Below are positions 1-64,000 of a DNA stretch of 64,000 bases, piece by piece. The DNA comes from Lachnospiraceae bacterium. Its GTDB lineage: Bacteria; Bacillota; Clostridia; Lachnospirales; Lachnospiraceae. Positions within the stretch are counted from its first letter, which is position 1, and every line of letters begins with the position of its first letter. The position numbers and the translations under genes were made by a program. Location: assembly GCA_017453065.1 (NCBI GenBank), contig JAFTKW010000005.1, positions 1 through 64,000 on the forward strand, written 5' to 3'. The notes under the pieces are model-generated. The model was given only the letters and a program-made list of their open reading frames with translations, ran no database searches and was not told where the DNA came from.

Positions 1-44
1 ATTAGTATAAATAACTGTTTTCTATCAAAGTTTTTCTTTTTCAT
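1..44 (-). CDS. 5' end of a gene leaving the left edge (unknown product)
   Basis: On the minus strand an ATG at 44-42 opens a frame that stays open to the window edge (14 codons, beginning MKKKNFDRK). It is preceded by AGGAG about 9 nt upstream, a good ribosome binding site. The lysine-rich start followed by LFIL could be the beginning of a signal peptide, but only 14 residues are visible. No function can be assigned. The start is supported by the ribosome binding site only. Confidence 0.45.
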   Translation of the reverse strand, partial: MKKKNFDRKQLFIL

Positions 45-70
45 GTTGTATCGCTCCTATGTTATTTACT

Positions 71-84
71 ACAATATGCATTGT
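71..84. promoter_or_regulatory. short inverted repeat upstream of the left-edge gene
   Basis: ACAAT-ATGC-ATTGT is a 5-bp inverted repeat placed 27-40 bp upstream of the minus-strand start at 44. Its position fits an operator or a promoter element for that gene. There is no further evidence, so this is a weak call. Confidence 0.25.
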
Positions 85-225
85 ATTTTATTTATGTAAT
101 CAATTGATAAATAAAAATCATTCTAGTGTGCATATCATATACGTAACTGATAATCACCTATTATCTATCAAAAAGAATTTTGGTGCATGTTTTTCAAAAA
201 TATAAAAATTTTATAGTTTCGAAAG

Positions 226-265
226 CGGCGGTGAAGGCAAGTGTTTTGTGGTTCACCGCCGTTTT
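226..265 (+). terminator. hairpin with T run, Rho-independent terminator candidate
   Basis: CGGCGGTGAA at 226-235 pairs perfectly with TTCACCGCCG at 252-261 and is followed by TTTT. It lies between the minus-strand gene at the left edge and the abiEi promoter, with no gene on either strand directly feeding it. It may insulate the toxin-antitoxin operon or be left over from a lost gene. Confidence 0.55.
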
Positions 266-288
266 AGCGATTAGTATTTTGAAAAGCG

Positions 289-327
289 CATAAAGTATTT
301 GAAAAAAGGAATACTTTATGATAAAAT
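289..327 (+). promoter_or_regulatory. abiEi promoter overlapped by inverted repeat 1
   Basis: TTGAAA (299-304) and TAAAAT (322-327) are separated by 17 bp and form a good sigma-A type promoter. CATAAAGTATT (289-299) and AATACTTTATG (310-320) form an 11-bp inverted repeat with a 10-bp spacer that covers the -35 box and the spacer. AbiEi antitoxins are known to bind inverted repeats in their own promoter and repress it. The layout here fits such autoregulation. Confidence 0.65.
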
Positions 328-349
328 TAAAATAGAAATTTTAAAAAAC

Positions 350-383
350 GCACAAAGTATTGGGAAAAGCAAATACTTTGTGC
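350..383 (+). promoter_or_regulatory. inverted repeat 2 upstream of abiEi
   Basis: GCACAAAGTATT (350-361) and AATACTTTGTGC (372-383) form a 12-bp inverted repeat with a 10-bp spacer. It repeats the core and spacer length of inverted repeat 1, about 62 bp away centre to centre. It lies in the leader between the promoter and the abiEi start. A paired site of this kind is expected for cooperative binding by the antitoxin. Confidence 0.65.
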
Positions 384-410
384 AAAAATCAAAATGAGAG
401 GCAATGTGAA

Positions 411-1175
411 ATGAAGCACTATGAAAATTTGCTGGAAAAGGGATATTTTACGAGAGAACAATTGATAGAAATTGTAGGAACAGCAGGGGCCGCAAATAGT
501 ATTATTTATGATTATCAGACGAAAGGTTTTATTGAAAAAGTAAAAAGAGATTTTTATGTGGTAATCAGCTTGGAGACAAAACAGCCGGTTCTCTCTCGCT
601 ATCAGATAGGCTCGAATTTGTTTGCTGATGCCTGTATCACGCATCATAGTGCCTTTGAGGTATATGGATACGGAAGTCAAGTTTTCTATGAATGTTTTGT
701 GGCAACTGATAAGAGATTTTCGGATTTCGAATATGATGGGGTAGTGTATCGCCGAGTAGAACGTAAGCCTGATATAGAGGTGACTCGGCAAGGAAATATG
801 TGTATTACATCTATGGAACAGACAGTGATGGATAGCATTCGGGATTTTGAAAAGATAGCAGGGTTGGAAGAAGTAATACGATGCATGATGTTGGTTCCGG
901 GATTGAATGAGCAGAAGGTTCTATCATGCCTTGCCAGAAATGATAACGGATTTTTGTATCAAAAGTGTGGATATATTTTCGAGGAACTGAACGAGGAATT
1001 TCATTTTTCGATTGAATTTTTTGCAGAGTGTGAGGCACATTCTTCGGATGCAAGAAAGTATTTGATGAAGGAATCACAGAATACTGTGTATTGTGAACGA
1101 TGGAAACTTTATGTGCCGCCATCATTAAAAGGACTAATAGATAAAGGGGTAGGGGATTATGATGCAATTGGATAG
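411..1175 (+). CDS. AbiEi-like antitoxin / transcriptional repressor
   Basis: The product has 254 residues if read from ATG 411, which is preceded by GAGAGG; an upstream in-frame start at 360 lies inside inverted repeat 2 and is less likely. The N-terminal third (KGYFTREQLIEIVG...IYDYQTKGFIEKVKRDFYVV) looks like the winged helix-turn-helix of type IV antitoxins of the AbiE family, followed by the AbiEi C-terminal region with the conserved SMEQTVMDSI stretch. In this family the antitoxin represses the operon and neutralises the AbiEii nucleotidyltransferase without stable binding. The gene overlaps the toxin gene by 17 bp and has two inverted repeats upstream. The partner is truncated, so it may now be an orphan antitoxin. 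Confidence 0.75.
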   Translation: MKHYENLLEKGYFTREQLIEIVGTAGAANSIIYDYQTKGFIEKVKRDFYVVISLETKQPVLSRYQIGSNLFADACITHHSAFEVYGYGSQVFYECFVATDKRFSDFEYDGVVYRRVERKPDIEVTRQGNMCITSMEQTVMDSIRDFEKIAGLEEVIRCMMLVPGLNEQKVLSCLARNDNGFLYQKCGYIFEELNEEFHFSIEFFAECEAHSSDARKYLMKESQNTVYCERWKLYVPPSLKGLIDKGVGDYDAIG

Positions 1176-1608
1176 ATTGACACTCGGTAGGGTGGCAAAA
1201 GAATTAGGCTTTGTAAGAGATACATTGGAGAAGGTTTGCCGTTTGGCGGATGTGCTTAAGTTTATGGAATCGGATGAACTTTTGTCAGAGGCGATTGCCC
1301 TAAAGGGCGGAACAGCTATCAATCTTACTATTTTTGATTTGCCGAGATTATCTGTGGATATTGATTTGGATTATTGCAGAAGTATTGATAGAGAGAAAAT
1401 GCTTGTAGACAGAGATATTATTACAGACAAAATTAGCAAGTATATGAATGCAAGCGGATATACGTTGAGCCCTAAATCAAAGAACTATCATGCTTTGGAT
1501 TCTTTCGTGTACGAATATATAAATTGTGGTGGAAAAGTGATAAGCATTAAAAAAGCAACAGCGAAAAACGGACTTCTCTATAGAAAAAAACGATTTAATA
1601 TGTTATAG
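1159..1608 (+). pseudogene. AbiEii-like nucleotidyltransferase toxin, truncated
   Basis: The 149-residue frame carries the nucleotidyltransferase signature of AbiEii/AbiGii toxins: KGGTAINL at about 49-56 and the metal-binding DIDLDY at about 67-72. Family members are usually near 280-300 residues. Here the similarity stops after the ...FVYEYINCGG stretch (about residue 122). The last 25 residues (basic, ending KKRFNML) do not look like the family, which normally continues into a conserved Ile/Lys/Glu-rich strand. The C-terminal half is therefore missing. The start at 1159 or 1162 overlaps abiEi by 17 bp, as expected for this operon. The break lies just before the cassette starting at 1654, which suggests that the cassette or a deletion replaced the rest of the toxin gene. 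Confidence 0.65.
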
Positions 1609-1653
1609 TACTTGATAGAAGGAAGAACATCAATTAGATAGGAAAAAACAAAT

Positions 1654-2103
1654 ATGGAAATTGAAATAACTACTATGTGCGCCGTTGTAAATGAAGGAAA
1701 AGTTCTTATGATTAATCGAAAGAGAAACTGGAAAGGGTGGGCTTTCTTAGGCGGGCATTTGGAAGCTGGAGAAAGTGTGGAGATGTGCGTAAAAAGAGAA
1801 ATATACGAGGAAGCAGGGATACAAATAAGAGCCCCACGGTTTGTAGGTATAACAAATATATATAACCCAGAATTATTAAAAAGGCATATTATATTTAACT
1901 ATGTGACAAGTTCATTTGAAGGATGCTTGAAAGAACAGTGTGAAGAGGGAGAGATAAGTTGGATAAATATTGATTCTATAGAAATGCAACAATTAGCAGA
2001 GGGAATGGAATATCGCTTGCCTCTTTTTTTTACCAATAAGTATTCTGAACTATATATAGAGTGGAAAGAAGACTGTGGATATACCAAAGTGGAATATATT
2101 TAA
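1654..2103 (+). CDS. NUDIX hydrolase
   Basis: This 149-residue protein has a complete Nudix box: G at the HLEAGE turn, then E, seven residues, and REIYEEAGI (roughly residues 33-54). NUDIX enzymes hydrolyse a nucleoside diphosphate linked to another group. The N-terminal part, with WKGWAFLGGHLEAGES, resembles the MutT/8-oxo-dGTP diphosphatase branch. It is the first gene of a six-gene run on the same strand, 18 bp before the next gene, and is preceded by AGGAAA. In this setting a housekeeping role is less likely than handling a nucleotide made or sensed by the cassette. That role is inference. Confidence 0.85.
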   Translation: MEIEITTMCAVVNEGKVLMINRKRNWKGWAFLGGHLEAGESVEMCVKREIYEEAGIQIRAPRFVGITNIYNPELLKRHIIFNYVTSSFEGCLKEQCEEGEISWINIDSIEMQQLAEGMEYRLPLFFTNKYSELYIEWKEDCGYTKVEYI

Positions 2104-2121
2104 GAAAATAGAGGTATAAAT

Positions 2122-4002
2122 ATGGGGAAGAATTATCGAAAAGAGCTTGATTCATTATCAGAAATTTATAGAAAGGCTATATGTTGTGATTGTGAAATAA
2201 TCTCAAATTTTATAAATAAATACTGCCAAAAGACTTTTCTGGCAATCGGTTCAGGTGGGTCTTTTTCTGTTGCTAAAATATTTGAGTATATGTGTACAAT
2301 TTCAGGCAGAATGAGTAAGAGTATTACTCCATTAGAATTAGGACATTATAGTGACCAATTAAAGCAGAACGTTGCGGTATTATTTACCGCAGGTGGGAGC
2401 AATAATGATTCTCGCAATGCTTATACATATGTAAGTAATTATGAGATGGAGGGGATTTTAACATGTTGTATGAAGCAGAATTCTCCAATCAAGAAAATGC
2501 AAAAAGAAAATTTGCATAATTATTTCTTTGAGTATCAGATGCCAGTTGCCAAAGATGGTTATTTGGCGGTAGAATCGATGATTTCCTTCTTGACTATATT
2601 GTCTAATGCCTTTTGGAAAGCAACAAGAAATTCTTTTTTCAAGATATCGGAGGATGACGATTGGTTAAATCGTAAGATAGATATAGATATACTGAACCGA
2701 GTCTTACAAAAGCAAAGTATCATTGTTTTACATGGTGGCATTACCACTCCGGCTGCTGTAGACTTGGAATCAAAATTTAGTGAAACTTCTTTGGGAAATA
2801 TTCAATTAGTGGATTTTCGTAATTTTGCACATGGACGTCACTTTTGGCTGAGTGATAGGGAGGATAGTACAGGGATTATAGCCTTAGTATCTTCCAAGGA
2901 ACAAAAAATAGCAAAGCAAACGTTACAAGTTGTACCAGAAAGTATTCCTATCTTTAGTGTGGATATTGATGATAGTACCATTATGGGACTTTTTGAAGCT
3001 TTTCATTTTATTTTCGAAATAGTATATCAAGCCGGAATGCTAAGGGGAATTGATCCAGGGAAACCTAAAGTGCCAGATTTTGGAAGAAAAATGTACCATA
3101 TAAATTATAGTATGGGTAATAAAAGAAACGATGTCGTTTTATGTGCCGCAGAGAGGAAAAAAGCTGTAGGCATGAATAGTTGTATGGCAGAATATTTCGA
3201 GCAAGGAAAAGAAAACTATAAAAGACTTAAAAGGAATAGCTTTCGTGGAATTATATTTGATTATGACGGGACATTGCATAATAAAGAAAAGTATACATCG
3301 ACAGAAAGTGCAATTTTTGACCGGATTAATGAATTCTTGGCAGCAGGTATTCAGATTGGCATAGCAACTGGCAGAGGACAATCCGTAAGAAGAGAATTGC
3401 AAAAAGTAATAGAAGAACAGTATTGGAAGGATGTAGTGATTGCGTATTATAATGGTGGATGCATTGGAACATTGGATGATAACATGCAACCAGATAAAAA
3501 GTCGAAAGGTTTTCCGATTGAATTTGAAGAAATTAAAGTTTTTTTGGAAACATCAATTCCAAAAGAAACACTAAAAGTGGATGGCATTAAGGACAGAAAT
3601 CCTTTTCAACTTACAATTATTAATGATAACGACGAAAGAGGAAAAGCTTGTTTAGAAGTAATCAAAGAATTTGTTAGACAAAAATCAACTGTAAAGATAT
3701 TAGAATCGAGTCATTCTATAGATATCATACCATTAAAGAGCAGCAAGAATAATATTTTTAGTTGGGGACTATGGAAGCAGTACAATGAAGATGACTTCTT
3801 GCGATTTGGTGATGCGGGGCACTTTGGCGGAAATGATTATGAATTATTGCAGAGTATTTATGGGATAAGTGTTGATAGTATATCAACATCGCCAAAGTAT
3901 TGTTGGAATTATGCAAAACAAGGGATGCGTAATTTAGAAGCAACCTTATATTATCTATCGGAAAGGCTTGAAATTACTCAGGATGGAATAAAGTGGAGAT
4001 AA
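2122..4002 (+). CDS. SIS-domain / HAD phosphatase fusion protein
   Basis: This 626-residue protein has two recognisable enzyme modules. Residues about 1-340 look like a double SIS (sugar isomerase) fold: IGSGGSFSVAK near 42-52 and TAGGSNNDS near 89-97 are typical phosphosugar-binding loops, and a second half begins near 198. Residues about 372-620 look like a Cof-type HAD phosphatase: nucleophile motif DYDGTL at 380-385, ATGRG near 415-419, and a GDAGHFGGNDYE acidic motif near 560-572. Such a fusion could bind or isomerise a phosphosugar and remove a phosphate. It is followed 3 bp later by the phosphoribosyltransferase-like gene. The fold calls come from motifs; the substrate is unknown. Confidence 0.75.
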   Translation: MGKNYRKELDSLSEIYRKAICCDCEIISNFINKYCQKTFLAIGSGGSFSVAKIFEYMCTISGRMSKSITPLELGHYSDQLKQNVAVLFTAGGSNNDSRNAYTYVSNYEMEGILTCCMKQNSPIKKMQKENLHNYFFEYQMPVAKDGYLAVESMISFLTILSNAFWKATRNSFFKISEDDDWLNRKIDIDILNRVLQKQSIIVLHGGITTPAAVDLESKFSETSLGNIQLVDFRNFAHGRHFWLSDREDSTGIIALVSSKEQKIAKQTLQVVPESIPIFSVDIDDSTIMGLFEAFHFIFEIVYQAGMLRGIDPGKPKVPDFGRKMYHINYSMGNKRNDVVLCAAERKKAVGMNSCMAEYFEQGKENYKRLKRNSFRGIIFDYDGTLHNKEKYTSTESAIFDRINEFLAAGIQIGIATGRGQSVRRELQKVIEEQYWKDVVIAYYNGGCIGTLDDNMQPDKKSKGFPIEFEEIKVFLETSIPKETLKVDGIKDRNPFQLTIINDNDERGKACLEVIKEFVRQKSTVKILESSHSIDIIPLKSSKNNIFSWGLWKQYNEDDFLRFGDAGHFGGNDYELLQSIYGISVDSISTSPKYCWNYAKQGMRNLEATLYYLSERLEITQDGIKWR

Positions 4003-4005
4003 AGC

Positions 4006-5121
4006 ATGAAAGATGAATTGGCGCAGGCAATACTAAAAGATGAGATGCATAATTGGAAAATCGTCGAAACCGTTTCAGAAATAAAAAATATACAGATTAT
4101 TTCAGAAATAAAATATGATGATTATCAGCAATATACCCAAGGAATGAGATATATTGAAAGTATTGCCTTGTGGTTACGTCAATTTGATACCCCAGAAGAA
4201 AAGCAATTAGCATATGAATTTGTAAAAAATCAGCTTATATACATATCAGAAGAAGAAATGCGTCAACTGGTGATGTATGTGTTCCCATTAAAAATGAAAA
4301 AATATCTCTTGGACAAGACAAGGAAATTTTGTGATAAAAAGGAGATAAAAAGTGTAGAAGAGCGTAAAGGTATATATAGCTATTTTCGTAGAAGTAGTCT
4401 TTTTTTGGGATTGAGTGATGGAGCGCATATGGATTTTTTTAGACGACAGAATCCGGAACTAAGCAATGAACAAGTATTTGTACATTACGATTTTTCACAA
4501 GCAAAGGCAGATGACATGCGCAAAGAATTCTGCGATGATGAACAAGTAAAAAAAATACAGAATAGCTATGCGGAGTTAGAAGGCAAAGATTTTAGTACCT
4601 TTTTCTTGATTGATGATTTTACTGGGAGCGGTAGAAGTTTTATTCGACGGGATGATAGTGGGTGGCACGGAAAAATTAACAAATTTATTGAGTTATTGGA
4701 AAGAGACAATTTTGATTATAAAAGTGCAGATATACATGTAATTCTGTATATATCAACCGAAAAATCTCTGGGATATATAAAAAAACAACTAGAAAGTTAT
4801 GTGGCAGAAAAAGAATTGCAAGCGATTACAGTTGAAGCAGTACAAATTGTAGAACCAATTGAATTAGAAGGACAAAAAGAGTTGCTGAAATTACTGGAAA
4901 GTAATTATCAAAAATATATAGATTTAGGTTATAAAAGTTATGAAGATAAACACTTTAAAAAAGGAGATGGGAAATATCCGTATCTTGGTTTTGCAGATTG
5001 CTCGTTACCTTTGATTTTATCACATAACACACCTAATAACTCGTTACCTGTATTATGGTATTCTTGGGGAGAGCAGGTAAATGCTTTATTTCCTAGAGTG
5101 ACGCGGCATAAGGAGATGTAG
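4006..5121 (+). CDS. phosphoribosyltransferase-like protein of a conflict-type cassette
   Basis: This 371-residue protein carries FFLIDDFTGSGRSF (about 199-212), which has the form of the PRPP-binding loop of type I phosphoribosyltransferases (hydrophobics, two acidic residues, then TGSG). Residues 1-190 are a helical N-terminal extension. The C-terminus carries a distinctive SHNTPNNSLPVLWY stretch at about 340-353. From memory, this last motif occurs in a PRTase family that is usually paired with an ORC/CDC6-like ATPase in predicted bacterial conflict systems. That match should be verified. The gene sits 3 bp after the SIS-HAD gene and 3 bp before the ATPase gene, so the products are probably made together. 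The base or acceptor is unknown. Confidence 0.7.
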   Translation: MKDELAQAILKDEMHNWKIVETVSEIKNIQIISEIKYDDYQQYTQGMRYIESIALWLRQFDTPEEKQLAYEFVKNQLIYISEEEMRQLVMYVFPLKMKKYLLDKTRKFCDKKEIKSVEERKGIYSYFRRSSLFLGLSDGAHMDFFRRQNPELSNEQVFVHYDFSQAKADDMRKEFCDDEQVKKIQNSYAELEGKDFSTFFLIDDFTGSGRSFIRRDDSGWHGKINKFIELLERDNFDYKSADIHVILYISTEKSLGYIKKQLESYVAEKELQAITVEAVQIVEPIELEGQKELLKLLESNYQKYIDLGYKSYEDKHFKKGDGKYPYLGFADCSLPLILSHNTPNNSLPVLWYSWGEQVNALFPRVTRHKEM

Positions 5122-5124
5122 AAG

Positions 5125-7026
5125 ATGGTTTGGAAAAATCCTTTTTTAGCAAAAAATACAGAACAGCAATCGGATTTTTTAACTTTATTTGAAAGTGCCG
5201 TATTGCAGATGATAGAAGATAAAAACTTTTCGGGTGTGAGTTATGTGTCCAGTACTCCAGGGGCGGGAAAAACCTCTTTGTTTCGGGCGTTTTCTAACGA
5301 TATATTAGGCAGAACTGCAGAAAAAGAACAGAAAGAAGATAACAAGGAATATTTTGATTATATGAAAAAACTGGGGGTTATTCGAAACGATAAAATACTA
5401 CTATTTAGTGGATATTTATCGTGCGCTCGTAGTTATAGTATAATAGAGGAGATGTTCCAAAATGGAAGACGTAAACAAGTTTTTTTTGCTTTGTTAAATT
5501 ATCGAATTGCAATATCTTTTATGCGTGGAATTGAGAAGGTGTTTGATTGGTCCTTGGAAGATTATGAAAAAGTTACATTTTTAAATTTACCGGAAGAAAT
5601 GGAAGCGGAATCAGAGTACTTTAAAAATGGAAGGACTGTATATGACTGGGCCTGTAACGGAGAACGAGAATTGTGCAGGTATTTAGATAGTGATAGATCT
5701 GAGAGAATAGCGCTTTCGTTTATTCATACTACACTTTTGATTTTGAAGTTATTTGAACCAAGTAATATCTTAATTAATGAAGAACAATATTTTGAAAAAT
5801 CGCTAATGATTTTTGATGATTTTCACAAATTGGCAGAAAACCAGAGAAGATATATGTCTGAAGCAGTGTTGACTCTAAAGACGAATACGGGTGTATGGTT
5901 TGGACAAAGATTAGAAGGCGTTGAGAGTGCACAAGTAATTTCAATGGATGGTAGTTTAGATAGAGATTATCATCTGAATATTGTAATAGATAATTATTGG
6001 GCAGAAAAATACGCAGCCTTTTATTCAATGATAGGGAGGATTGCAGATCGAAGAGTTAAAGAGGCACAAATAAATGCACTTTCAAATTTTTCGGATTGCA
6101 TTTCAGAAGAGATAGATTTAAAGGCTTATACTAAAAATTTGAAAAAGTTTTGTGCGGACATTTATGCGTATTTGGTAAATAATTTCGAAACAAAACTGAA
6201 ATATTCAGAGATATTGTCATACTTAAAAGAGAATGAGCAAATGAATGCTATGGAGAAAGCGGTTTGGTATGAATGTATTATGATAATGGAGCGAAGAGAA
6301 CAAAGCGGTCAACTTTCGTTTTTTCTTGGGGAGATAAAATCTTTGGAATCCTTTCGAAATTTTGTATCTTTGAATGAAAAAGGAGCTAGATTTTATGTGT
6401 GCCATAAATGTAAAATTCCGTTTTATTATGGAATAAGTAATTTACAGATACTTTCTTCTTGTAATGTCCAACAATTTCTTGTGTTTGCAGGTGCCTATTT
6501 TGACAGTTGTCGTATTAAGTCACTCGGGAATTATAAAAGACGGAAAAAAATTGCTTTATCGCCAGAAGAACAAATGGAAACAATAAGCAATATTGTGAAA
6601 CAACGCTGGGATGACATGGATTTTAGGTATTCAAATATTGAGACGATAAAACTGTTTTTAAATAATATTGGTAAATTAGGTCAAGATGCTAGAGATTTAG
6701 GTAAAAATTCTTATGAAGGAGGGGCATATACAGGAATTGCAATCAATAAGCAGGAATTGAAACAAAATTTGCACAATCCAGAGTATCAATTACTAATCGA
6801 AGTGCTGGGAGCGTGTATTTCTTCACGGTATTTGGAAAGAAGAGAAGGCAAAAAGAGCGGTGAAATAACGTTATATTTGAACAGATGGTTATGTGTTTAC
6901 TATGAGTTGCCATTGGCATATGGAGGTTTTAAACGTTGTACATTGAATAAACTTTTGAAAATGTGTCAACAGACGGATGTTGTGGAGGATGGACAACTGG
7001 AATTAAGTTTAGGGGGAAGAGAATAA
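5125..7026 (+). CDS. ORC/CDC6-like P-loop ATPase
   Basis: This 633-residue protein has a Walker A motif STPGAGKTS at 43-51 near the N-terminus and a Walker B-like LMIFDDFH at 227-234. An arginine-bearing WFGQRLE follows about 30 residues later, as expected for sensor elements of an AAA+/STAND-like fold. The remaining 350 residues are helical with no motif I recognise. They include one possible zinc-binding pair in VCHKCKIPF. In the cassette it would be the NTP-driven sensor or switch. It starts 3 bp after the PRTase gene with a GGAG site inside that gene's end, and its TAA overlaps the next ATG by 1 nt. Confidence 0.7.
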   Translation: MVWKNPFLAKNTEQQSDFLTLFESAVLQMIEDKNFSGVSYVSSTPGAGKTSLFRAFSNDILGRTAEKEQKEDNKEYFDYMKKLGVIRNDKILLFSGYLSCARSYSIIEEMFQNGRRKQVFFALLNYRIAISFMRGIEKVFDWSLEDYEKVTFLNLPEEMEAESEYFKNGRTVYDWACNGERELCRYLDSDRSERIALSFIHTTLLILKLFEPSNILINEEQYFEKSLMIFDDFHKLAENQRRYMSEAVLTLKTNTGVWFGQRLEGVESAQVISMDGSLDRDYHLNIVIDNYWAEKYAAFYSMIGRIADRRVKEAQINALSNFSDCISEEIDLKAYTKNLKKFCADIYAYLVNNFETKLKYSEILSYLKENEQMNAMEKAVWYECIMIMERREQSGQLSFFLGEIKSLESFRNFVSLNEKGARFYVCHKCKIPFYYGISNLQILSSCNVQQFLVFAGAYFDSCRIKSLGNYKRRKKIALSPEEQMETISNIVKQRWDDMDFRYSNIETIKLFLNNIGKLGQDARDLGKNSYEGGAYTGIAINKQELKQNLHNPEYQLLIEVLGACISSRYLERREGKKSGEITLYLNRWLCVYYELPLAYGGFKRCTLNKLLKMCQQTDVVEDGQLELSLGGRE

Positions 7027-8117
7027 TGTTTTCATTTGAAAATTGTCTTTTTATTGAAGGAGAAGATGAAATAAGAGCGCATTTCGAAGGTGAAAATGAG
7101 ACGTTATTAATTGCAGGAAAGGGATTTGATCCCCGCGCGACGAAAGGTTTAGAGTGTATTCAAAATGTTGTAAAACAATTGAGTGTCTGCATAATCGATT
7201 ATGAAGATAAGGGAATTAGAGAGAATAAACTACATGAGTCTCGTAGCGAAGAAAATATGAAGCGTATAGAGCAGATATGTAAGAATAAAAAATTGTTTTA
7301 TAGAAAAGTTCCGCAATATTCGAAACAGAATAGCTCGAAGGTCCTTGTTATCTCAGAAAGCGTGAGAGAAGCATTTAATGGTGAAAGTATTCAACAGTAT
7401 AAGAATATTATTATAGATATTAGTGCTATGCCTAGAGCAGTTGTATTTAGCTTGATAAAAAGAGTACTAAAAATTAAGAGTGAATGTCAAAAAGTATATA
7501 TTGTTGTTTGTGAGAATAGTGAATGGGATGAGAAAATCAATCCGGTGATAGTGGAAGAATCGGCAGAGTATTTGCAGGGTTTTAATACTTTTTCGATGTC
7601 TCAAGATAATTCAATTGAACAAACAATATGGATTCCGATGTTGGGGATGAATGAAGAGAATGCATTTCAAATTATTTATAATTTTTTGGATCCTGTAGAA
7701 ATATGTCCAGTAGTACCTTTTCCTTCAACGGATATTCACCGAGGAGAAGCTATTCTTCGATCATATGGTGAGGAATTGTTTAGAGTTCATAACATTGATA
7801 AAAGAAATATTATCTATGTGCCGGAAAATCATCCGGTACTTATTTATCAGAAGTTATATGATACTGTTCGCTATTATGAGAAAGCCTTAGCGAGAGAAGT
7901 ACATAGTGGGAATGGGTATAAGTATGCCTTTTCATCGCAATCAAGTAAATTGATTGATTTAGGAATGTTGCTTGCAATTTTATGTTTGGAGGAACAGTCG
8001 ATCAAAGTGGGTATAGTAGTTGTTGAGAATCAGGGATATTCTTCGAATGAAGAGTATTCTGAGAAGAATAACAAGATGTATTGTTTGTGTATAAATGATG
8101 AAATATTTGGTTGGTGA
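7026..8117 (+). CDS. unknown cassette protein, Rossmann-like
   Basis: This 363-residue protein belongs to no family I recognise with confidence. The start at 7026 is chosen because AGGGGGAAGA precedes it and the ATG overlaps the upstream stop (TAATG). Alternating hydrophobic strands and helices suggest an alpha/beta fold, perhaps in two halves. The first has LLIAGKGFDPRA (27-38) and IIIDISAMPRAVVFSL (128-143). The second has PFPSTDIHRG (231-240) and YVPENHPVLIYQKLYD (264-279). The DISAMPR loop after a hydrophobic strand could bind a nucleotide or phosphate. It is strictly embedded between the ATPase and kinase genes, so it should act with them. A ligand-sensor of CARF type is possible but not demonstrated. 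Confidence 0.6.
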   Translation: MFSFENCLFIEGEDEIRAHFEGENETLLIAGKGFDPRATKGLECIQNVVKQLSVCIIDYEDKGIRENKLHESRSEENMKRIEQICKNKKLFYRKVPQYSKQNSSKVLVISESVREAFNGESIQQYKNIIIDISAMPRAVVFSLIKRVLKIKSECQKVYIVVCENSEWDEKINPVIVEESAEYLQGFNTFSMSQDNSIEQTIWIPMLGMNEENAFQIIYNFLDPVEICPVVPFPSTDIHRGEAILRSYGEELFRVHNIDKRNIIYVPENHPVLIYQKLYDTVRYYEKALAREVHSGNGYKYAFSSQSSKLIDLGMLLAILCLEEQSIKVGIVVVENQGYSSNEEYSEKNNKMYCLCINDEIFGW

Positions 8118-8124
8118 GTGATAT

Positions 8125-9129
8125 ATGGAAACAATAAAAGTTTTAGGTGTAGGTTTTTCTTGTGTGGATATAGTAAAAATGATAGAACATTCATTTGTTA
8201 GTTTTGGTGGCACTACGGGTAATGTTATAACAATATTATCACAATTGGGTTATGAAACACGACTTTTGACGGCGGACTATTCTGGTGAACTTGGGGATTG
8301 GTATAAAAGGGCATTGGAAATAAGGAATATAACCCCTATATATTTTCAAAAAAGTAATAAGAGAATTTCAGTGGTTGTAGAAGAGGTTAACTCAACCAAT
8401 GGTACTCATTTTTTTAGAACGACATGTCCTCGTTGTGGAAATAGTTTGATTAATGTTATCTTGCCATCTGTAGAAAAAGTAGTGGGATTTAGGTCACAAA
8501 TGGAATATTGCAATTTACTATTTTTTGATCGTTTTTCGGCAGGAATAAATTTTTTGGCAAATGCAAACGTAGATGGGTGGAATGTTTATGAGCCGAATGC
8601 ATTTCGGATGTATGGGAATTTGTTAAACGGTTGTCGAGCAGCTGACATTATTAAGTTTTCTGCAGAAAGAATTCCGGACAGAGTTTGTAATCAATTACTT
8701 CTTGATTTAGAGAGTTCTATGCCCCAAATTGTTATAGTAACTATGGGGAAAGATGGTTTGAGATTTTGTGTAAAAAAGGATAAGGAGTGGGGCGCATGGA
8801 ATTATCTTTCAAGTAGGAGTAGTGAAAATGTGGTGGATACAGCTGGTGCGGGTGATTGGTTAACAGCTGGATTTCTCCATGGGCTATTGTCAGAATATCC
8901 AGTGAAGCAAAGGATCCCAGAGGAAAAAGTAATAGAAAAATTGCAAAGAGCGCAGACGTTGGCTACAGTAGCATGTAGCTATATGGGAGCACAAGGTATA
9001 TTGAAAGATTCGAATGGAATTGACCTTTTGAGAACAATTACAAAATGCAATTTTTGGAGAATTCAGGATTCAGATATCGACGATCAATTAAAGTGTTTAG
9101 TGTGTGGTAGTACGGGGATAGGAAAATGA
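8125..9129 (+). CDS. PfkB-family sugar/nucleoside kinase
   Basis: This 334-residue protein has the PfkB signature DTAGAGDWLTAGFL at 238-251, where the last Asp of GAGD is the family catalytic base. The N-terminus has FSCVDI and a GGTTGN glycine stretch at 28-33, as in ribokinase-type enzymes. Two unusual CxxC pairs occur, CPRCG at 101-105 and CLVCG at 324-328, which could bind one zinc together. It is the last gene of the cassette, 7 bp after the preceding stop. The family phosphorylates the hydroxyl of a sugar or nucleoside. Together with the PRTase, HAD and NUDIX genes it points to synthesis or turnover of a nucleotide-like compound. Confidence 0.8.
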   Translation: METIKVLGVGFSCVDIVKMIEHSFVSFGGTTGNVITILSQLGYETRLLTADYSGELGDWYKRALEIRNITPIYFQKSNKRISVVVEEVNSTNGTHFFRTTCPRCGNSLINVILPSVEKVVGFRSQMEYCNLLFFDRFSAGINFLANANVDGWNVYEPNAFRMYGNLLNGCRAADIIKFSAERIPDRVCNQLLLDLESSMPQIVIVTMGKDGLRFCVKKDKEWGAWNYLSSRSSENVVDTAGAGDWLTAGFLHGLLSEYPVKQRIPEEKVIEKLQRAQTLATVACSYMGAQGILKDSNGIDLLRTITKCNFWRIQDSDIDDQLKCLVCGSTGIGK

Positions 9130-9268
9130 TATTTTTGTACTTATAGTGAAAAGAGTATGTGGCAAGTACCAGGTTGATGAATTAAAATACTAGTTGTTTA
9201 TTCATTAAGTAAACTAAAATAGAATTTTGTAAAAGCGGAGTTAATAGATGAGGGAGGAGGATGATTTC

Positions 9269-9399
9269 TTGGACTGATTAACATGCTAATCCAAGACGTT
9301 TGCGATACTTGATTGGACTCAGATAATTAAGAGATTCCTCCGTATATTTGGCTCTTTTCTTTGGCATAAGTTGCTCCTTTCATTTCGAAATGAGTCCAA
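9269..9399 (-). mobile_element. internally deleted IS3-family element (MITE-like)
   Basis: The ends TTGGACTGATT (9269-9279) and, inverted, AATGAGTCCAA (9389-9399) match at 10 of 11 positions. Inside, on the minus strand, a 29-codon frame runs from ATG 9367 to TAA 9278 and has an AAAGGAG ribosome site. Its first ten or so residues (MPKKRAKYTEE) look like the start of an IS3-family OrfA transposase, and the rest (SLNYLSPIKYRKRLGL) like the extreme C-terminus of OrfB. The middle of the IS, about 1.2 kb, is therefore gone while both termini are kept. The element is non-autonomous but could be moved by an intact relative. Confidence 0.65.
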
Positions 9400-9859
9400 C
9401 TTTATGTCCGCACCTCATCGTGACCAAAAGTGTCCTTTTCATTCTCTTAACCAATATTCGGGTTTTAGGGGGCACCCTAAAGTGAACAGCCTAGCTGTTC
9501 AGCGGTACTGTCGCGTAAAGTTTATGCAACTTTAGGCGTATCCTGTTTATTTCGCAGTCCAATTACGTTGGACAAATTCCAAAGTTCGAGACTGTGGACA
9601 GAATGGCTGGAAACCTTGATTTTACTAGGTTTTTCAATCCAACGATTTTGAAATATGTCCAGTGGCGCCGGATTCCGGTCGGAGACGTTAATCAAGGCAG
9701 TCTCACTTTTTGAGACTCTTTTTCCAGAGGCTCTGGAATCATAGAAAGTGTCACTTGCAACAAGAGAATACACGCGAATATGTATGAATCAAAAGTCATC
9801 AGCAGAAATGTTGGTGACTTTTGCATTTCACTCTAAATTTTTTTGTCAGATTTTTTTCG
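9400..9859. other. non-coding, highly structured stretch upstream of the recombination module
   Basis: No gene with a ribosome binding site is evident. The stretch holds several perfect small hairpins: TTTAGGG/CCCTAAA at 9464-9481, GAACAGC/GCTGTTC at 9484-9500, GTCTCA/TGAGAC followed by a T-rich run near 9700-9724, CCAGAG/CTCTGG beside it, and AAAAGTCA/TGACTTTT further right near 9790-9822. An 83-codon minus-strand frame at 9773-9522 lies across it but has no convincing ribosome site. The structure density suggests a regulatory leader, an origin-like region or a transfer-related site of the integrative element. Confidence 0.4.
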
Positions 9860-9957
9860 TCAGCTTTTTTTGACTCCAAGTAATAACTGACAGGAGAAAA
9901 AGTTGAGGAAAATTTTATCAAATTTTTGCAATCAGCTTTTTTTGACCCTAAGTACTA
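9859..9957 (+). repeat. pair of 27-bp direct repeats before the orf-xis-int module
   Basis: Two copies of a sequence starting TCAGCTTTTTTTGAC and ending AAGTANTAA lie at about 9860-9886 and 9932-9958, 72 bp apart, with 3 mismatches between them. A shorter GTCAGATTTTTTT variant precedes the first copy. They lie immediately upstream of the first gene of the recombination module. Such spaced repeats often bind a DNA-binding protein of the element; here the ligand is unknown. Confidence 0.5.
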
Positions 9958-9977
9958 AGCAGAAGGAGGTAAAGAAA

Positions 9978-10517
9978 ATGCAAAAGCGATGGTTAGAACA
10001 TTTTTGTAAGTACAGACATATTTGTGAGTTCCTTGGCAATGAGGGCAAGGAGAAAGAGGAAATCAAAGAGTATCTGATACAGGAGTTGGGGCTGCCGGAG
10101 GCAACTGCCCGGTATCAGATGCAGAGGGCATTGGAGGATGAGGATGGAATCGTCAAAAGTTTCGGTTGGAAATTCTATTTGGACGAAGAGAAGTTCAAAG
10201 CGGTTATAGAGGATTTGCGTTCCATCTATCCTATCAGGTTAAAGCCTTATCCATATCCGCCCAAGGAGGAAACAGAGGCAAGGGATGGATTGATGGAGAT
10301 GAAACGGAAATGTGCAGCCCTTGAGCTGAAGTATGAGTTGCTCCGTTATCATTATTTAGAAACACAGGCATGGTATTATGATGCAAAGTCGGACTTGGCA
10401 GAGGCGCAAGGTAACGGAACGGAATCGTGTAGGTATTTCGATAAGATGGATGAACTGTTGGGACAGGCAATTAAGTTAAAACAGCAACTGGAAGAGAGAG
10501 GAGTGAAGGTGGATTGA
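9978..10517 (+). CDS. hypothetical protein of the integrative element
   Basis: The 179-residue product is read from ATG 9978, which has a perfect AGAAGGAGG site 9 nt upstream; longer starts upstream lie inside the direct repeat. The N-terminus contains a possible helix-turn-helix (EIKEYLIQELGLPEATARYQ), and the C-terminal half is strongly helical and charged, probably a coiled coil. It is not a family I recognise. Its TGA overlaps the excisionase ATG by one base, so the two are translationally linked. A DNA-binding role in control or replication of the element is plausible but unproven. Confidence 0.55.
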   Translation: MQKRWLEHFCKYRHICEFLGNEGKEKEEIKEYLIQELGLPEATARYQMQRALEDEDGIVKSFGWKFYLDEEKFKAVIEDLRSIYPIRLKPYPYPPKEETEARDGLMEMKRKCAALELKYELLRYHYLETQAWYYDAKSDLAEAQGNGTESCRYFDKMDELLGQAIKLKQQLEERGVKVD

Positions 10518-10705
10518 TGACGGATAAGATTGATAAAAAGGCATTACTCAATGTAAAAGAAATGTGTGAGTATTTGGGGATCGGTCAGACCAAGGCGAGA
10601 GAACTCCTTGCTGATCCGAAAAACAGTTTTACCGTCCGTATCGGTAACAGACTATATGCACACAAAGGAAGGCTGGATACATGGCTACTGAATCAAATTT
10701 TATAA
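10517..10705 (+). CDS. xis: excisionase (Tn916 Xis-like, MerR-type wHTH)
   Basis: This 62-residue protein reads ALLNVKEMCEYLGIGQTKAR..., followed by a short wing ending in GNRLYAHKGRLDTWL. That is the usual form of Xis proteins of Tn916-type elements and of small helix-turn-helix domains of the same superfamily. ATG 10517 overlaps the preceding stop (TGATG). Xis bends DNA at the element ends and steers the integrase toward excision. It lies 141 bp before the integrase start. Confidence 0.8.
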   Translation: MTDKIDKKALLNVKEMCEYLGIGQTKARELLADPKNSFTVRIGNRLYAHKGRLDTWLLNQIL

Positions 10706-10846
10706 GTGAAAAATGTGTCGTTTATGTATTTGCGATATATACCAAACGACACGCTGAAATGGTTGAAAAATTCAAGGTTTTATGGTAATATAGATGGGAT
10801 ATTTGATGTTTCCTTATCTAAGCTACAGCCTAGAAAGGAGGCACAA

Positions 10847-11986
10847 ATGGGGAAATCCCTTAATGGTAAAGAATTAGGAAAAGGAATTTCACAGAGGAAG
10901 GATGGTCTGTATCAGGCACGTTTCGTAAATCGCTTCGGTAAAAGAGAGACGATTTATGCGAAAACGTTGAACGAGATTCGACATCAATTAAGGACAGAGC
11001 AGTACGAAGACGAGAAGATGCTTAATGTCATAAGCAAGGAAATGACTCTGGATGAATGGTATGAGATTTGGATGAATACCTGTAAGAAGAATTGCAGAAG
11101 CTCTACAAAAGAGACGTATGCAGGTCATTACAGAAGAATCCAAAAGGAGCTAGGTTGGATAAAACTGACCAACCTAAATCTCATCGTATTACAGCAGGTG
11201 TTCAACGAACTTCGAAGTGACAATGAGCGTAAGAACTCTAAAAAGATTTTGGCAGATATGTTGGAGAAAGCCATTGATGCAGAATTGCTAATCAAGAACG
11301 TGGCGAAGCAAATCAACACCAAGGTTAGTAAAGAGGATAAAAAAGAGCGTCGTGTACTTACGGTTAAAGAAACGGAACTTTTTCTAAAGCAGGCAGAATC
11401 GAGTATTTATTACAATCTTTTTGTCGTAGCGTTAGAGACAGGACTTCGTATCGGAGAATTGATGGCATTGACTTGGTCAGATATAGACTTGAAAAAGAAA
11501 GTGTTGTATGTGCGGCATACATTGTGCTATTTTCGTAAGGATGGAAAATACACCTTTGAAATGCACGACACCAAGACGAAGAACGGTAGAAGAACGATTC
11601 CGCTTACACAAAAAGCCTATGAGGCTTTGCGGAAACAGAAGGTTCAGAAACTGGAAATCGAATTGAAAGGCAGAAAGGCTCCTGAAGGATACGAGGATTT
11701 AGTGTTTGTAACTAGGAATAACAGACCGATACAGCAGTTTATCGTACAGGAAGGAATCGAAGCCTGTGTTCGCAACATACAAAAACAACATCCGGAGTTT
11801 GAGAAGTTCTCACCACATTGTTTTCGCCACACTTTTGCTACAAGAGCAATTGAAAACGGAATGCAGCCAAAAACTTTGCAAAAGATATTAGGGCATGGTT
11901 CTTTGCAGATGACGATGGATTTGTATTGTCATGTGACAGATGATACCTTGTTCGAGGCGATGAGGTTGATGGAAAAGGCAGTGTGA
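10847..11986 (+). CDS. int: tyrosine recombinase / integrase
   Basis: The product has 379 residues from ATG 10847, chosen because AGAAAGGAGG precedes it; an earlier in-frame start would add 47 poorly conserved residues. An AP2-like arm-binding N-terminus (GISQRKDGLYQARFVNRFGKR) is followed by a SAM-like core-binding domain and the catalytic domain. Visible catalytic residues are the Arg of ETGLRIGELMAL, the HCFRHTF box (HxxR), the His of LGHGSLQMT, and the Tyr of MDLYCHV. All are intact, so the enzyme should be active. It is the last gene of the element, next to pyrE, the usual position for an integrase beside an attachment site. Confidence 0.92.
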   Translation: MGKSLNGKELGKGISQRKDGLYQARFVNRFGKRETIYAKTLNEIRHQLRTEQYEDEKMLNVISKEMTLDEWYEIWMNTCKKNCRSSTKETYAGHYRRIQKELGWIKLTNLNLIVLQQVFNELRSDNERKNSKKILADMLEKAIDAELLIKNVAKQINTKVSKEDKKERRVLTVKETELFLKQAESSIYYNLFVVALETGLRIGELMALTWSDIDLKKKVLYVRHTLCYFRKDGKYTFEMHDTKTKNGRRTIPLTQKAYEALRKQKVQKLEIELKGRKAPEGYEDLVFVTRNNRPIQQFIVQEGIEACVRNIQKQHPEFEKFSPHCFRHTFATRAIENGMQPKTLQKILGHGSLQMTMDLYCHVTDDTLFEAMRLMEKAV

Positions 11987-12214
11987 TGGCAGTACGAGCA
12001 TGCACCTCGAAAGCGAAGCTTTCTCGGTCACGGCTGTCGCCGTATATGTCTAAGCTTGAATATGTCCTTATGTGTGCGAGCACCCAACGGACAATTCAAT
12101 CTTATCCATGCATGGCTCGTAGCTAGCGTGAATGGTGTAAAAATGGTGTAGTAACACATTTTTTAGAAAAGAGAAAACGGCGAAAAGCCCGTAAATACAG
12201 GAGGTTTAAACAAT
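11987..12214. other. junction between the integrase and pyrE, likely attachment region
   Basis: There is no gene in these 228 bp. The perfect hairpin GAAAGC-GAA-GCTTTC lies at 12009-12023 and a CGGC/GCCG pair near 12031-12042. Two direct copies of AATGGTGTA stand at 12131-12139 and 12142-12150. The pyrE ribosome site AGGAGG is just before 12215. The right attachment site of the element should be here, but the matching left copy cannot be identified in the window. Confidence 0.4.
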
Positions 12215-12895
12215 ATGGAAGCTTACAAGCAGGAATTTATTGAGTTTATGATAGACAGCCAGGTGCTGAAATTTGGCGATTTTACTTTGAAGAGTGGACG
12301 TAAGAGCCCATTCTTTATGAATGCAGGTGGATATGTGACCGGTTCACAGCTTAAGAAACTTGGTGAATACTATGCCAAAGCAATTCACGACCAGTACGGA
12401 GATGATTTTGACGTGCTCTTTGGACCAGCCTACAAGGGTATTCCAATCAGCGTTGTGACAGCAATCGCTTTTAGCGAGTTGTACGGCAAAGAAATTCGTT
12501 ACTGCTCCGACCGCAAAGAAGAAAAAGACCATGGCGCAGACAAGGGAAGTTTCCTTGGAAGTAAGCTGAAAGATGGCGACAGAGTGGTAATGATTGAAGA
12601 CGTAACCACATCTGGCAAATCCATGGAAGAGACTGTTCCAAAGGTAAGAGGGGCAGCAGATGTAGAAATTATCGGTCTGATGGTTTCCTTGAACCGTATG
12701 GAAGTTGGCCTTGGCGGACAAAAGAGTGCTTTGGATGAAATCAAAGAAACCTATGGCTTTGATGCACATGCGATTGTAGATATGGCAGAGGTGACAGAGT
12801 ACCTCTACAACAGACCATACAAAGGACAGGTATACATCGACGATACTTTAAAAGCAGCTATAGATGCATACTATGAGCAGTATGGCGTGAAGTAA
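12215..12895 (+). CDS. pyrE: orotate phosphoribosyltransferase
   Basis: This 226-residue enzyme converts orotate and PRPP to orotidine 5'-monophosphate in UMP synthesis. The PRPP loop is VMIEDVTTSGKSMEE (about residues 127-141). The N-terminal KFGDFTLKSGRKSPFFMNAG and the catalytic-loop lysines in YCSDRKEEKDHG are typical. The start has AGGAGG 8 nt upstream. Other pyr genes are not adjacent: the integrative element ends directly upstream, so pyrE may have been separated from the rest of its operon. Confidence 0.95.
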   Translation: MEAYKQEFIEFMIDSQVLKFGDFTLKSGRKSPFFMNAGGYVTGSQLKKLGEYYAKAIHDQYGDDFDVLFGPAYKGIPISVVTAIAFSELYGKEIRYCSDRKEEKDHGADKGSFLGSKLKDGDRVVMIEDVTTSGKSMEETVPKVRGAADVEIIGLMVSLNRMEVGLGGQKSALDEIKETYGFDAHAIVDMAEVTEYLYNRPYKGQVYIDDTLKAAIDAYYEQYGVK

Positions 12896-12919
12896 TCTGC
12901 AAGATATAGGAGATTTGGT

Positions 12920-13069
12920 ATGGAAAGAGTTTTTAAAACTATGAGAGGGACTGGAGCCCTGAATATTGCATTGGGTGTAGTTGTATTGGTAGTTGGAGTT
13001 GCATCTGGAGTGTTGCTCATTATTGGTGGTGCAAAACTTTTAGGAGACAAATCCAAGATTCTGTTTTAA
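12920..13069 (+). CDS. small hydrophobic protein
   Basis: This 49-codon gene follows pyrE by 24 bp and has AGGAGA upstream of its ATG. The product is one long hydrophobic segment (residues about 14-40, ALNIALGVVVLVVGV...) with a basic N-terminus and a short charged tail. It should be a single-pass or hairpin membrane peptide. A terminator directly follows it, which supports it as a real final gene of the pyrE transcript. I do not recognise a family. Confidence 0.65.
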   Translation: MERVFKTMRGTGALNIALGVVVLVVGVASGVLLIIGGAKLLGDKSKILF

Positions 13070-13077
13070 ACAAAAGT

Positions 13078-13110
13078 GGGCACTGTGCGAAATGCACAGG
13101 TGCCCTTTTT
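13078..13110 (+). terminator. Rho-independent terminator
   Basis: GGGCAC-TGTGC and GCACA-GGTGCCC form a stem with a small bulge around a GAAAT loop, followed by TTTTT. It closes the pyrE transcript. Confidence 0.8.
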
Positions 13111-13193
13111 CCATTTCTAGCAGTCGTGCTAATAGAAATGAAAAGGGTAGATGTACACGCCAAATCAAGTGTCAATGTTGAGAGGATATAGGG

Positions 13194-13514
13194 ATGAAAC
13201 GTCATAAAGGGTATATATTTACAAACAGAAGACATTCACAAAAGGCAATTATGTCCACTATTTTGGGAGTGATTAGCACAGCATCCATGCTGGTGGTCAT
13301 ATACCTAAGCTTTTTGCTCAAAGGACAGGCACCTGCTTCCTACGGACTGACAGGCCTTCTGGCACTGGTCATGTCTTTCGTGGGATTGGTTTTAGGCATC
13401 AAGACAGTGCTGGAGCGAGAAAGATTCAAACTGTTTCCGATTTTGGGAATTGTGTTTAATTTAGCAGCCATTGCGATAGTGGCATTTATATTTTATTTGG
13501 GCGTATATGCCTAA
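13194..13514 (+). CDS. small multi-pass membrane protein (DUF6142-like)
   Basis: This 106-residue protein has a basic, His-rich N-terminus followed by three hydrophobic segments at about 20-43, 52-68 and 80-104. It resembles small uncharacterised membrane proteins of Lachnospiraceae (DUF6142 from memory). ATG 13194 has AGAGGATATAGGG upstream. It lies 9 bp before the aminopeptidase gene and is probably co-transcribed with it. No function is known. Confidence 0.7.
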   Translation: MKRHKGYIFTNRRHSQKAIMSTILGVISTASMLVVIYLSFLLKGQAPASYGLTGLLALVMSFVGLVLGIKTVLERERFKLFPILGIVFNLAAIAIVAFIFYLGVYA

Positions 13515-13523
13515 GGAGGAACT

Positions 13524-15587
13524 ATGGAGAATTTAGATTTTTTGATGGAAAGATATGACTTGGCCAAGGGACGACTTGCAGAAATTGCACAGGAAGACTT
13601 TGCAGACCAGGCCTTGAAGGGATATTTTGGCCAGTGTGTGGATTGGCTTGAACTCATGTGCACTAATTACGAAAGATTGCAGCAGGGACTTTATGAGACG
13701 GAAGGATTAGAGACCCTAAAGCAGTGGAACCATGAGATGTATGAAGACATCATGGTGGAAAACTACGACCACAGTTATGCCAACCCAGACTATGCAGTGA
13801 GCGTCCTTGGAGAGGAAATGGGTCAGCTACTTTGTGTTATTTATACGGAACTTCGTAGCCTGATTGTTCCAGTGTTTGCCAAGGATTTGGAGATGCTGGT
13901 TATATACATGGAACTGTTTATAGAGATTTATCACAGTTTCGAAGATGCTATGGCAGAGACAGGTAAACTTCCTGACAAAGAGACTATCCGCCAGATTTTC
14001 TATTGGTTTGTCAGTGACTATGCAGACATTGCAGCAGAGAGAGCGGTGGCGGCTCAGGTGGACCCTTCGGTGGGATATGGAAGAGACATTGTGATGAACA
14101 GTGATTTGTCTGATCCACGTTATTTGTTCCGCTATGGCTCCCATGTGTCCGATAATGAGATTCGTATGTCTCAGTATTTAAACAGTCTCCCATCAGAGCG
14201 CATTAAACTGATGGCAGACACCTATACAGAGGGCTATCGCATTGGTTTTGAAATGACAGGCAAGGACCTTAGCAAAAAGAAGACTGCCACTGTGATATTC
14301 CCAATTGGCTTTGAGGCCATGGTGCGTCAAGCGGTGCTCAACTTGGAGGCCATTGGTCTTCAGGCTTTGATGGGAAGAGGCGTGATGAGCTTACTTCAGG
14401 GTAGTGTAGGCGGTTTCTTTGGAAATGATCCTAACGAGCAGTATGGCTTTGACCACAAAGATGATATTGCTCTTGTGTTTGACAAAGCGTTGATTCAGCG
14501 CAAACTGGAAGTGCGTAAAAACGCTTTTGAGGAGAACAAAAAGTGGGCAGCATATCTGGCAGGCCCAGCGGTAATCGAGACTTTTGGTAAGGAGCCATTC
14601 AGCCCAGTGCCAAAGGCTAACGCTTGCAAGTTGTCCAGTCAGCAGCAGGCTATGCAGGTAGAGTTTAGAAGTCAGTCCATGATGCTTCAGATGCAGTATA
14701 TCAATCCAGAGGAGAGAAGCTTTACTATCATCGCATTCCCAGATACACACATCGGAGAGCAGTTTGAAACCATTTTTGATGAAGTCATTGGTCTGAACAC
14801 CTTGGATTACAAATTGTACCAGGGAATTCAGCAGACCATTATAGATGCTTTAGATACTGCACAGACTGTGCGCATCAAGGGCATGAATGGCAATCACACA
14901 GATTTGACCGTTGCCATGTATGAGATGAAGGACCCAAGCAAGGAGACTATCTTTGAAAACTGCGTGGCAGATGTAAATATTCCAGTAGGTGAAGTGTTCA
15001 CTTCTCCTAAGTTGAAAGGTACCAATGGTGTGCTTCATGTAACCAAGGTATTCCTTCATGGCTTCGAATACAGAGATTTGGATATCCAGTTTGTGGATGG
15101 TATGATTGGCGAATACTCCTGCTCTAACTTTGCGGATGCGGCAGAAGGAAAGAAATACATCAAAGAGAATATCTTGGCAAACCATGACACACTCCCAATG
15201 GGCGAGTTTGCTATCGGCACCAATACTACTGCCTATGTGGTAGGAAGAAAGTATGATATTGCAGCCAAACTTCCTATCCTCATTGCAGAGAAGACAGGTC
15301 CTCACTTTGCAGTGGGTGATACCTGCTATTCCCACGAGGAAGAATTGGTGACCTACAATCCAGATGGAAAACAGATTGTGGCAAGAGAAAATGAAGTTTC
15401 TGCACTAAGAAAGACAGATCCAGCCAAGGCTTACTTGAACTGTCACACCGATATCACCATTCCTTATGATGAACTTGGTGAACTGACAGCAGTTAGAGCA
15501 GATGGAAGTGAGATTTGCATCATCAAAGAGGGCAGATTTGTGCTTCCTGGATGCGAGCAGTTGAACCTTCCTTTGGAAAATAACTAA
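13524..15587 (+). CDS. M29-type aminopeptidase, enlarged form
   Basis: This 687-residue protein has the metal-site motifs of M29 (AmpS/aminopeptidase T-like) peptidases in its C-terminal half: GEVFTSP (about 489-495), LPMGEFAIGTN (about 557-567) and TGPHFAVGDTCYSHEEE (about 590-606), which supply the Glu and His ligands. Such enzymes remove N-terminal residues from peptides in the cytoplasm using two divalent metals. Classical members have about 410 residues. The first 270 or so residues here are an extra, mostly helical and acidic region. There is no signal peptide. AAGGAGG precedes the start. Confidence 0.85.
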   Translation: MENLDFLMERYDLAKGRLAEIAQEDFADQALKGYFGQCVDWLELMCTNYERLQQGLYETEGLETLKQWNHEMYEDIMVENYDHSYANPDYAVSVLGEEMGQLLCVIYTELRSLIVPVFAKDLEMLVIYMELFIEIYHSFEDAMAETGKLPDKETIRQIFYWFVSDYADIAAERAVAAQVDPSVGYGRDIVMNSDLSDPRYLFRYGSHVSDNEIRMSQYLNSLPSERIKLMADTYTEGYRIGFEMTGKDLSKKKTATVIFPIGFEAMVRQAVLNLEAIGLQALMGRGVMSLLQGSVGGFFGNDPNEQYGFDHKDDIALVFDKALIQRKLEVRKNAFEENKKWAAYLAGPAVIETFGKEPFSPVPKANACKLSSQQQAMQVEFRSQSMMLQMQYINPEERSFTIIAFPDTHIGEQFETIFDEVIGLNTLDYKLYQGIQQTIIDALDTAQTVRIKGMNGNHTDLTVAMYEMKDPSKETIFENCVADVNIPVGEVFTSPKLKGTNGVLHVTKVFLHGFEYRDLDIQFVDGMIGEYSCSNFADAAEGKKYIKENILANHDTLPMGEFAIGTNTTAYVVGRKYDIAAKLPILIAEKTGPHFAVGDTCYSHEEELVTYNPDGKQIVARENEVSALRKTDPAKAYLNCHTDITIPYDELGELTAVRADGSEICIIKEGRFVLPGCEQLNLPLENN

Positions 15588-15653
15588 AATAATTGACCCT
15601 TTTTGGTGGTTTTTGTGCAATCCTATAGAATTTTAGAAAAAGCCAATTTAAGA

Positions 15654-15682
15654 TTGCGAACAAAGTAGATTTTTAGTAAACT
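15654..15682 (+). promoter_or_regulatory. candidate promoter of the pur operon
   Basis: TTGCGA (15654-15659) and TAAACT (15677-15682) are spaced by 17 bp, 48 bp before the purE start. The -10 box is imperfect. I saw no purine riboswitch consensus in the 142-bp gap. Confidence 0.4.
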
Positions 15683-15729
15683 ATATTTGGATATTTATGT
15701 CGTAAAAAAGTGAATTTGGAGGATTTATA

Positions 15730-16230
15730 ATGGCACAGGTTGGTATTGTAATGGGCAGTGATTCTGATATGCCTGTTATGGCGAAAGCTGCAGATATTTT
15801 GGAGGAATTAGGCGTTTCTTACGAGATGACAATTATCTCCGCTCACAGAGAGCCAGATGTTTTCTTTGAGTATGCAAAGACAGCAGAGGACAAGGGATTT
15901 AAAGTGATTATTGCAGGAGCAGGTATGGCAGCTCATCTGCCAGGTATGTGTGCAGCAATTTTCCCTATGCCAGTTATCGGTATTCCAATGCACACCACAT
16001 CTTTAGGCGGAAGAGATTCCCTTTATTCCATCGTGCAGATGCCTTCTGGAATTCCAGTGGCAACCGTAGCGATTAACGGTGGTGCCAATGCAGGACTTTT
16101 GGCAGCCAAAATTTTGGCTACATCAGATGCAGACCTTTTGGCAAAACTGAAAAGTTATTCTCAGAACCTGAAAGAACAGGTGCAGGCAAAGGATGCGCGT
16201 CTTCAGGAAGTAGGCTACAAGAACTACTAG
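15730..16230 (+). CDS. purE: N5-carboxyaminoimidazole ribonucleotide mutase
   Basis: This 166-residue class I PurE catalyses conversion of N5-CAIR to CAIR in purine synthesis. MGSDSDMPVM at the N-terminus, the catalytic SAHREPD region (about 37-43) and AGAGMAAHLPGM (about 62-73) are characteristic, and the length is normal. GGAGG precedes the ATG. No purK is seen in the window. It is the first of four purine genes in a row. Confidence 0.95.
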   Translation: MAQVGIVMGSDSDMPVMAKAADILEELGVSYEMTIISAHREPDVFFEYAKTAEDKGFKVIIAGAGMAAHLPGMCAAIFPMPVIGIPMHTTSLGGRDSLYSIVQMPSGIPVATVAINGGANAGLLAAKILATSDADLLAKLKSYSQNLKEQVQAKDARLQEVGYKNY

Positions 16231-16278
16231 AAGTAGGATATATTTACCAAATTCAAAGATAAAGAGGAGATATGAAAA

Positions 16279-17304
16279 ATGGATTACAAGAAAGCTGGCG
16301 TTGATATTGAAGCAGGCTACAAATCAGTGGAACTTATGAAAAAGCATGTGAAAGAGACGATGAGACCTGAAGTACTTGGTGGTCTTGGCGGTTTCTCTGG
16401 TGCATTTTCTTTAAACGCAATCAAGAACATGGAAGATCCTGTTCTTTTGTCTGGTACAGATGGTTGTGGAACCAAAGTTAAATTGGCATTTTTGATGGAC
16501 AAACATGATACCATCGGTATCGATGCAGTAGCTATGTGCGTAAACGATGTTGCATGTGCTGGCGGTGAACCATTGTTCTTTTTGGACTACATTGCATGTG
16601 GCAAGAACTACCCAGAAAAAATTGCTACCATCGTTAAGGGCGTTGCAGAAGGATGTAAGCAGTCTGGCGCAGCACTTATTGGTGGCGAAACAGCAGAACA
16701 TCCAGGACTTATGCCAGAGGATGAATACGATTTGGCTGGTTTTGCAGTTGGCGTAGTTGATAGAAAAGATTTGATCACAGGTGAAAATATTGCTGACGGT
16801 GATGTGCTGGTTGGTATCGCTTCTTCTGGTGTACACAGCAATGGTTTCTCTTTGGTTAGAAGCGTATTCGAAATGACTACAGAAAGTCTGAATACATATT
16901 ATGATGAACTCGGCAAGACACTTGGCGAAGCTTTGATTGCTCCAACTGTAATTTATGTAAAAGCACTCAAGGCAGTGAAGGATGCAGGTGTTACTATCAA
17001 GGGCTGTAGCCACATCACAGGTGGCGGTTTCCAGGAAAATATTCCAAGAATGCTTCCTGAAGGTATCCGTGCAGAAGTGAAGAAGGACAGTTACGAAGTT
17101 CCAGCAATCTTCAGACTTCTTCAGAAGACTGGAAACATTGAAGAAGATATGATGTACAACACCTTCAACATGGGTCTTGGTATGATTCTTGCAGTTGATC
17201 CAGCAGATGTAGACAAAGTGATGGCTGCAGTAAAAGAAGCTGGCGAGACACCTTACGTGGTTGGTAAATGCGTAGCTGGTGAAAAGGGAGTTACATTATG
17301 CTAA
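16279..17304 (+). CDS. purM: phosphoribosylformylglycinamidine cyclo-ligase (AIR synthetase)
   Basis: This 341-residue enzyme makes AIR from FGAM with ATP. The N-terminal DYKKAGVDIEAGY, the LSGTDGCGTKV nucleotide loop, DCVAMCVND-like MCVNDVACAGGEPLFFLDY and IGGETAEHPG are standard for PurM. It has normal full length. Its stop overlaps the purN start by 7 bp, indicating translational coupling. AGAGGAGA lies upstream of ATG 16279. Confidence 0.97.
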   Translation: MDYKKAGVDIEAGYKSVELMKKHVKETMRPEVLGGLGGFSGAFSLNAIKNMEDPVLLSGTDGCGTKVKLAFLMDKHDTIGIDAVAMCVNDVACAGGEPLFFLDYIACGKNYPEKIATIVKGVAEGCKQSGAALIGGETAEHPGLMPEDEYDLAGFAVGVVDRKDLITGENIADGDVLVGIASSGVHSNGFSLVRSVFEMTTESLNTYYDELGKTLGEALIAPTVIYVKALKAVKDAGVTIKGCSHITGGGFQENIPRMLPEGIRAEVKKDSYEVPAIFRLLQKTGNIEEDMMYNTFNMGLGMILAVDPADVDKVMAAVKEAGETPYVVGKCVAGEKGVTLC

Positions 17305-17927
17305 GAGCTGTAGTTTGTGTTTCTGGTGGTGGCACCAATTTACAGGCGATTATTGATGCGTTGGAAGCTGGACAGATTACCAATGTAGAGCTTGCAGCAG
17401 TTATTAGTAACAACAAGAATGCAAAAGCTTTGGAAAGAGCACGCAACCATGGAATCATGGATATTGCTCTTTCTCCAAAGGATTTTGAAGATAGAAGTGC
17501 CTTCAATGAGGCATTCGTTGCAAAGATGGATGAACTTGCTCCAGACCTTATTGTATTGGCAGGATTTTTGGTAACCATTCCACCTGCCATGACGGAAAAG
17601 TACGGAAACCGTATTATCAATATTCATCCATCCTTGATTCCATCTTTTTGTGGCGTAGGCTATTATGGACTTAAGGTGCATGAAAAAGCACTGGAGCGCG
17701 GCGTAAAGGTGACAGGTGCAACTGTGCATTTCGTAAATGATGGCATGGACGAGGGACCAATCATTGCACAGAAAGCAGTGATGGTAGAAGACGGAGATAC
17801 AGCGGAAGTGTTGCAGAGACGTGTGATGGAACAGGCAGAATGGATTTTGCTTCCAAAAGCCATAGATGACTTTGCCAATGGACGTATCAAAGTAGTAGAT
17901 GGAAAAGTAATTTACACAGACAAATAG
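17298..17927 (+). CDS. purN: phosphoribosylglycinamide formyltransferase
   Basis: This 209-residue folate-dependent enzyme formylates GAR to FGAR. SGGGTNLQAI near the N-terminus binds the phosphate. The active site NIHPSLIPSF (Asn and His at about 105-107) and the GATVHFVNDGMDEGPII region with the catalytic Asp are present. It begins inside the end of purM (17298) and is followed by purD after 43 bp. Confidence 0.96.
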   Translation: MLRAVVCVSGGGTNLQAIIDALEAGQITNVELAAVISNNKNAKALERARNHGIMDIALSPKDFEDRSAFNEAFVAKMDELAPDLIVLAGFLVTIPPAMTEKYGNRIINIHPSLIPSFCGVGYYGLKVHEKALERGVKVTGATVHFVNDGMDEGPIIAQKAVMVEDGDTAEVLQRRVMEQAEWILLPKAIDDFANGRIKVVDGKVIYTDK

Positions 17928-17970
17928 AGGAAGTTGGAACCTTTCATTGGTTCAGCGGATTGGAGTTAAC

Positions 17971-19242
17971 ATGAAAGTACTGATTGTAGGCGGCGGCGGA
18001 AGAGAGCATGCTATAGCTACCAGCGTAGCAAAGAGCCCAAAAGTAGACAAAATCTATTGCTTGCCTGGAAATGCAGGTATTGCAGAACTTGCAGAGTGTG
18101 CACCTATCTCTCCTATGGAATTTGACAAGATAGTTGCTTTTGCAAAGGAAAAAGAAGTGGATTTGACCATCGTGGGTATGGACGATCCTTTAGTAGGTGG
18201 TTTAGTAGACGAACTTGAAAAAGAAGGTCTCAGAACCTTTGGACCTAGAAAATGCGCTGCTATCTTGGAAGGAAGTAAAGCTTTTTCCAAGGACTTGATG
18301 AAAAAGTATCAGATTCCTACAGCAGCTTATGAGAATTTTGACGACCCAGAGAAAGCACTTGCTTATCTGGAGATCGCTTCCATGCCTATTGTACTTAAGG
18401 CAGACGGCTTGGCTCTTGGAAAAGGAGTATTGATTTGCAATACCTTGGAAGAGGCCAAAGAGGGTGTTAAGTCCATCATGATGGACAAAAACTTTGGAAG
18501 TGCTGGTAACCGCATGGTTATCGAAGAATTTATGACAGGTAGAGAAGTATCCGTTCTCTCCTTTGTAGATGGAAAGACCATCAAGACTATGACCTCTGCA
18601 CAGGATCACAAGCGTGCAAAGGATGGAGATCAGGGACTCAATACAGGTGGTATGGGAACCTTCTCCCCAAGCCCATTCTACACAGAGGAAGTGGATGATT
18701 TTTGTAAGAAATATATTTATCAAGCTACAGTGGATGCTATGGCGGCTGAAGGCAGAGAATTCAAGGGAATCATTTTCTTTGGATTGATGCTTACACCAAA
18801 GGGACCTAGAGTGCTTGAGTACAATGCTAGATTTGGTGACCCTGAAGCACAGGTGGTGCTTCCACGTATGAAGAATGACATCATCGAAGTAATGGAAGCT
18901 TGTATCGACGGAACTTTAGATCAGGTGGATTTGCAGTTTGAGGACAATGCAGCGGTATGTGTTGTGCTTGCATCGGATGGATATCCACTTGCCTATGAAA
19001 AAGGAAAAGAAATTACCGGATTTGACAATTTCAGAGATAAAGACGGTTATTACTGTTTCCACGCAGGAACCAAACTTCATGATGGCAAGGTTGTAACCAA
19101 CGGAGGAAGAGTACTTGGTATCACGGCCAAAGGTGCTACTCTCCAGGAAGCTAGAGCCAATGCATATATGGCAACAGAATGGATTCATTTTGACAACAAA
19201 TACAAGAGAAATGATATCGGAAAGGCCATTGACGAAGCTTAG
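17971..19242 (+). CDS. purD: phosphoribosylamine-glycine ligase
   Basis: This 423-residue ATP-grasp enzyme joins phosphoribosylamine and glycine to give GAR. MKVLIVGGGGREHAI is the classic start and supports ATG 17971 (TTGGAG upstream) over an upstream TTG at 17947. KADGLALGKGV, the LNTGGMGTFSPSPF loop and EYNARFGDPE metal-site motif are all present. It is the last enzyme gene of the purE-M-N-D cluster. purF, purC and purH are not in the window and purL is 40 kb away. Confidence 0.97.
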   Translation: MKVLIVGGGGREHAIATSVAKSPKVDKIYCLPGNAGIAELAECAPISPMEFDKIVAFAKEKEVDLTIVGMDDPLVGGLVDELEKEGLRTFGPRKCAAILEGSKAFSKDLMKKYQIPTAAYENFDDPEKALAYLEIASMPIVLKADGLALGKGVLICNTLEEAKEGVKSIMMDKNFGSAGNRMVIEEFMTGREVSVLSFVDGKTIKTMTSAQDHKRAKDGDQGLNTGGMGTFSPSPFYTEEVDDFCKKYIYQATVDAMAAEGREFKGIIFFGLMLTPKGPRVLEYNARFGDPEAQVVLPRMKNDIIEVMEACIDGTLDQVDLQFEDNAAVCVVLASDGYPLAYEKGKEITGFDNFRDKDGYYCFHAGTKLHDGKVVTNGGRVLGITAKGATLQEARANAYMATEWIHFDNKYKRNDIGKAIDEA

Positions 19243-19259
19243 ATTTTGGGGGATAAAAT

Positions 19260-19721
19260 ATGGACTTACTTCAGATGGATCAATACAATAGGCCCAAGCT
19301 TTGTAAGACTTGCGGCGGTGTAATGGTGTATAAGGGTGTAGGCGAATATCAATGTGAGGACTGCAAAGCAGTAGACTATGACGATTACGGAAAAGTAAGA
19401 CTTTACGTGGAAAAAAATAAAGGAGCTACGGCTGCTGAAGCGGCAATAGCAACGGGAGTTCCCAGAGGGAAAATCATGCAGATGCTGAAAGATGAGCGAT
19501 TACAGGTGTCTGCGGAGTCCAAAACTTTTTTGAAATGTGAAGTATGCGATAGAATGATTCGAGCAGGTAGATTTTGTAGTGCTTGTGAAGCTAGATATCA
19601 TCATGACGTAGAAGCGAGTTTACGCGAGGGAGCGACGGAGCGAAAGAGGAAGATTATGTCGGGTCACTCGGTAATGAACGAAGTAGCAGTTGGAGAAAAA
19701 CGCTTTAAACGAGACAAATAA
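19260..19721 (+). CDS. YvyF-like zinc-binding HTH protein
   Basis: This 153-residue protein has two cysteine pairs at the N-terminus (CKTCG about 15-19, CEDC about 32-35), a helix-turn-helix-like middle (TAAEAAIATGVPRGKIMQML), and two more pairs at the C-terminus (CEVCD and CSACE). This order matches the flagellar-operon protein YvyF of Bacillus as I remember it, but no flagellar gene is in this window. It starts 18 bp after purD and is followed 38 bp later by the SH3 protein gene. A role as a zinc-dependent regulator is likely by architecture only. Confidence 0.65.
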   Translation: MDLLQMDQYNRPKLCKTCGGVMVYKGVGEYQCEDCKAVDYDDYGKVRLYVEKNKGATAAEAAIATGVPRGKIMQMLKDERLQVSAESKTFLKCEVCDRMIRAGRFCSACEARYHHDVEASLREGATERKRKIMSGHSVMNEVAVGEKRFKRDK

Positions 19722-19759
19722 AGAGAAGGGGTTCCGAAAGGAACAGAATGGAGGCAACA

Positions 19760-21379
19760 ATGAGAAAAACTAGAATGAATTTGGGAAAAGTAGTTGGTAT
19801 GTTGGCCAAGACTGCTGTAGCTGTAGTGTTCGCAGTAGTGATTATGGCTATGATTGGACCACTGCAGGCGTATGCGCAGGGAACTGGAAAAGTTACTGCT
19901 ACAGCGGCAAAGGTTCGTGCTTCAGCAAGTACCGACAGTGAGGCGATTGCAAGTGTAAGACAGGGTGATACCATTTCTATCGTAGGACAGGTAACTGGCA
20001 GTGATGGAAAAGTTTGGTATGAAATCCATGTAAATGCAGATACAAAGGGCTATGTTCGTTCTGACCTAGTTCAGGTAGAGGGAACAGTGCCAAGTGTTGA
20101 CAGTAGTTCAAGTTCCAGCAGCTCCAGCAGTTCTTCAACTGCGGATGTTACAAAACTGAATCCAGTGTCCGCAACGGTTACAGGCTCCACAGTAAATGTG
20201 CGTGCGAAAGCAGACGCAAAGAGCGACAAAGTAACATCAGTGGATAAGGGAACAGTTCTTACCATTGTAGGTAAAGTGACAGGAGCAGACAAGAAAGTTT
20301 GGTATCAGGTAACCTTCGTTGATAACAATGAAGATGTAACAGGATTTATTCGTTCTGACTTTGTAAAGGTGGAAGGCGAACTGACACCATATCAGGAGCC
20401 AACAGTAACTCCACCAGTTCAGGATGACCCAGTGGATACACCACCAGTACAGGAGGATCCAGAACCAGATACAACTGTAACAAAGAAATACGAAACTACA
20501 GAAATTGATGGCAAATGGTATTTGACCAACAATGAAAGTGGTGACAATTATGAATTGGATGGTTTGCTGAAACTTTCTGCAGACAATGCAGAGAAGTTAA
20601 AAGAAGCAAACAAAGATATCAAGAGCCAGAAGGGAACAATTATCGTATTGGTAATCCTTATTGTGCTGATTCTTGCAGCAGTAGCATTGGTAGTTCTTCG
20701 TTTCAAAGATTTGATTATGGACGAATTGACAGGTATGAAGGGTGCACCACAGCCTCAGAGACCTGCAAACAGAAAACCATTGCCACCAGCAAGTCACAGA
20801 CCAAGACCACAGGGTCAAAGACCAGCAGGCGCACCACAAGGCCAGAGACCAGCAGGCGCACCACAAGGCCAGAGACCAGCAGGCGCACCACAAGGCCAGA
20901 GACCAGCAGGCGCACCACAGGGTCAGAGACCAGCAGGCGCACCACAGGGTCAGAGACCAGCAGGCGCACCACAGGGTCAGAGACCAGCAGGCGCACCACA
21001 GGGTCAGAGACCAGTAGGTCAGCGTCCAGTAGCACCACAGGGCCAGAGACCAGTAGGTCAGCGCCCAGTGGCACCACAGGGCCAGAGACCAGTAGGTCAG
21101 CGTCCAGTAGCACCACAGGGTCAGAAGCCAGCAACAGCTCCAAAAGCATCTGACTCAGACGGTCCCAGTTTAGCGGGAATCAAAACTGCATTTGACATGA
21201 CAGCAACCCCATCCGCTGATGTGACAAGTGCAACCAAAAGAAGTGTAGAAGAGCAGAACATTCAAAAGAATGTAGCTGCAGAAGATACATCTGCAAAGAA
21301 ACCTAAGAATTTCATGACTGAGGAAGATGAGTTTGAATTCGAATTCCTCAACATGGAAGAAAAAGAAGACGAAGAATAA
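19760..21379 (+). CDS. SH3-domain membrane protein with PQGQRP repeats
   Basis: The product has 539 residues from ATG 19760; this start is preferred to ATG 19748 because the GGAGG lies between them. A signal peptide (1-38, ending QAYA) is followed by two bacterial SH3 domains (about 42-108 and 136-206) separated by a serine run (115-126). Then come a Pro/Asp-rich linker, a transmembrane helix at 292-313, and a cytoplasmic tail with 7 copies of a 9-residue repeat and 3 of a 13-residue repeat. The tail ends in a very acidic stretch (EEDEFEFEF). Bacterial SH3 domains usually bind cell wall. A small GTTCC-GAAA-GGAAC hairpin at 19731-19744 sits just before the ribosome site. The protein may link wall and cytoplasm; no partner is visible. 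Confidence 0.75.
   Translation: MRKTRMNLGKVVGMLAKTAVAVVFAVVIMAMIGPLQAYAQGTGKVTATAAKVRASASTDSEAIASVRQGDTISIVGQVTGSDGKVWYEIHVNADTKGYVRSDLVQVEGTVPSVDSSSSSSSSSSSSTADVTKLNPVSATVTGSTVNVRAKADAKSDKVTSVDKGTVLTIVGKVTGADKKVWYQVTFVDNNEDVTGFIRSDFVKVEGELTPYQEPTVTPPVQDDPVDTPPVQEDPEPDTTVTKKYETTEIDGKWYLTNNESGDNYELDGLLKLSADNAEKLKEANKDIKSQKGTIIVLVILIVLILAAVALVVLRFKDLIMDELTGMKGAPQPQRPANRKPLPPASHRPRPQGQRPAGAPQGQRPAGAPQGQRPAGAPQGQRPAGAPQGQRPAGAPQGQRPAGAPQGQRPAGAPQGQRPVGQRPVAPQGQRPVGQRPVAPQGQRPVGQRPVAPQGQKPATAPKASDSDGPSLAGIKTAFDMTATPSADVTSATKRSVEEQNIQKNVAAEDTSAKKPKNFMTEEDEFEFEFLNMEEKEDEE
20807..21112 (+). repeat. in-gene tandem repeats (27 bp x 7, then 39 bp x 3)
   Basis: Seven near-identical 27-bp units encode PQGQRPAGA (20807-20995), followed by three 39-bp units encoding PQGQRPVGQRPVA (20996-21112) and a degenerate unit. 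DNA identity is high, so slippage or recombination should make copy number vary between strains. Confidence 0.9.
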
Positions 21380-21385
21380 TTTCGC

Positions 21386-21416
21386 AAGGCATCCAATGAA
21401 AGTTGGATGCCTTTTC
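21386..21416 (+). terminator. Rho-independent terminator after the SH3 protein gene
   Basis: AAGGCATCCAA (21386-21396) pairs with TTGGATGCCTT (21403-21413) around a 6-nt loop, and the descending strand runs into TTTTCTATT. It starts 7 bp after the stop codon. Confidence 0.85.
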
Positions 21417-21451
21417 TATTACAGAACCACAAATCCACATGTAGCCATAAC

Positions 21452-21799
21452 GTAAAAATCAAAAATTACTTTTGAACTTAAGTGTTCCTCAAGATGAATT
21501 GTGGACGATTTTGATTTTTGATATTTATCATACGCCTTTCGCAAAACTCGTAGGCACAAGAACTTCTAAACATTCCCTATGGCGTCCCTCGAAAAACGTC
21601 GGCACTTAGGTTGCGTACTTCGCAACCTTACGTACCGCTACGTTTTTCACCGGAGCGGAAGCGAGACGCCAATGGGAATTGTTAGAAGTTCTAGGCACCT
21701 ACTCAAACAGTTCCTCAAGGCGTATATATCAAAAATCGCAAAATCGAACAATTCTATCATTCGTCACAAAAGAGTTCAAAAGTAATTTTATGTTTTTAC
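21452..21799. repeat. 348-bp near-palindromic repeat, MITE-like
   Basis: The two ends are inverted copies: GTAAAAATCAAAAATTACTT at the left (21452) matches the reverse complement of the right end (21799), continuing through TTTTGAACT. Inner stretches also pair: ATACGCCTT with AAGGCGTAT, AGAACTTCTAA with TTAGAAGTTCT, and TGGCGTC with GACGCC. The centre holds a perfect GGTTGCG/CGCAACC hairpin. I see no gene in it, although a 68-codon frame crosses it. It could be a palindromic transposable element or a long structured RNA. Confidence 0.7.
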
Positions 21800-21902
21800 T
21801 ACAATGGCTCCATGTGGCTTGGTAGCCTTTTCTTTATAATTTCTTAACTTGACTGCCATGCTAGGTGTGATATGATATGTATAACAAAGGAGGCGCATTT
21901 AC

Positions 21903-22283
21903 ATGGTAATCATTGAGATTGATTTTAATAGCGACGAGGCGATTTATATGCAGCTGCGAAACCAGATTATCCTGGGCATTGCGTCGTCCCGCATCAGGGA
22001 GGGTGAGTCCCTTCCATCTGTAAGACAGTTGGCGGAGCAGATAGGCATCAATATGCATACTGTTAACAAGGCTTATAGTGTACTTCGGTCAGAAGGCTAC
22101 GTGAAGGTGGACCGCAGACATGGTGCTGTGGTAGCACTGGACGTGAACAAAATACGTGCCATGCAGGAATTGAGGAGAGAATTACAGGTAATACTTGCCA
22201 AGAGTAGTTGTATGGATATTTCTCCACAGGAAATACATGAGCTGGTAGACGATATATATAGAAATATGGGAGGAATCTGCTAA
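21903..22283 (+). CDS. GntR-family regulator, YtrA-like
   Basis: This 126-residue protein has an N-terminal winged helix of GntR type (YMQLRNQIILGIAS...LPSVRQLAEQIGINMHTVNKAY) and only a short C-terminal helix region. That is the YtrA subfamily form. It starts with AAAGGAGGCGC upstream of ATG 21903. Its TAA overlaps the clpC ATG by 1 nt, so it probably controls its own operon with clpC. Its ligand is unknown. Confidence 0.85.
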   Translation: MVIIEIDFNSDEAIYMQLRNQIILGIASSRIREGESLPSVRQLAEQIGINMHTVNKAYSVLRSEGYVKVDRRHGAVVALDVNKIRAMQELRRELQVILAKSSCMDISPQEIHELVDDIYRNMGGIC

Positions 22284-24730
22284 TGGGTTTTGAATTTACA
22301 GACAAAGCGAAGACAGCTTTAATCCTTGCAGAGCGTGCTGCCAAATCTCTTAAACAGGGATACGTGGGCACAGAACATTTACTGGTAGGATTACTTAGAG
22401 AAAAGACAGGCGTGGCGGCCCATGTCCTGGCGGACAATGGTGTGACGGAAAGCGCTGTTATGGATATGATTAAGGACTTGATTGCACTAGAGAGTCCAAT
22501 CTTGATTAAAGACAAAGAAAGCTATACTCCAAGAGCAAAGGCAGTGCTTGAAGAAGCAGGCGCGCAGGCTGGGCGTTTTGGAGTGGGTGAAGTAGGCACA
22601 GAGCATATATTGATGGCTCTGCTGAAGGACAATGAAAATGTGGCAGCCAGACTAATCAACACCTTGGGAATCTCTATTCCTAAGCTCTATGCGGATTTGC
22701 TGATGGCTATGGGTGAGGATCCCAACCTCTGCAAAGAAGATTTGGGAAGAGCCAAGGCGAAAAAGGCTGCAGCGGCTACCCCATCTACGCTGGAACAGTA
22801 TAGTAGAGATTTGACACAGCTTGCCAGAGAGGGCAAGTTGGATCCAGTCATCGGAAGAACAGACGAAATCAACAGAGTGATCCAAATCCTCAGCCGTAGA
22901 ACCAAGAACAATCCATGTTTAATCGGTGAGCCTGGCGTTGGCAAGACCGCAGTGGTAGAGGGCTTGGCGCTTCGTATTGCCAGTGGAGATGTTCCTTTTA
23001 CCGTAAAAGACAAAAGAGTGCTTACTTTGGATTTGTCCGGTATGGTGGCAGGAAGTAAATACAGAGGTGAGTTTGAGGAGCGCATTAAGAGATTGATTCG
23101 CGAAGTGATCAGCGATGGCAATGTAATCTTGTTCCTAGACGAACTGCATACCATTATCGGTGCAGGAGGAGCGGAGGGGGCCATCGACGCGTCGAACATC
23201 TTAAAGCCATCTCTGGCCAGAGGTGAGATACAGCTTATTGGTGCTACAACCATCACAGAGTATCGCAAACACATCGAGAAAGATGCCGCCTTAGAGCGTA
23301 GATTCCAGCCTGTTTCCGTGGAAGAACCTACGGTGGAAGAGGCGATGCAAATCTTGGAAGGTATCTGTTCAAGATATGAAGACCACCATCAGGTAAAGAT
23401 TTCCAAGGAAACGTTGAAAGCAGCGGTAGAACTTTCTGCCAGATACATCAATGACAGAAATCTCTCAGACAAGGCAATTGACTTGATTGATGAAGCAGCA
23501 GCGGCAGTGAGACTGAAAAATCTCAAGACTTCCAATAAGGAAGAGGAACTGACAGCGGAGATTTGTCAGCTTGAGATAGATATTGAAAAAGCGATTTTGG
23601 CAGAAGATTTTGAGCAGGCAGGGGCTCTTAAGAAACAGCAAGACTTGCTGGTTAAGAAACTTGCCAACCTGAAAAAGCGAGAAGCCAGTGCACAGAACAA
23701 GAAAGAATATGTCATCGGCGAGGAAGATATTGCGGGCGTAGTTTCTATGTGGACCAAGATTCCAGTAAAGAAGCTTGCTGAAAAAGAAGCCGAGAGACTT
23801 CTGAAACTGGAAAGTATTTTGCATCAGAGAGTTATAGGACAGGAAGAGGCAGTTAAGGCAGTGGCGAAGGCTATGCGAAGAGGTAGAGTAGGACTGAAAG
23901 ATCCTGCAAGACCTATCGGTTCCTTCTTATTCCTGGGCCCAACTGGCGTAGGTAAGACCGAACTCAGTAAAGCTTTGGCAGAGGCTATGTTTGGCTCTGA
24001 AAATGCTTTGATTCGTGTAGATATGTCTGAGTACATGGAAGGTCACTCTGTGTCCAAGATGATTGGCTCACCACCAGGATATGTAGGCTTCGATGACGGT
24101 GGCCAGCTTTCGGAAAAAGTTCGCCGCAACCCATATTCTGTGGTTCTGTTTGATGAGATTGAGAAGGCTCATCCAGACGTATTCAACATTCTGCTACAGG
24201 TGTTGGACGATGGACATATCACAGATGCAAAGGGTCGAAGAGTTAGTTTTAAAAATACAGTGCTGATTATGACTTCCAATGCAGGAGCATCCCGTATTGT
24301 AGATCCAAAGAATCTTGGCTTTGCAGCGGAATCCTCTGCAGAAAAAGATTACGCCAAGATGAAGAGTGGTGTGATGGAAGAAGTAAAGAAACTGTTCAAA
24401 CCTGAATTTATCAACCGTATTGATGAAATCATGGTATTCCATCAATTAACAGGCGAGGACATGAAGGCTATTATTACGCTTCTTGCATCCAATCTAAGCA
24501 AACGTTGTAAAAAGCAGTTGGATATTAATCTAACTTTATCCCCAGCCCTTAAAGAACATTTGGTAAAAACCTACAGTGACAAAAAGATGGGTGCTCGTCC
24601 ACTAAAGCGTGCCTTGCAGACAGTAGTAGAGGATGCTATGGCGGAGGAAATCTTGCTTGGCAATGTCAAATCTGGCGACCAGGTGGTGGCTGGATACAAG
24701 GGTGGAAAAGTGGTCTTCACCGTAAAATAA
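22283..24730 (+). CDS. clpC: ClpC-type AAA+ unfoldase
   Basis: This 815-residue protein works with ClpP to unfold and degrade proteins. It has two Clp_N repeats (about 1-145), AAA domain 1 with GEPGVGKTAVVEG (about 213-225), a UVR/coiled-coil middle (EQAGALKKQQDLLVKKL), AAA domain 2 with GPTGVGKTELSKAL (about 553-566), and the C-terminal D2-small domain. Both Walker B motifs and arginine fingers look intact. It is coupled to a GntR regulator instead of the ctsR-mcsA-mcsB genes that precede clpC in many Firmicutes. Confidence 0.93.
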   Translation: MGFEFTDKAKTALILAERAAKSLKQGYVGTEHLLVGLLREKTGVAAHVLADNGVTESAVMDMIKDLIALESPILIKDKESYTPRAKAVLEEAGAQAGRFGVGEVGTEHILMALLKDNENVAARLINTLGISIPKLYADLLMAMGEDPNLCKEDLGRAKAKKAAAATPSTLEQYSRDLTQLAREGKLDPVIGRTDEINRVIQILSRRTKNNPCLIGEPGVGKTAVVEGLALRIASGDVPFTVKDKRVLTLDLSGMVAGSKYRGEFEERIKRLIREVISDGNVILFLDELHTIIGAGGAEGAIDASNILKPSLARGEIQLIGATTITEYRKHIEKDAALERRFQPVSVEEPTVEEAMQILEGICSRYEDHHQVKISKETLKAAVELSARYINDRNLSDKAIDLIDEAAAAVRLKNLKTSNKEEELTAEICQLEIDIEKAILAEDFEQAGALKKQQDLLVKKLANLKKREASAQNKKEYVIGEEDIAGVVSMWTKIPVKKLAEKEAERLLKLESILHQRVIGQEEAVKAVAKAMRRGRVGLKDPARPIGSFLFLGPTGVGKTELSKALAEAMFGSENALIRVDMSEYMEGHSVSKMIGSPPGYVGFDDGGQLSEKVRRNPYSVVLFDEIEKAHPDVFNILLQVLDDGHITDAKGRRVSFKNTVLIMTSNAGASRIVDPKNLGFAAESSAEKDYAKMKSGVMEEVKKLFKPEFINRIDEIMVFHQLTGEDMKAIITLLASNLSKRCKKQLDINLTLSPALKEHLVKTYSDKKMGARPLKRALQTVVEDAMAEEILLGNVKSGDQVVAGYKGGKVVFTVK

Positions 24731-24816
24731 AGTAGTCTTTGGAAGCCAAATATATTATAATGAAAGAACCAAAAGGCAGAGGCAATCTCTGCTTGGGAAC
24801 CTAGGAGGAAACTGAA

Positions 24817-25230
24817 ATGGCAGTAGTTAACGAACTAATCAGAATAGAGGCAGATGGATCCATCAGCTTTGGAAACCACACTCTGACAGAAAAAGCAAAG
24901 CTGGAGGATTTCCAGTGTCAGGGTGATCTGCTCAAAGTAAAAACCTACAGTACAATGACCAAACTGGAAAAGAACGGAATGTTTTTGTATGAGTCCGTAC
25001 CAGGAACCAGCGTTGTACATTTTGTAGAGACTCCAGAAGGAGTAGAGTTCACTGTAGAAGGGGACAGTGACGCTCAGATTACGATTGGTCTTCAAAACGA
25101 TACAGACTACGAAGTGTTTGTGGCAGGAGAGAGTATGGGAACCATGACCACCAATTTTGGAGGCAAACTTAGTCTTTCTGCTAGCTTGGCAGGCGAAGGC
25201 GAAGTACAAATCAAGGTGGTTCAGGCTTAG
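24817..25230 (+). CDS. conserved hypothetical beta-rich protein
   Basis: This 137-residue protein starts with AGGAGG 9 nt upstream of ATG 24817. Alternating hydrophobic/polar residues (FTVEGDSDAQITIGLQND, EVFVAGESMGTMTTNFGGKLSLSA) suggest a small beta-sandwich. Similar short proteins are, as I recall, sometimes annotated as endosialidase-like in Lachnospiraceae, but no catalytic site is visible here. It has no signal peptide and lies between clpC and radA on the same strand. Confidence 0.6.
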   Translation: MAVVNELIRIEADGSISFGNHTLTEKAKLEDFQCQGDLLKVKTYSTMTKLEKNGMFLYESVPGTSVVHFVETPEGVEFTVEGDSDAQITIGLQNDTDYEVFVAGESMGTMTTNFGGKLSLSASLAGEGEVQIKVVQA

Positions 25231-25282
25231 CCTATCAAGATGATACAAATAAGTAAGGTCTAAAAATGCGAGGACAGAATGT

Positions 25283-26659
25283 ATGGCTAAGGGAAAACTC
25301 GTAAATATCTTTTATTGTCAGAATTGTGGTCATGAATCTACTAAGTGGATGGGACAGTGCCCAGGTTGCAGAGAGTGGAATACCTTTGTCGAGGAAACGG
25401 TAAGCCAGACCAGTGCCAAAGCGGGACGCAAAGCAAATGCTATGGGCGATGGCAGTAGCAAACCAGCTACATTGGCAGAGATTGAGACTACAGACGAAGA
25501 CAAAATGCATACAGGAATTGGAGAACTGGATAGAGTACTGGGAGGCGGCATCGTTGCTGGCTCCCTTACTTTAGTAGGAGGAGACCCAGGTATCGGTAAA
25601 TCCACCTTGTTGCTTCAGACTTGTAGGAATATTGCTTCTATGGGCAAAAAAGTGCTCTATATTTCGGGAGAGGAATCCCTAAAGCAGATTAAACTTAGAG
25701 CAAACAGAATTGGTCAGTTCACAGACGATTTACTTCTGTTGTGCGAGACCAACTTAGAAATCATCGAAGAAGTAATTCGCCGTGAGAACCCAGTGGTAGT
25801 GGTGATAGACTCCATCCAAACCATGTACAATGAAAATGTCAGCGCAGCGCCAGGAAGCGTTTCGCAGGTGCGTGAGTCTACGGGAGTGCTACTACAGCTT
25901 GCCAAAGGAATGGGCGTATCCATTTTTATCGTGGGTCATGTGACCAAAGAGGGTACTGTTGCAGGTCCAAGAGTGTTAGAACACATGGTAGATACGGTGC
26001 TTTACTTTGAGGGTGATAGACATGCTTCTTACCGAATCCTTCGAGGCGTGAAGAATCGTTTTGGTTCCACCAACGAAATCGGTGTATTTGAGATGAGAGA
26101 AGAGGGACTGGTGGAAGTGGCCAACCCTTCGGAATATATGCTAAGCGGCAGACCAGACAATGCCAGCGGAAGTGTGGTTTCCTGCTCTATGGAGGGCACC
26201 AGACCACTCTTGATAGAAATTCAGGCGCTGGTTTGCAGATCCAATTTCGGTATTCCACGCAGACAGGCTATCGGAACAGATTTCAATCGCGTAAACCTTC
26301 TGATGGCAGTGCTGGAAAAACGTATCGGTCTTCAGATGGGAGACTGCGACGCTTATGTGAATATCACAGGTGGTATTCGCATTGCAGAGCCAGCCATTGA
26401 CCTTGGCATTCTGATGGCAGTGGTTTCCAGTTTTCGCAATCGTACCATTGACCCGGGCACTATCGTGTTTGGCGAGGTGGGACTATCTGGCGAGGTGCGC
26501 GCCGTAAGTCAGGCATCACAGAGAGTAGCAGAGGCACAAAAACTTGGCTTTACTACTTGCATTCTCCCTTATGTCAGTGCGCAGAATTTAAAGGATGTAA
26601 AAGGCATCAAGGTTATCGGAGTTAAAACGGTACAGGATGTGGTAGATTTAATTAAGTAA
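25283..26659 (+). CDS. radA: DNA repair protein RadA
   Basis: This 458-residue protein promotes branch migration in recombination. The N-terminal zinc finger CQNCG...CPGC (about 11-31), Walker A GGDPGIGKSTLL (about 97-108), the RadA-specific KNRFGS motif (about 257-262) and a C-terminal Lon-protease-like domain are all present in order and at usual length. Confidence 0.96.
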   Translation: MAKGKLVNIFYCQNCGHESTKWMGQCPGCREWNTFVEETVSQTSAKAGRKANAMGDGSSKPATLAEIETTDEDKMHTGIGELDRVLGGGIVAGSLTLVGGDPGIGKSTLLLQTCRNIASMGKKVLYISGEESLKQIKLRANRIGQFTDDLLLLCETNLEIIEEVIRRENPVVVVIDSIQTMYNENVSAAPGSVSQVRESTGVLLQLAKGMGVSIFIVGHVTKEGTVAGPRVLEHMVDTVLYFEGDRHASYRILRGVKNRFGSTNEIGVFEMREEGLVEVANPSEYMLSGRPDNASGSVVSCSMEGTRPLLIEIQALVCRSNFGIPRRQAIGTDFNRVNLLMAVLEKRIGLQMGDCDAYVNITGGIRIAEPAIDLGILMAVVSSFRNRTIDPGTIVFGEVGLSGEVRAVSQASQRVAEAQKLGFTTCILPYVSAQNLKDVKGIKVIGVKTVQDVVDLIK

Positions 26660-26681
26660 AAAAATAACACCTTAATGAAAA

Positions 26682-26716
26682 AAGGCTCATTTCTTTGGAA
26701 ATGGGTCTTTTTTATA
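26682..26716 (+). terminator. Rho-independent terminator after radA
   Basis: GGCTCATTTC (26684-26693) pairs with GAAATGGGTC (26698-26707) around a short loop and runs into TTTTTT. Confidence 0.85.
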
Positions 26717-26758
26717 ATTGTGAAAAAAGGAAACTTTGGTTAAACGGAGGGATAGGCT

Positions 26759-27385
26759 ATGTGGAATGAACGGAGAGCCAGAGAAGCCTTGTTAGATACC
26801 ATTGCGGACGTTCGCATGGACGGAACCATGGCATCTATTTCGGGGACAGATGCTCCCAATATACTAATCACGAAATCTTTGCAGCAGTACATAGAGCAAA
26901 CCCAGGATATATCCGTGTTGATGGAGGAGAGGACTTATTTTGACGATATATCCCACCATTTTGGTCTGGATGCAAAAACAGAAAAGGAGCGAAGGGGAGC
27001 CGTATATAAAGGAACAATCATAGAGCACCTTTTAGTGCTACAACTGGTGCAATTCTACGAGATAGTGGATGAGGCAAAAGAGACGGCTGACAAAGCACAG
27101 CAGTTGTCAGATAGTTTGAACTGTGTGGCTGCATGGATACAAGATTTACAGGATGGGTACTGTACAAGGCATTTGGAGATAGCAGTAGAGTTAGATGTGC
27201 TGTTGGCCCATAGAGAGGATTTGCTAAAGGAAGAATCCTACGGCAAGAAAGTGTTAGATAAATACAAAACGTCCATATATACAGAAAGATTTGGAGTAAA
27301 AACACATCTGCCTGCAAAAATGGTAATCGATAGTTTGACGAGCAAAGCCAAATGGCTAAATGGTAAGGAGGATATAGATGAATAG
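26759..27385 (+). CDS. hypothetical protein
   Basis: This 208-residue helical protein has no signal peptide or motif I recognise. GGAGGG is upstream of ATG 26759. Its end overlaps the GH30 gene by 8 bp, so the two are translationally coupled. No function is proposed. Confidence 0.6.
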   Translation: MWNERRAREALLDTIADVRMDGTMASISGTDAPNILITKSLQQYIEQTQDISVLMEERTYFDDISHHFGLDAKTEKERRGAVYKGTIIEHLLVLQLVQFYEIVDEAKETADKAQQLSDSLNCVAAWIQDLQDGYCTRHLEIAVELDVLLAHREDLLKEESYGKKVLDKYKTSIYTERFGVKTHLPAKMVIDSLTSKAKWLNGKEDIDE

Positions 27386-28724
27386 CAGAATTATTCAGAC
27401 TGTGCCAGAAAAAGGGATTTACTGGCAGGAGGAAACGAAAGAGGTAAAGTTTGAAGGGGACTGTATGCATTCGGTGGAACTTTATCCGGATTTACAGGAA
27501 CAGACCATGAGAGGTTTCGGCGGAGCATTTACAGAGGCAAGTGCTCATACCTGGAGTGGTCTGACTAATGAGGGCAAAGAAGAAGTGATTAAAGCCTATT
27601 TTGGAGAAGAAGGTCTTTGTTACAATCTTGGCCGTATCCATGTTCATAGCTGCGACTTCGCACTTGGGAATTACACCTATGTGAAGGAAGGCGATGAGAC
27701 CTTGGCATCTTTTTCTATTGCTCATGATGAGGCTGAGATTCTCCCTATGTTGCGTAAGGCTATCGAGGAAGCAGCAAAAAGAAATGAGCAGATGCAGTTT
27801 CTGACATCACCTTGGTCTCCACCAGCGTATATGAAGACCAATGGAGATATGAACCATGGTGGAAGATTGAAAAAAGAGTGTTATGAACTTTGGGCCAAAT
27901 ACTATGTGAAGTTCCTCCTGGCATACAAAGAGGCGGGCGTAGATATCCGTTTCTTGACTATTCAGAATGAGCAGGAAGCTACACAGACTTGGGACTCCTG
28001 TGAGTACAATCCTTGGGAGGAAGCGGAATTTATCAGAGATTACCTGTCTAAAGAATTGAAAGCGGCGGGCCTGGATTACATCGAGATTTTGGTATGGGAT
28101 CACAACAAAGAAGGTATGTACCGCAGAACCAAGGAGGCTTTAGTGGCAATTGGTCAGGACAAAGATTTGATTGGTGGCGTAGCGGTGCATTGGTACACGG
28201 GAGATCATTTTGATGCAATCCGAGCAGTGCGCAAGGCTTTTCCAGACAAAGCGGTATTCTTTACGGAAGGTTGCGTAGAGTTTTCCAGATTCTCACCATC
28301 TGACGAAGTACATATGGCAGAGATGTATGCCCATGATATGATTGGAAACTTTGGGGCAGGCGTGGAGGCCTTTTTCGACTGGAACTTGCTTTTGGATGAA
28401 AAAGGTGGTCCTAACCATGTGGGAAACTTTTGTGCAGCACCTATGATGCTTGAGGGAGATAAAGCGACGAAAAGACTTTCATATTATTATATAGGTCAGA
28501 TTTCCAGATATGTAAGGCCTGGTGCTCGTATGATGCTTACAAGCTGCTACTGTAAGGATTTGGAAGTAGTGGGCTTTGTAAATCCAGATGGAGAAAAAGT
28601 GGTAGTTCTTTTAAATCCAACAGATAAGGAACTTCCTGCGGCCATTAGACACAATGAAGGCGGCCAGGGTGTATATCATGTGCTTGCACCACATAGCATA
28701 GCGACGGTTTGCTTTGCAGACTGA
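27378..28724 (+). CDS. GH30-family glycoside hydrolase
   Basis: This 448-residue protein reads as glycoside hydrolase family 30 (glucosylceramidase-like): RGFGGAFTEAS near 50, SPWSPPAYMKTNG near 143-155, acid/base Glu in TIQNEQEA (about 197), and nucleophile Glu in FFTEGCVEF (about 298), with a C-terminal beta domain. There is no signal peptide, so it should act on imported oligosaccharides. Retaining beta-glucosidase or beta-1,6-glucanase activity is most usual, but the substrate cannot be fixed from sequence. The transporter genes that follow by 161 bp probably supply the substrate. Confidence 0.88.
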   Translation: MNSRIIQTVPEKGIYWQEETKEVKFEGDCMHSVELYPDLQEQTMRGFGGAFTEASAHTWSGLTNEGKEEVIKAYFGEEGLCYNLGRIHVHSCDFALGNYTYVKEGDETLASFSIAHDEAEILPMLRKAIEEAAKRNEQMQFLTSPWSPPAYMKTNGDMNHGGRLKKECYELWAKYYVKFLLAYKEAGVDIRFLTIQNEQEATQTWDSCEYNPWEEAEFIRDYLSKELKAAGLDYIEILVWDHNKEGMYRRTKEALVAIGQDKDLIGGVAVHWYTGDHFDAIRAVRKAFPDKAVFFTEGCVEFSRFSPSDEVHMAEMYAHDMIGNFGAGVEAFFDWNLLLDEKGGPNHVGNFCAAPMMLEGDKATKRLSYYYIGQISRYVRPGARMMLTSCYCKDLEVVGFVNPDGEKVVVLLNPTDKELPAAIRHNEGGQGVYHVLAPHSIATVCFAD

Positions 28725-28830
28725 GAAGTCTTACATAAAAGGGACACTAAGAAGGTTCCTAAATTTTAGACACCTAAAAAAAGAACACCATAATAAAATT
28801 TAAAACGTTTTTTTGCAAAATCGTAAGAAA

Positions 28831-28836
28831 TATAAT
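28831..28836 (+). promoter_or_regulatory. candidate -10 box before the binding-protein gene
   Basis: TATAAT at 28831-28836 lies 50 bp before the binding-protein start. The -35 region is only a T run, so the promoter is either weak or needs an activator, such as the YesN-type regulator encoded downstream. A pure sequence match of this kind is weak evidence. Confidence 0.35.
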
Positions 28837-28885
28837 GAACTTACAAACAAGGAACGAGTAAACCGTTCAAAAAGGAGGATGAATT

Positions 28886-30256
28886 ATGAAATTCAAAAAG
28901 TTGACAGCTTTATTGTTGGCTGGGGTTATGGCTCTCTCCGTAGCAGCTTGTGGGGGTAACAAGCAGAGTGATGCCTATGACGCAGATGGTAACTTGACAG
29001 GAAAATTGATTGTTTGGACATTGGCAGCAGACCTTGAGAAATTCTCTGCTAGATTCGCTGAGATGAATCCAAACGTAGAAGTTGAAACAGTTGTAATCGC
29101 ACCAGGTGATTACCCTGCAAAACTTACAGCAGCTCTTAACGGTAAGTCTGATGAACCAGACATCATCGTTGGTGAGCCACAGATGCTCGGAAACTTCTTC
29201 GACGCAGGTTACTTTGAGGACCTTACACAGGATCCTTACAATGCAAAAGACTACGAAGGCAAAATCGTAGACTATGTATGGGAAGTTGGTCAGGATTCCA
29301 ACGGTATCCAGAGAGCAATCTCTTACCAGATTACACCAGCTGGTTTCTATTACAGAAGAGACATCGCTACTAAAGTATTTGGTACAGATGATCCAGAAGA
29401 AATCGGCAAATTGTTCGCAAGCTATGACAGCATCGTAGACGCTGGTATCAAGTTGAAAGATGCTGGATACAGAATCTTTGCTTCTGACGCTGAAACAAAC
29501 TACTTCTCCGGCGATAGCGCTTGGGTAATTGATGGCAAACTTAACGTTGACCAGGGCAGATATGAATACATGGATCTTTGTGTAGAACTTTACCAGAAAG
29601 ATCTTACAGCTTACGCTTCTCAGTGGGCGACTCCTTGGTACATGGCTATGAAGGGTCAGGTTCCTATTCTTACAGCTGAAACTCAGTGGGGAACAGACGA
29701 AATGAACATCTGGGATGCTGAATCTTTCGCAGCAGCTACAGAAGGTATGGAAACAACAGAAGTATTCGCATTTGGTCTTCCAGCATGGGGCGTACTTACA
29801 CTTAAAGACAACTGTGGCGATACATCCGGTTCTTGGGGCGTTTGCTCCGGTCCTGCATACGGATTCGGTGGTGGTACATTTATCGGTATCAGCGCATACT
29901 CCGATTGCAAAGCACTTGCTTGGGAATACCTTAAATTCTGTACTTTGAACGAAGATACAGCTGACTGGTGGATTGAAGAGTCCCAGGGAGATACAGTTTC
30001 TTTGGTATCCGCACTTGAAAAACATGCAGACGATGAAAACGCTGTTTACGGCGGACAGAAGCTTTACGCTTTCTGGCTTGAGCAGGCTAAGGGAATTGAC
30101 TACTCCAAGGTTACAAAATACGATACAGAAATCGGAAATGCTTGGGGCGCAGCAATCACAGCAGTTAAGACTGGTGAAAAGTCCAAAGAAGAAGCAGTAA
30201 ACGAATTCTATGATGTAGTAGCAGCTACATATCCAGATCTTACAATCGAAAGATAA
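28886..30256 (+). CDS. sugar ABC transporter binding lipoprotein
   Basis: This 456-residue family 1 extracellular binding protein has a signal peptide with lipobox SVAACGG (Cys about 22), so it is lipid-anchored outside the cell. The body has the usual bilobed fold signs (KLIVWTLAADLEKFSARF, GDYPAKLTAAL). Codon use is strongly biased, as in highly expressed genes. AAAGGAGG precedes the ATG. A GC-rich hairpin follows the stop before the permease genes. Confidence 0.92.
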   Translation: MKFKKLTALLLAGVMALSVAACGGNKQSDAYDADGNLTGKLIVWTLAADLEKFSARFAEMNPNVEVETVVIAPGDYPAKLTAALNGKSDEPDIIVGEPQMLGNFFDAGYFEDLTQDPYNAKDYEGKIVDYVWEVGQDSNGIQRAISYQITPAGFYYRRDIATKVFGTDDPEEIGKLFASYDSIVDAGIKLKDAGYRIFASDAETNYFSGDSAWVIDGKLNVDQGRYEYMDLCVELYQKDLTAYASQWATPWYMAMKGQVPILTAETQWGTDEMNIWDAESFAAATEGMETTEVFAFGLPAWGVLTLKDNCGDTSGSWGVCSGPAYGFGGGTFIGISAYSDCKALAWEYLKFCTLNEDTADWWIEESQGDTVSLVSALEKHADDENAVYGGQKLYAFWLEQAKGIDYSKVTKYDTEIGNAWGAAITAVKTGEKSKEEAVNEFYDVVAATYPDLTIER

Positions 30257-30277
30257 TTAAAGCTAAAGTAATATTGA

Positions 30278-30300
30278 GGGGGAGGGGATAGCCCTCCCCC
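30278..30300 (+). terminator. hairpin between binding protein and permease genes
   Basis: GGGGGAGGG (30278-30286) pairs perfectly with CCCTCCCCC (30292-30300). Only a short, interrupted T run follows, so it is more likely a partial terminator or mRNA 3'-end stabiliser that raises binding protein relative to permeases. Confidence 0.65.
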
Positions 30301-30334
30301 TGTTACTGAGAACGGACCAATGGAGGTAATACAT

Positions 30335-31297
30335 ATGGCAAAGACCGTCAAAGAGAATAAACAACCAAAGAGAAGGAATGTGGACAATGTAGCCTATCTT
30401 TTTGTCTTGCCTTTTGTTGTTGTGTTTTTAGTATTTAGTTTATATCCAGTGCTTCGTACGCTTTATTTGAGTTTTTCCCAATATCCAGGATATGGAGAAC
30501 CAAAATGGACTGGTCTGGCAAACTATATTCGTGTAGTTAAGGACAAATATTTCTGGCAGGCACTGTGGAACACAGTGCGTATCTGGAGTGTAAATATCAT
30601 ACTTCAGCTTGGTCTAGCATTCCTGCTTACGATCATCTTTAATGATATGAAGTACAAAATGCGTGGTCTTGGTGTGTACAGAGCATTGTTCTATTTGCCA
30701 AACCTGATTGCTGCTACTTCGGTATCCTTCCTGTTTAAGACGCTTCTTGACTGGAAGACAGGTAGCTTGAATATCATGCTCAATGAATTGGGTGTAAACA
30801 AATTACTTGCTTGGCTAAGTGAAAATGTTAGCTGGATTGACTTAGAAGTACCACTGAACTGGTTGAACGATGCAACGTTGACATCTAACTCGATTGCTGT
30901 TATTGGAGCTTGGATGTGGTTTGGTAACTCTTTTATCCTTTTGATGGCTGGTGTACAGGGTATCAACAAAGATTATTTTGAGGCAGCTGCTATTGATGGG
31001 GCTGGTAGATGGACTATTTTTGCAAAGATTACCATGCCACTGTTGAGACCGATTATGCTCTATGTGGCAGTGACATCCTTGATTGGTGGTCTTCAGATGT
31101 TCGATATTCCACATTTGATGACACAGGGAAATGCTTATATGCATGATGGACCTATCAGAACCGTGGTAATGTACATGTACAGATTCGGTTTCCAGACTTA
31201 TGACGTGGGATATGCAGCAGCTATCGCATACTGCCTGTTCTTTATCATTGCTATCATTTCAGTGATGCAGGTTAGATTCTTAGGAAAGGAGGAGTAA
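30335..31297 (+). CDS. sugar ABC transporter permease (UgpA/LacF type)
   Basis: This 320-residue inner-membrane protein has six hydrophobic segments and the EAA-type cytoplasmic loop (FEAAAIDGAGRWTIFAKITMP). ATG 30335 is chosen because TGGAGG lies directly upstream; an earlier ATG at 30320 would add five residues. The next gene starts 2 bp after its stop. No ATPase gene is present in the locus. Confidence 0.92.
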   Translation: MAKTVKENKQPKRRNVDNVAYLFVLPFVVVFLVFSLYPVLRTLYLSFSQYPGYGEPKWTGLANYIRVVKDKYFWQALWNTVRIWSVNIILQLGLAFLLTIIFNDMKYKMRGLGVYRALFYLPNLIAATSVSFLFKTLLDWKTGSLNIMLNELGVNKLLAWLSENVSWIDLEVPLNWLNDATLTSNSIAVIGAWMWFGNSFILLMAGVQGINKDYFEAAAIDGAGRWTIFAKITMPLLRPIMLYVAVTSLIGGLQMFDIPHLMTQGNAYMHDGPIRTVVMYMYRFGFQTYDVGYAAAIAYCLFFIIAIISVMQVRFLGKEE

Positions 31298-31299
31298 TC

Positions 31300-32127
31300 A
31301 TGGGTTATAAGATAAAAAAAGGTATTTTGTATTTTTGCGTAACCTTTCTTGCTTTTATCTGTTTGCTTCCTTTCTGGATGATGATTGTCAACTCCACTAG
31401 AACAGCAAATGAGATTTCTACTTCCTTCGCAATTTTGCCAGGAACAAATTTGGTGGAAAACTGGAAGACTGTATTTGGTTATTTCAATCCTTTTAAAGGT
31501 ATGTGGAACAGCCTTTTGGTTGCAGTGCCAGCAACTGTGCTGACCTCTTATTTCTCCGCACTGACAGCGTATGCGCTTGCAATTTACAAATTCAAAGGAA
31601 GAAACCTTTTGTTTGGAGTAATTCTGGTATTTATGATGATTCCTGGACAGCTCAGCTTGCTTGGATTTTATGACTTGGTTGCCAGCCTTAGATTGGTGAA
31701 CTCATACATACCATTGATTGTACCTGCTATTGCAGCTCCCGGTACCGTGTTTTTCCTCCGTCAGTATGTGTTATCGATACTTCCAAAATCATTGCTGGAA
31801 GCTGCAAGAATCGATGGTGCTGGTGAAATTCACATTTTCCATCGCATCGTATTGCCTATCATGGCACCTGCTATTGCCACCATGGCGATCGGCGCATTTA
31901 TTGGAAACTGGAATGCATACCTAGTTCCATTGGTACTGCTTAACTCACCAAAGAAATTTACACTGCCAGTTATGATTGCTTCTCTTTCTGCATCTCAGGA
32001 TGTATCTACCAATCTTGGTGCGACTTACCTTGCAGTGGCAATCTCTGTAGTGCCAATTTTGATTGTTTTCGCATTCTGCTCTAAATACATCATTAGTAGT
32101 ATTTCTGCAGGTAGCGTGAAAGAATAA
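31300..32127 (+). CDS. sugar ABC transporter permease (UgpE/LacG type)
   Basis: This 275-residue six-segment membrane protein is the partner permease. It has the EAA loop (LEAARIDGAGEIHIFHRIVLP) and the conserved FLRQYV stretch. GGAGGAG precedes its ATG. Together with the preceding permease it would form the channel for the GH30-linked transporter. Confidence 0.92.
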   Translation: MGYKIKKGILYFCVTFLAFICLLPFWMMIVNSTRTANEISTSFAILPGTNLVENWKTVFGYFNPFKGMWNSLLVAVPATVLTSYFSALTAYALAIYKFKGRNLLFGVILVFMMIPGQLSLLGFYDLVASLRLVNSYIPLIVPAIAAPGTVFFLRQYVLSILPKSLLEAARIDGAGEIHIFHRIVLPIMAPAIATMAIGAFIGNWNAYLVPLVLLNSPKKFTLPVMIASLSASQDVSTNLGATYLAVAISVVPILIVFAFCSKYIISSISAGSVKE

Positions 32128-32163
32128 GTACGAGTTATACTTTAACTTCTCCTAATATAATAG

Positions 32164-32208
32164 AACACTAAGGTGCAAGGGCGTAGAGTCCTTGCATCTT
32201 GGCGTGTT
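32164..32208 (+). terminator. hairpin before the second binding-protein gene
   Basis: AAGGTGCAAGG (32170-32180) pairs with CCTTGCATCTT (32190-32200) and is flanked by AACAC/GTGTT, giving about 16 bp of stem. There is no strong T tail. It may separate expression of the permease genes from the downstream binding protein and two-component genes. Confidence 0.5.
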
Positions 32209-32250
32209 GTTTGCTAAAGTATAAGTGAGAAAAAGACGGGAGAGATTCCT

Positions 32251-33933
32251 ATGAAACAAGGCAAAAATCAATCAAAAAACAATAGAGTAAAAAGCGTAGC
32301 AACAGCCTTTGGGGCATTAGGATTAGCTCTTTCTATGTTGCTTTGCGGCTGCGGACAGACAGATACTCCAAAGCAGGATGCAGAGGCTTCTTCTAAGGTA
32401 TCACAGCCTGAGCAGATACCAGAAGATGCTCCAGGATGGATGAAGCATGCGGATGATGAGGTAGTGCTGGATTGGTACATTAATTTCTCCTGGTACAACA
32501 CACCATGGGGAAACAATGCGGTTTCCAAGAAGATTACAGAGGATACAGGTGTATCAGTGAATTTCATTACTCCTGTTGGAAATGCAGCAGAGAAGTTCGA
32601 TGCGCTGATTTCTTCCAATACCTTGCCAGATTTGATTACTTTAGGCTGGTGGGAATCTCAGCTGGACGAAATGATTAGCGGAGATATGGTTTATGCGCTC
32701 AATCAGCTGGCAGATGATTACGATGCTTATTTTTGGCAGGTGGCAGATCCCACCAAAGTAGATTGGTATACAGCGGCAGATGGCAATCTGTACTGCTATC
32801 CGAACTCTTCTTATGTGCCACAGGACTATGAGGAGTATGACAACATTGCATCCAATCAGACTTTTTTGGTTCGTAAGGATATCTATGAAGCCATTGGAAG
32901 TCCAGATATGAGCTCGCCACAGGGATTCATAGATGCGGTTCGCAAGGCTGCAGAGATGTTTCCAGAGGTGGATGGCTATCCGTTGATTCCAATCGGAGCC
33001 CATATCTTTACAGATACAGGATGCGATTCTTTTGATAAGCATTTGTGGAACTTTTTAGCTGTTCCTTATGAACAGGATGGCGTTTATTACGACAGATATA
33101 CCAATGAAGACTATATTACATGGCTTAAGGCATTTCGTGAACTTGGAGCTGATGGGTATCTGAAAGAAGATATCTTCATTGACCAACGAACTCAGATGGA
33201 TGAAAAACTTGCTAGAGGTCAGTATTTTTGTATGATTTATCAGCGTACAGATATGGCGGCACAGCAAGCACAGTTGTATGCGGAGAATCCAGACAAGATA
33301 TACATGGCAATTGATGGACCAAAGAATGCAGCAGGGGATGACCATGTGCTTCCTGGTGCTGGCATTAACGGATGGACAGTAACTCTGATTTCCAAGAATT
33401 GTGAGCGTCCAGACAGGGCCATCGAATTTTTGTCTTATCTCATGAGTGAAGAAGGACAGATTGCCACTTTCCTAGGTGTGGAAGGTGTAACCTATGATAT
33501 TGTAGATGGGCAGATGGAACTGAAAAGTGAAATACAGGATCTAATCAACACCAACCGGGCAGAGTATGACAGACTATATGGGGCGGACAATGCATACTGG
33601 ATGATGCAGGACAATATTGCTCAGCTCAAATGGAAACAGCCTTTGACAGAGCCAAATGGGCAGTTAGAGGAATGGACTTACCCATATAGTAGTTATTTGG
33701 GACAGTATGAGATTAGTTTTGATGCCAATACCGAAGAAGGTAGCATTTACACCAAGGTCCAGGAACTTTGGAGTAAGGCGTTGCCGAAACTTTTGTTGGC
33801 GCCTACGGAAGAAGAATTTGATCGTATTTTTGCAGAGTTTTTGCAGGCGAGAGAGGCACTTGGCTATGACAAGGTAATTAAGGCCTGCACCGAACAGATT
33901 AAAGAGAATAAAAAACGACTGGGTATTGATTAA
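32251..33933 (+). CDS. large extracellular binding lipoprotein (LplA-like)
   Basis: This 560-residue binding protein has a signal peptide ending in a lipobox (SMLLCGCGQ). It is longer than usual sugar-binding proteins and resembles LplA/YtcQ-type proteins, which often sit beside YesM/YesN sensors. It lacks its own permeases in this locus: the permeases lie upstream after a hairpin. It ends directly before the histidine kinase gene (33933/33934). It may present a ligand to that sensor or serve the same transporter as a second binding protein. Confidence 0.85.
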   Translation: MKQGKNQSKNNRVKSVATAFGALGLALSMLLCGCGQTDTPKQDAEASSKVSQPEQIPEDAPGWMKHADDEVVLDWYINFSWYNTPWGNNAVSKKITEDTGVSVNFITPVGNAAEKFDALISSNTLPDLITLGWWESQLDEMISGDMVYALNQLADDYDAYFWQVADPTKVDWYTAADGNLYCYPNSSYVPQDYEEYDNIASNQTFLVRKDIYEAIGSPDMSSPQGFIDAVRKAAEMFPEVDGYPLIPIGAHIFTDTGCDSFDKHLWNFLAVPYEQDGVYYDRYTNEDYITWLKAFRELGADGYLKEDIFIDQRTQMDEKLARGQYFCMIYQRTDMAAQQAQLYAENPDKIYMAIDGPKNAAGDDHVLPGAGINGWTVTLISKNCERPDRAIEFLSYLMSEEGQIATFLGVEGVTYDIVDGQMELKSEIQDLINTNRAEYDRLYGADNAYWMMQDNIAQLKWKQPLTEPNGQLEEWTYPYSSYLGQYEISFDANTEEGSIYTKVQELWSKALPKLLLAPTEEEFDRIFAEFLQAREALGYDKVIKACTEQIKENKKRLGID

Positions 33934-35727
33934 ATGATGAAACGTTTGCTGCGATTTTATAATGGCTTAAAACTGAATACTAAGTTTACGGTTTTGATCG
34001 TGGCATTCGTATTGGTGCCAATTGTCATTCTTTCTGCTTGGCTGTTTTACAGCATGGAGCAGAACGTAATCTCAGAGCGCAAAAACGCACTGACCTACAA
34101 ATTGAGTCAGAGTTATGCCACGGTACAAAATAACGTAGACTCTATCAACATGTCTACTCAGTTTTTTCTAAGCGATCAGGGTTTAAGAGACTTCCTTGTG
34201 CGGGAGAAAAATGATGAGCACATCAGCGCAGAGGAACTGATTGAGTTTTATAAGGAAGATATCGCTTCCTTGGAGCGAATGGTGAACAATAACCCTTCCT
34301 TGTATCAAATCAGAGTATATGTAGACAGCAAGGATATGCAGGAAATGATGCCGATCCTCTATCGCAGTGACCGTATGGGGCGTCTTTCTTGGTCTGGTGA
34401 TGAGGAACTGGCAGGCTGGAAGTTTGACTACAAGGACAGTATTTTTGACAGTTATACGATGAACCAGCAGGATAGAATTTTAAGTGTTGTGACAGTAATG
34501 GAACAGTATGGAAGTGGTCAGATTGGCGTGTTGGAAGTTGCCATGAAGATGAATGTCATGTTCCCGCTTCTTTATGAAACTGTGGACAACCAGTGGAGTT
34601 GCTTCGTAGACCCGAGGGGCAATTTGTTTTTTGGTGACAAAGAGCCAGAGATGGCAAAGCAGATGGTGGAAGGATTTGTAGGTGAGATTGCAGAAAGTAC
34701 TTCTACGCAAGAGGTTTTGGAGCTTGCTGTAGGCGGAAAGAAATGTGTTGCTGGCTACATAAACGTCAAAGAACTGGGCGGCAAGCTGGTTATTGTAGAG
34801 GATATTAGCGTTGCAGTTGGTGAGATTGGCTTTGAGAGAAATCTCTTTATCCTGGTCGCCTTTGCACTGCTGATAGTATTGGTCGGCTGTATCAATCTGG
34901 CAGTTAAAACAGTATTAAAGCAGTTTTATAGCATTTTGGGATCTATTTACGAGGTGCAGGCAGGTAACCTCAATGTAGTCATTGAGGGAAATGGTACAGA
35001 TGAATTCGGCCTTTTGGGCAATCAGATTAACAAGATGTTGATTCGCATCAGGCAGTTGATGGATGACAATATCAAGCATGAGGTATTGGTGAAGAATACG
35101 GAGATTCGAGCTCTTCAAAACCAGATTAATGCTCACTTTATTTACAATGTACTGGAATCCATCAAGATGATGGCAGAGATTGATGAAAAGTATGAGATTT
35201 CGGATGCTATCACAGCATTGGGCAAACTGCTTCGCTATAGTATGAGGTGGACTTCAGCCAATGTAACTGTGGGCGAAGAACTAGAATATATTCGCAACTA
35301 TTTGAGTCTTATCAACTTACGTTTCGACTACGAGATTTATCTGTCAGAGAATCTGACAGAAGACATCAAGGCTTTGGAGATTCCAAAGATGACTCTGCAG
35401 CCAATTGTGGAAAATGCCATTTATCACGGAATTGAGCAGCTAGCAGAGGATACCAGTATCTATATCAAAGGCGTCATGGACGGAAATGACTGTATCATCG
35501 AAATCACTGACTCTGGACGAGGCATGAGTGAGAAGGAAGTTGCAAATCTGTACAAAAAGATTGCCGGTGAAATTGAAGCCTCTGGCGGCTCGGGCAATAG
35601 CATCGGTCTTAAGAATGTACAGGATAGAATCAAGATGAGTTTTGGAGAAAACTATGGAATCAGTATCAATTCCAAACTGGGATGTTATACCAAGATTGGC
35701 GTTCGTATTCCATACAAACAGGACTGA
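33934..35727 (+). CDS. YesM-type sensor histidine kinase
   Basis: This 597-residue membrane sensor has an N-terminal transmembrane segment (about 18-38), an extracellular region, a second transmembrane segment (about 302-325), a HAMP-like linker, and a His-kinase domain with the QNQINAHFIYN phosphorylation motif. The ATP site has the usual YesM signs (PIVENAIYHG N-box, DSGRGMSEKE, GNSIGLKNVQDR). It pairs with the response regulator 42 bp downstream. It probably responds to a sugar or to the binding lipoprotein. Confidence 0.93.
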   Translation: MMKRLLRFYNGLKLNTKFTVLIVAFVLVPIVILSAWLFYSMEQNVISERKNALTYKLSQSYATVQNNVDSINMSTQFFLSDQGLRDFLVREKNDEHISAEELIEFYKEDIASLERMVNNNPSLYQIRVYVDSKDMQEMMPILYRSDRMGRLSWSGDEELAGWKFDYKDSIFDSYTMNQQDRILSVVTVMEQYGSGQIGVLEVAMKMNVMFPLLYETVDNQWSCFVDPRGNLFFGDKEPEMAKQMVEGFVGEIAESTSTQEVLELAVGGKKCVAGYINVKELGGKLVIVEDISVAVGEIGFERNLFILVAFALLIVLVGCINLAVKTVLKQFYSILGSIYEVQAGNLNVVIEGNGTDEFGLLGNQINKMLIRIRQLMDDNIKHEVLVKNTEIRALQNQINAHFIYNVLESIKMMAEIDEKYEISDAITALGKLLRYSMRWTSANVTVGEELEYIRNYLSLINLRFDYEIYLSENLTEDIKALEIPKMTLQPIVENAIYHGIEQLAEDTSIYIKGVMDGNDCIIEITDSGRGMSEKEVANLYKKIAGEIEASGGSGNSIGLKNVQDRIKMSFGENYGISINSKLGCYTKIGVRIPYKQD

Positions 35728-35769
35728 TGACAAATGTGATGTTTGCATCCCAAAGATAGGGGGATTAGT

Positions 35770-37224
35770 ATGCATACTTTATTGATAGTAGAAGATGAAA
35801 AGTTAATCAGACAGGGAATCAAAACCATGATTCAGCGAAGTGGCGTTCCGGTGGAGCATATACTGGAATGCAACAATGGTTTGGATGCCATGGAGGTATT
35901 GAAGGCAAATCATGTGGATGTTATGTTCACAGATATTCGTATGCCCAAAATGGACGGGATTGAACTGGTCAATGCCATCCAGCAGCTCCCTGAGCCTCCA
36001 CTTACCGTGGCAGTCAGCGGATATGATGATTTTTCCTATGCCGTGGAGATGCTTCGCAAGGGCGTAAGAGAGTATATTCTTAAACCGGTGGACAGAGACC
36101 AGATTAAGAGCATCTTGGAAAAATTAAATGCTGAGCTGGAAGAAAAACAGGCTAGCAATGACAAGAATAAGACGATCTTTTTGCAACAACTAAAGTACTA
36201 TATGACACAGCCTGAAATGGAAAGCGGGGAAGCTATGGCCATAGAGGCAACTCTGGCAGAGCAGTTTCCTTTTGAAATGTATCATGTGTGCGTACTCAGT
36301 GCTACAGGTGCACAGACCCGAGCAGAAAAGGAATACATTTTTTTGGGAGAAGACCGCAAACAGGAAATCTACGTGGTAAGTCAGGATTATTTGGAAACCC
36401 TGTTAAAAGAGGAACTGATGGATCGTTTCGTGGGCGTCAGTGAAGCCTTTCGTTCTGTCAATCAGCTTCGCAATGCGTTTAAACAGGCTTGGCATAGCAG
36501 AAAAGAGGCTTTTTGGACCTGTAGGTCGGCTGTTTACTATAGTCAAAAGAAAGAGACAGGGTCTGGTTTGGAACTTACCACCAATATGCTTGAGCAGATT
36601 GCGCAACAGCTTGGAACAGAGAAATATGCAGATGGCCTGAAGGCGCTGCAGCGCATTTTCCAAAATGCCAGATTGGGAAGCTATGGAAAGACGGTCTTAG
36701 AAAACGGTATGGAGTATCTGCTTGAAGAAATCTTAAGGACCTATCGCAAGGTGATTCCAGCAGAGAAAAGCGATATGAAGACTTTCTTTGAGATTTATGG
36801 CTTTGACAGTCTCAATGATATGGAAGATGAACTGATGGGATGGCTGGAACAGGTGTGTGATACCATCAATAGCCATTTTGATGACCACAAGAATGAGCAA
36901 AAAATCAAACAGGCGATTGCATATATTCAAAAGAACTATCATACAGATTTAAATATGGCGGTGGTTTCCAATGAAATCTCCATGAACTACTCTTTGTTTT
37001 CTTTTATGTTTAAGCAGTATACAGGAAGCAATTTTGTCAATTACCTAAAGGAGATTCGTATAGGTGAAGCGAAGAAACTTTTGGGCGATACCGACATGAA
37101 GATCGTAGAAATCAGCCAGGCGGTTGGCTATGAAAATGAAAAACATTTCATGAAGACCTTTAAATCTATGTGCGGAGTCTCTGCCACAGAGTACCGCAGA
37201 AATGTGCAGCAGGGAAGCAAGTAA
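35770..37224 (+). CDS. YesN-type response regulator with AraC domain
   Basis: The product has 484 residues from ATG 35770, preceded by AGGGGGATT; an upstream TTG at 35743 is less likely. The receiver domain has the acidic pair in LIVEDEK and phospho-acceptor Asp in VMFTDIRMPKMDG, with the YILKPVDR lysine. The C-terminal AraC/XylS helix-turn-helix pair (MAVVSNEISMNYSLFSFMFK and MKIVEISQAVGYENEKHFMKTFK) binds DNA. It should activate the adjacent transporter and GH30 genes. Confidence 0.93.
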   Translation: MHTLLIVEDEKLIRQGIKTMIQRSGVPVEHILECNNGLDAMEVLKANHVDVMFTDIRMPKMDGIELVNAIQQLPEPPLTVAVSGYDDFSYAVEMLRKGVREYILKPVDRDQIKSILEKLNAELEEKQASNDKNKTIFLQQLKYYMTQPEMESGEAMAIEATLAEQFPFEMYHVCVLSATGAQTRAEKEYIFLGEDRKQEIYVVSQDYLETLLKEELMDRFVGVSEAFRSVNQLRNAFKQAWHSRKEAFWTCRSAVYYSQKKETGSGLELTTNMLEQIAQQLGTEKYADGLKALQRIFQNARLGSYGKTVLENGMEYLLEEILRTYRKVIPAEKSDMKTFFEIYGFDSLNDMEDELMGWLEQVCDTINSHFDDHKNEQKIKQAIAYIQKNYHTDLNMAVVSNEISMNYSLFSFMFKQYTGSNFVNYLKEIRIGEAKKLLGDTDMKIVEISQAVGYENEKHFMKTFKSMCGVSATEYRRNVQQGSK

Positions 37225-37267
37225 GGTTGCAGAGCGGCATAAAAGTATCCAGCAAGGATGCATACAT

Positions 37268-37327
37268 GTGGAAATATCAGCGTAAATTAGGGTGGAAAGA
37301 TATTTGCGTAAATTGAGTGGAAAATAG
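37268..37327 (+). repeat. short tandem repeat of about 24 bp upstream of tRNA-Trp
   Basis: Units begin GTGGAAA at 37268, 37292 and 37317, with GCGTAAATT in each of the first two. The period is 24-25 bp and there are about 2.4 copies. The units lie between the response regulator stop and the tRNA promoter. This may be a phase-spaced binding site array. Confidence 0.6.
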
Positions 37328-37339
37328 TGAAAAAAGTAC

Positions 37340-37369
37340 TTGCCATAAGGTAAGGGGCTATGCTATAAT
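37340..37369 (+). promoter_or_regulatory. strong sigma-A promoter of tRNA-Trp
   Basis: TTGCCA (37340-37345) and a perfect TATAAT (37364-37369) are spaced by 18 bp, 33 bp before the tRNA. A GTTGGT/ACCAAC hairpin (37377-37394) lies in the transcript leader just before the tRNA and may guide 5' processing. Confidence 0.8.
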
Positions 37370-37401
37370 GATGTTCGTTGGTTGAGAGACCAACAACATA
37401 T

Positions 37402-37472
37402 AGGGGAATAGTACAGCGGTAGTGCGGCGGTCTCCAAAACCGTTAACGGGGGTTCGATCCCCTCTTCCCCTG
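37402..37472 (+). tRNA. tRNA-Trp(CCA)
   Basis: The cloverleaf is complete: acceptor AGGGGAA with TTCCCCT, D-arm with GTAC/GTGC, anticodon stem GCGGT/ACCGT with loop CTCCAAA (anticodon CCA), a 4-nt variable loop TAAC, and a TTCGATC T-loop on a GGGGG/CCCTC stem. The discriminator is G. The CCA end is not encoded. A strong promoter and a terminator bracket it as a single-gene transcript. Confidence 0.95.
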
Positions 37473-37479
37473 CTCGAAG

Positions 37480-37514
37480 GGCTAGGAACTGAGATTCGGT
37501 TTCTGGCTTTTTTT
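37480..37514 (+). terminator. Rho-independent terminator after tRNA-Trp
   Basis: A 13-bp stem (GGCTAGGAACTGA at 37480-37492 with TCGGTTTCTGGCT at 37496-37508, including GU pairs) with a 3-nt loop runs directly into TTTTTT. Confidence 0.9.
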
Positions 37515-37718
37515 GTTGCCATGAAAGTAAATGTAATATATATTTTGCACAACACACGAATGCCGCTACATAGTACACTTTTCACAAAAATTTTATGTTA
37601 ACCCAACAAACGCTGACGAAAACCTCGAAAAAGTGGTAATATTACTATATAAAGGGAACAAATCGCCATTAAGTGGAAAAAGACTTAAGGCAACGTTTTG
37701 TAGTAAAGTGAGGTATGC

Positions 37719-38216
37719 ATGTTTGAAGTAGGCGAATATATCGTATATGGAACCAAAGGAGTCTGTCAGGTAGAGGACATCACTACCATGCAGATGGGAG
37801 ATATGCCAAAGAGTCAGTACTATGTACTTCAACCTGTGGGACAGAAGGGAAGTAAGATTTATGTAGCTACTGGCAATCAAAAGACCATCATGCGAAAAAT
37901 ACTTACCGCCAGTGAGGCGAAAGAACTGGTGCAAGAGATTCCACAGATTGAAGAATTGTGGCTGGACAATGAAAAGGTGCGCGAGGAGAAATACAAAGAA
38001 TGTATCCGTACCTGTGAGTGCAGAGATTTGGTTAAGATCATTAAGACTCTTTATTTGCGCAAAGAAAAGCGCATCAGAGAGGGTAAGAAGATTACTGCTA
38101 CAGATGAGAGATATCTAAAGATAGCAGAAGACAACCTTTATTCAGAACTTTCGATTCCTCTTGGAGTAGCAAAGGCAGATATGCCAGCGTATATTACTGC
38201 ACATATTGAGGATTAA
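37719..38216 (+). CDS. CarD/CdnL-type transcriptional regulator
   Basis: This 165-residue protein starts MFEVGEYIVYGTKGVCQVEDI, the typical RNA-polymerase-interacting domain of the CarD/TRCF-RID family, followed by a helical C-terminal DNA-binding part. Such proteins bind RNA polymerase beta and stabilise promoter opening. The start at 37719 has only a weak upstream site. The 204 bp before it hold no other feature I can name. Confidence 0.88.
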   Translation: MFEVGEYIVYGTKGVCQVEDITTMQMGDMPKSQYYVLQPVGQKGSKIYVATGNQKTIMRKILTASEAKELVQEIPQIEELWLDNEKVREEKYKECIRTCECRDLVKIIKTLYLRKEKRIREGKKITATDERYLKIAEDNLYSELSIPLGVAKADMPAYITAHIED

Positions 38217-38260
38217 CGTAGAACGCTAGCAAAGTGGGAAATGGACTATGGAGATTTCAG

Positions 38261-38280
38261 TTGCGCAATTAGTTGTGCAA
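38261..38280. promoter_or_regulatory. TTGCGCAA/TTGTGCAA motif pair in the carD 3' region
   Basis: TTGCGCAA at 38261-38268 and TTGTGCAA at 38273-38280 resemble the motifs found at the LacI-controlled promoters in this window. They lie 157 bp upstream of the lacI-type gene start and may be an auxiliary operator. Confidence 0.4.
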
Positions 38281-38335
38281 TAAAAGAGTCACTTATCTTG
38301 TGACATTTCCCCAAAAAAGAAAGAATTAAATTAGT

Positions 38336-38367
38336 AACTCGTACCATTGCGTGCGAGTTATTTTTTT
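38336..38367 (+). terminator. Rho-independent terminator after the carD-like gene
   Basis: AACTCGTAC (38336-38344) pairs with GTGCGAGTT (38351-38359), including one GU pair, around CATTGC and is followed by A then seven Ts. Confidence 0.85.
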
Positions 38368-38385
38368 GTTAACCTTTAATTAGGA

Positions 38386-38420
38386 CAACCGATTGCGCAG
38401 ATTGCGTGTGCAATTGGGAG
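38386..38420. promoter_or_regulatory. LacI-type operator before the first LacI regulator gene
   Basis: CAACCGATTG at 38386-38395 fits the LacI-family consensus CAANCGNTTG and runs directly into GCGCAG. It is repeated exactly at 39648-39657 before the binding-protein gene. A further TTGCGTGTGCAATTG stretch follows. The site lies 40-50 bp before the regulator's start and fits autorepression. Confidence 0.65.
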
Positions 38421-38436
38421 AATTTTGGGGGACGAA

Positions 38437-39444
38437 ATGGAAAACAAAAAAGTCACTATTGATGACATTGCAAGAGAACTGAATGTGTCCAAGACTACTG
38501 TATCCAGAGCCATATCTGGCAAAGGAAGAATTAGTACAGCCACCAGAGAGCGAGTGATGGAATATATCCAGGCAGCCAATTACAAGCCAAATGTAATTGC
38601 CAAAGGCTTGGCGAAATCCAAAACCTACAATATCGGTTTTGTGATGCCAGGGGATTACAGCTTGGTGGATTTGCCTTTTTTCCAGGAGTGCATGCTGGGT
38701 GTAAGTGAGATTGCTTCCAGTTATGACTATGATGTACTTATTTCTATGGTCACTGAAAATGATATGGGGCAGCTCAAACGCCTTGTGGAGAATCACAAGG
38801 TAGATGGTGTAATTCTTACTAGAACTTTGGTAAAGGATGGCCCTGCTGAATATCTGGAAGCCAATCAAGTTCCATTTGTTACAATTGGTACTTCTTTAAA
38901 TAAAGAGATTGTTCAGATTGACAACGATCACCGCAGTGCTTGTAGAGAGTTGACTAGTATCCTGCTGATGCGCGGTATCCGCAAGTTGGCTTTGATTGGC
39001 GGAAACAAAACACATGTGGTTACGCAGAAGAGATTGCAAGGTTTTCAGGATGCTTTCTTAGAGCAGGGACTTAGTCCAGACAACAGCCTAATCTACATGG
39101 ACGTAGAGCACAATGTCATGATTGAAAAGGTAGTAGAAGAGATGGTGGAACGCCAAGTGGAATGTGTCATCTGTATGGATGATTCTATTTGTACTCACGT
39201 ACTCAATAAGTTGCGCAAAGAAAAAATCCGAGTTCCAGGGGATATCAAGGTTGCTTCTTTCTACAACAGTAGCTTGCTGGAAAGCAACATTCCTTCTATT
39301 ACATCTTTGAACTTCGATGTAAAAGAACTTGGAATGATCACCTGCAGAACTTTGTTGGATCGCATGGAAGGCAAAACGGTTCAGCGCCGTACACTGCTAG
39401 GATATGAAGTTTCCATGAAAGAATCCACACAGAATGTACTATAG
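38437..39444 (+). CDS. LacI-family transcriptional regulator
   Basis: The product has 335 residues from ATG 38437, which has GGGGGA upstream; a TTG four codons earlier is less likely. The helix-turn-helix (TIDDIARELNVSKTTVSRAISG) and hinge (NYKPNVIAKGLAKSKT) are standard, followed by the periplasmic-binding-like sugar domain. It is transcribed toward the transporter genes 270 bp downstream and probably represses them until an oligosaccharide binds. Confidence 0.93.
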   Translation: MENKKVTIDDIARELNVSKTTVSRAISGKGRISTATRERVMEYIQAANYKPNVIAKGLAKSKTYNIGFVMPGDYSLVDLPFFQECMLGVSEIASSYDYDVLISMVTENDMGQLKRLVENHKVDGVILTRTLVKDGPAEYLEANQVPFVTIGTSLNKEIVQIDNDHRSACRELTSILLMRGIRKLALIGGNKTHVVTQKRLQGFQDAFLEQGLSPDNSLIYMDVEHNVMIEKVVEEMVERQVECVICMDDSICTHVLNKLRKEKIRVPGDIKVASFYNSSLLESNIPSITSLNFDVKELGMITCRTLLDRMEGKTVQRRTLLGYEVSMKESTQNVL

Positions 39445-39523
39445 AGCGTGAAAACGCAAGACACAGTATAGGTACTTAGCCAAGGTTAAATTTAGTATAG
39501 GAAAAAGGTACTATTTTAAGACT

Positions 39524-39540
39524 TGCGCAACTAGCGCAAC
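39524..39540. promoter_or_regulatory. upstream TTGCGCAA-ACTA-GCGCAA site
   Basis: TTGCGCAA (39524-39531) is followed 3 nt later by GCGCAA (39535-39540). The same pair with a 2-nt gap appears at 39655-39670 on the other side of the promoter. Two operators flanking one promoter suggest repression by DNA looping. Confidence 0.6.
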
Positions 39541-39605
39541 TTAAACGTAATAGCAATTGGCAAAATGTAACATATTTTACAGAAATTTTTAGTTTAGTAC
39601 CTACA

Positions 39606-39635
39606 TTGACAACAAACTGACTGTAATGTTATCCT
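39606..39635 (+). promoter_or_regulatory. promoter of the binding-protein operon
   Basis: TTGACA (39606-39611, perfect) and TATCCT (39630-39635) are spaced by 18 bp. Operators lie 66 bp upstream and 13 bp downstream of these boxes. Confidence 0.75.
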
Positions 39636-39647
39636 TAACATACAGAG

Positions 39648-39670
39648 CAACCGATTGCGCAAGAGCGCAA
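39648..39670. promoter_or_regulatory. LacI-type operator downstream of the promoter
   Basis: CAACCGATTG (39648-39657) overlaps TTGCGCAA (39655-39662) and is followed by GCGCAA (39665-39670). It lies just after the expected transcription start, where a bound LacI protein would block elongation. Confidence 0.7.
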
Positions 39671-39713
39671 CGGAGCTTAGCAAAAAATGCAAACATAATG
39701 GGAGGAAAAGTTA

Positions 39714-41045
39714 ATGAAGAAAAAATTGTTAGCATTACTTATGGCGACAGCAATGGTATTCAGTTTCGCAGCTTGTGGCGGAAATGATACTCCAGCTGGA
39801 AACGACACACCTGCATCCAACGATGGTGGACAGGTAAGCGAAGGCGGCGACGCTACAACAGATCCTGTACAGGCTTTGATCGCAGCTACAGAAGGACCAG
39901 TTAATTTGGTTGTTTGGGCAGCTGAAGAAGATCAGGACATGGTTAAAGGATGGTGCGAAGATTTCGCAGCTCAGTATCCAGATGTAACATTCACATTTGA
40001 AGTTGGTGTTCAGTCTGAATCTACAGCAAAAGATACAGTACTTACAGACCCAGAAGCAGCAGCTGACGTTTACTCTTTCGCAGGTGACCAGCTCTCCGCT
40101 CTTGTAGCAGCAAATGCACTTCAGCCAGTATCTATTCACAAAGATGAAGTTGTAGCAGCTATGGGTGGTGAAAACTCTGGTGCTATCTTGGCAGCAACAA
40201 TGGACGGAACATTGTACGCTTACCCTGCAACAGCAGACAACGGCTACTTCATGTTCTACAACAAAGAGTACTTCTCTGAAGAAGATGTTAAGAGCCTTGA
40301 CAAGATGATGGAAGTTGCAGCAGCAGCTGGCAAGAAGATCACATTGGAATACACATCTGGTTGGTATACATTGTCCTTCTTCGTAGGCGCTGGATTTGAA
40401 CTTTCCAGAAACGCTGATGGTTCTACAACAATGAACTGGAACGCAACATCTGCTGATGGTATCGCAGGTGTAGACGTAGCTCAGGCTATGCTTGATATCG
40501 CTAAGAATCCTGGTTTCGTATCCCTTAAGGATGCTGAATTCGTAACAGGTGTTCAGGATGGTTCTATCATCGCTGGTGTAAACGGTACATGGAACGCAGC
40601 AGTTGCTGAAGGCGCTTGGGGCGAAAACTATGCAGCTACATGCCTTCCTACATACACAGTTGCTGGCAAACAGGTTCAGATGGCTTCCGTTGCTGGTTAC
40701 AAGATGTTCGGTGTAAACGCTTATTCTGAGAACGCTGGATGGGCTATGCTTCTTGCAGAGTACTTCACAGCTGAAGATCAGCAGATTGAAAGATTCGCTC
40801 TTCGTCAGGCTGGCCCTGCAAACGTAAAAGCTCAGGCTTCCGACGCTGTTAAAGCTAACCCAGCTATCGCAGCTTTGGCTATGCAGTCTCAGTACGCTAT
40901 CCTTGATGGATGTGAAGGTGACAACTACTGGTCTACAGCAGAAACATTTGGTACAATCCTCGCAGCAGGTAACCCAGATGGTATCGCTCTCCAGGAACTC
41001 CTTGACAACTTTGTAGCAGGTGCTTCTCAGCCTACAGTACAGTAA
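39714..41045 (+). CDS. oligosaccharide-binding lipoprotein (MalE/GanS-type)
   Basis: This 443-residue binding protein has a signal peptide and lipobox SFAACGG (Cys about 22) and a Gly/Asn/Asp-rich tether before the bilobed domain. NLVVWAAEEDQDMVKGW, TMDGTLYAYPATADNGYFMFYNK and the final WSTAETFGTIL fit maltose/cyclodextrin-type binding proteins. Because a GH53 galactanase closes the operon, galacto-oligosaccharides (GanS-like) are as likely as maltodextrins. Codon use is very biased, implying high expression. Confidence 0.9.
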   Translation: MKKKLLALLMATAMVFSFAACGGNDTPAGNDTPASNDGGQVSEGGDATTDPVQALIAATEGPVNLVVWAAEEDQDMVKGWCEDFAAQYPDVTFTFEVGVQSESTAKDTVLTDPEAAADVYSFAGDQLSALVAANALQPVSIHKDEVVAAMGGENSGAILAATMDGTLYAYPATADNGYFMFYNKEYFSEEDVKSLDKMMEVAAAAGKKITLEYTSGWYTLSFFVGAGFELSRNADGSTTMNWNATSADGIAGVDVAQAMLDIAKNPGFVSLKDAEFVTGVQDGSIIAGVNGTWNAAVAEGAWGENYAATCLPTYTVAGKQVQMASVAGYKMFGVNAYSENAGWAMLLAEYFTAEDQQIERFALRQAGPANVKAQASDAVKANPAIAALAMQSQYAILDGCEGDNYWSTAETFGTILAAGNPDGIALQELLDNFVAGASQPTVQ

Positions 41046-41095
41046 TTAAATACTTGATTTGTCAAGAAGACTACGAAACAACGTAGAATTATCAA

Positions 41096-41129
41096 GGCCC
41101 ACATTCGTAGTGGATGTGGGCCCTCTTTA
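41096..41129 (+). terminator. hairpin between binding protein and permease genes
   Basis: GGCCCACAT (41096-41104) pairs perfectly with ATGTGGGCC (41114-41122) and is followed by CTCTTTAT. A smaller CTACG/CGTAG hairpin precedes it. It probably acts as a partial terminator. Confidence 0.7.
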
Positions 41130-41172
41130 TAGGTAAATGTCAACATTTTTTGGATTTGAAAGGGCGTGCCCA

Positions 41173-42600
41173 ATGAAAAAATTATTACAAACTATAGGAA
41201 GTTTCTTTGCGTCCTTTGGCACAGCTTTCGTAAAAGGCGATCTTTGGGTAAAAGGATCCTGCGTAATTATGGGCTTGGGCTATGCAGCAAGAGGACAGTT
41301 CGTTAAAGGCTTTCTGATGACTGCATTGGAAGCAGTATTTGCACTGTATATGGTACTTGTTGGGGTTCCATATCTGAGTAAGTTTGGTACACTTGGTACC
41401 GTTCAGTTAGAGAGAATATTCAACGTAGTTACTATGAAAAATGAAACCAATGACTACGACAACTCATTCTTGATTTTGCTCTTCGGAGTTATTTCTATTG
41501 TTATTATCTTTGCCTTTGTAGCAATCTACATGGCAAATATCAAATCTGTATATGAATTACAGTTGCTCAAAGAAGCTGGCAAAAAGATCAACACCTTTAA
41601 AGAAGATTTGAAGATGTTGCTCAATGAAAAGTTCCACATTACTTTGCTTTTCTTGCCAGTGGGAGGAATTTTGCTATTCACCATTATTCCTCTGATTATT
41701 ATGATTGCGGTAGCATTTACCAACTACGATCAGTTGCACATGCCACCTGCAGCATTGTTTACATGGGTTGGATTGAAGAACTTTGTAAATCTGTTTACAA
41801 CCAGTACCACAATCACCTTCGGTTATTCCTTTGGTAAGGTACTTACATGGACACTCATTTGGGCTTTCTTTGCAACCTTTACTACATATTTTGGAGGAAT
41901 CCTTCTTGCGAAATTCCTCAACAACCCAAAGACAAAGTGGCCAAAGTTCTGGAGAACTCTTTTTGTAATCACAATCGCAGTTCCTCAGTTCGTATCCCTG
42001 CTTTTGGTAAGAAACTTCTTCTCTGATCAGGGTATCGTAAACAGTATTTGTAGCAGTATCGGTCTTACAGATCTGCTCACACAGCTAGGTCTCGTGAGAG
42101 AAGGTCTTGGATATATTCCATTCCTGACATCTCCAGGCTGGGCGAAATTTATGATTATTGTAATCAATATCTGGGTAGGTGTTCCTTATCAGATGCTGAT
42201 TGCAACAGGCGTACTTATGAATATTCCTTCCGATTTGATGGAAAGTGCTCGTATCGATGGAGCAAACTCTTTCCAGATTTTCGTGAAGATTACAATGCCA
42301 TATATGTTGTTCGTAACTGGACCAAGTTTGATTACCGGTTTCATCAACAACATCAACAACTTCAACGTAATATATCTGCTGACGCAGGATGTATTCACGA
42401 CCATGGATCAAAAACTGGCAAGCTCCAACGCCAAGGAAATCGACCTTTTGGTAACTTGGCTGTTTAGATTGACCAGTGAATATTACAACTACAAGATGGC
42501 TTCTGTAGTAGGCTGCGTTGTATTTGTAATCTGTTCCGTATTTACTCTGATTATGTTTAACCGCATGATTAAGGGAGATAAGGAGGAAAGTTTCCAATGA
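41173..42600 (+). CDS. MalF/GanP-type ABC permease
   Basis: The product has 475 residues if read from ATG 41173 (AAAGGGCG upstream); ATG 41137 would add 12 unlikely residues. It has a long N-terminal extension with two extra membrane segments, then the six-segment permease core with the EAA loop (MESARIDGANSFQIFVKITMP). This extended form is typical of MalF and GanP. The end overlaps the next gene by 4 bp (ATGA). The ATPase must be encoded elsewhere. Confidence 0.9.
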   Translation: MKKLLQTIGSFFASFGTAFVKGDLWVKGSCVIMGLGYAARGQFVKGFLMTALEAVFALYMVLVGVPYLSKFGTLGTVQLERIFNVVTMKNETNDYDNSFLILLFGVISIVIIFAFVAIYMANIKSVYELQLLKEAGKKINTFKEDLKMLLNEKFHITLLFLPVGGILLFTIIPLIIMIAVAFTNYDQLHMPPAALFTWVGLKNFVNLFTTSTTITFGYSFGKVLTWTLIWAFFATFTTYFGGILLAKFLNNPKTKWPKFWRTLFVITIAVPQFVSLLLVRNFFSDQGIVNSICSSIGLTDLLTQLGLVREGLGYIPFLTSPGWAKFMIIVINIWVGVPYQMLIATGVLMNIPSDLMESARIDGANSFQIFVKITMPYMLFVTGPSLITGFINNINNFNVIYLLTQDVFTTMDQKLASSNAKEIDLLVTWLFRLTSEYYNYKMASVVGCVVFVICSVFTLIMFNRMIKGDKEESFQ

Positions 42601-43442
42601 TGAAGAGAGTCGTAAAACCTATTATTCGTCACGTGTTTATTGCCTTTATGGCAATTGTATGGTTGATTCCTATCGTTTGGCTTGTATGTACCTCCTTTAG
42701 TGCAAACCCAGGTATCAACATCAGCCATTTCTTCCCTGAGGAGTGGAGCTTGAACAACTACAAACTTTTGTTGTTCAGCGCAGATACTGTTGCGCAGTTC
42801 CCTAACTGGTTCAAAAACACATTTGTAATTGCTATCTTTACATGTATTATTTCTACATGTTTTACCCTGATGGTAGCGTATGCAACCAGCTGTATGAGAT
42901 TTAAATCCAGAAAGTTCCTTATGAACGTAGGTATTATCCTTGGCATGTTCCCAGGTGTACTTGCTATGATTGCAGTGTACTTTGTACTTAAGACATTGGA
43001 ACTTACCAATTCTCATATCGGTCTTATCATTGTTTATTCTGCAAGTTCAGGTTTGGGCTATTTAATTGCGAAGGGCTTCTTCGATACCATCTCTGTTTCT
43101 CTCAGAGAGGCAGCAAAGATTGAGGGTGCCAATGAATTTACCATCTTTACCAAGATTGTAGTGCCTTTGTCCAGACCAATCATCGTTTATACCGTTATCA
43201 ACTCCTTCCTGGCTCCATGGATGGACTTCGTATATGCGAAACTTATTTTGAACTCTGGAATATCCAAAGACTGGACAGTTGCAATCGGTCTTTACAATAT
43301 GCTTGAGAAAACTCTGATTAATACCTACTTTGCTAGATTCTGTGCAGGCGGTGTGATTGTAAGTATTCCAATCTCTATCCTGTTTATCATTATGCAGAAG
43401 TTCTATGTAGAAGGTATTACCGGTGGTGCAGTTAAGGGCTAA
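42597..43442 (+). CDS. MalG/GanQ-type ABC permease
   Basis: This 281-residue permease has six hydrophobic segments and the EAA loop (REAAKIEGANEFTIFTKIVVP). It ends in the VEGITGGAVKG tail common in MalG-type proteins. ATG 42597 overlaps the upstream TGA; GGAGG lies 9 nt before it. Confidence 0.92.
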   Translation: MMKRVVKPIIRHVFIAFMAIVWLIPIVWLVCTSFSANPGINISHFFPEEWSLNNYKLLLFSADTVAQFPNWFKNTFVIAIFTCIISTCFTLMVAYATSCMRFKSRKFLMNVGIILGMFPGVLAMIAVYFVLKTLELTNSHIGLIIVYSASSGLGYLIAKGFFDTISVSLREAAKIEGANEFTIFTKIVVPLSRPIIVYTVINSFLAPWMDFVYAKLILNSGISKDWTVAIGLYNMLEKTLINTYFARFCAGGVIVSIPISILFIIMQKFYVEGITGGAVKG

Positions 43443-43458
43443 ATTAGATTCATATAGG

Positions 43459-43526
43459 TTAGAAACCGCAGGCTGGTAAATAACCCAGCCGGGCGGTCTA
43501 ATATAGAGGCTTAGCCGCATAGCGGC
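43459..43526 (+). promoter_or_regulatory. two intercistronic hairpins
   Basis: TTAGA-ACCGC / GCGGT-CTAA encloses AGGCTGG / CCCAGCC (43459-43501), and a second perfect GCCGC-ATA-GCGGC stem follows at 43514-43526. There is no T run, so these are probably mRNA processing or stability elements before the 617-aa protein gene. Confidence 0.5.
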
Positions 43527-43541
43527 AGAATGTGAGGAAAA

Positions 43542-45395
43542 ATGGAAAAGTTTGTTGTTAATATTATCCATCGTCCAGAGATGGTACCAGAATATGCTGA
43601 AAAAGTAACCGGACATGGAAAAGAAGAAAATATCGGAAGAAAAGCACTTCTTACAGAGTCTTTAGACATTTTTAAATTCCAGCAGGAAACTGCTCACAAA
43701 AATGGTCTCAAGACTACCATTCAGATGACTTATGCAAGTTTGTTCAACGATGAAGCAGTAGCACTTGCAAAAGAGCATCATGAAAAATATGGCGATGAAA
43801 TTGCACTTTCTCTGTTGGGACTTCCTTGTACAGAGTTCCGTGAGAAATACAAAACCAAAGATTTCTGTATCTGGATGTTCTCCATGGAGGACAAGAAATC
43901 TATCGTGGATGACGTATTTGGTAAATTCCATGACATCTTTGGATTCTATCCAGAATCCACTGGTTCCTACTATATGGATGCAGAATTGATCAACTACATC
44001 AAAGAGACCTATCCAAGCGTGAAATGTGCAGTTGCTACTTGCTGGGAGGAAGGCCCTAAGGCTTACCACACCTGTAACAACTCTTGGTACACCTTTATGG
44101 ATGGTGGCCCATGGAACCCATGGATTCCATCCAAAGCTAACGTACATGCACCAGCTGCAAACGAGGCAGAAGATAGTGGTATCGTAGCAATCCCACACCT
44201 TTCCAGAGACTTGCTTGCATGCTACGACGGAAATGGTTCCAACTTTGGTACCCATCCACAGAACGTACTCCGCGGTATGATTTATGATACCAGCACATGG
44301 GAGTACCCATATTTGTACAACCTCATTGACCAGTATCGTCATTTGGAAAAATATAACAATGGTTATGCTTACAACATGATGTTTGTAGGACCAGGCTGGC
44401 TGAATAAGATGGGACGTTGGGAGGCTCCATACGAACTTCTCAAGAAGTCTTATGAAGATGGCATGGCTTACTATGGACAGCTCAAGAAGGACGGCCAGTT
44501 AGATGATATGACTATGGCTGAGTTTGCAGACTACTATCGTCAGAAAAAGACCTACACAGAGCCAGAGTGTGCTCTTTGGAGAGATATTCTTTACGGCTCT
44601 GACAAGCAGCTTTTCTGGTACTGTGATCCTTACATGAGAGCATGTGTAAACATGGATCAGGGTGGTGCTATTGTTGACCTTCGTCCTTATGCTGCAAAGC
44701 TTGAGTGGCCAGTAGGTATCGGCACCCCACACGTAACAGATGCATCTTACCCATTCCTGATTCAGGAAAAATATCGTGCAGGTTACTTCACACACTATGC
44801 TGGTGAAGGTACTGTTCGCAGTGCAAAACTGACTTACAATGGTGAAGAAGTAGATCTTTGCCTGTGTAGAACTAGCGCCGCATTCTCTGAAGAAGTGATG
44901 GAAGAGGGCAAAAAGAAACGTATTCTGACACTGAAACCAGTAGATATCGAATTCGCTGACTTGACAGTGAAACTTCAGACTAGAGTAATCTTTGCAGAAG
45001 GCAGCTCTGATATCCAGATTGAAAGAACAATCCTTGAGATGAGCGATCCAAATGCAAAAGTAGAAATTAACGAGTACATTGTAGCATGCTATGGTACTAC
45101 CGAATACTCTGAGGATATGACTTCTCTTACACTTGGATGTGTGAAGGGTCAGGAGCAGGAGACTATTAGCTATGAATATAAATGTAGAGATGCTCAGATT
45201 GCTGGTGCAGACAGCGTATATGCTATTGTACCACCAATCAAGACCAGAGTAACCATGACAGCTAGCAGCCAGGAGGCCACAGGTTATGTCAAAGAGGGAT
45301 ATGCATTCTCCCCAATGTTTACATTAGGTTACACCAAGTCTCTATCTGATAAGGAGGTATTTTCAACATGGCTCAAGCTACAAAGGGAAAATTAA
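43542..45395 (+). CDS. unrecognised 617-aa protein, candidate carbohydrate-active enzyme
   Basis: I do not recognise this family. The N-terminal part (about 30-110) has an order of strands and helices seen in NodB/GH57/GH38-like barrels: a QQETAHKNGLKTTIQ strand, then AKEHHEKYGDEIALSLLG. Many aromatic and acidic residues follow (NSWYTFMDGGPWNPW near 186-200; PHLSRDLLACYDGNGSN near 223-239). The last 180 residues look beta-rich. There is no signal peptide, so it is cytoplasmic and would act on imported sugar. It lies after the permeases and overlaps the zinc-ribbon gene by 28 bp. A new glycosidase or deacetylase-like enzyme is a plausible but unproven reading. Confidence 0.6.
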   Translation: MEKFVVNIIHRPEMVPEYAEKVTGHGKEENIGRKALLTESLDIFKFQQETAHKNGLKTTIQMTYASLFNDEAVALAKEHHEKYGDEIALSLLGLPCTEFREKYKTKDFCIWMFSMEDKKSIVDDVFGKFHDIFGFYPESTGSYYMDAELINYIKETYPSVKCAVATCWEEGPKAYHTCNNSWYTFMDGGPWNPWIPSKANVHAPAANEAEDSGIVAIPHLSRDLLACYDGNGSNFGTHPQNVLRGMIYDTSTWEYPYLYNLIDQYRHLEKYNNGYAYNMMFVGPGWLNKMGRWEAPYELLKKSYEDGMAYYGQLKKDGQLDDMTMAEFADYYRQKKTYTEPECALWRDILYGSDKQLFWYCDPYMRACVNMDQGGAIVDLRPYAAKLEWPVGIGTPHVTDASYPFLIQEKYRAGYFTHYAGEGTVRSAKLTYNGEEVDLCLCRTSAAFSEEVMEEGKKKRILTLKPVDIEFADLTVKLQTRVIFAEGSSDIQIERTILEMSDPNAKVEINEYIVACYGTTEYSEDMTSLTLGCVKGQEQETISYEYKCRDAQIAGADSVYAIVPPIKTRVTMTASSQEATGYVKEGYAFSPMFTLGYTKSLSDKEVFSTWLKLQREN

Positions 45396-45583
45396 ATTTT
45401 AGATGTCCTTCCTGCTTTATGAGAGATTTGGACATTGATATGTTTTTTGACAAAGAAAAGGGCGAATATTACTGCCTTCGTTGCCAGTATACAGGCACAG
45501 AAAAAGATGTACTTGAAAAGAACGAAATGGCTCGTTTCCGTTATCGTGCTATGAGTAAAAGATTTGAAAGCTTTGACCTCTAA
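45368..45583 (+). CDS. small zinc-ribbon protein
   Basis: This 71-residue protein has CPSC (13-16) and CLRC (36-39), a classic zinc ribbon with 19 residues between pairs, and a basic/helical C-terminus. Its ATG lies inside the preceding gene, with AAGGAGG at 45351 as a ribosome site. Such a ribbon is unusual in a sugar operon and may be a subunit of, or a regulator for, the preceding protein. Confidence 0.65.
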   Translation: MAQATKGKLNFRCPSCFMRDLDIDMFFDKEKGEYYCLRCQYTGTEKDVLEKNEMARFRYRAMSKRFESFDL

Positions 45584-45610
45584 GGTCAATAAGCCCTAGG
45601 ACGGAGTAAT

Positions 45611-46717
45611 ATGAAAGATTTTATTAAAGGTATGGATATTTCTACCTTGCTTGAGGTAGAAAAGTGCGGCGGCAAATTTTTTGACCACGGCAAGGAGGGG
45701 GATGTCCTTGACATCCTTAAGTCCTACGGCGTCAATGCGGTGCGTTTGCGTCTTTGGAATGATCCTTATACAGCAGATGGAAGGCCTTATGGGGCAGGAA
45801 CCAACGACCTGCCAACCACTATTGCACTGGCAAAGAGAGCTTTGGACAAGGGTATGGACTTTTTGCTGGATTTCCACTACAGCGACTTCTGGACAGACCC
45901 AGGAAAGCAGTTTATTCCAAAAGCGTGGAAAGGCTATAGCGTAGAACAGCTGGAACAGGCAATGTATGATTTTACCAAGATTGTACTGGAAAAGCTTAGG
46001 AGCGAGGGAGTATTCCCAACCATGGTACAGGTAGGAAACGAACTCTCCAATGGTATGCTTTGGCCTTACGGTCAAGTGCCAGAGTACGACAATCTTGCAA
46101 AGTTTGTCAGTGCTGGTATTAGGGGCGTGCGCAGCGTAGACAAAGAGATTCCTATCATGATTCATTTGGACAACGGTGGAAACAATGAACTTTATCGCAG
46201 ATGGTTCGATGAATACATAAAGAGAGGAGAGGACTTCCAAGTGATTGGTCTGTCTTACTATCCTTTCTGGCATGGAAGCCTTAAGAGTCTTCAGGACAAT
46301 ATGCATGACATTGCTCTTCGATATGGAAAAGAGTTGATTGTAGCAGAGGTTTCTATGGGATATACCATGGAAGATTATGCAGAATATGAGAAACTATCTC
46401 CATCCGAGCGTAAAGGATATGCAACCAGACAGGCTCTTATCGAAAAGATTGAATATCCTATGACCAAGCAGGGACAGTGCGATTTCATGGAAGATTTCCT
46501 GAATCGAGTAAAGAGTGTTCCAAATGGGCTTGGCAAAGGATTCTATTATTGGGAGCCAGCATGGATTCCTGTACCAGGAAGCGGCTGGGCGACTCCTGAA
46601 TCACTTGAGTATATACAGGACAAAGGCCCTTGTGGAAATGAATGGGCCAATCAGGCATTGTTTGACTATGACGGTCATGCGTTGCCAGCCTTAGAAGTGA
46701 TTCGCGATTTTAAATAA
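45611..46717 (+). CDS. GH53 endo-beta-1,4-galactanase
   Basis: This 368-residue protein reads as glycoside hydrolase family 53: KGMDISTLLEVEKCGGKF, VNAVRLRLWNDP and LLDFHYSDFWTDPGKQ are family hallmarks. The acid/base is Glu144 in VGNE and the nucleophile Glu246 in VAEV. It cleaves beta-1,4-galactan from pectin. There is no signal peptide, so it acts on imported oligomers. It closes the operon 27 bp after the zinc-ribbon gene. Its presence favours galacto-oligosaccharides as the substrate of the upstream transporter. Confidence 0.93.
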   Translation: MKDFIKGMDISTLLEVEKCGGKFFDHGKEGDVLDILKSYGVNAVRLRLWNDPYTADGRPYGAGTNDLPTTIALAKRALDKGMDFLLDFHYSDFWTDPGKQFIPKAWKGYSVEQLEQAMYDFTKIVLEKLRSEGVFPTMVQVGNELSNGMLWPYGQVPEYDNLAKFVSAGIRGVRSVDKEIPIMIHLDNGGNNELYRRWFDEYIKRGEDFQVIGLSYYPFWHGSLKSLQDNMHDIALRYGKELIVAEVSMGYTMEDYAEYEKLSPSERKGYATRQALIEKIEYPMTKQGQCDFMEDFLNRVKSVPNGLGKGFYYWEPAWIPVPGSGWATPESLEYIQDKGPCGNEWANQALFDYDGHALPALEVIRDFK

Positions 46718-46797
46718 GTTTTGAATGGGATTGCACTTAGAGAATCCAAAAGGAAACAGAAGTAATTGACATTACTTATAAAGAGAGGTACTAAGCG

Positions 46798-46833
46798 AAA
46801 GAACGTAGACTCTATGAGAGACTACGTTCTTTT
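46798..46833. terminator. bidirectional terminator between convergent genes
   Basis: AAAGAACGTAG (46798-46808) pairs with CTACGTTCTTT (46822-46832) around ACTCTATGAGAGA. The stem has an A run on one side and a T run on the other. It overlaps the last seven codons of the minus-strand lacI-type gene and also follows the GH53 gene. Confidence 0.75.
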
Positions 46834-47819
46834 GCTTTTGCTGTAGATTTGCGATTAATAAATTGAGCTCTAAGTGTAGTGCGGCTGATAGATACTTTGT
46901 TGAGCAAGGAATTCAAAGTATAGTAGCCACTTTTGCCAAGTTCAGTTCTATCCTGTCTGACCGTTGTCAGAGGAGGAGTGAGATGGGAAGAAATTGGCAG
47001 ATCATCGAATCCGATGACACTGATATCTTCTGGTACCTTGAAACCGCGGTTCTGACATTCAGCGATAACACCCATGGCAATCAAGTCGTTACCGCACATG
47101 ATGGCGGTAGCACCTTCGGACAAAAATCCTGGCACATGGTATTTGGCACTGTCTGCCACATAGAAACCATAGGCAAGCAGGGAGTCTGGAGTTTCCAAAC
47201 CATGCTCATGCATACAGTTTACAAAGGCTTCCTGTCTTTGGTCAGACACCAAGGAGTTTAAGGAACCATTCAAGAAGGCAATCTTTTTGTGGCCAAGTGC
47301 AACCAAGTGCTCTACACCATATTCGATGCCCTCGAAGTTGTCTGTGCCTACGGCACCTACAAGTGGATTGTGTTTAATATAGTTGTCAAAAAGTACGGTA
47401 GGGATCTTGGTTGTGCTAAGCTGAGAGAGCCAGTCGTCATGTAGGGCAAAGCCTACCAGAAAGGCACCAGAGTAGCCATTTTTTAACATATATGTATCGT
47501 ATTTCTCATTTGCCTGAAAGGCTGGAGTGACTGGTTGAATTACAACCTCCCAATTGTCCCTAAATGCAGCCTGTTTGAATCCAAGGATAATTTCGTAACC
47601 AAACTGGTTGGCGGTTTCGTAATCCATGTTTTCTATAAAAAGAACCAATTTCTTGTGTTCCTGCTTTTGCATCTTCTTGGTTTTGTAACCCATTTCTACG
47701 GCAGTATCTAAAACTACCTGTCTGAGTTCTTCACTGATGTCGGGTGCTCCGTTGAGTCCTTTGGATACGGTACTCACAGATATTCCCAATTTGTTTGCAA
47801 TGTCTTTGATGGTTGCCAT
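46812..47819 (-). CDS. LacI-family regulator, MalR-like
   Basis: This 335-residue protein has the helix-turn-helix TIKDIANKLGISVSTVSKGLNG and hinge region at the N-terminus, followed by a sugar-binding domain. It is transcribed away from malQ and is divergent from the malQ-maltodextrin locus, the usual position of MalR. GAGGAAGAC lies before its ATG. It should repress malQ and the downstream transporter. Confidence 0.92.
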   Translation of the reverse strand: MATIKDIANKLGISVSTVSKGLNGAPDISEELRQVVLDTAVEMGYKTKKMQKQEHKKLVLFIENMDYETANQFGYEIILGFKQAAFRDNWEVVIQPVTPAFQANEKYDTYMLKNGYSGAFLVGFALHDDWLSQLSTTKIPTVLFDNYIKHNPLVGAVGTDNFEGIEYGVEHLVALGHKKIAFLNGSLNSLVSDQRQEAFVNCMHEHGLETPDSLLAYGFYVADSAKYHVPGFLSEGATAIMCGNDLIAMGVIAECQNRGFKVPEDISVIGFDDLPISSHLTPPLTTVRQDRTELGKSGYYTLNSLLNKVSISRTTLRAQFINRKSTAKAKERSLS

Positions 47820-48002
47820 GTCTTCCTCTTTTCCCTCAAAATAAGCGTATCCAGACGATTGTCAAAAGATACGCTAATCCCTCGAAAATTCACTAAAAAT
47901 AGTATAAAATGAATTCCCGAATGATGCAAGAACATATTGAAAAAGTGCTGAAATACTAAAAAAGAACGAAAACATATGGTTTGGTGAAAGTGTACAAAAA
48001 AG

Positions 48003-48131
48003 TTGCGCAAAAAATATTAAAAACGTTGAAAGTGAAGATAAAACAGTGCAAATGGTTGACAAAGTGCGCATAAAAATGTTAAAACATAAGCAGATACGAA
48101 AGTTTACGAAAATTTTGTATCGAAAGTTTCG
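48003..48131. promoter_or_regulatory. divergent regulatory region between lacI-type gene and malQ
   Basis: The gap between the two genes (47820-48227) is A+T rich and has no gene. It contains TTGCGCAA at 48003-48010, a TTGACA (48056-48061) with TTAAAA 17 bp later as a candidate malQ promoter, and CGAAAGTTTACG (48097-48108) plus CGAAAGTTTCG (48121-48131), an inverted repeat of CGAAA with one central base. These are candidate MalR operators. Confidence 0.55.
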
Positions 48132-48227
48132 AAGCAAAATAAGCAGCGAACATTGAAGAAACAAAGCATCCAAGCGTTTTAAATGCGAAGGAACAGTTTT
48201 TCGAGATGTTTAGAAAGGACGGACAAA

Positions 48228-49718
48228 GTGTCTGAGAAGAGCTTCATGAGAGGTGCTGGAATATTACTTTCAGTAACCAGTTTACCATCTGAATACGGAA
48301 TTGGAACATTGGGCGATGAAGCATACAACTTTGTAGACCTACTGGTAGACCTCAGACAGAGATATTGGCAGGTGCTTCCACTTGGACCTACAAGTTTTGG
48401 CGATAGCCCATACCAATCTTTTTCCGCATTCGCTGGCAACCCTTATCTCATTGATTTGAACGATTTGATTCGTGACCAGTTGTTGACTAAAGCAGAGGTT
48501 CGAGAGTTCAACTGGGGAAGTGATGACCAGGATATAGATTACGCAGTGATTTTTGAAAACCGTTTCCGCGTACTGCAGCAGGCATTTGAAAGATTTGATG
48601 TAAAAGCCACACAGTTTGAAGCCTTCTGTCAGGAACAGAAAGAATGGTTAGATGATTATTCTTTTTTCATGGCGTTGAAAACGTTTTCTGACAACAAGGA
48701 ATGGCTCCTCTGGGAACCAGGCCTTAGAGATAGAGAGCCAAAGACCATGGACGAGTATCGTCAGAAACTTTCCAAAGAGATTTCTTTCTGGAAGTTCTGT
48801 CAATATAAATTCTTCGAACAGTGGAATAGATTACACAGATATGCCAACAGCAGAGGCATTCAAATCATTGGAGATATTCCTTTGTACTTGGCGCTGGATA
48901 GTGCAGATGTTTGGGCCAACAGAGAAGACTTCTTGTTAGGAGCTGACGGAAGACCAAATGTTGTTGCAGGATGTCCACCAGATGCTTTTTCCGATTTGGG
49001 ACAGAAATGGGGCAACCCAATTTACAACTGGGCCAAGATGGAAAAAGAAGATTTCCCTTGGTGGCGCAAGCGCATGATTGCCAATGCAAAATTGTACGAT
49101 GTTATTCGTATAGACCACTTTATCGGCGTAGTGAAATACTATAGCATCCCAGCTGGTGATGAAGATGCCAGAGGTGGTAAATGGAACAAGGGACCAGGCA
49201 AGAAACTGACAGATGCCATTGAGGCGTCTGTAGGAAGCAGCAAGGTGATTGCTGAAGACTTGGGTGTTTCCGTTCCGGGTGTAAAGAAACTCATGCAAAA
49301 AACAGGCTGGCCTGGCATGAAGATTTTACTTTTTGCATTTGATGGCAATACTGCCCATGAGTACTTACCTCACAACTATACAGATACTAACATTGCTGTA
49401 TACGCTGGAACTCATGACAATGATACTATTGTAGGTTACTTCAGAGATCGCACAGAATATGAATTGGCATTTTTGTACGAATATCTGGATATCAATAGTA
49501 AGGACGAAATCCCTGATGCCATCATCAGGCTGGCTTACTCCTCCATTGCAGATATCGTAATTATGCAGATGCAGGATATTTTGCACTTGGGCAATGAAGC
49601 CCGCATGAACCTTCCATCCACCATTGGAACCAACTGGAGATGGAGATACACCAAAGACGGTTTGTCCGAGGAGCGCAGAACTTGGCTTAGAACCATGGCG
49701 ACTATCTATCGCAGATAG
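48228..49718 (+). CDS. malQ: 4-alpha-glucanotransferase
   Basis: This GH77 enzyme transfers alpha-1,4-glucan chains and frees glucose from maltodextrins. It begins with VSEKSFMRGAGILLSVTSLP; the GTG at 48228 has AAAGGACGG upstream, and ATG 48246 is a possible alternative. SFGDSPYQSFSAFAGNPYLIDL, RIDHFIGVV (nucleophile Asp), IAEDLG (acid/base Glu) and GTHDNDTI are family landmarks. It has normal length and no signal peptide. It starts the maltodextrin locus. Confidence 0.94.
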   Translation: MSEKSFMRGAGILLSVTSLPSEYGIGTLGDEAYNFVDLLVDLRQRYWQVLPLGPTSFGDSPYQSFSAFAGNPYLIDLNDLIRDQLLTKAEVREFNWGSDDQDIDYAVIFENRFRVLQQAFERFDVKATQFEAFCQEQKEWLDDYSFFMALKTFSDNKEWLLWEPGLRDREPKTMDEYRQKLSKEISFWKFCQYKFFEQWNRLHRYANSRGIQIIGDIPLYLALDSADVWANREDFLLGADGRPNVVAGCPPDAFSDLGQKWGNPIYNWAKMEKEDFPWWRKRMIANAKLYDVIRIDHFIGVVKYYSIPAGDEDARGGKWNKGPGKKLTDAIEASVGSSKVIAEDLGVSVPGVKKLMQKTGWPGMKILLFAFDGNTAHEYLPHNYTDTNIAVYAGTHDNDTIVGYFRDRTEYELAFLYEYLDINSKDEIPDAIIRLAYSSIADIVIMQMQDILHLGNEARMNLPSTIGTNWRWRYTKDGLSEERRTWLRTMATIYRR

Positions 49719-49838
49719 AAGGCTGACCGAAAAAACTGGGGCTAGGACCTAAAACAATTAACGGTATGAAGTCCGAAAGGATTTTATATAAAAGAACCTA
49801 TAATGAAAAAGGGTAAAACAAAAAAAGGAGAATTAGTT

Positions 49839-51143
49839 ATGAAAAAGAAACTCGTAGCATTACTTATGGCAGTTGCCATGGTAGCAACAGTTGTTGGTTG
49901 CGGAAGCACACCAACAGACACACCTTCTACAGGCGAAAGCAAAGTAGAAGACAGCAAAGTTGAAGAAAACAAAGAAGACGGCAAAGAAGAAGTTGAAGTA
50001 AGAACAGTAGACCTTCTTGTTTGGTCTCCATCTGAAGACCAGGCTGATGACAAGGGTAACTGGTTGCAGACAATGTGTGAGCAGTTCGACGAAGCTCATC
50101 CAGAATGGGAAATCAACTTCACATACGGCGTATGTGCAGAAGGCGATGCTAAGTCCACAGTAACTCAGGATATCGAAGCAGCAGCTGACGTTTACATGTT
50201 CGCTAACGACAACGTAAATGATCTTCTTGCAGCTGGCGCAATCGCTAGACTTGGTGGTTCTACACTTGACTATGTAAACGAAAACATTCCTGCATCTTTG
50301 GTTAACTCTGTAACTGTTAACGATGCTGTATATGGAATTCCTTTCACATCTAACACATGGTTCATGTACTACAACAAGAGCATCTTCACAGAAGAAGACG
50401 TTAAGAACCTTGAAACAATGCTTGCAAAAGGCAAAGTTGCATTCCCTCTTAACAACTCTTGGTATTTCGCTTCCTTCTATGCAGGAAACGGATGTACATT
50501 GTTTGGTAACGGTACAGATGAAGCAGCTGGCATCCAGTTCGGCGGCGAAAATGCTGTAGAAGTTACAAACTACCTTATCGACCTTGTTAAGAATCCTAAC
50601 TTCGTTCACGATGTAAACGGTGCAGGTATGGCTGGTCTTAAAGACGGTTCTATCGGTGCTATCTTCTCCGGTAACTGGGATTATCAGAACGTAGTAGACG
50701 CTATCGGTGCTGAAAACGTAGGCGCTTGCCAGCTTCCTACTTACACACTTAACGGTGTTGAGAAACAGCTTAAAGCATTCGCTGGTTCTAAAGCAATCGG
50801 TGTTAACCCTAACTGCCCAGATCAGGATGTAGCTATCGCTCTTGCAGCATGGCTTGGTGGACAGGAAGGTCAGCAGCTTCACTTTGAACTTCGTGGAACA
50901 ATTCCAGCAAACACAACAGTTGCAGCTTCTGATGCGGTTAAGAACAACGTTGTAGCTACAGCAGAATCTTCTACAATCGCTAACACATCTATCATGCAGC
51001 CAATCGTTGGTGCTATGGGTAACTACTGGTCCCCAGCTACAAGCATGGCTGACGCTATCTTCTCTGGCGAAGTTACACATGACAACGCAGCTGAAAAGAC
51101 AGCAGCTATGAACGATGCTATGAACGGCAGCGTAGTTGAATAA
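49839..51143 (+). CDS. maltodextrin-binding lipoprotein
   Basis: The product has 434 residues from ATG 49839, chosen for AAAGGAG upstream over ATG 49803. The signal peptide ends in the lipobox VVGCGS, followed by a Thr/Ser/Glu-rich tether. DLLVWSPSEDQ, YMFANDNVNDL and FTSNTWFMYYNKS fit family 1 binding proteins of MalE type. Its context (malQ, amylase) indicates maltodextrins. Codon use is highly biased. Confidence 0.9.
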   Translation: MKKKLVALLMAVAMVATVVGCGSTPTDTPSTGESKVEDSKVEENKEDGKEEVEVRTVDLLVWSPSEDQADDKGNWLQTMCEQFDEAHPEWEINFTYGVCAEGDAKSTVTQDIEAAADVYMFANDNVNDLLAAGAIARLGGSTLDYVNENIPASLVNSVTVNDAVYGIPFTSNTWFMYYNKSIFTEEDVKNLETMLAKGKVAFPLNNSWYFASFYAGNGCTLFGNGTDEAAGIQFGGENAVEVTNYLIDLVKNPNFVHDVNGAGMAGLKDGSIGAIFSGNWDYQNVVDAIGAENVGACQLPTYTLNGVEKQLKAFAGSKAIGVNPNCPDQDVAIALAAWLGGQEGQQLHFELRGTIPANTTVAASDAVKNNVVATAESSTIANTSIMQPIVGAMGNYWSPATSMADAIFSGEVTHDNAAEKTAAMNDAMNGSVVE

Positions 51144-51178
51144 TCTAGACTTTTTTAGTAAAGAATAATACAATGAAA

Positions 51179-51214
51179 GTATGTTCCGGTGGCTTTAGGG
51201 CCACTGGAGCATAC
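51179..51214 (+). terminator. hairpin between binding protein and permease genes
   Basis: GTATGTTCCGGTGGC and GCCACTGGAGCATAC form a 15-bp stem with two GU pairs around TTTAGG, followed by ATTTTAT. It is the third such hairpin in an equivalent position in this window. Confidence 0.7.
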
Positions 51215-51273
51215 ATTTTATGTAGGGAATTAACATAACCCTAGTAAGCCTTTGGTAAAGGAGGATATCGCAA

Positions 51274-52662
51274 ATGAGCGAGACAGGAAGCGATAAGAAA
51301 GTTAAGAAATTGAAGAGAGTCAGTGCTGAGTTTTCACTCATCAAAGCATTGGTAAAAGGTGACTTTGCCACAAGACTTACCTTTTTAATCTGCGGGTTTG
51401 GAAATATTTTTCACAAACAGATCACAAAGGGTATCCTGTTCTTGTTGGTAGAAATAGGATACATCTATTATATGATTAAATCTGGTGTGGAAAGCATTAA
51501 GATGCTACCATCTCTCGGATGGCTCAAGCAGGAAGAGGTGTGGAATGATGCAAAGGGTGTCTATGAGTATACTGCAGGACATCAGTCCATCCAGATTTTG
51601 CTTTACGGTGTTATTGCTATAGCACTTACTATTTTGTTCGTTATTTACTGGAGAGCTTGTATCAAGAGTGCTTACAAGGCTCAGTGTTTACATAAAGAAG
51701 GTAAACATGTAAATACATTTGTTGACGATTTAAAAGCTTTAAGACATGAGAATTTGCACAAAACCCTGATGACGATTCCACTTACAGGTATTTTTGCATT
51801 TACAGTGCTTCCACTGATTTTCATGATTTGTATGGCCTTCACAAACTACAGTAAGGTAGATGATCATCTTGTGTTGTTTGATTGGGTAGGTCTTGAGAAC
51901 TTTGCAAAGGTTCTCAGTTTTTCTGATAAAATTGGACAGACTTTCTGGGGCGTACTTGGCTGGACTTTGGTTTGGGCAGTATTTGCTACCGGACTTAACT
52001 ATATACTTGGTATGATTCTGGCTATCGTTATCAATAGAAGGGGAACAAAATTCAAAGCCTTCTGGCGTTGTTGTTTCATGGTTTCTATTGCGATTCCACA
52101 GTTCGTATCCTTACTTATTGTTCGTTCCATGTTCAGTGCAGATGGAACAATCAATATGATGCTTAAGGAGTGGGGCTGGATTGAACAGTCCTTGCCATTC
52201 TTTACAAACGAAACATGGTCTCGTGTAATGGTAATCATTATCAACCTTTGGGTTGGTATTCCATATACCATGATTCAGGCGACAGGTATCTTGCAGAATA
52301 TCCCAGCAGAACTTTATGAATCTGCAAGGGTAGACGGTGCGAATGCATTTGTAACTTTCTTCAAGATTACACTTCCTTACATGATGTTCGTAATGACACC
52401 ATACCTGATTACACAGTTTACTGGTAACGTAAATAACTTCAACGTTATCTACCTTCTGTCAGGTGGTAACCCGACTCCGGTTGGTTCTACCGCAGGTAAG
52501 ACGGACCTTTTGGTTACATGGCTCTACAAACTAACCGTTGACCAGCAGTACTACAACTTAGGTGCGGTTATTGGTATCTTGACATTCATCGTGCTTGCTG
52601 TTGTAGCACTTGTGACTTACAGAAATACAAATTCTTACAAAGATGAGGAGGGATTCCAATAA
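51274..52662 (+). CDS. MalF-type ABC permease
   Basis: This 462-residue permease has the extended N-terminus and eight or so hydrophobic segments of MalF proteins. It has the EAA loop (YESARVDGANAFVTFFKITLP). GGAGGAT precedes ATG 51274. Its last base is shared with the next start (TAATG). It forms the channel with the next protein. Confidence 0.93.
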   Translation: MSETGSDKKVKKLKRVSAEFSLIKALVKGDFATRLTFLICGFGNIFHKQITKGILFLLVEIGYIYYMIKSGVESIKMLPSLGWLKQEEVWNDAKGVYEYTAGHQSIQILLYGVIAIALTILFVIYWRACIKSAYKAQCLHKEGKHVNTFVDDLKALRHENLHKTLMTIPLTGIFAFTVLPLIFMICMAFTNYSKVDDHLVLFDWVGLENFAKVLSFSDKIGQTFWGVLGWTLVWAVFATGLNYILGMILAIVINRRGTKFKAFWRCCFMVSIAIPQFVSLLIVRSMFSADGTINMMLKEWGWIEQSLPFFTNETWSRVMVIIINLWVGIPYTMIQATGILQNIPAELYESARVDGANAFVTFFKITLPYMMFVMTPYLITQFTGNVNNFNVIYLLSGGNPTPVGSTAGKTDLLVTWLYKLTVDQQYYNLGAVIGILTFIVLAVVALVTYRNTNSYKDEEGFQ

Positions 52663-53531
52663 TGAAGAATATATCATCATCTGCAAAAGTGAGACGCTTT
52701 TTGGGTAACAGCATTGTGCACATTTTGTTGGCAGCCCTTGCTATTGTTTGGCTATTTCCTGTATTTTGGGTAGTGATGAAGAGTTTTTCTACCGATATTG
52801 GTATTTATTCCAAGTCATTCTTCCCAGAAGAATTTACTTTGGCTAACTACATGAGATTGTTTACTGATACAACAGTACTTAACTTCCCACAGATGTTTAA
52901 GAACACATTTATCGTAGCGATTTTTAGTTGCTTGGTTTCTACCTTCATGGTACTTGCAGTATCCTTCTGTATGTCCAGACTGCGTTTTAAGATGCGTAAG
53001 AACTATATGAACATGGCTATGATTCTTACCCTGTTCCCTGGATTTATGTCCATGGTAGCTGTTTACTACATCTTGAAGTCTCTTGGACTTTCCGAAGGTT
53101 CAATGATTCGTGTAGCACTTGTTATGGTTTATTCCGGTGGTGCGGGTATTGGCTTCTATGTTGCCAAAGGCTTCTTTGATACGATTCCTAAGGCACTTGA
53201 CGAGGCTGCACTTATTGATGGTGCAACTAGATGGCAGATTTTTACCAAGATTACTATGCCACTCAGTAAGCCAATCATCGTTTATACTGTTCTTACTTCC
53301 TTTATGGGACCATGGACAGACTTTATCTTTGCGAAGGTTATTTGCAGAGCAAATGCAGATTACTTTACAGTTTCAGTTGGATTGTGGAGAATGCTTGAAA
53401 AAGAGTATATCGCGAAGTGGTTTACTTCTTTTGCGGCAGGAGCGGTTCTTATTTCCATTCCTATTTCCATCTTGTTCATTGTGACTCAGAAGTTCTACGC
53501 AGATGGAATGAGCGGAGCTGTAAAGGGCTAA
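52662..53531 (+). CDS. MalG-type ABC permease
   Basis: This 289-residue permease has six hydrophobic segments, the EAA loop (DEAALIDGATRWQIFTKITMP), and the ADGMSGAVKG tail. It is translationally coupled to the preceding permease. Again no ATPase gene follows; the amylase gene starts 13 bp later. Confidence 0.93.
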   Translation: MKNISSSAKVRRFLGNSIVHILLAALAIVWLFPVFWVVMKSFSTDIGIYSKSFFPEEFTLANYMRLFTDTTVLNFPQMFKNTFIVAIFSCLVSTFMVLAVSFCMSRLRFKMRKNYMNMAMILTLFPGFMSMVAVYYILKSLGLSEGSMIRVALVMVYSGGAGIGFYVAKGFFDTIPKALDEAALIDGATRWQIFTKITMPLSKPIIVYTVLTSFMGPWTDFIFAKVICRANADYFTVSVGLWRMLEKEYIAKWFTSFAAGAVLISIPISILFIVTQKFYADGMSGAVKG

Positions 53532-53544
53532 AGGAGATATTTAT

Positions 53545-55194
53545 ATGAAAAAGAGACTGTTAGCAGTCCTTTGTATTCTAGCCATGGTTTTTACAACCAT
53601 GGCTGGTTGTACATCAAAGGATAAGGCTTTAACCGAGAACATTATTGATGACAATTACCGTACTTTTTACGAGGTGTTTGTCTATTCCTTTTTCGATAGC
53701 AATGGAGATGGAATCGGCGATCTTCAGGGTTTGACCCAAAAACTAGATTACATATATGACAATGATCCTTCTACATCTACAGACTTAGGATGTAACGGTA
53801 TCTGGCTGATGCCAATTATGCCATCTACTACCTATCACAAGTATGATGTAATTGATTACATGGATATTGATACTCAGTATGGCTCTATGGCTGACTTTGA
53901 TGCTTTTATGGCAGAGTGTCAGGCAAGAGATATTCATGTACTTATCGATTTGGTTATCAACCATACTTCCACAGAGCATGAGTGGTTTCAACAGGCTTGC
54001 GATTATTTAAGAACCATAGGCAATGCGGCTCCAGATGAGGCAGATTGCAAATATTTTGGCTATTACAATTTCTCTACTACCAAGGCCAGTGGAGTTTGGT
54101 ATCAGGTGCCAGGTACAGATTGGTACTATGAAGCTCCTTTTTGGAGTGGTATGCCAGACCTTAATTTGTACAATGAAAATGTAAGAGCAGAGATTGAAGC
54201 GATCACTCAGTTTTGGTTTGACAAAGGCGTGGCAGGTTTCAGATTGGATGCTGCCAAGGAATATCAATCTGGCGCAAATCAGGCCAACGTGGAGATTCTG
54301 ACTTGGTTTAACGACATGGTAAAGGCGCAGAAGGAAGATGCGTACATTGTAGCAGAAGTATGGTTTAATGACGGCAGCTATGATGAGTATTATGCAAGCG
54401 GAATTGACAGCTGCTTTGATTTCCAGTTCGCAAGTCAGGACGGTGTCATCGCGCAGGTGTTAAATGGCAAAGCAGATACAGGTGCCGTTGGATATGCCAA
54501 GAAATGTGAAAAAATTCAGGAGCAGTTTGGCCAGTACAATCCAAACTATATCAATGCTCCGTTCTATGCAAACCATGATATGGGTAGAAGTGCTGGATAT
54601 TATGCGGGAGAGAATAGTATTGCAAAGACCAAGATGGGGCATGCAATGAATCTTTTGATGAGTGGTAGTGCTTTCCTTTATTACGGCGAAGAACTTGGTA
54701 TGAAGGGCGCAGGCAAGGACGAAAACAAACGTCTTGGTATGATGTGGTACGAGGACACAAATGCAGAAGGCATGTGTGATGGACCAAAGGATGCAGATTC
54801 TGTAAAACAGAAATTTGACAGTCTGGAACTTCAGGTGCAGGATGAGACTTCTGTTTACAATTTTGTAAAACAGGTGCTTACAGTAAGAAATGCCTTCCCA
54901 GCTATTGCAAGAGGCCAAGTGGAGTATATCGAAGAGGCTTCCAATGTACAGCTTGGCGTGATGCGTAAGACCTATGAAAAGGAAGAAGTGATTCTTGTTT
55001 TCAACCTCTCAGCAGAAGATAGCGTGTTAGACTGCGCGGCATTGGCTGACACATTGACTATCGGAGGTAAATCCCTAAGCAAGGTAGACCCAAAAGCGAC
55101 TCTTTACACAGGAGAGACCTTGATGAGTGTTGAAGGTGATAACATCACTGTTCCAGCGTACTCAGTACTTGTGTATGAGATTACAAATAAATAA
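53545..55194 (+). CDS. GH13 alpha-amylase/alpha-glucosidase lipoprotein
   Basis: This 549-residue enzyme has a signal peptide and lipobox TMAGCTS, so it is anchored on the cell surface. The GH13 barrel shows DLVINHTS, GFRLDAAKE (nucleophile Asp235), AEVWF (Glu271) and NHDMGR (Asp345). DSNGDGIGDLQG near the N-terminus is the calcium-loop sequence of oligo-glucosidase-like GH13 enzymes. It degrades starch fragments outside the cell for the adjacent transporter. Confidence 0.93.
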   Translation: MKKRLLAVLCILAMVFTTMAGCTSKDKALTENIIDDNYRTFYEVFVYSFFDSNGDGIGDLQGLTQKLDYIYDNDPSTSTDLGCNGIWLMPIMPSTTYHKYDVIDYMDIDTQYGSMADFDAFMAECQARDIHVLIDLVINHTSTEHEWFQQACDYLRTIGNAAPDEADCKYFGYYNFSTTKASGVWYQVPGTDWYYEAPFWSGMPDLNLYNENVRAEIEAITQFWFDKGVAGFRLDAAKEYQSGANQANVEILTWFNDMVKAQKEDAYIVAEVWFNDGSYDEYYASGIDSCFDFQFASQDGVIAQVLNGKADTGAVGYAKKCEKIQEQFGQYNPNYINAPFYANHDMGRSAGYYAGENSIAKTKMGHAMNLLMSGSAFLYYGEELGMKGAGKDENKRLGMMWYEDTNAEGMCDGPKDADSVKQKFDSLELQVQDETSVYNFVKQVLTVRNAFPAIARGQVEYIEEASNVQLGVMRKTYEKEEVILVFNLSAEDSVLDCAALADTLTIGGKSLSKVDPKATLYTGETLMSVEGDNITVPAYSVLVYEITNK

Positions 55195-55207
55195 AATGCA
55201 AAAAACC

Positions 55208-55235
55208 AAAGGCCCTGCAGTTACCTGCAGGGCCT
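55208..55235 (+). terminator. Rho-independent terminator after the amylase gene
   Basis: AAGGCCCTGCAG (55208-55219) pairs perfectly with CTGCAGGGCCTT (55224-55235) around TTAC. The T run is poor, but the stem is very stable and lies 14 bp after the stop. The next 197 bp (to 55432) hold only a GAATTC-containing small stem and several TTTGTCCA copies; I see no gene. Confidence 0.75.
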
Positions 55236-55432
55236 TCGATTGTGTAAAAGGGGAATTCTTCCGGAATTCTTGCTATATAGCTCTCCAACTCTCGTTGGAA
55301 CAATTTTAGTATATACCATGGTAGGGAGTTTGTCCACCAAAATATTCTTAAAAGAACCAGTAAATAATGGGAGAATAGGGGTGCTTTTGTCCATATTTGT
55401 CCACTTTTGTCGATGTATGCGAGGAAAATATA

Positions 55433-55463
55433 ACACCGCACTTGGATGGGCCGAGTGCGGTGT
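55433..55463 (-). terminator. terminator of the minus-strand 761-aa gene
   Basis: ACACCGCACT (55433-55442) pairs with AGTGCGGTGT (55454-55463). In minus-strand orientation it is followed by TATATTTT. It lies 32 bp past the stop of the minus-strand gene. Confidence 0.75.
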
Positions 55464-55494
55464 GAAATACATTTTATGCCATGAGCAATTTGCT

Positions 55495-57780
55495 TTAGCG
55501 CTGTGCGAATGCTTGCTCGTCCAAGATTTCCTGAGGAACAGGGAGCCCTGCATTGGTGATCTTGGTGGAAAGTACATCCAAATGGTGTAAACGTTTCTTG
55601 TTCTGGAACATATAACGCTCTGTCATTTCCTTGTAGAGTGGGTTGGCCATAAGTGTGTTTCTCACTTGTGCGCTGAATGGACAGTGAGCAAAGAGAATGG
55701 TTCTGGCAACCTTGTTCATTCGAGGGGAACCAGCTCCTTCATACATAATCCAGAGAAGATAGTCAAGAATGAACATTTCTTTGAAATTGTTCTTGGCTTT
55801 GAGCAAGGTAGTTTTAATCTTTTCCTTGGCCTCTGGAGACAATTCATTGTTGCGTTTGTAGAACTGTATGTAATCAAAATATTCGCTGGTAAGAGAACGT
55901 TCTGAAAGATCGTTCCATCTCGCACCTTGGATACGTTTGCACATTTCCCAACGATAGTCGCCTGTCATACGAATGATGGCTACCTGCAAATCTTCTAAGA
56001 AGAAGATAGGGAGCATCATGCGGGCGTGAGTAGTGCGTTTGCGTCCTTCGATTTCCTGCCACATTACACCACGGGTACCTACGTTTGGCATCAAGATAAA
56101 TTCAGGCAAATATTCAACGTGAATCATGTCGCGCAGATTGGTAAGCTTGTCGTGGGTGTAAAGCGTTTCTCTATAGTAGGCACCAAAGTCGATGGAGCGA
56201 ACAAAGTCTAAGTTTTGCTCAAGTAACTGTGCTGTTACCAGGCATTTATCCAAAGGCTTGATAAAGTGATCGCGATGGAGGATAGGGCAGTAGGTAGAAA
56301 TACGACCAAAGGTAATCTTGTTTACCGTTGGGAACATGTTCTTTAATTCATACTGCACACGCTGAATGGAGTCGTCCATCAGTTTGCGTTCCTGCGCTTC
56401 CGTAATCTTTTTGGTGACTTTGAGATTGTGAACGTAATCCACATAGTCTTCTTCGTATTGGTTACGGCTTGGCAACTTCTTGCCGGTATATATAGCGCGT
56501 AGCCAATCGTAGAGTGTATACACGCGTGGCGCTTTGTTGGCATCCAGTGTGTCTGCTAACTTGCAAAGATATTCTAGGTTTTCCTTGCCTACCAGTTCCT
56601 CATCGGCATAGCCAAAATAGAGGAATAGTTTGACTGGAAGAGGAAGGCTTGCTACAGTGACACTCTTTAAGAAGGTGGCCTGATAGAAAGCGACGAAGGC
56701 ATCTGCAGAACGCTTTCTCAAATGGCTTACAGAATCGTCGCTGGAAGCAAGGTCTGTTACTTTGCGAAGGCTCATAACCACATTGCTGAAGTTGTTGGCG
56801 ATTTCTTCTTCTGCCTCTGTGAATTTAAGCAATGTACCTAAAGAGTTTTTGAGGATTTCCTCGTATAGATTGATTTCTGCTACGTCTGGTACTGCAGTAG
56901 GATCAACCAATTCATCTAAATCTACACTTGCAATAGGCTTTTGGAAGATAGCAATACGTTGTTCTACTACATTGGCATCCAAATAAGGACAGTTTCGTAC
57001 CTCTAGGCTCATCTGATTTACTTGAGTCATGATGGTATCACGCTCTGGATGACCAGAAGGAGTCTGGACAAAAAGATTCTGGTATAGTCCGAACAAATCT
57101 GTACCGCCATCTTGTATAAACAATTTGTAATAACTGGTTCGATAATCATAAATATAGCGGTAAGCACTTAAAAACCAATGGGAATCTAAGGAGGCCTTGT
57201 AAAGGAAACCGATAGAAACTCCTGGTTGGGAGGATAGAACAGCCCCGCCAACGCCAGCATACATGGATTCTAAGCCACCATAATAACCGGCTACCCAGGC
57301 ATCCAAGGCAACCGTAGGATCAAAGTCTGAGAATTCTTCCAATTCTAAAAAATCATGAACGGTGACACCCAGTACCTGACAGGACTTGACGTATTGATCA
57401 TAGTAGGAGGAAACATTGTTTGAAAGCATACTACTTTCAAAACAAATAGTGCTGTAACCGTTTAATAAATAATTGATTTGTCTAAAGGATGACTGACAAA
57501 ACAAAGTAGCAAGCTGAGGAAGCGCGCCAAACATAGCGTGGAAAGACTGAATACCTTCCACATCGTAGGTTTCAAATGTTATATCTTCCAAAGCAGTATA
57601 GGTAAACTGATAGGTTTCCGAAGAGATGTCGCAAATACCGACAACGTCGCCTTTGCCTATGATAAAACTGCCGCCAGGAAAAGTTACACTGACTGAGCCG
57701 CTGGTAAGTAGATAAAGATTAGTGGTTGGCTGGCCAATTTCACACAGGATTTGACCTTTTGCTAACTGTTTCGCCTTCAT
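55495..57780 (-). CDS. large protein with N-terminal cyclic-nucleotide-binding-type domain
   Basis: This 761-residue protein opens with a Crp-like cNMP-binding fold (KGQILCEIGQPTTNLYLLTSGSVSVTFPGGSFIIGKGDVVG, about 9-50). The remaining 600 or so residues are helical and match no domain I recognise. No helix-turn-helix, membrane segment or catalytic motif is visible. The RBS AAAAGGAGG precedes its ATG at 57780. It is a single-gene transcript. It resembles large cNMP-domain proteins of Lachnospiraceae whose ligand and role are unknown. Confidence 0.75.
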   Translation of the reverse strand: MKAKQLAKGQILCEIGQPTTNLYLLTSGSVSVTFPGGSFIIGKGDVVGICDISSETYQFTYTALEDITFETYDVEGIQSFHAMFGALPQLATLFCQSSFRQINYLLNGYSTICFESSMLSNNVSSYYDQYVKSCQVLGVTVHDFLELEEFSDFDPTVALDAWVAGYYGGLESMYAGVGGAVLSSQPGVSIGFLYKASLDSHWFLSAYRYIYDYRTSYYKLFIQDGGTDLFGLYQNLFVQTPSGHPERDTIMTQVNQMSLEVRNCPYLDANVVEQRIAIFQKPIASVDLDELVDPTAVPDVAEINLYEEILKNSLGTLLKFTEAEEEIANNFSNVVMSLRKVTDLASSDDSVSHLRKRSADAFVAFYQATFLKSVTVASLPLPVKLFLYFGYADEELVGKENLEYLCKLADTLDANKAPRVYTLYDWLRAIYTGKKLPSRNQYEEDYVDYVHNLKVTKKITEAQERKLMDDSIQRVQYELKNMFPTVNKITFGRISTYCPILHRDHFIKPLDKCLVTAQLLEQNLDFVRSIDFGAYYRETLYTHDKLTNLRDMIHVEYLPEFILMPNVGTRGVMWQEIEGRKRTTHARMMLPIFFLEDLQVAIIRMTGDYRWEMCKRIQGARWNDLSERSLTSEYFDYIQFYKRNNELSPEAKEKIKTTLLKAKNNFKEMFILDYLLWIMYEGAGSPRMNKVARTILFAHCPFSAQVRNTLMANPLYKEMTERYMFQNKKRLHHLDVLSTKITNAGLPVPQEILDEQAFAQR

Positions 57781-57947
57781 TTGTTGCCTCCTTTTAGACG
57801 TACTAACTTTATTATACAGAGAGTTTTTGTTGAATACAACTAAAAAACATGGTATTTTGGCGAATATTTCGTAATTTTAACTGTACTTTTCAAAAAATTA
57901 TGTTAAAATAAATAATACATGAGTGTCACTTTTGTGGAGGTAATGTT

Positions 57948-58409
57948 TTGAATACAGATATCGAATATAGACAGCGTGTCGTAAAAGAATATAGAGAACA
58001 GGTAGAGCCATTGCTTAAATATATTCCATGGCTTCAAAACAAACAGGGTGCGAAAGCGTCCAGTACCTATGCGGGAGATGGCTTAAGCGAGCATTCTGTG
58101 CCAGTTCCAGTGTACGATGGAACCTTGATGAATTTTATTAAGGATGTTCAGCGAACAAAGCTTTTGGATAGAAATTATGTGTATGTATATTCCAGACTCA
58201 AAATTCGTTCTGTTCAAGACGAGCGTCGCGCGATTGCTAGCGCTACACTTCGCGAGATGGATGTTTTGACGGGGATTTTGGCAAAGTATGTCATGGGAGG
58301 CATGACCAAGGCAGCGCTTTGGCCTGAAGCTGTGGAGAACGGCATTTTTTTACAGCTATTGCTGAAGATGAAAGAAATATTAGAATTTTGGGATCAACCA
58401 TTGGCATAG
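57948..58409 (+). CDS. hypothetical protein, TTG start
   Basis: This 153-residue protein starts at TTG 57948: GGAGG at 57936-57940 is 7 nt before it, while the nearby ATG at 57943 is followed by a stop two codons later. The protein is charged and helical with no recognised domain. The TetR gene follows after 14 bp, so the two are probably co-transcribed, and this gene may be the regulator's target or partner. Confidence 0.65.
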   Translation: MNTDIEYRQRVVKEYREQVEPLLKYIPWLQNKQGAKASSTYAGDGLSEHSVPVPVYDGTLMNFIKDVQRTKLLDRNYVYVYSRLKIRSVQDERRAIASATLREMDVLTGILAKYVMGGMTKAALWPEAVENGIFLQLLLKMKEILEFWDQPLA

Positions 58410-58423
58410 GAGTATAAGGATTT

Positions 58424-59008
58424 ATGGGCGAAAAATCACTACAAAAGAAACAGTATATATTGGAGACTGCGCGTAAGGTTTTTATGGAGAAGGGCTTTAA
58501 AAACGTTACTATGAAGGATATAGTAGAAGCCTGCGATATCAGTAGAGGTGGTCTCTATTTATATTTCGGGAGTACAGAAGAGATTTTTTTGGAAGTACTA
58601 AAGATGGAAGCGGGAGAAGCAGACGATGTCTTCTCTGACAATATTACAGAGGATGCTACAGCGTCCGATATCTTGATGCTGTTCTTAAAGGAACAAAAAA
58701 GAGAACTCCTTCGCAAGAAAAACAATTTGACAGTTGCAACTTATGAATATTTCTTTTCTACAGATGTACCAAAGAAGGACAATATCTTGAAAAAGCAGTT
58801 TGACTCTGCAGTGAAGATTATCGAGAAATTGATTGAAGCTGGCGTAGAAAACGGCGAATTTGAATGTGAAGACTGCCGCGTGACAGCTCGAAATATTATG
58901 TTTGTATTGGAAGGTCTAAAGATTACTGCTAGAACTATTGGTGTATCTTCTGATACAGTGGATGAGGAATTGATGTACATTCTTCAGGGTCTTGGAATTG
59001 ACGATTAA
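58424..59008 (+). CDS. TetR-family regulator
   Basis: This 194-residue protein has the TetR N-terminal helix-turn-helix (ILETARKVFMEKGFKNVTMKDIVEACDISRGGLYLYFGS) at about 13-50, then an all-helical ligand domain. It lies after the hypothetical gene and before a terminator. Its ligand and target cannot be read from sequence. Confidence 0.9.
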   Translation: MGEKSLQKKQYILETARKVFMEKGFKNVTMKDIVEACDISRGGLYLYFGSTEEIFLEVLKMEAGEADDVFSDNITEDATASDILMLFLKEQKRELLRKKNNLTVATYEYFFSTDVPKKDNILKKQFDSAVKIIEKLIEAGVENGEFECEDCRVTARNIMFVLEGLKITARTIGVSSDTVDEELMYILQGLGIDD

Positions 59009-59025
59009 AAATACACAAAATTAAG

Positions 59026-59056
59026 TGCTTCCAGTTTAAACTGGAAGCATTTTTTA
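59026..59056 (+). terminator. Rho-independent terminator after the TetR gene
   Basis: TGCTTCCAGTTT (59026-59037) is a perfect inverted repeat with AAACTGGAAGCA (59038-59049) and is followed by TTTTTT. Confidence 0.9.
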
Positions 59057-59100
59057 TAGGAAATCGCTTTATTTTGCATAAATTTTATATGATTGTCACA

Positions 59101-59129
59101 TTGCAAGGCATGGGAAGGTTTGGTAAAAT
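59101..59129 (+). promoter_or_regulatory. purL promoter
   Basis: TTGCAA (59101-59106) and TAAAAT (59124-59129) are spaced by 17 bp, 53 bp before the purL start. I saw no purine riboswitch or clear PurR box in the leader. Confidence 0.7.
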
Positions 59130-59181
59130 GAGACATGTGTGGGCATATCTTGCCTAGAAGACCAGACAGTTGGAGGAAATC

Positions 59182-62100
59182 ATGGGAAACGTTAGACGTA
59201 TCTATGTAGAAAAGAAAGAAGCTTATGCTGTAAAAGCAAAGGAATTGCACGAGGAACTGAAGAACTATTTAGGTATTCAGGGAATCACCAAAGTAAGAGA
59301 GTTTATCCGTTATGATGTGGAAAATATCTCTGATGCAGTCTTTGAAAGAGCCTGCAAAACAGTTTTTTCTGAGCCACCAGTAGATGATTTGTATTTGGAC
59401 AACATCGAGGTCGCAGCAGATGAGAAGGTATTTAGCGTTGAATTTTTGCCTGGACAGTTTGATCAGAGAGCAGACTCTGCAGTTCAGTGTGTTAAGTTCC
59501 TGAAAGAAGACGAAGAACCAATCATCAAGACTGCTGTTACTTATGTAATTGGTGGACAAGTTTCCGATGATGAATTTTTAAAGATAAAGGCATATTGTAT
59601 CAACCCAGTGGATTCCAGAGAGACAGAACAGGCGGTCCCTGAAACTTTGGTAACGAACTTTGAAGAGCCAGCAGACGTACTCGTTTTTGATGGTTTTAAG
59701 GATATGCCAGAAACAGAGCTTAAGGCACTTTACGATTCCTTGGGCCTGGCGATGACATTTAAAGACTTTTTACATATTCAGAATTACTTCAAGAAGGAAG
59801 AAGACAGAGACCCATCCATGACCGAAATCAGAGTTTTGGATACTTACTGGTCTGACCACTGCCGTCATACTACATTCTCCACAGAACTGAAGGATGTAGA
59901 ATTTGGCACAGGCTACTATGAAGCACCTCTGAAAAACACATACCAGAATTATTTGGATACCAGAGCGGAAATCTTTGCAGGCAGAAGCGACAAGTTCGTA
60001 TGCCTCATGGATTTGGCGTTGATGGCTATGCGCAAACTGAAAAAAGATGGCAAGCTTAACGATATGGAAGAATCCGACGAAATCAATGCTTGTTCCGTTG
60101 TTGTTCCTGTAGAGATGGAATACGAAGGTGAAACAGTTACAGAAGAGTGGCTTGTATTCTTCAAGAATGAAACTCACAACCACCCAACTGAAATCGAGCC
60201 ATTTGGTGGCGCAGCAACCTGTCTCGGTGGTGCAATCCGTGATCCACTTTCTGGTAGAGGATATGTATACCAGGCAATGCGTGTAACTGGTGCGGCTGAC
60301 CCAACGGTTCCTGTGGCTGATACTCTCAAGGGTAAATTGTCCCAGAAGAAACTGGTTCGTGGTGCTGCAAGCGGTTACTCATCCTATGGTAACCAGATCG
60401 GTTTGGCAACAGGCTTGGTAAAAGAAATTTACCATCCAAACTATGTAGCAAAACGTATGGAGATTGGTGCTGTTATGGGCGCTGCTCCTCGCAAAAATGT
60501 AATTCGTGAAACTTCTGACCCAGGCGATATCATTATCCTGCTTGGTGGACGTACAGGTAGAGATGGCTGCGGTGGTGCTACTGGTTCATCCAAAGTACAT
60601 ACCGAAAGTTCTATCGAAACTTGCGGCGCAGAAGTTCAGAAGGGTAATGCACCTACAGAGAGAAAGATTCAGAGACTTTTTAGACGTCAGGAAGTAAGTT
60701 CTCTTATTAAGAAATGTAATGACTTTGGTGCCGGCGGTGTATCCGTTGCTATCGGTGAGTTGGCAGCAGGTCTTGTGGTAGATTTGGACAAGGTTCCAAA
60801 GAAATATGCAGGTTTGGATGGAACTGAACTTGCAATCTCCGAGTCTCAGGAGCGTATGGCTGTTGTGGTAGACCCTAAGGATGTAGATGCATTCCTTGGC
60901 TACGCGCAGGAAGAAAACCTGGAGGCAATTCCAGTTGCAACTGTTACAGAAGAGCCACGTTTGGTACTGAACTGGAGAGGCAAAGACATCGTTAATATTT
61001 CCAGAGCATTCCTGGATACCAACGGTGCGCATCAGGAGACTACTGTTAAGGTGGATATCCCAGATGTGGGAGACAATTATTTGCAGAAATATGCCGTAGA
61101 AAAGGTTGGCGAAGCTGCGAAGACTGGCGATGTGAAGAAGGCATGGCTGGCACTTATGGGAGACTTAAATGTATGTTCCCAGAAGGGTCTGGTTGAGATG
61201 TTCGACGCTTCCATCGGAGCAGGCAGTGTATTCATGCCTTACGGTGGTAAATATCAGCTTACTGAAACACAGACTATGGTTGCGAAATTGCCAGTACTTA
61301 AAGGCAAGACTGACACAGTAACCATGATGAGTTATGGCTTTGATCCGTACTTGTCCACTTGGAGCCCATACCACGGAGCTGTTTATGCAGTAACCGAATC
61401 TCTGGCTAAGATTGTTGCCAGTGGTGGGGACTTCAGTAAGGTTCGTTTCACATTCCAGGAGTACTTCAGACGTATGACAGCAGATCCAAGCCGTTGGAGT
61501 CAGCCATTTGCAGCACTTCTCGGTGCTTATGATGCACAGATGGGCTTTGGCCTTCCATCCATCGGTGGTAAGGATTCTATGTCTGGTACCTTCAATGATA
61601 TTGATGTACCACCAACTCTTGTTTCCTTTGCAGTAGATATTGCAAAGAGTGGCGAGATTGTGTCTCCAGAACTTAAGAAGGCAGGCAATATTATCGTTCG
61701 CTTCCAGATTGAAAAAGATGCTTACGATGTACCTGTATACGAAAAAGTTATGGAACTTTATAACAAGATTCATGAGCTTAATCTCAAGGGCGTAATTGCT
61801 TCTGCTTATGCACTTGATTCCAAGGGGGTAGTAGCAGCAATCTCCAAGATGGCATTCGGTAACAAGCTGGGTGTTGCGCTGAATGAAGACTTGAATATGG
61901 AAGAATTGTTCGGACAGGGGCTTGGCGATATCGTGGCTGAAATCAAAGATAGCCATGTGGCAGTGCTTGACCAGATGAACATTCCATTCCAGTTTGTTGG
62001 TAAAGTAACAGAAGAACCTGTATTTGTATATGGAACTACCAGAATTGGCGTGGAAGAGGCTCTGGATGCTTGGAAGAAGACACTTGAAAAAGTATTCCCA

Positions 62101-62982
62101 ACCAAGGCTGTGAAGGATACTACTCCAGTAGATACAGGAATTTACAAAGCAGACAGCATTTATGTATGTAAGAATAAAGTAGCAAAACCTACCGTATTTA
62201 TCCCTGTATTCCCAGGTACAAACTGTGAATACGATTCTACTAAGGCTTTCGAGCGTGCAGGAGCAAATGTGATTACTAAGGTATTCCGCAACATGACAGC
62301 ACAGGATATTAGAGAGTCCGTAGAAGAGTTTGATAAGGCCATTGCGCAGGCTCAGATTATTATGTTCCCAGGCGGATTCTCCGCTGGTGACGAGCCAGAT
62401 GGTAGTGCGAAGTTCTTTGCAACTGCATTCCAGAATGAAAAGATGAAGGAAGCAGTTATGAAACTTCTTCAGGAGAGAGATGGTTTGGCACTTGGTATCT
62501 GTAATGGTTTCCAGGCGCTGATCAAACTTGGTTTGGTACCTTACGGTGAGATTACAGGCCAGAAGGCTGATTCACCTACACTTACCTTCAACACCATTAA
62601 CCGTCACATCTCTAAGATGGTTTATACAAAGGTTGTTTCCAACAAGTCCCCATGGCTTCAGGGCGCGCAGCTTGGTGCGACTTACTGCAGCCCAGCTTCC
62701 CATGGTGAAGGACGTTTCGTAGCACCTAAGGAGTGGATTGACCAGTTGTTTGCAAATGGTCAGGTTGCAACTCAGTACGCAGACCTAAATGGCAATATTT
62801 CTATGGATGAAGAGTGGAACGTAAACGGTTCTTACGCATCTATCGAAGGTATCACATCTCCAGATGGAAGATGCTTCGGTAAGATGGCTCATGCAGAGAG
62901 AAGAGACGCTAGCGTGGCTATGAACATCTACGGAGAACAGGATTTGAGAATCTTTGAATCTGGTGTAGCTTACTTTAAATAA
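59182..62982 (+). CDS. purL: phosphoribosylformylglycinamidine synthase, single-chain
   Basis: This 1266-residue enzyme converts FGAR to FGAM using glutamine and ATP. ATG 59182 has TTGGAGG upstream and is preferred to a TTG at 59170. The N-terminal domain, the linker with YWSDHCRHTTF (about 223-233), the FGAM-synthase core (FKNETHNHPTEIEPFGGAAT; GLPSIGGKDSMSGTF) and a C-terminal glutaminase with Cys in LGICNGFQAL are fused in one chain. This is the large form, instead of separate purS, purQ and purL. It stands alone, 40 kb from purE-M-N-D, with its own promoter. Confidence 0.97.
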   Translation: MGNVRRIYVEKKEAYAVKAKELHEELKNYLGIQGITKVREFIRYDVENISDAVFERACKTVFSEPPVDDLYLDNIEVAADEKVFSVEFLPGQFDQRADSAVQCVKFLKEDEEPIIKTAVTYVIGGQVSDDEFLKIKAYCINPVDSRETEQAVPETLVTNFEEPADVLVFDGFKDMPETELKALYDSLGLAMTFKDFLHIQNYFKKEEDRDPSMTEIRVLDTYWSDHCRHTTFSTELKDVEFGTGYYEAPLKNTYQNYLDTRAEIFAGRSDKFVCLMDLALMAMRKLKKDGKLNDMEESDEINACSVVVPVEMEYEGETVTEEWLVFFKNETHNHPTEIEPFGGAATCLGGAIRDPLSGRGYVYQAMRVTGAADPTVPVADTLKGKLSQKKLVRGAASGYSSYGNQIGLATGLVKEIYHPNYVAKRMEIGAVMGAAPRKNVIRETSDPGDIIILLGGRTGRDGCGGATGSSKVHTESSIETCGAEVQKGNAPTERKIQRLFRRQEVSSLIKKCNDFGAGGVSVAIGELAAGLVVDLDKVPKKYAGLDGTELAISESQERMAVVVDPKDVDAFLGYAQEENLEAIPVATVTEEPRLVLNWRGKDIVNISRAFLDTNGAHQETTVKVDIPDVGDNYLQKYAVEKVGEAAKTGDVKKAWLALMGDLNVCSQKGLVEMFDASIGAGSVFMPYGGKYQLTETQTMVAKLPVLKGKTDTVTMMSYGFDPYLSTWSPYHGAVYAVTESLAKIVASGGDFSKVRFTFQEYFRRMTADPSRWSQPFAALLGAYDAQMGFGLPSIGGKDSMSGTFNDIDVPPTLVSFAVDIAKSGEIVSPELKKAGNIIVRFQIEKDAYDVPVYEKVMELYNKIHELNLKGVIASAYALDSKGVVAAISKMAFGNKLGVALNEDLNMEELFGQGLGDIVAEIKDSHVAVLDQMNIPFQFVGKVTEEPVFVYGTTRIGVEEALDAWKKTLEKVFPTKAVKDTTPVDTGIYKADSIYVCKNKVAKPTVFIPVFPGTNCEYDSTKAFERAGANVITKVFRNMTAQDIRESVEEFDKAIAQAQIIMFPGGFSAGDEPDGSAKFFATAFQNEKMKEAVMKLLQERDGLALGICNGFQALIKLGLVPYGEITGQKADSPTLTFNTINRHISKMVYTKVVSNKSPWLQGAQLGATYCSPASHGEGRFVAPKEWIDQLFANGQVATQYADLNGNISMDEEWNVNGSYASIEGITSPDGRCFGKMAHAERRDASVAMNIYGEQDLRIFESGVAYFK

Positions 62983-62999
62983 GTTTTAATAGTAAATTT

Positions 63000-63113
63000 T
63001 TGTGTTAAAACTCAGAAAAATAGTGTATGATATGAATAAGGAAAAGTTTAACCAGTAAATTGTAGTTAAACGGCAGAATACGAGAACCTAAGAAGCTTTC
63101 GATTCTGCCGTTT
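63000..63113 (+). promoter_or_regulatory. structured leader before the acetyltransferase-like gene
   Basis: TTGTGT (63000-63005) and TATGAT (63026-63031), 20 bp apart, form a weak promoter. Downstream, GTTTAAC/GTTAAAC (63046-63071) and AACGGCAGAAT/ATTCTGCCGTT with TTTTCTTCTT (63069-63118) can fold as two hairpins, the second a terminator. It may end the purL transcript, or attenuate the gene at 63191. Confidence 0.5.
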
Positions 63114-63190
63114 TCTTCTTATAGGTGCTCTTTGTGAACGGAGTTGTCCGCAAAAGGAAGAGTGAAATTCTAGGTATCTTGGAGGGGCCA

Positions 63191-64000
63191 ATGGACAGAG
63201 TAAAGGAATGGTACAAGTTAGACCTGTCGGCTATCGTGTATCCTACATTACAAAGAAAAGATTTTTCTTCTGTATATAGACTTTCTGCCTTGATGAAAGA
63301 AGAGGTGCAGCCTGAGGTGTTACAGCAGGCTGTAGATTTAAGCTTGCCCAGATTTCCGACCTACAAGGCCGCTATTCGAAAGGGAGTGTTTTGGAGATAT
63401 TTAGAACCAAACCACAGACCAGGTCCTTTTGTAAAGCCGGATATCAAAAATCCTTGTATGCCTATGCCTTTTAAGGCAAACAACCGCTACTTGATTCGAG
63501 TGTACTACTATGGGAGAAGAATTTCGCTTGAAGCACATCACAGTTTGGGAGATGGAACAGGTGGAATGGCTGTTTTGCATACCATCATAGCGCAGTACCT
63601 GGGGCTTTTGGGGCACCCTATCAAACCAGATGGACTGGTAATGGATATCCATGAAAAGCCAGACCCGGAGGAACTGGAAGATGCATACATGCGCTATGCC
63701 AATGCCAAGGTAAGACCTCCACGCCCACAGGAGCCGACCTACCGTGTTAGAGGCACCAAGGAGCCTTTTTATACCTTGAATATTGTGGATGGAATCATGT
63801 CCAGTAGTCAGGTGGCGCAGGTAGCGAAGTCCTACAAGGTAACCATTACGGAATATCTGAATGCGGTGCTGATTTATGCTCTTTTGCAAAAACAGCTTCA
63901 GGAGAATCCAATCCGCTTAAAGCCGGTAAAGATTGCTATGCCTGTAAATTTGCGCAGATTTTTTCCTTCCAAGACATTGCGCAACTTTATTACAATGATA
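63191..64000 (+). CDS. condensation/acetyltransferase-like protein, cut by the window edge
   Basis: The frame is open from ATG 63191 (GGAGGGGCC upstream) to the window end, 270 codons. It has the HHSLGDG motif at 116-122, the HHxxxDG active site shared by condensation-domain, PapA5-like and alcohol acetyltransferases. The usual order, an acceptor lobe first and a tunnel past the motif, fits. No substrate can be assigned; the C-terminal half is outside the window. Confidence 0.8.
   Translation, partial: MDRVKEWYKLDLSAIVYPTLQRKDFSSVYRLSALMKEEVQPEVLQQAVDLSLPRFPTYKAAIRKGVFWRYLEPNHRPGPFVKPDIKNPCMPMPFKANNRYLIRVYYYGRRISLEAHHSLGDGTGGMAVLHTIIAQYLGLLGHPIKPDGLVMDIHEKPDPEELEDAYMRYANAKVRPPRPQEPTYRVRGTKEPFYTLNIVDGIMSSSQVAQVAKSYKVTITEYLNAVLIYALLQKQLQENPIRLKPVKIAMPVNLRRFFPSKTLRNFITMI

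Follow-up and report, generated by a model that had tools for sequence, protein, structure and literature searches.

The PRTase-CE (PF24390) and ORC-CDC6-like (PF24389) families, which we take to stem from Nicastro, Burroughs, Iyer and Aravind (NAR 2023), are a predicted effector and ATPase of conflict systems, and PRTase-CE is said to have been predicted by Nicastro et al. in 2023 to degrade nucleotides. According to the accessible text of PMC9122126, DprA-PRTase is a system that gives protection from T7 and lambda, and the PRTases of retrons are probable effectors; the accessible text of PMC13092281 includes a PRTase, of unspecified family, among validated systems. In Ter-type synthesis, as outlined in the available part of PMC7824862, a PRTase plus a HAD protein are proposed to make a nucleoside-like signal. 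CARF and SAVED domains are described in the available part of PMC12669027 as nearly the sole sensors by which type III CRISPR detects cyclic oligoadenylate. In Chp, a CARF-HAD phosphatase effector, the enzyme that brings nucleotide levels down is under the control of a CARF sensor (PMC12715507, partial text).

The window analysed here, a stretch of 64,000 nucleotides from a Lachnospiraceae bacterium, carries a cassette that shares features with several of these systems. The PRTase-CE domain (PF24390) and the adjacent ATPase (PF24389 in relatives) are shared with PRTase-CE/ORC-CDC6-like conflict systems. The cassette also has the PRTase-HAD pair of Ter-type synthesis, but TerB, TerD, TerC and TelA Pfam matches are absent among its ORFs and it has a CARF protein and an ORC-like ATPase instead. 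In the DprA-PRTase and retron systems, as far as the accessible text goes, the PRTase is a putative effector, DprA or the retron acts as sensor and there is no sugar module, whereas the cassette has a CARF protein plus an ATPase. Chp is described in its partial text as one polypeptide of type III-A CRISPR with HAD as the effector; here the genes are separate and HAD is fused to SIS. Can1 (PDB 6sce) is a cyclic-oligoadenylate-activated DNA nuclease of type III CRISPR, whereas the cassette protein is CARF-only and most of the hosts tested have no Cas10 over the cut-off; of the features of type III CARF effectors, a linked Cas10 was not found among the ORFs of the loci with a four-member profile, and the model has no fused effector domain. 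Our tentative reading of the cassette is a conflict or stress system that has two modules and is gated by a messenger. A literature search retrieved no paper naming this gene set and none using the term PRTase-CE, the likeliest surveys lying outside its scope. A sequence-only reading had called the system a candidate undescribed one, which can apply at best to the set taken together, since PRTase-CE, ORC-CDC6-like and CARF6 are already catalogued families. Measured in the present analysis are the two-module evolution, the NADAR loci without PfkB and the scarcity of Cas10.

The cassette and its surroundings

The cassette consists of six ORFs, all on the + strand, with intergenic gaps of 18, 3, 3, −1 and 7 bp. 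Together with its neighbours the layout is:

360..1175, +: AbiEi-like neighbour, outside the system (PADLOC AbiEi, E 7.1e-92)
1159..1608, +: truncated AbiEii-like gene, outside the system (PADLOC AbiEii, profile positions 1-128 of 306)
1654..2103, +: NUDIX hydrolase, an accessory gene specific to one branch (PF00293, E 4.7e-18)
2122..4002, +: SIS-SIS-HAD fusion, sugar module (PF08282; profile against double-SIS and HAD structures)
4006..5121, +: PRTase-CE, PRPP loop LIDDFTGSG, triad (PF24390, E 1.2e-23)
5125..7026, +: ORC/CDC6-like P-loop ATPase, triad (PF24389 in relatives)
7026..8117, +: tandem CARF-CARF predicted sensor without effector domain, triad (PADLOC CARF6, fold comparison)
8125..9129, +: PfkB-family kinase, fructokinase/ribose-phosphate-kinase-like, sugar module (PF00294, E 2.1e-16)
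10706..11986, +: tyrosine integrase of Tn916 type, belonging to the element around the cassette (PF00589, E 1.4e-31; PF02920, E 2.1e-07)

The coordinates, strand and gaps given for the six ORFs in the sequence-only reading were reproduced exactly. Its placement of the cassette on an A+T-rich mobile element stands as far as composition and the integrase go: the cassette has 33.9% G+C versus 42.8% at 12-64 kb of the window, where 7,476-bp windows span 41.0-45.4%. Since the window starts at base 1 of its contig, whatever lies further left in the element is out of view. Of the toxin-antitoxin pair that had been placed beside the cassette, AbiEi is present, but the AbiEii partner is short, with 149 aa, and stops 45 bp upstream of the cassette. 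AbiE was rejected as a system component: blastp (E 1e-3) against the ORFs of the other loci found no match, and AbiEii is truncated. The neighbour looks incidental to the cassette. No tRNA genes were found in positions 1-14000, and promoter and terminator scans gave scores close to the shuffle mean.

Protein families and conserved residues

Residue conservation was computed across 79 loci, the window copy included, for the five core proteins; wherever a residue reaches at least 95% conservation, this copy retains it. In PRTase-CE such positions are D203, D204, F205 and G209 as well as H340, N341, P343, N344 and N345, and a pattern search recovered a PRPP loop of the DDF..(x)SG type in 77 of the 79 loci. 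A Streptomyces homologue keeps the LIDDFSGTG and HNTPN core and sits in what is probably a phosphonate cluster; next to it is a gene of the inositol-monophosphatase family, and three genes further one for a glucose-6-phosphate isomerase. The family can therefore apparently be biosynthetic. Against Pfam, the window ATPase matched no ATPase family even with E values up to 1 allowed. It aligns, however, with relatives that match the ORC-CDC6-like family PF24389 (5/5 scanned, E 5.7e-15 to 2.1e-27), with conserved G46, G48, K49, D231 and R280. Sequence searches of solved structures returned no match for the PRTase profile, the CARF profile or the single SIS-HAD protein, and no convincing match for the ATPase profile.

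The fifth protein of the cassette matches PADLOC CARF6 with E 8e-69. Three CARF6 models (PDLC01910, PDLC01916 and PDLC01924), which presumably originate in Makarova et al., NAR 2020, match cassette proteins with E values down to 4.6e-153, so low that the models probably include cassette proteins. The PADLOC label is CARF_CARF_CARF, whereas the model of the cassette protein reads, by its secondary structure, as two Rossmann halves (approximately 25-165 and 198-355). The predicted fold is a CARF Rossmann fold, as the best 24 matches in a structural comparison were all CARF or SAVED proteins; the two halves cover the 363-residue model and a fused effector domain is absent. A CARF-type ligand motif consists of D-x-[ST] with a basic residue. 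Such a motif is present, D131, S133 and K308 being at least 95% conserved. The motif DIS(A/S)(M/L)PR was found in at least 54 of the 79 loci and the second-half pattern in only 20.

In the SIS-HAD chain the HAD part matches PF08282 (E 3.8e-10, Pfam), whereas the SIS part is visible only via a profile of 42 relatives, whose positions 20-323 align with double-SIS structures (E 5.1e-07). The structures matched were 8eol and 3hba for double SIS and 4qjb, 1ymq and 1s2o for HAD phosphatases. Judged from these matches, the N-terminal half is phosphosugar isomerase-like and the C-terminal half HAD-IIB sugar-phosphatase-like; residues D380, D382, K542, G563, D564, N571 and D572 are at least 95% conserved. 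Among 42 PfkB relatives, 38 match the fructokinase model and 35 the ribose-1-phosphate kinase model at E 1e-5, and the window copy scores far under the curated cut-offs. A fructosamine deglycation operon of the FrlB/FrlD type, which pairs an SIS deglycase with a fructoselysine 6-kinase, was rejected, the cassette kinase scoring 34.9 bits against NF007321 (cut-off 247); the PRTase, ATPase and CARF genes are presumably foreign to such an operon.

The NUDIX gene was detected in 5/100 loci, with a profile made from the window protein alone, and it occupies the same first position in loci L018-L021. On account of this low frequency it is an add-on to the cassette and not, as had been proposed, one of the system's set. 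A NADAR gene, which belongs to an N-glycosidase family, is present in 23/100 loci, some of which have no PfkB. The families initially named for the other proteins agree with these searches: the Nudix box, SIS and HAD in one chain, the PRPP-loop protein, the PfkB kinase and an ORC/CDC6-like ATPase paired with a PRTase were all recovered. Five of the six proteins had been assigned to nucleotide or phosphosugar families, as found here; the sixth, left as unknown, is the CARF protein.

Distribution and two-module evolution

The five-gene core is kept in 88 of 100 loci. The genes thus behave as a unit, NUDIX aside, as had been supposed from the layout, and co-occur across genomes with no match to a known metabolic operon, in agreement with the view that this is not a standard one. 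The genome loci totalled 338, of which 258 were left out of the kept set. The cassette occurs in many distant bacteria and two archaeal genome records. The distribution is that of an accessory system: the PRTase was found in 2/392 genomes of the order, the window's own included, and in 0/10 of the other same-genus genomes listed, and the CARF gene in 3/297 and 2/298 genomes, source genomes included. Plasmid-borne copies were seen, three plasmid searches having 17 records in common, and the copies in L012 and L025 are apparently broken. No cassette match was found in 50,697 phage records, and no near match in E. coli genomes; four putatively viral IMG/VR contigs carry the cassette. The cassette tree largely tracks phyla (15 changes, minimum 12; 65/79 rows labelled), and given this the cassette is less mobile than many defence systems.

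The core consists of two modules. Distance correlations were 0.92-0.96 within the triad, 0.88 within the sugar module and 0.65-0.72 between modules; with only the 60 canonical-order loci these values were 0.91-0.96, 0.85 and 0.72-0.76. In L037, L089 and L092 the two modules are divergently transcribed. In L003 and L010 a second divergent triad (24-37% identity for the genes compared) lies beside one sugar module, which suggests a shared ligand.

Proposed mechanism and alternative explanations

The reading as a two-module conflict or stress system draws directly on the gene set, the conserved catalytic motifs, the CARF fold and the modules. SIS-HAD and PfkB, with NUDIX in some Clostridia and NADAR elsewhere, would make, interconvert and clear a small compound, for which we infer a phosphosugar- or nucleotide-like nature. 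The tandem CARF protein would bind this compound, and the ORC/CDC6-like ATPase would serve as a switch powered by ATP and probably as the sensor of invaders. The output would be enzymatic: through pyrophosphate/PRPP chemistry, PRTase-CE would act on the N-glycosidic bond in the cell's nucleotides. Nucleotide pools would then fall until growth or the replication of phages stops, which would amount to defence. The reading is also in line with the reported or proposed role of PRTases as defence effectors, with the CARF-gated nucleotide depletion by Chp and with the scarcity of Cas10; it is weakened by flanks with no excess of defence families, the phosphonate-cluster homologue, the CARF protein without effector domain, the lack of a match in phage records, the phylum-tracking tree and the weak Cas10 matches. 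A more specific version is possible but doubtful, namely a CARF second-messenger system without cyclase or polymerase, in which a small phosphosugar- or PRPP-derived nucleotide from SIS-HAD/PfkB, possibly with PRTase-CE, is read by the tandem CARF protein driving the ORC-like ATPase. If true, this would extend CARF ligands by a new class and immune messengers by a new route of synthesis, in bacteria and probably in archaea too. Owing to its two modules and closed set of five genes, the system can be tested directly with intact copies from isolates such as Chitinophaga cymbidii (L026) or Sphingorhabdus sp. EL138 (L042).

It is rather unlikely that PRTase-CE is instead the messenger synthase, building a nucleotide-like messenger from PRPP after SIS-HAD/PfkB have shaped a sugar phosphate, with NADAR/NUDIX destroying the messenger, CARF sensing it and the ATPase responding. 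The isomerase and phosphatase-family neighbours of the phosphonate-cluster homologue parallel SIS plus phosphatase, and the NADAR frequency and the PRTase-HAD pair of Ter systems (PMC7824862, available part) fit as well. However, the PRTase co-evolves more closely with the ATPase and CARF genes (0.92-0.93) than with the sugar enzymes (0.66-0.69), the second triad carries its own PRTase, and no obvious effector would be left. Far less probable is a type III CRISPR accessory, with the tandem CARF protein binding Cas10-made cyclic oligoadenylate in trans and switching on the ATPase and PRTase, although the fold matches Can1 and PADLOC calls some PRTase models PRTase_III-A. A Cas10 palm above cut-off occurred in 7/50 hosts tested, a count that may be too high because the model also responds in the E. 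coli control, and 43/50 hosts, many of them incomplete MAGs, had none; weak matches (E up to 0.001) were seen in 11/50. The window's genome (84.7% complete) has no Cas10 palm over the cut-off and one match below it. In 4/4 hosts compared Cas10 was on another contig or 2.1 Mb off, and a profile of four Cas10 candidates found no match among the ORFs of the loci. A widespread CARF receptor that comes with its own sugar-phosphate enzymes, in hosts of which 43/50 show no Cas10 palm over the cut-off, would imply a further chemistry in CARF signalling.

That unrelated genes came together on a mobile element by chance has a negligible probability and is ruled out by the conservation in 100 loci and the plasmid records shared between searches. 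An explanation outside immunity, to which we give a low probability, is a specialised nucleotide/sugar damage-control or secondary-metabolism operon under a CARF metabolite sensor. Several cassette genes are metabolic enzymes, the tree is congruent with phyla and a PRTase-CE homologue sits in a phosphonate cluster; against it stand the sparse distribution, the plasmid locations with apparently broken copies, and the CARF, ORC-like and PRTase-CE families, which are otherwise catalogued in conflict systems. The flanks also favour it: at E 1e-10, 70 PADLOC families were matched in 140 flanking ORFs versus 93 in 140 control ORFs, counting families and not members, at 15 paired loci with controls from the same genomes. 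The flanks are not richer in defence families than the controls, so phage defence is without support from context. Overall the original interpretation is partly supported. Its model, in which the PRTase and kinase would make a nucleotide-like compound that the HAD/NUDIX proteins degrade and the ATPase plus the then unknown protein sense, stays conjectural as to the roles of the enzymes.

Among the families listed (25 per set), the flanks held LmuA and BREX genes as well as a match to a dGTPase model; those of the controls included type IIG enzymes and PD-T4-6. Two TrwC relaxases and two recombinases turned up when the 140 flanking ORFs alone were tallied by Pfam.

Window locus and its surroundings

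Six ORFs separated by 18, 3, 3, −1 and 7 bp, as the sequence-only reading had given, form the forward-strand cassette at 1654..9129 (NUDIX, SIS-HAD, PRTase-CE, ORC/CDC6-like ATPase, tandem CARF and PfkB). The A+T-rich composition and the adjacent integrase claimed in that reading were also borne out: G+C content is 33.9% vs 41.0 to 45.4% in 7,476-bp windows across 12-64 kb, and a Tn916-type integrase lies at 10706-11986. For the toxin-antitoxin pair placed beside the cassette, an upstream AbiEi gene is present but its AbiEii partner is truncated.

1159-1608: AbiEii toxin-like gene, 149 aa, matching profile positions 1-128 of 306 only; 45 bp before the cassette

The AbiE pair is probably non-functional. 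The source assembly is 2.73 Mb and 84.7% complete, and since base 1 of the window is also the first base of its contig, the upstream view is restricted to 1.65 kb. The window PfkB kinase carries a CPRC zinc-knuckle-like motif (residues 101-104; window 8425-8436), and the pattern C[PA]xC is present in 40 of 79 relatives.

Conservation of the five-gene core

The window PRTase matched 18 of 72,556 plasmid records by tblastn, of which 15 were examined, and a genome scan gave 338 relatives, of which the best 80 were analysed; 4 further loci were taken from viral contigs. Core-protein profiles were searched against the 6,282 ORFs of these loci, and 100 loci remained once L001 (the window) and L022, which shares a contig with L002, had been set aside. 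The co-occurrence expected of a six-gene unit held for the five-gene set (88/100 loci) but not for NUDIX (only 5/100), which was limited to the window and L018-L021 with a profile from the window protein alone. Profile seeds came from 12 loci, window included, whose matches are largely by construction; completeness was 11/12 among seed and 77/88 among non-seed loci. Among the 12 incomplete loci, L002, L033, L064, L071, L078, L083, L084 and L100 have a core gene no more than 131 bp from where they end, while L091 runs on for 1,169 bp past one. The bare order SIS-HAD, PRTase, ATPase, CARF, PfkB occurred in 60 of the 100 loci; across the 60 loci that keep the canonical order and have every gene once and intact, NUDIX loci included, median gaps were −4, −1, −2.5 and 4 bp. 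By record title, hosts belong to Bacillota, Bacteroidota, Pseudomonadota, Acidobacteriota, Planctomycetota and others, with two archaeal MAG records, one of them (L046) titled as a 3.17-Mb chromosome.

Reciprocal searches with the Sulfitobacter copy gave 18 plasmid records for SIS-HAD (limit 1e-15), 18 for CARF and 19 for PRTase (limit 1e-5). Seventeen were common to all three queries, some at partial coverage; outside these lay CP140871 (partial HAD match), CP053441 (CARF fragment), CP121643 (PRTase, other genes missing from the annotated stretch) and a Streptomyces PRTase record (L128). With CARF as query, 3/297 and 2/298 genomes of two other orders matched, each count including its source genome; the ATPase adjoined CARF in all five loci and PfkB also in three, within about 1.5 kb of flank.

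NADAR was present in 23/100 loci. In L009, L095 and L099 it is the first gene and PfkB is missing despite >5.9 kb of flank; NADAR is a possible functional replacement of the kinase there. A small gene recurs next to NADAR in 10/100 loci, among them L010, L012, L016, L037, L049, L063, L087 and L089, and is annotated as a helix-turn-helix regulator in L010 and L016, the loci with annotation.

Two modules and the CARF ligand

In the 79 loci where each gene occurs once and intact, pairwise distances correlated at 0.92-0.96 inside the PRTase/ATPase/CARF triad, 0.88 for SIS-HAD/PfkB and 0.65-0.72 across modules; 0/999 permutations reached any of these values, with shared phylogeny still in the signal. 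The pattern persisted in subsets, where the corresponding ranges were 0.91-0.96, 0.85 and 0.72-0.76 in 60 canonical-order loci, and 0.90-0.96, 0.85 and 0.61-0.69 in 68 non-redundant loci. In 19 rearranged loci every correlation was high (0.98-1.00 within modules, 0.84-0.94 across). Two triads accompany a single sugar module in L003 and L010; they are not recent duplicates, since paired identity is just 36-37% for PRTase, 24% for ATPase and 28% for CARF (from L010 only). The second PRTase of L010 is divided between two ORFs. Module and triad are divergently transcribed in L037, L089 and L092.

Were Cas10 products the signal sensed by the CARF protein, Cas10 would be expected in the hosts. The Cas10 palm scored above cut-off in 7/50 hosts and matched at E 0.001 in 11/50 (50 hosts of the 79 genome loci), counts that may be too high because the E. 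coli control triggers the model too. The window's genome has a single match, below cut-off. In the four hosts compared the palm lay on another contig or 2.1 Mb from the cassette, and no ORF in the cassette loci matched a profile of four Cas10 candidates. Hosts without a match may still have Cas10, since many of them are incomplete MAGs. The usual CARF ligand, we infer, originates within the cassette, most likely from the SIS-HAD/PfkB module.

Defence role and direction of the PRTase

We consider the cassette fairly likely to be a defence system, a role favoured by its component families, rarity, plasmids, conjugation-gene setting and apparently broken copies. It occurred in 2/392 genomes of the order, its own included, and none of the other 10 listed genomes from the genus had it. 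PLSDB classes the 18 matching plasmid records as 8 conjugative, 9 non-mobilizable and 1 mobilizable; conjugation genes surround it in L005, L076 and L077. Three results disfavour defence: the flanking ORFs show no excess of PADLOC models (70 families vs 93 in controls), the phage records searched gave no match, and the cassette's trees mostly follow phylum (15 changes, minimum 12; 65/79 rows labelled, plasmid rows among the unlabelled; FastTree, with long-branch warnings). NUDIX and NADAR match PADLOC candidates PDC-S07 and PDC-M42C, which we take as generic enzyme matches.

PRTases in such settings were reportedly treated as effectors by Nicastro in 2023. PRTase-CE may nonetheless have a synthetic role, since a homologue sits in a Streptomyces plasmid stretch of probable phosphonate genes.

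L128 (NZ_CP109092.1), 7944-8915: PRTase-CE homologue that retains the core motifs (PF24390, E 1.8e-11)

Its neighbours include PEP-mutase-family, HMGL-type (homocitrate-synthase-like) synthase, aconitase, isocitrate dehydrogenase-like and dioxygenase genes; it directly adjoins an inositol-monophosphatase-family gene, and glucose-6-phosphate isomerase lies three genes away. The stretch is a probable phosphonate biosynthesis pathway, and the setting suggests that PRTase-CE there is biosynthetic. Because of this homologue, the explanation we prefer, in which the sugar module would make a compound sensed by CARF, the ATPase would switch and PRTase-CE would act as a nucleotide-depleting effector, is put forward tentatively, at somewhat less than even chances. 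PMC9122126 treats PRTases in such settings as effectors.

PRTase-CE, ORC-CDC6-like and CARF6 proteins are individually catalogued already; the complete five-gene set was not found described in the literature searched, the likeliest sources lying outside that coverage. What stands out is the coupling of a CARF receptor to sugar-phosphate enzymes in place of Cas10.
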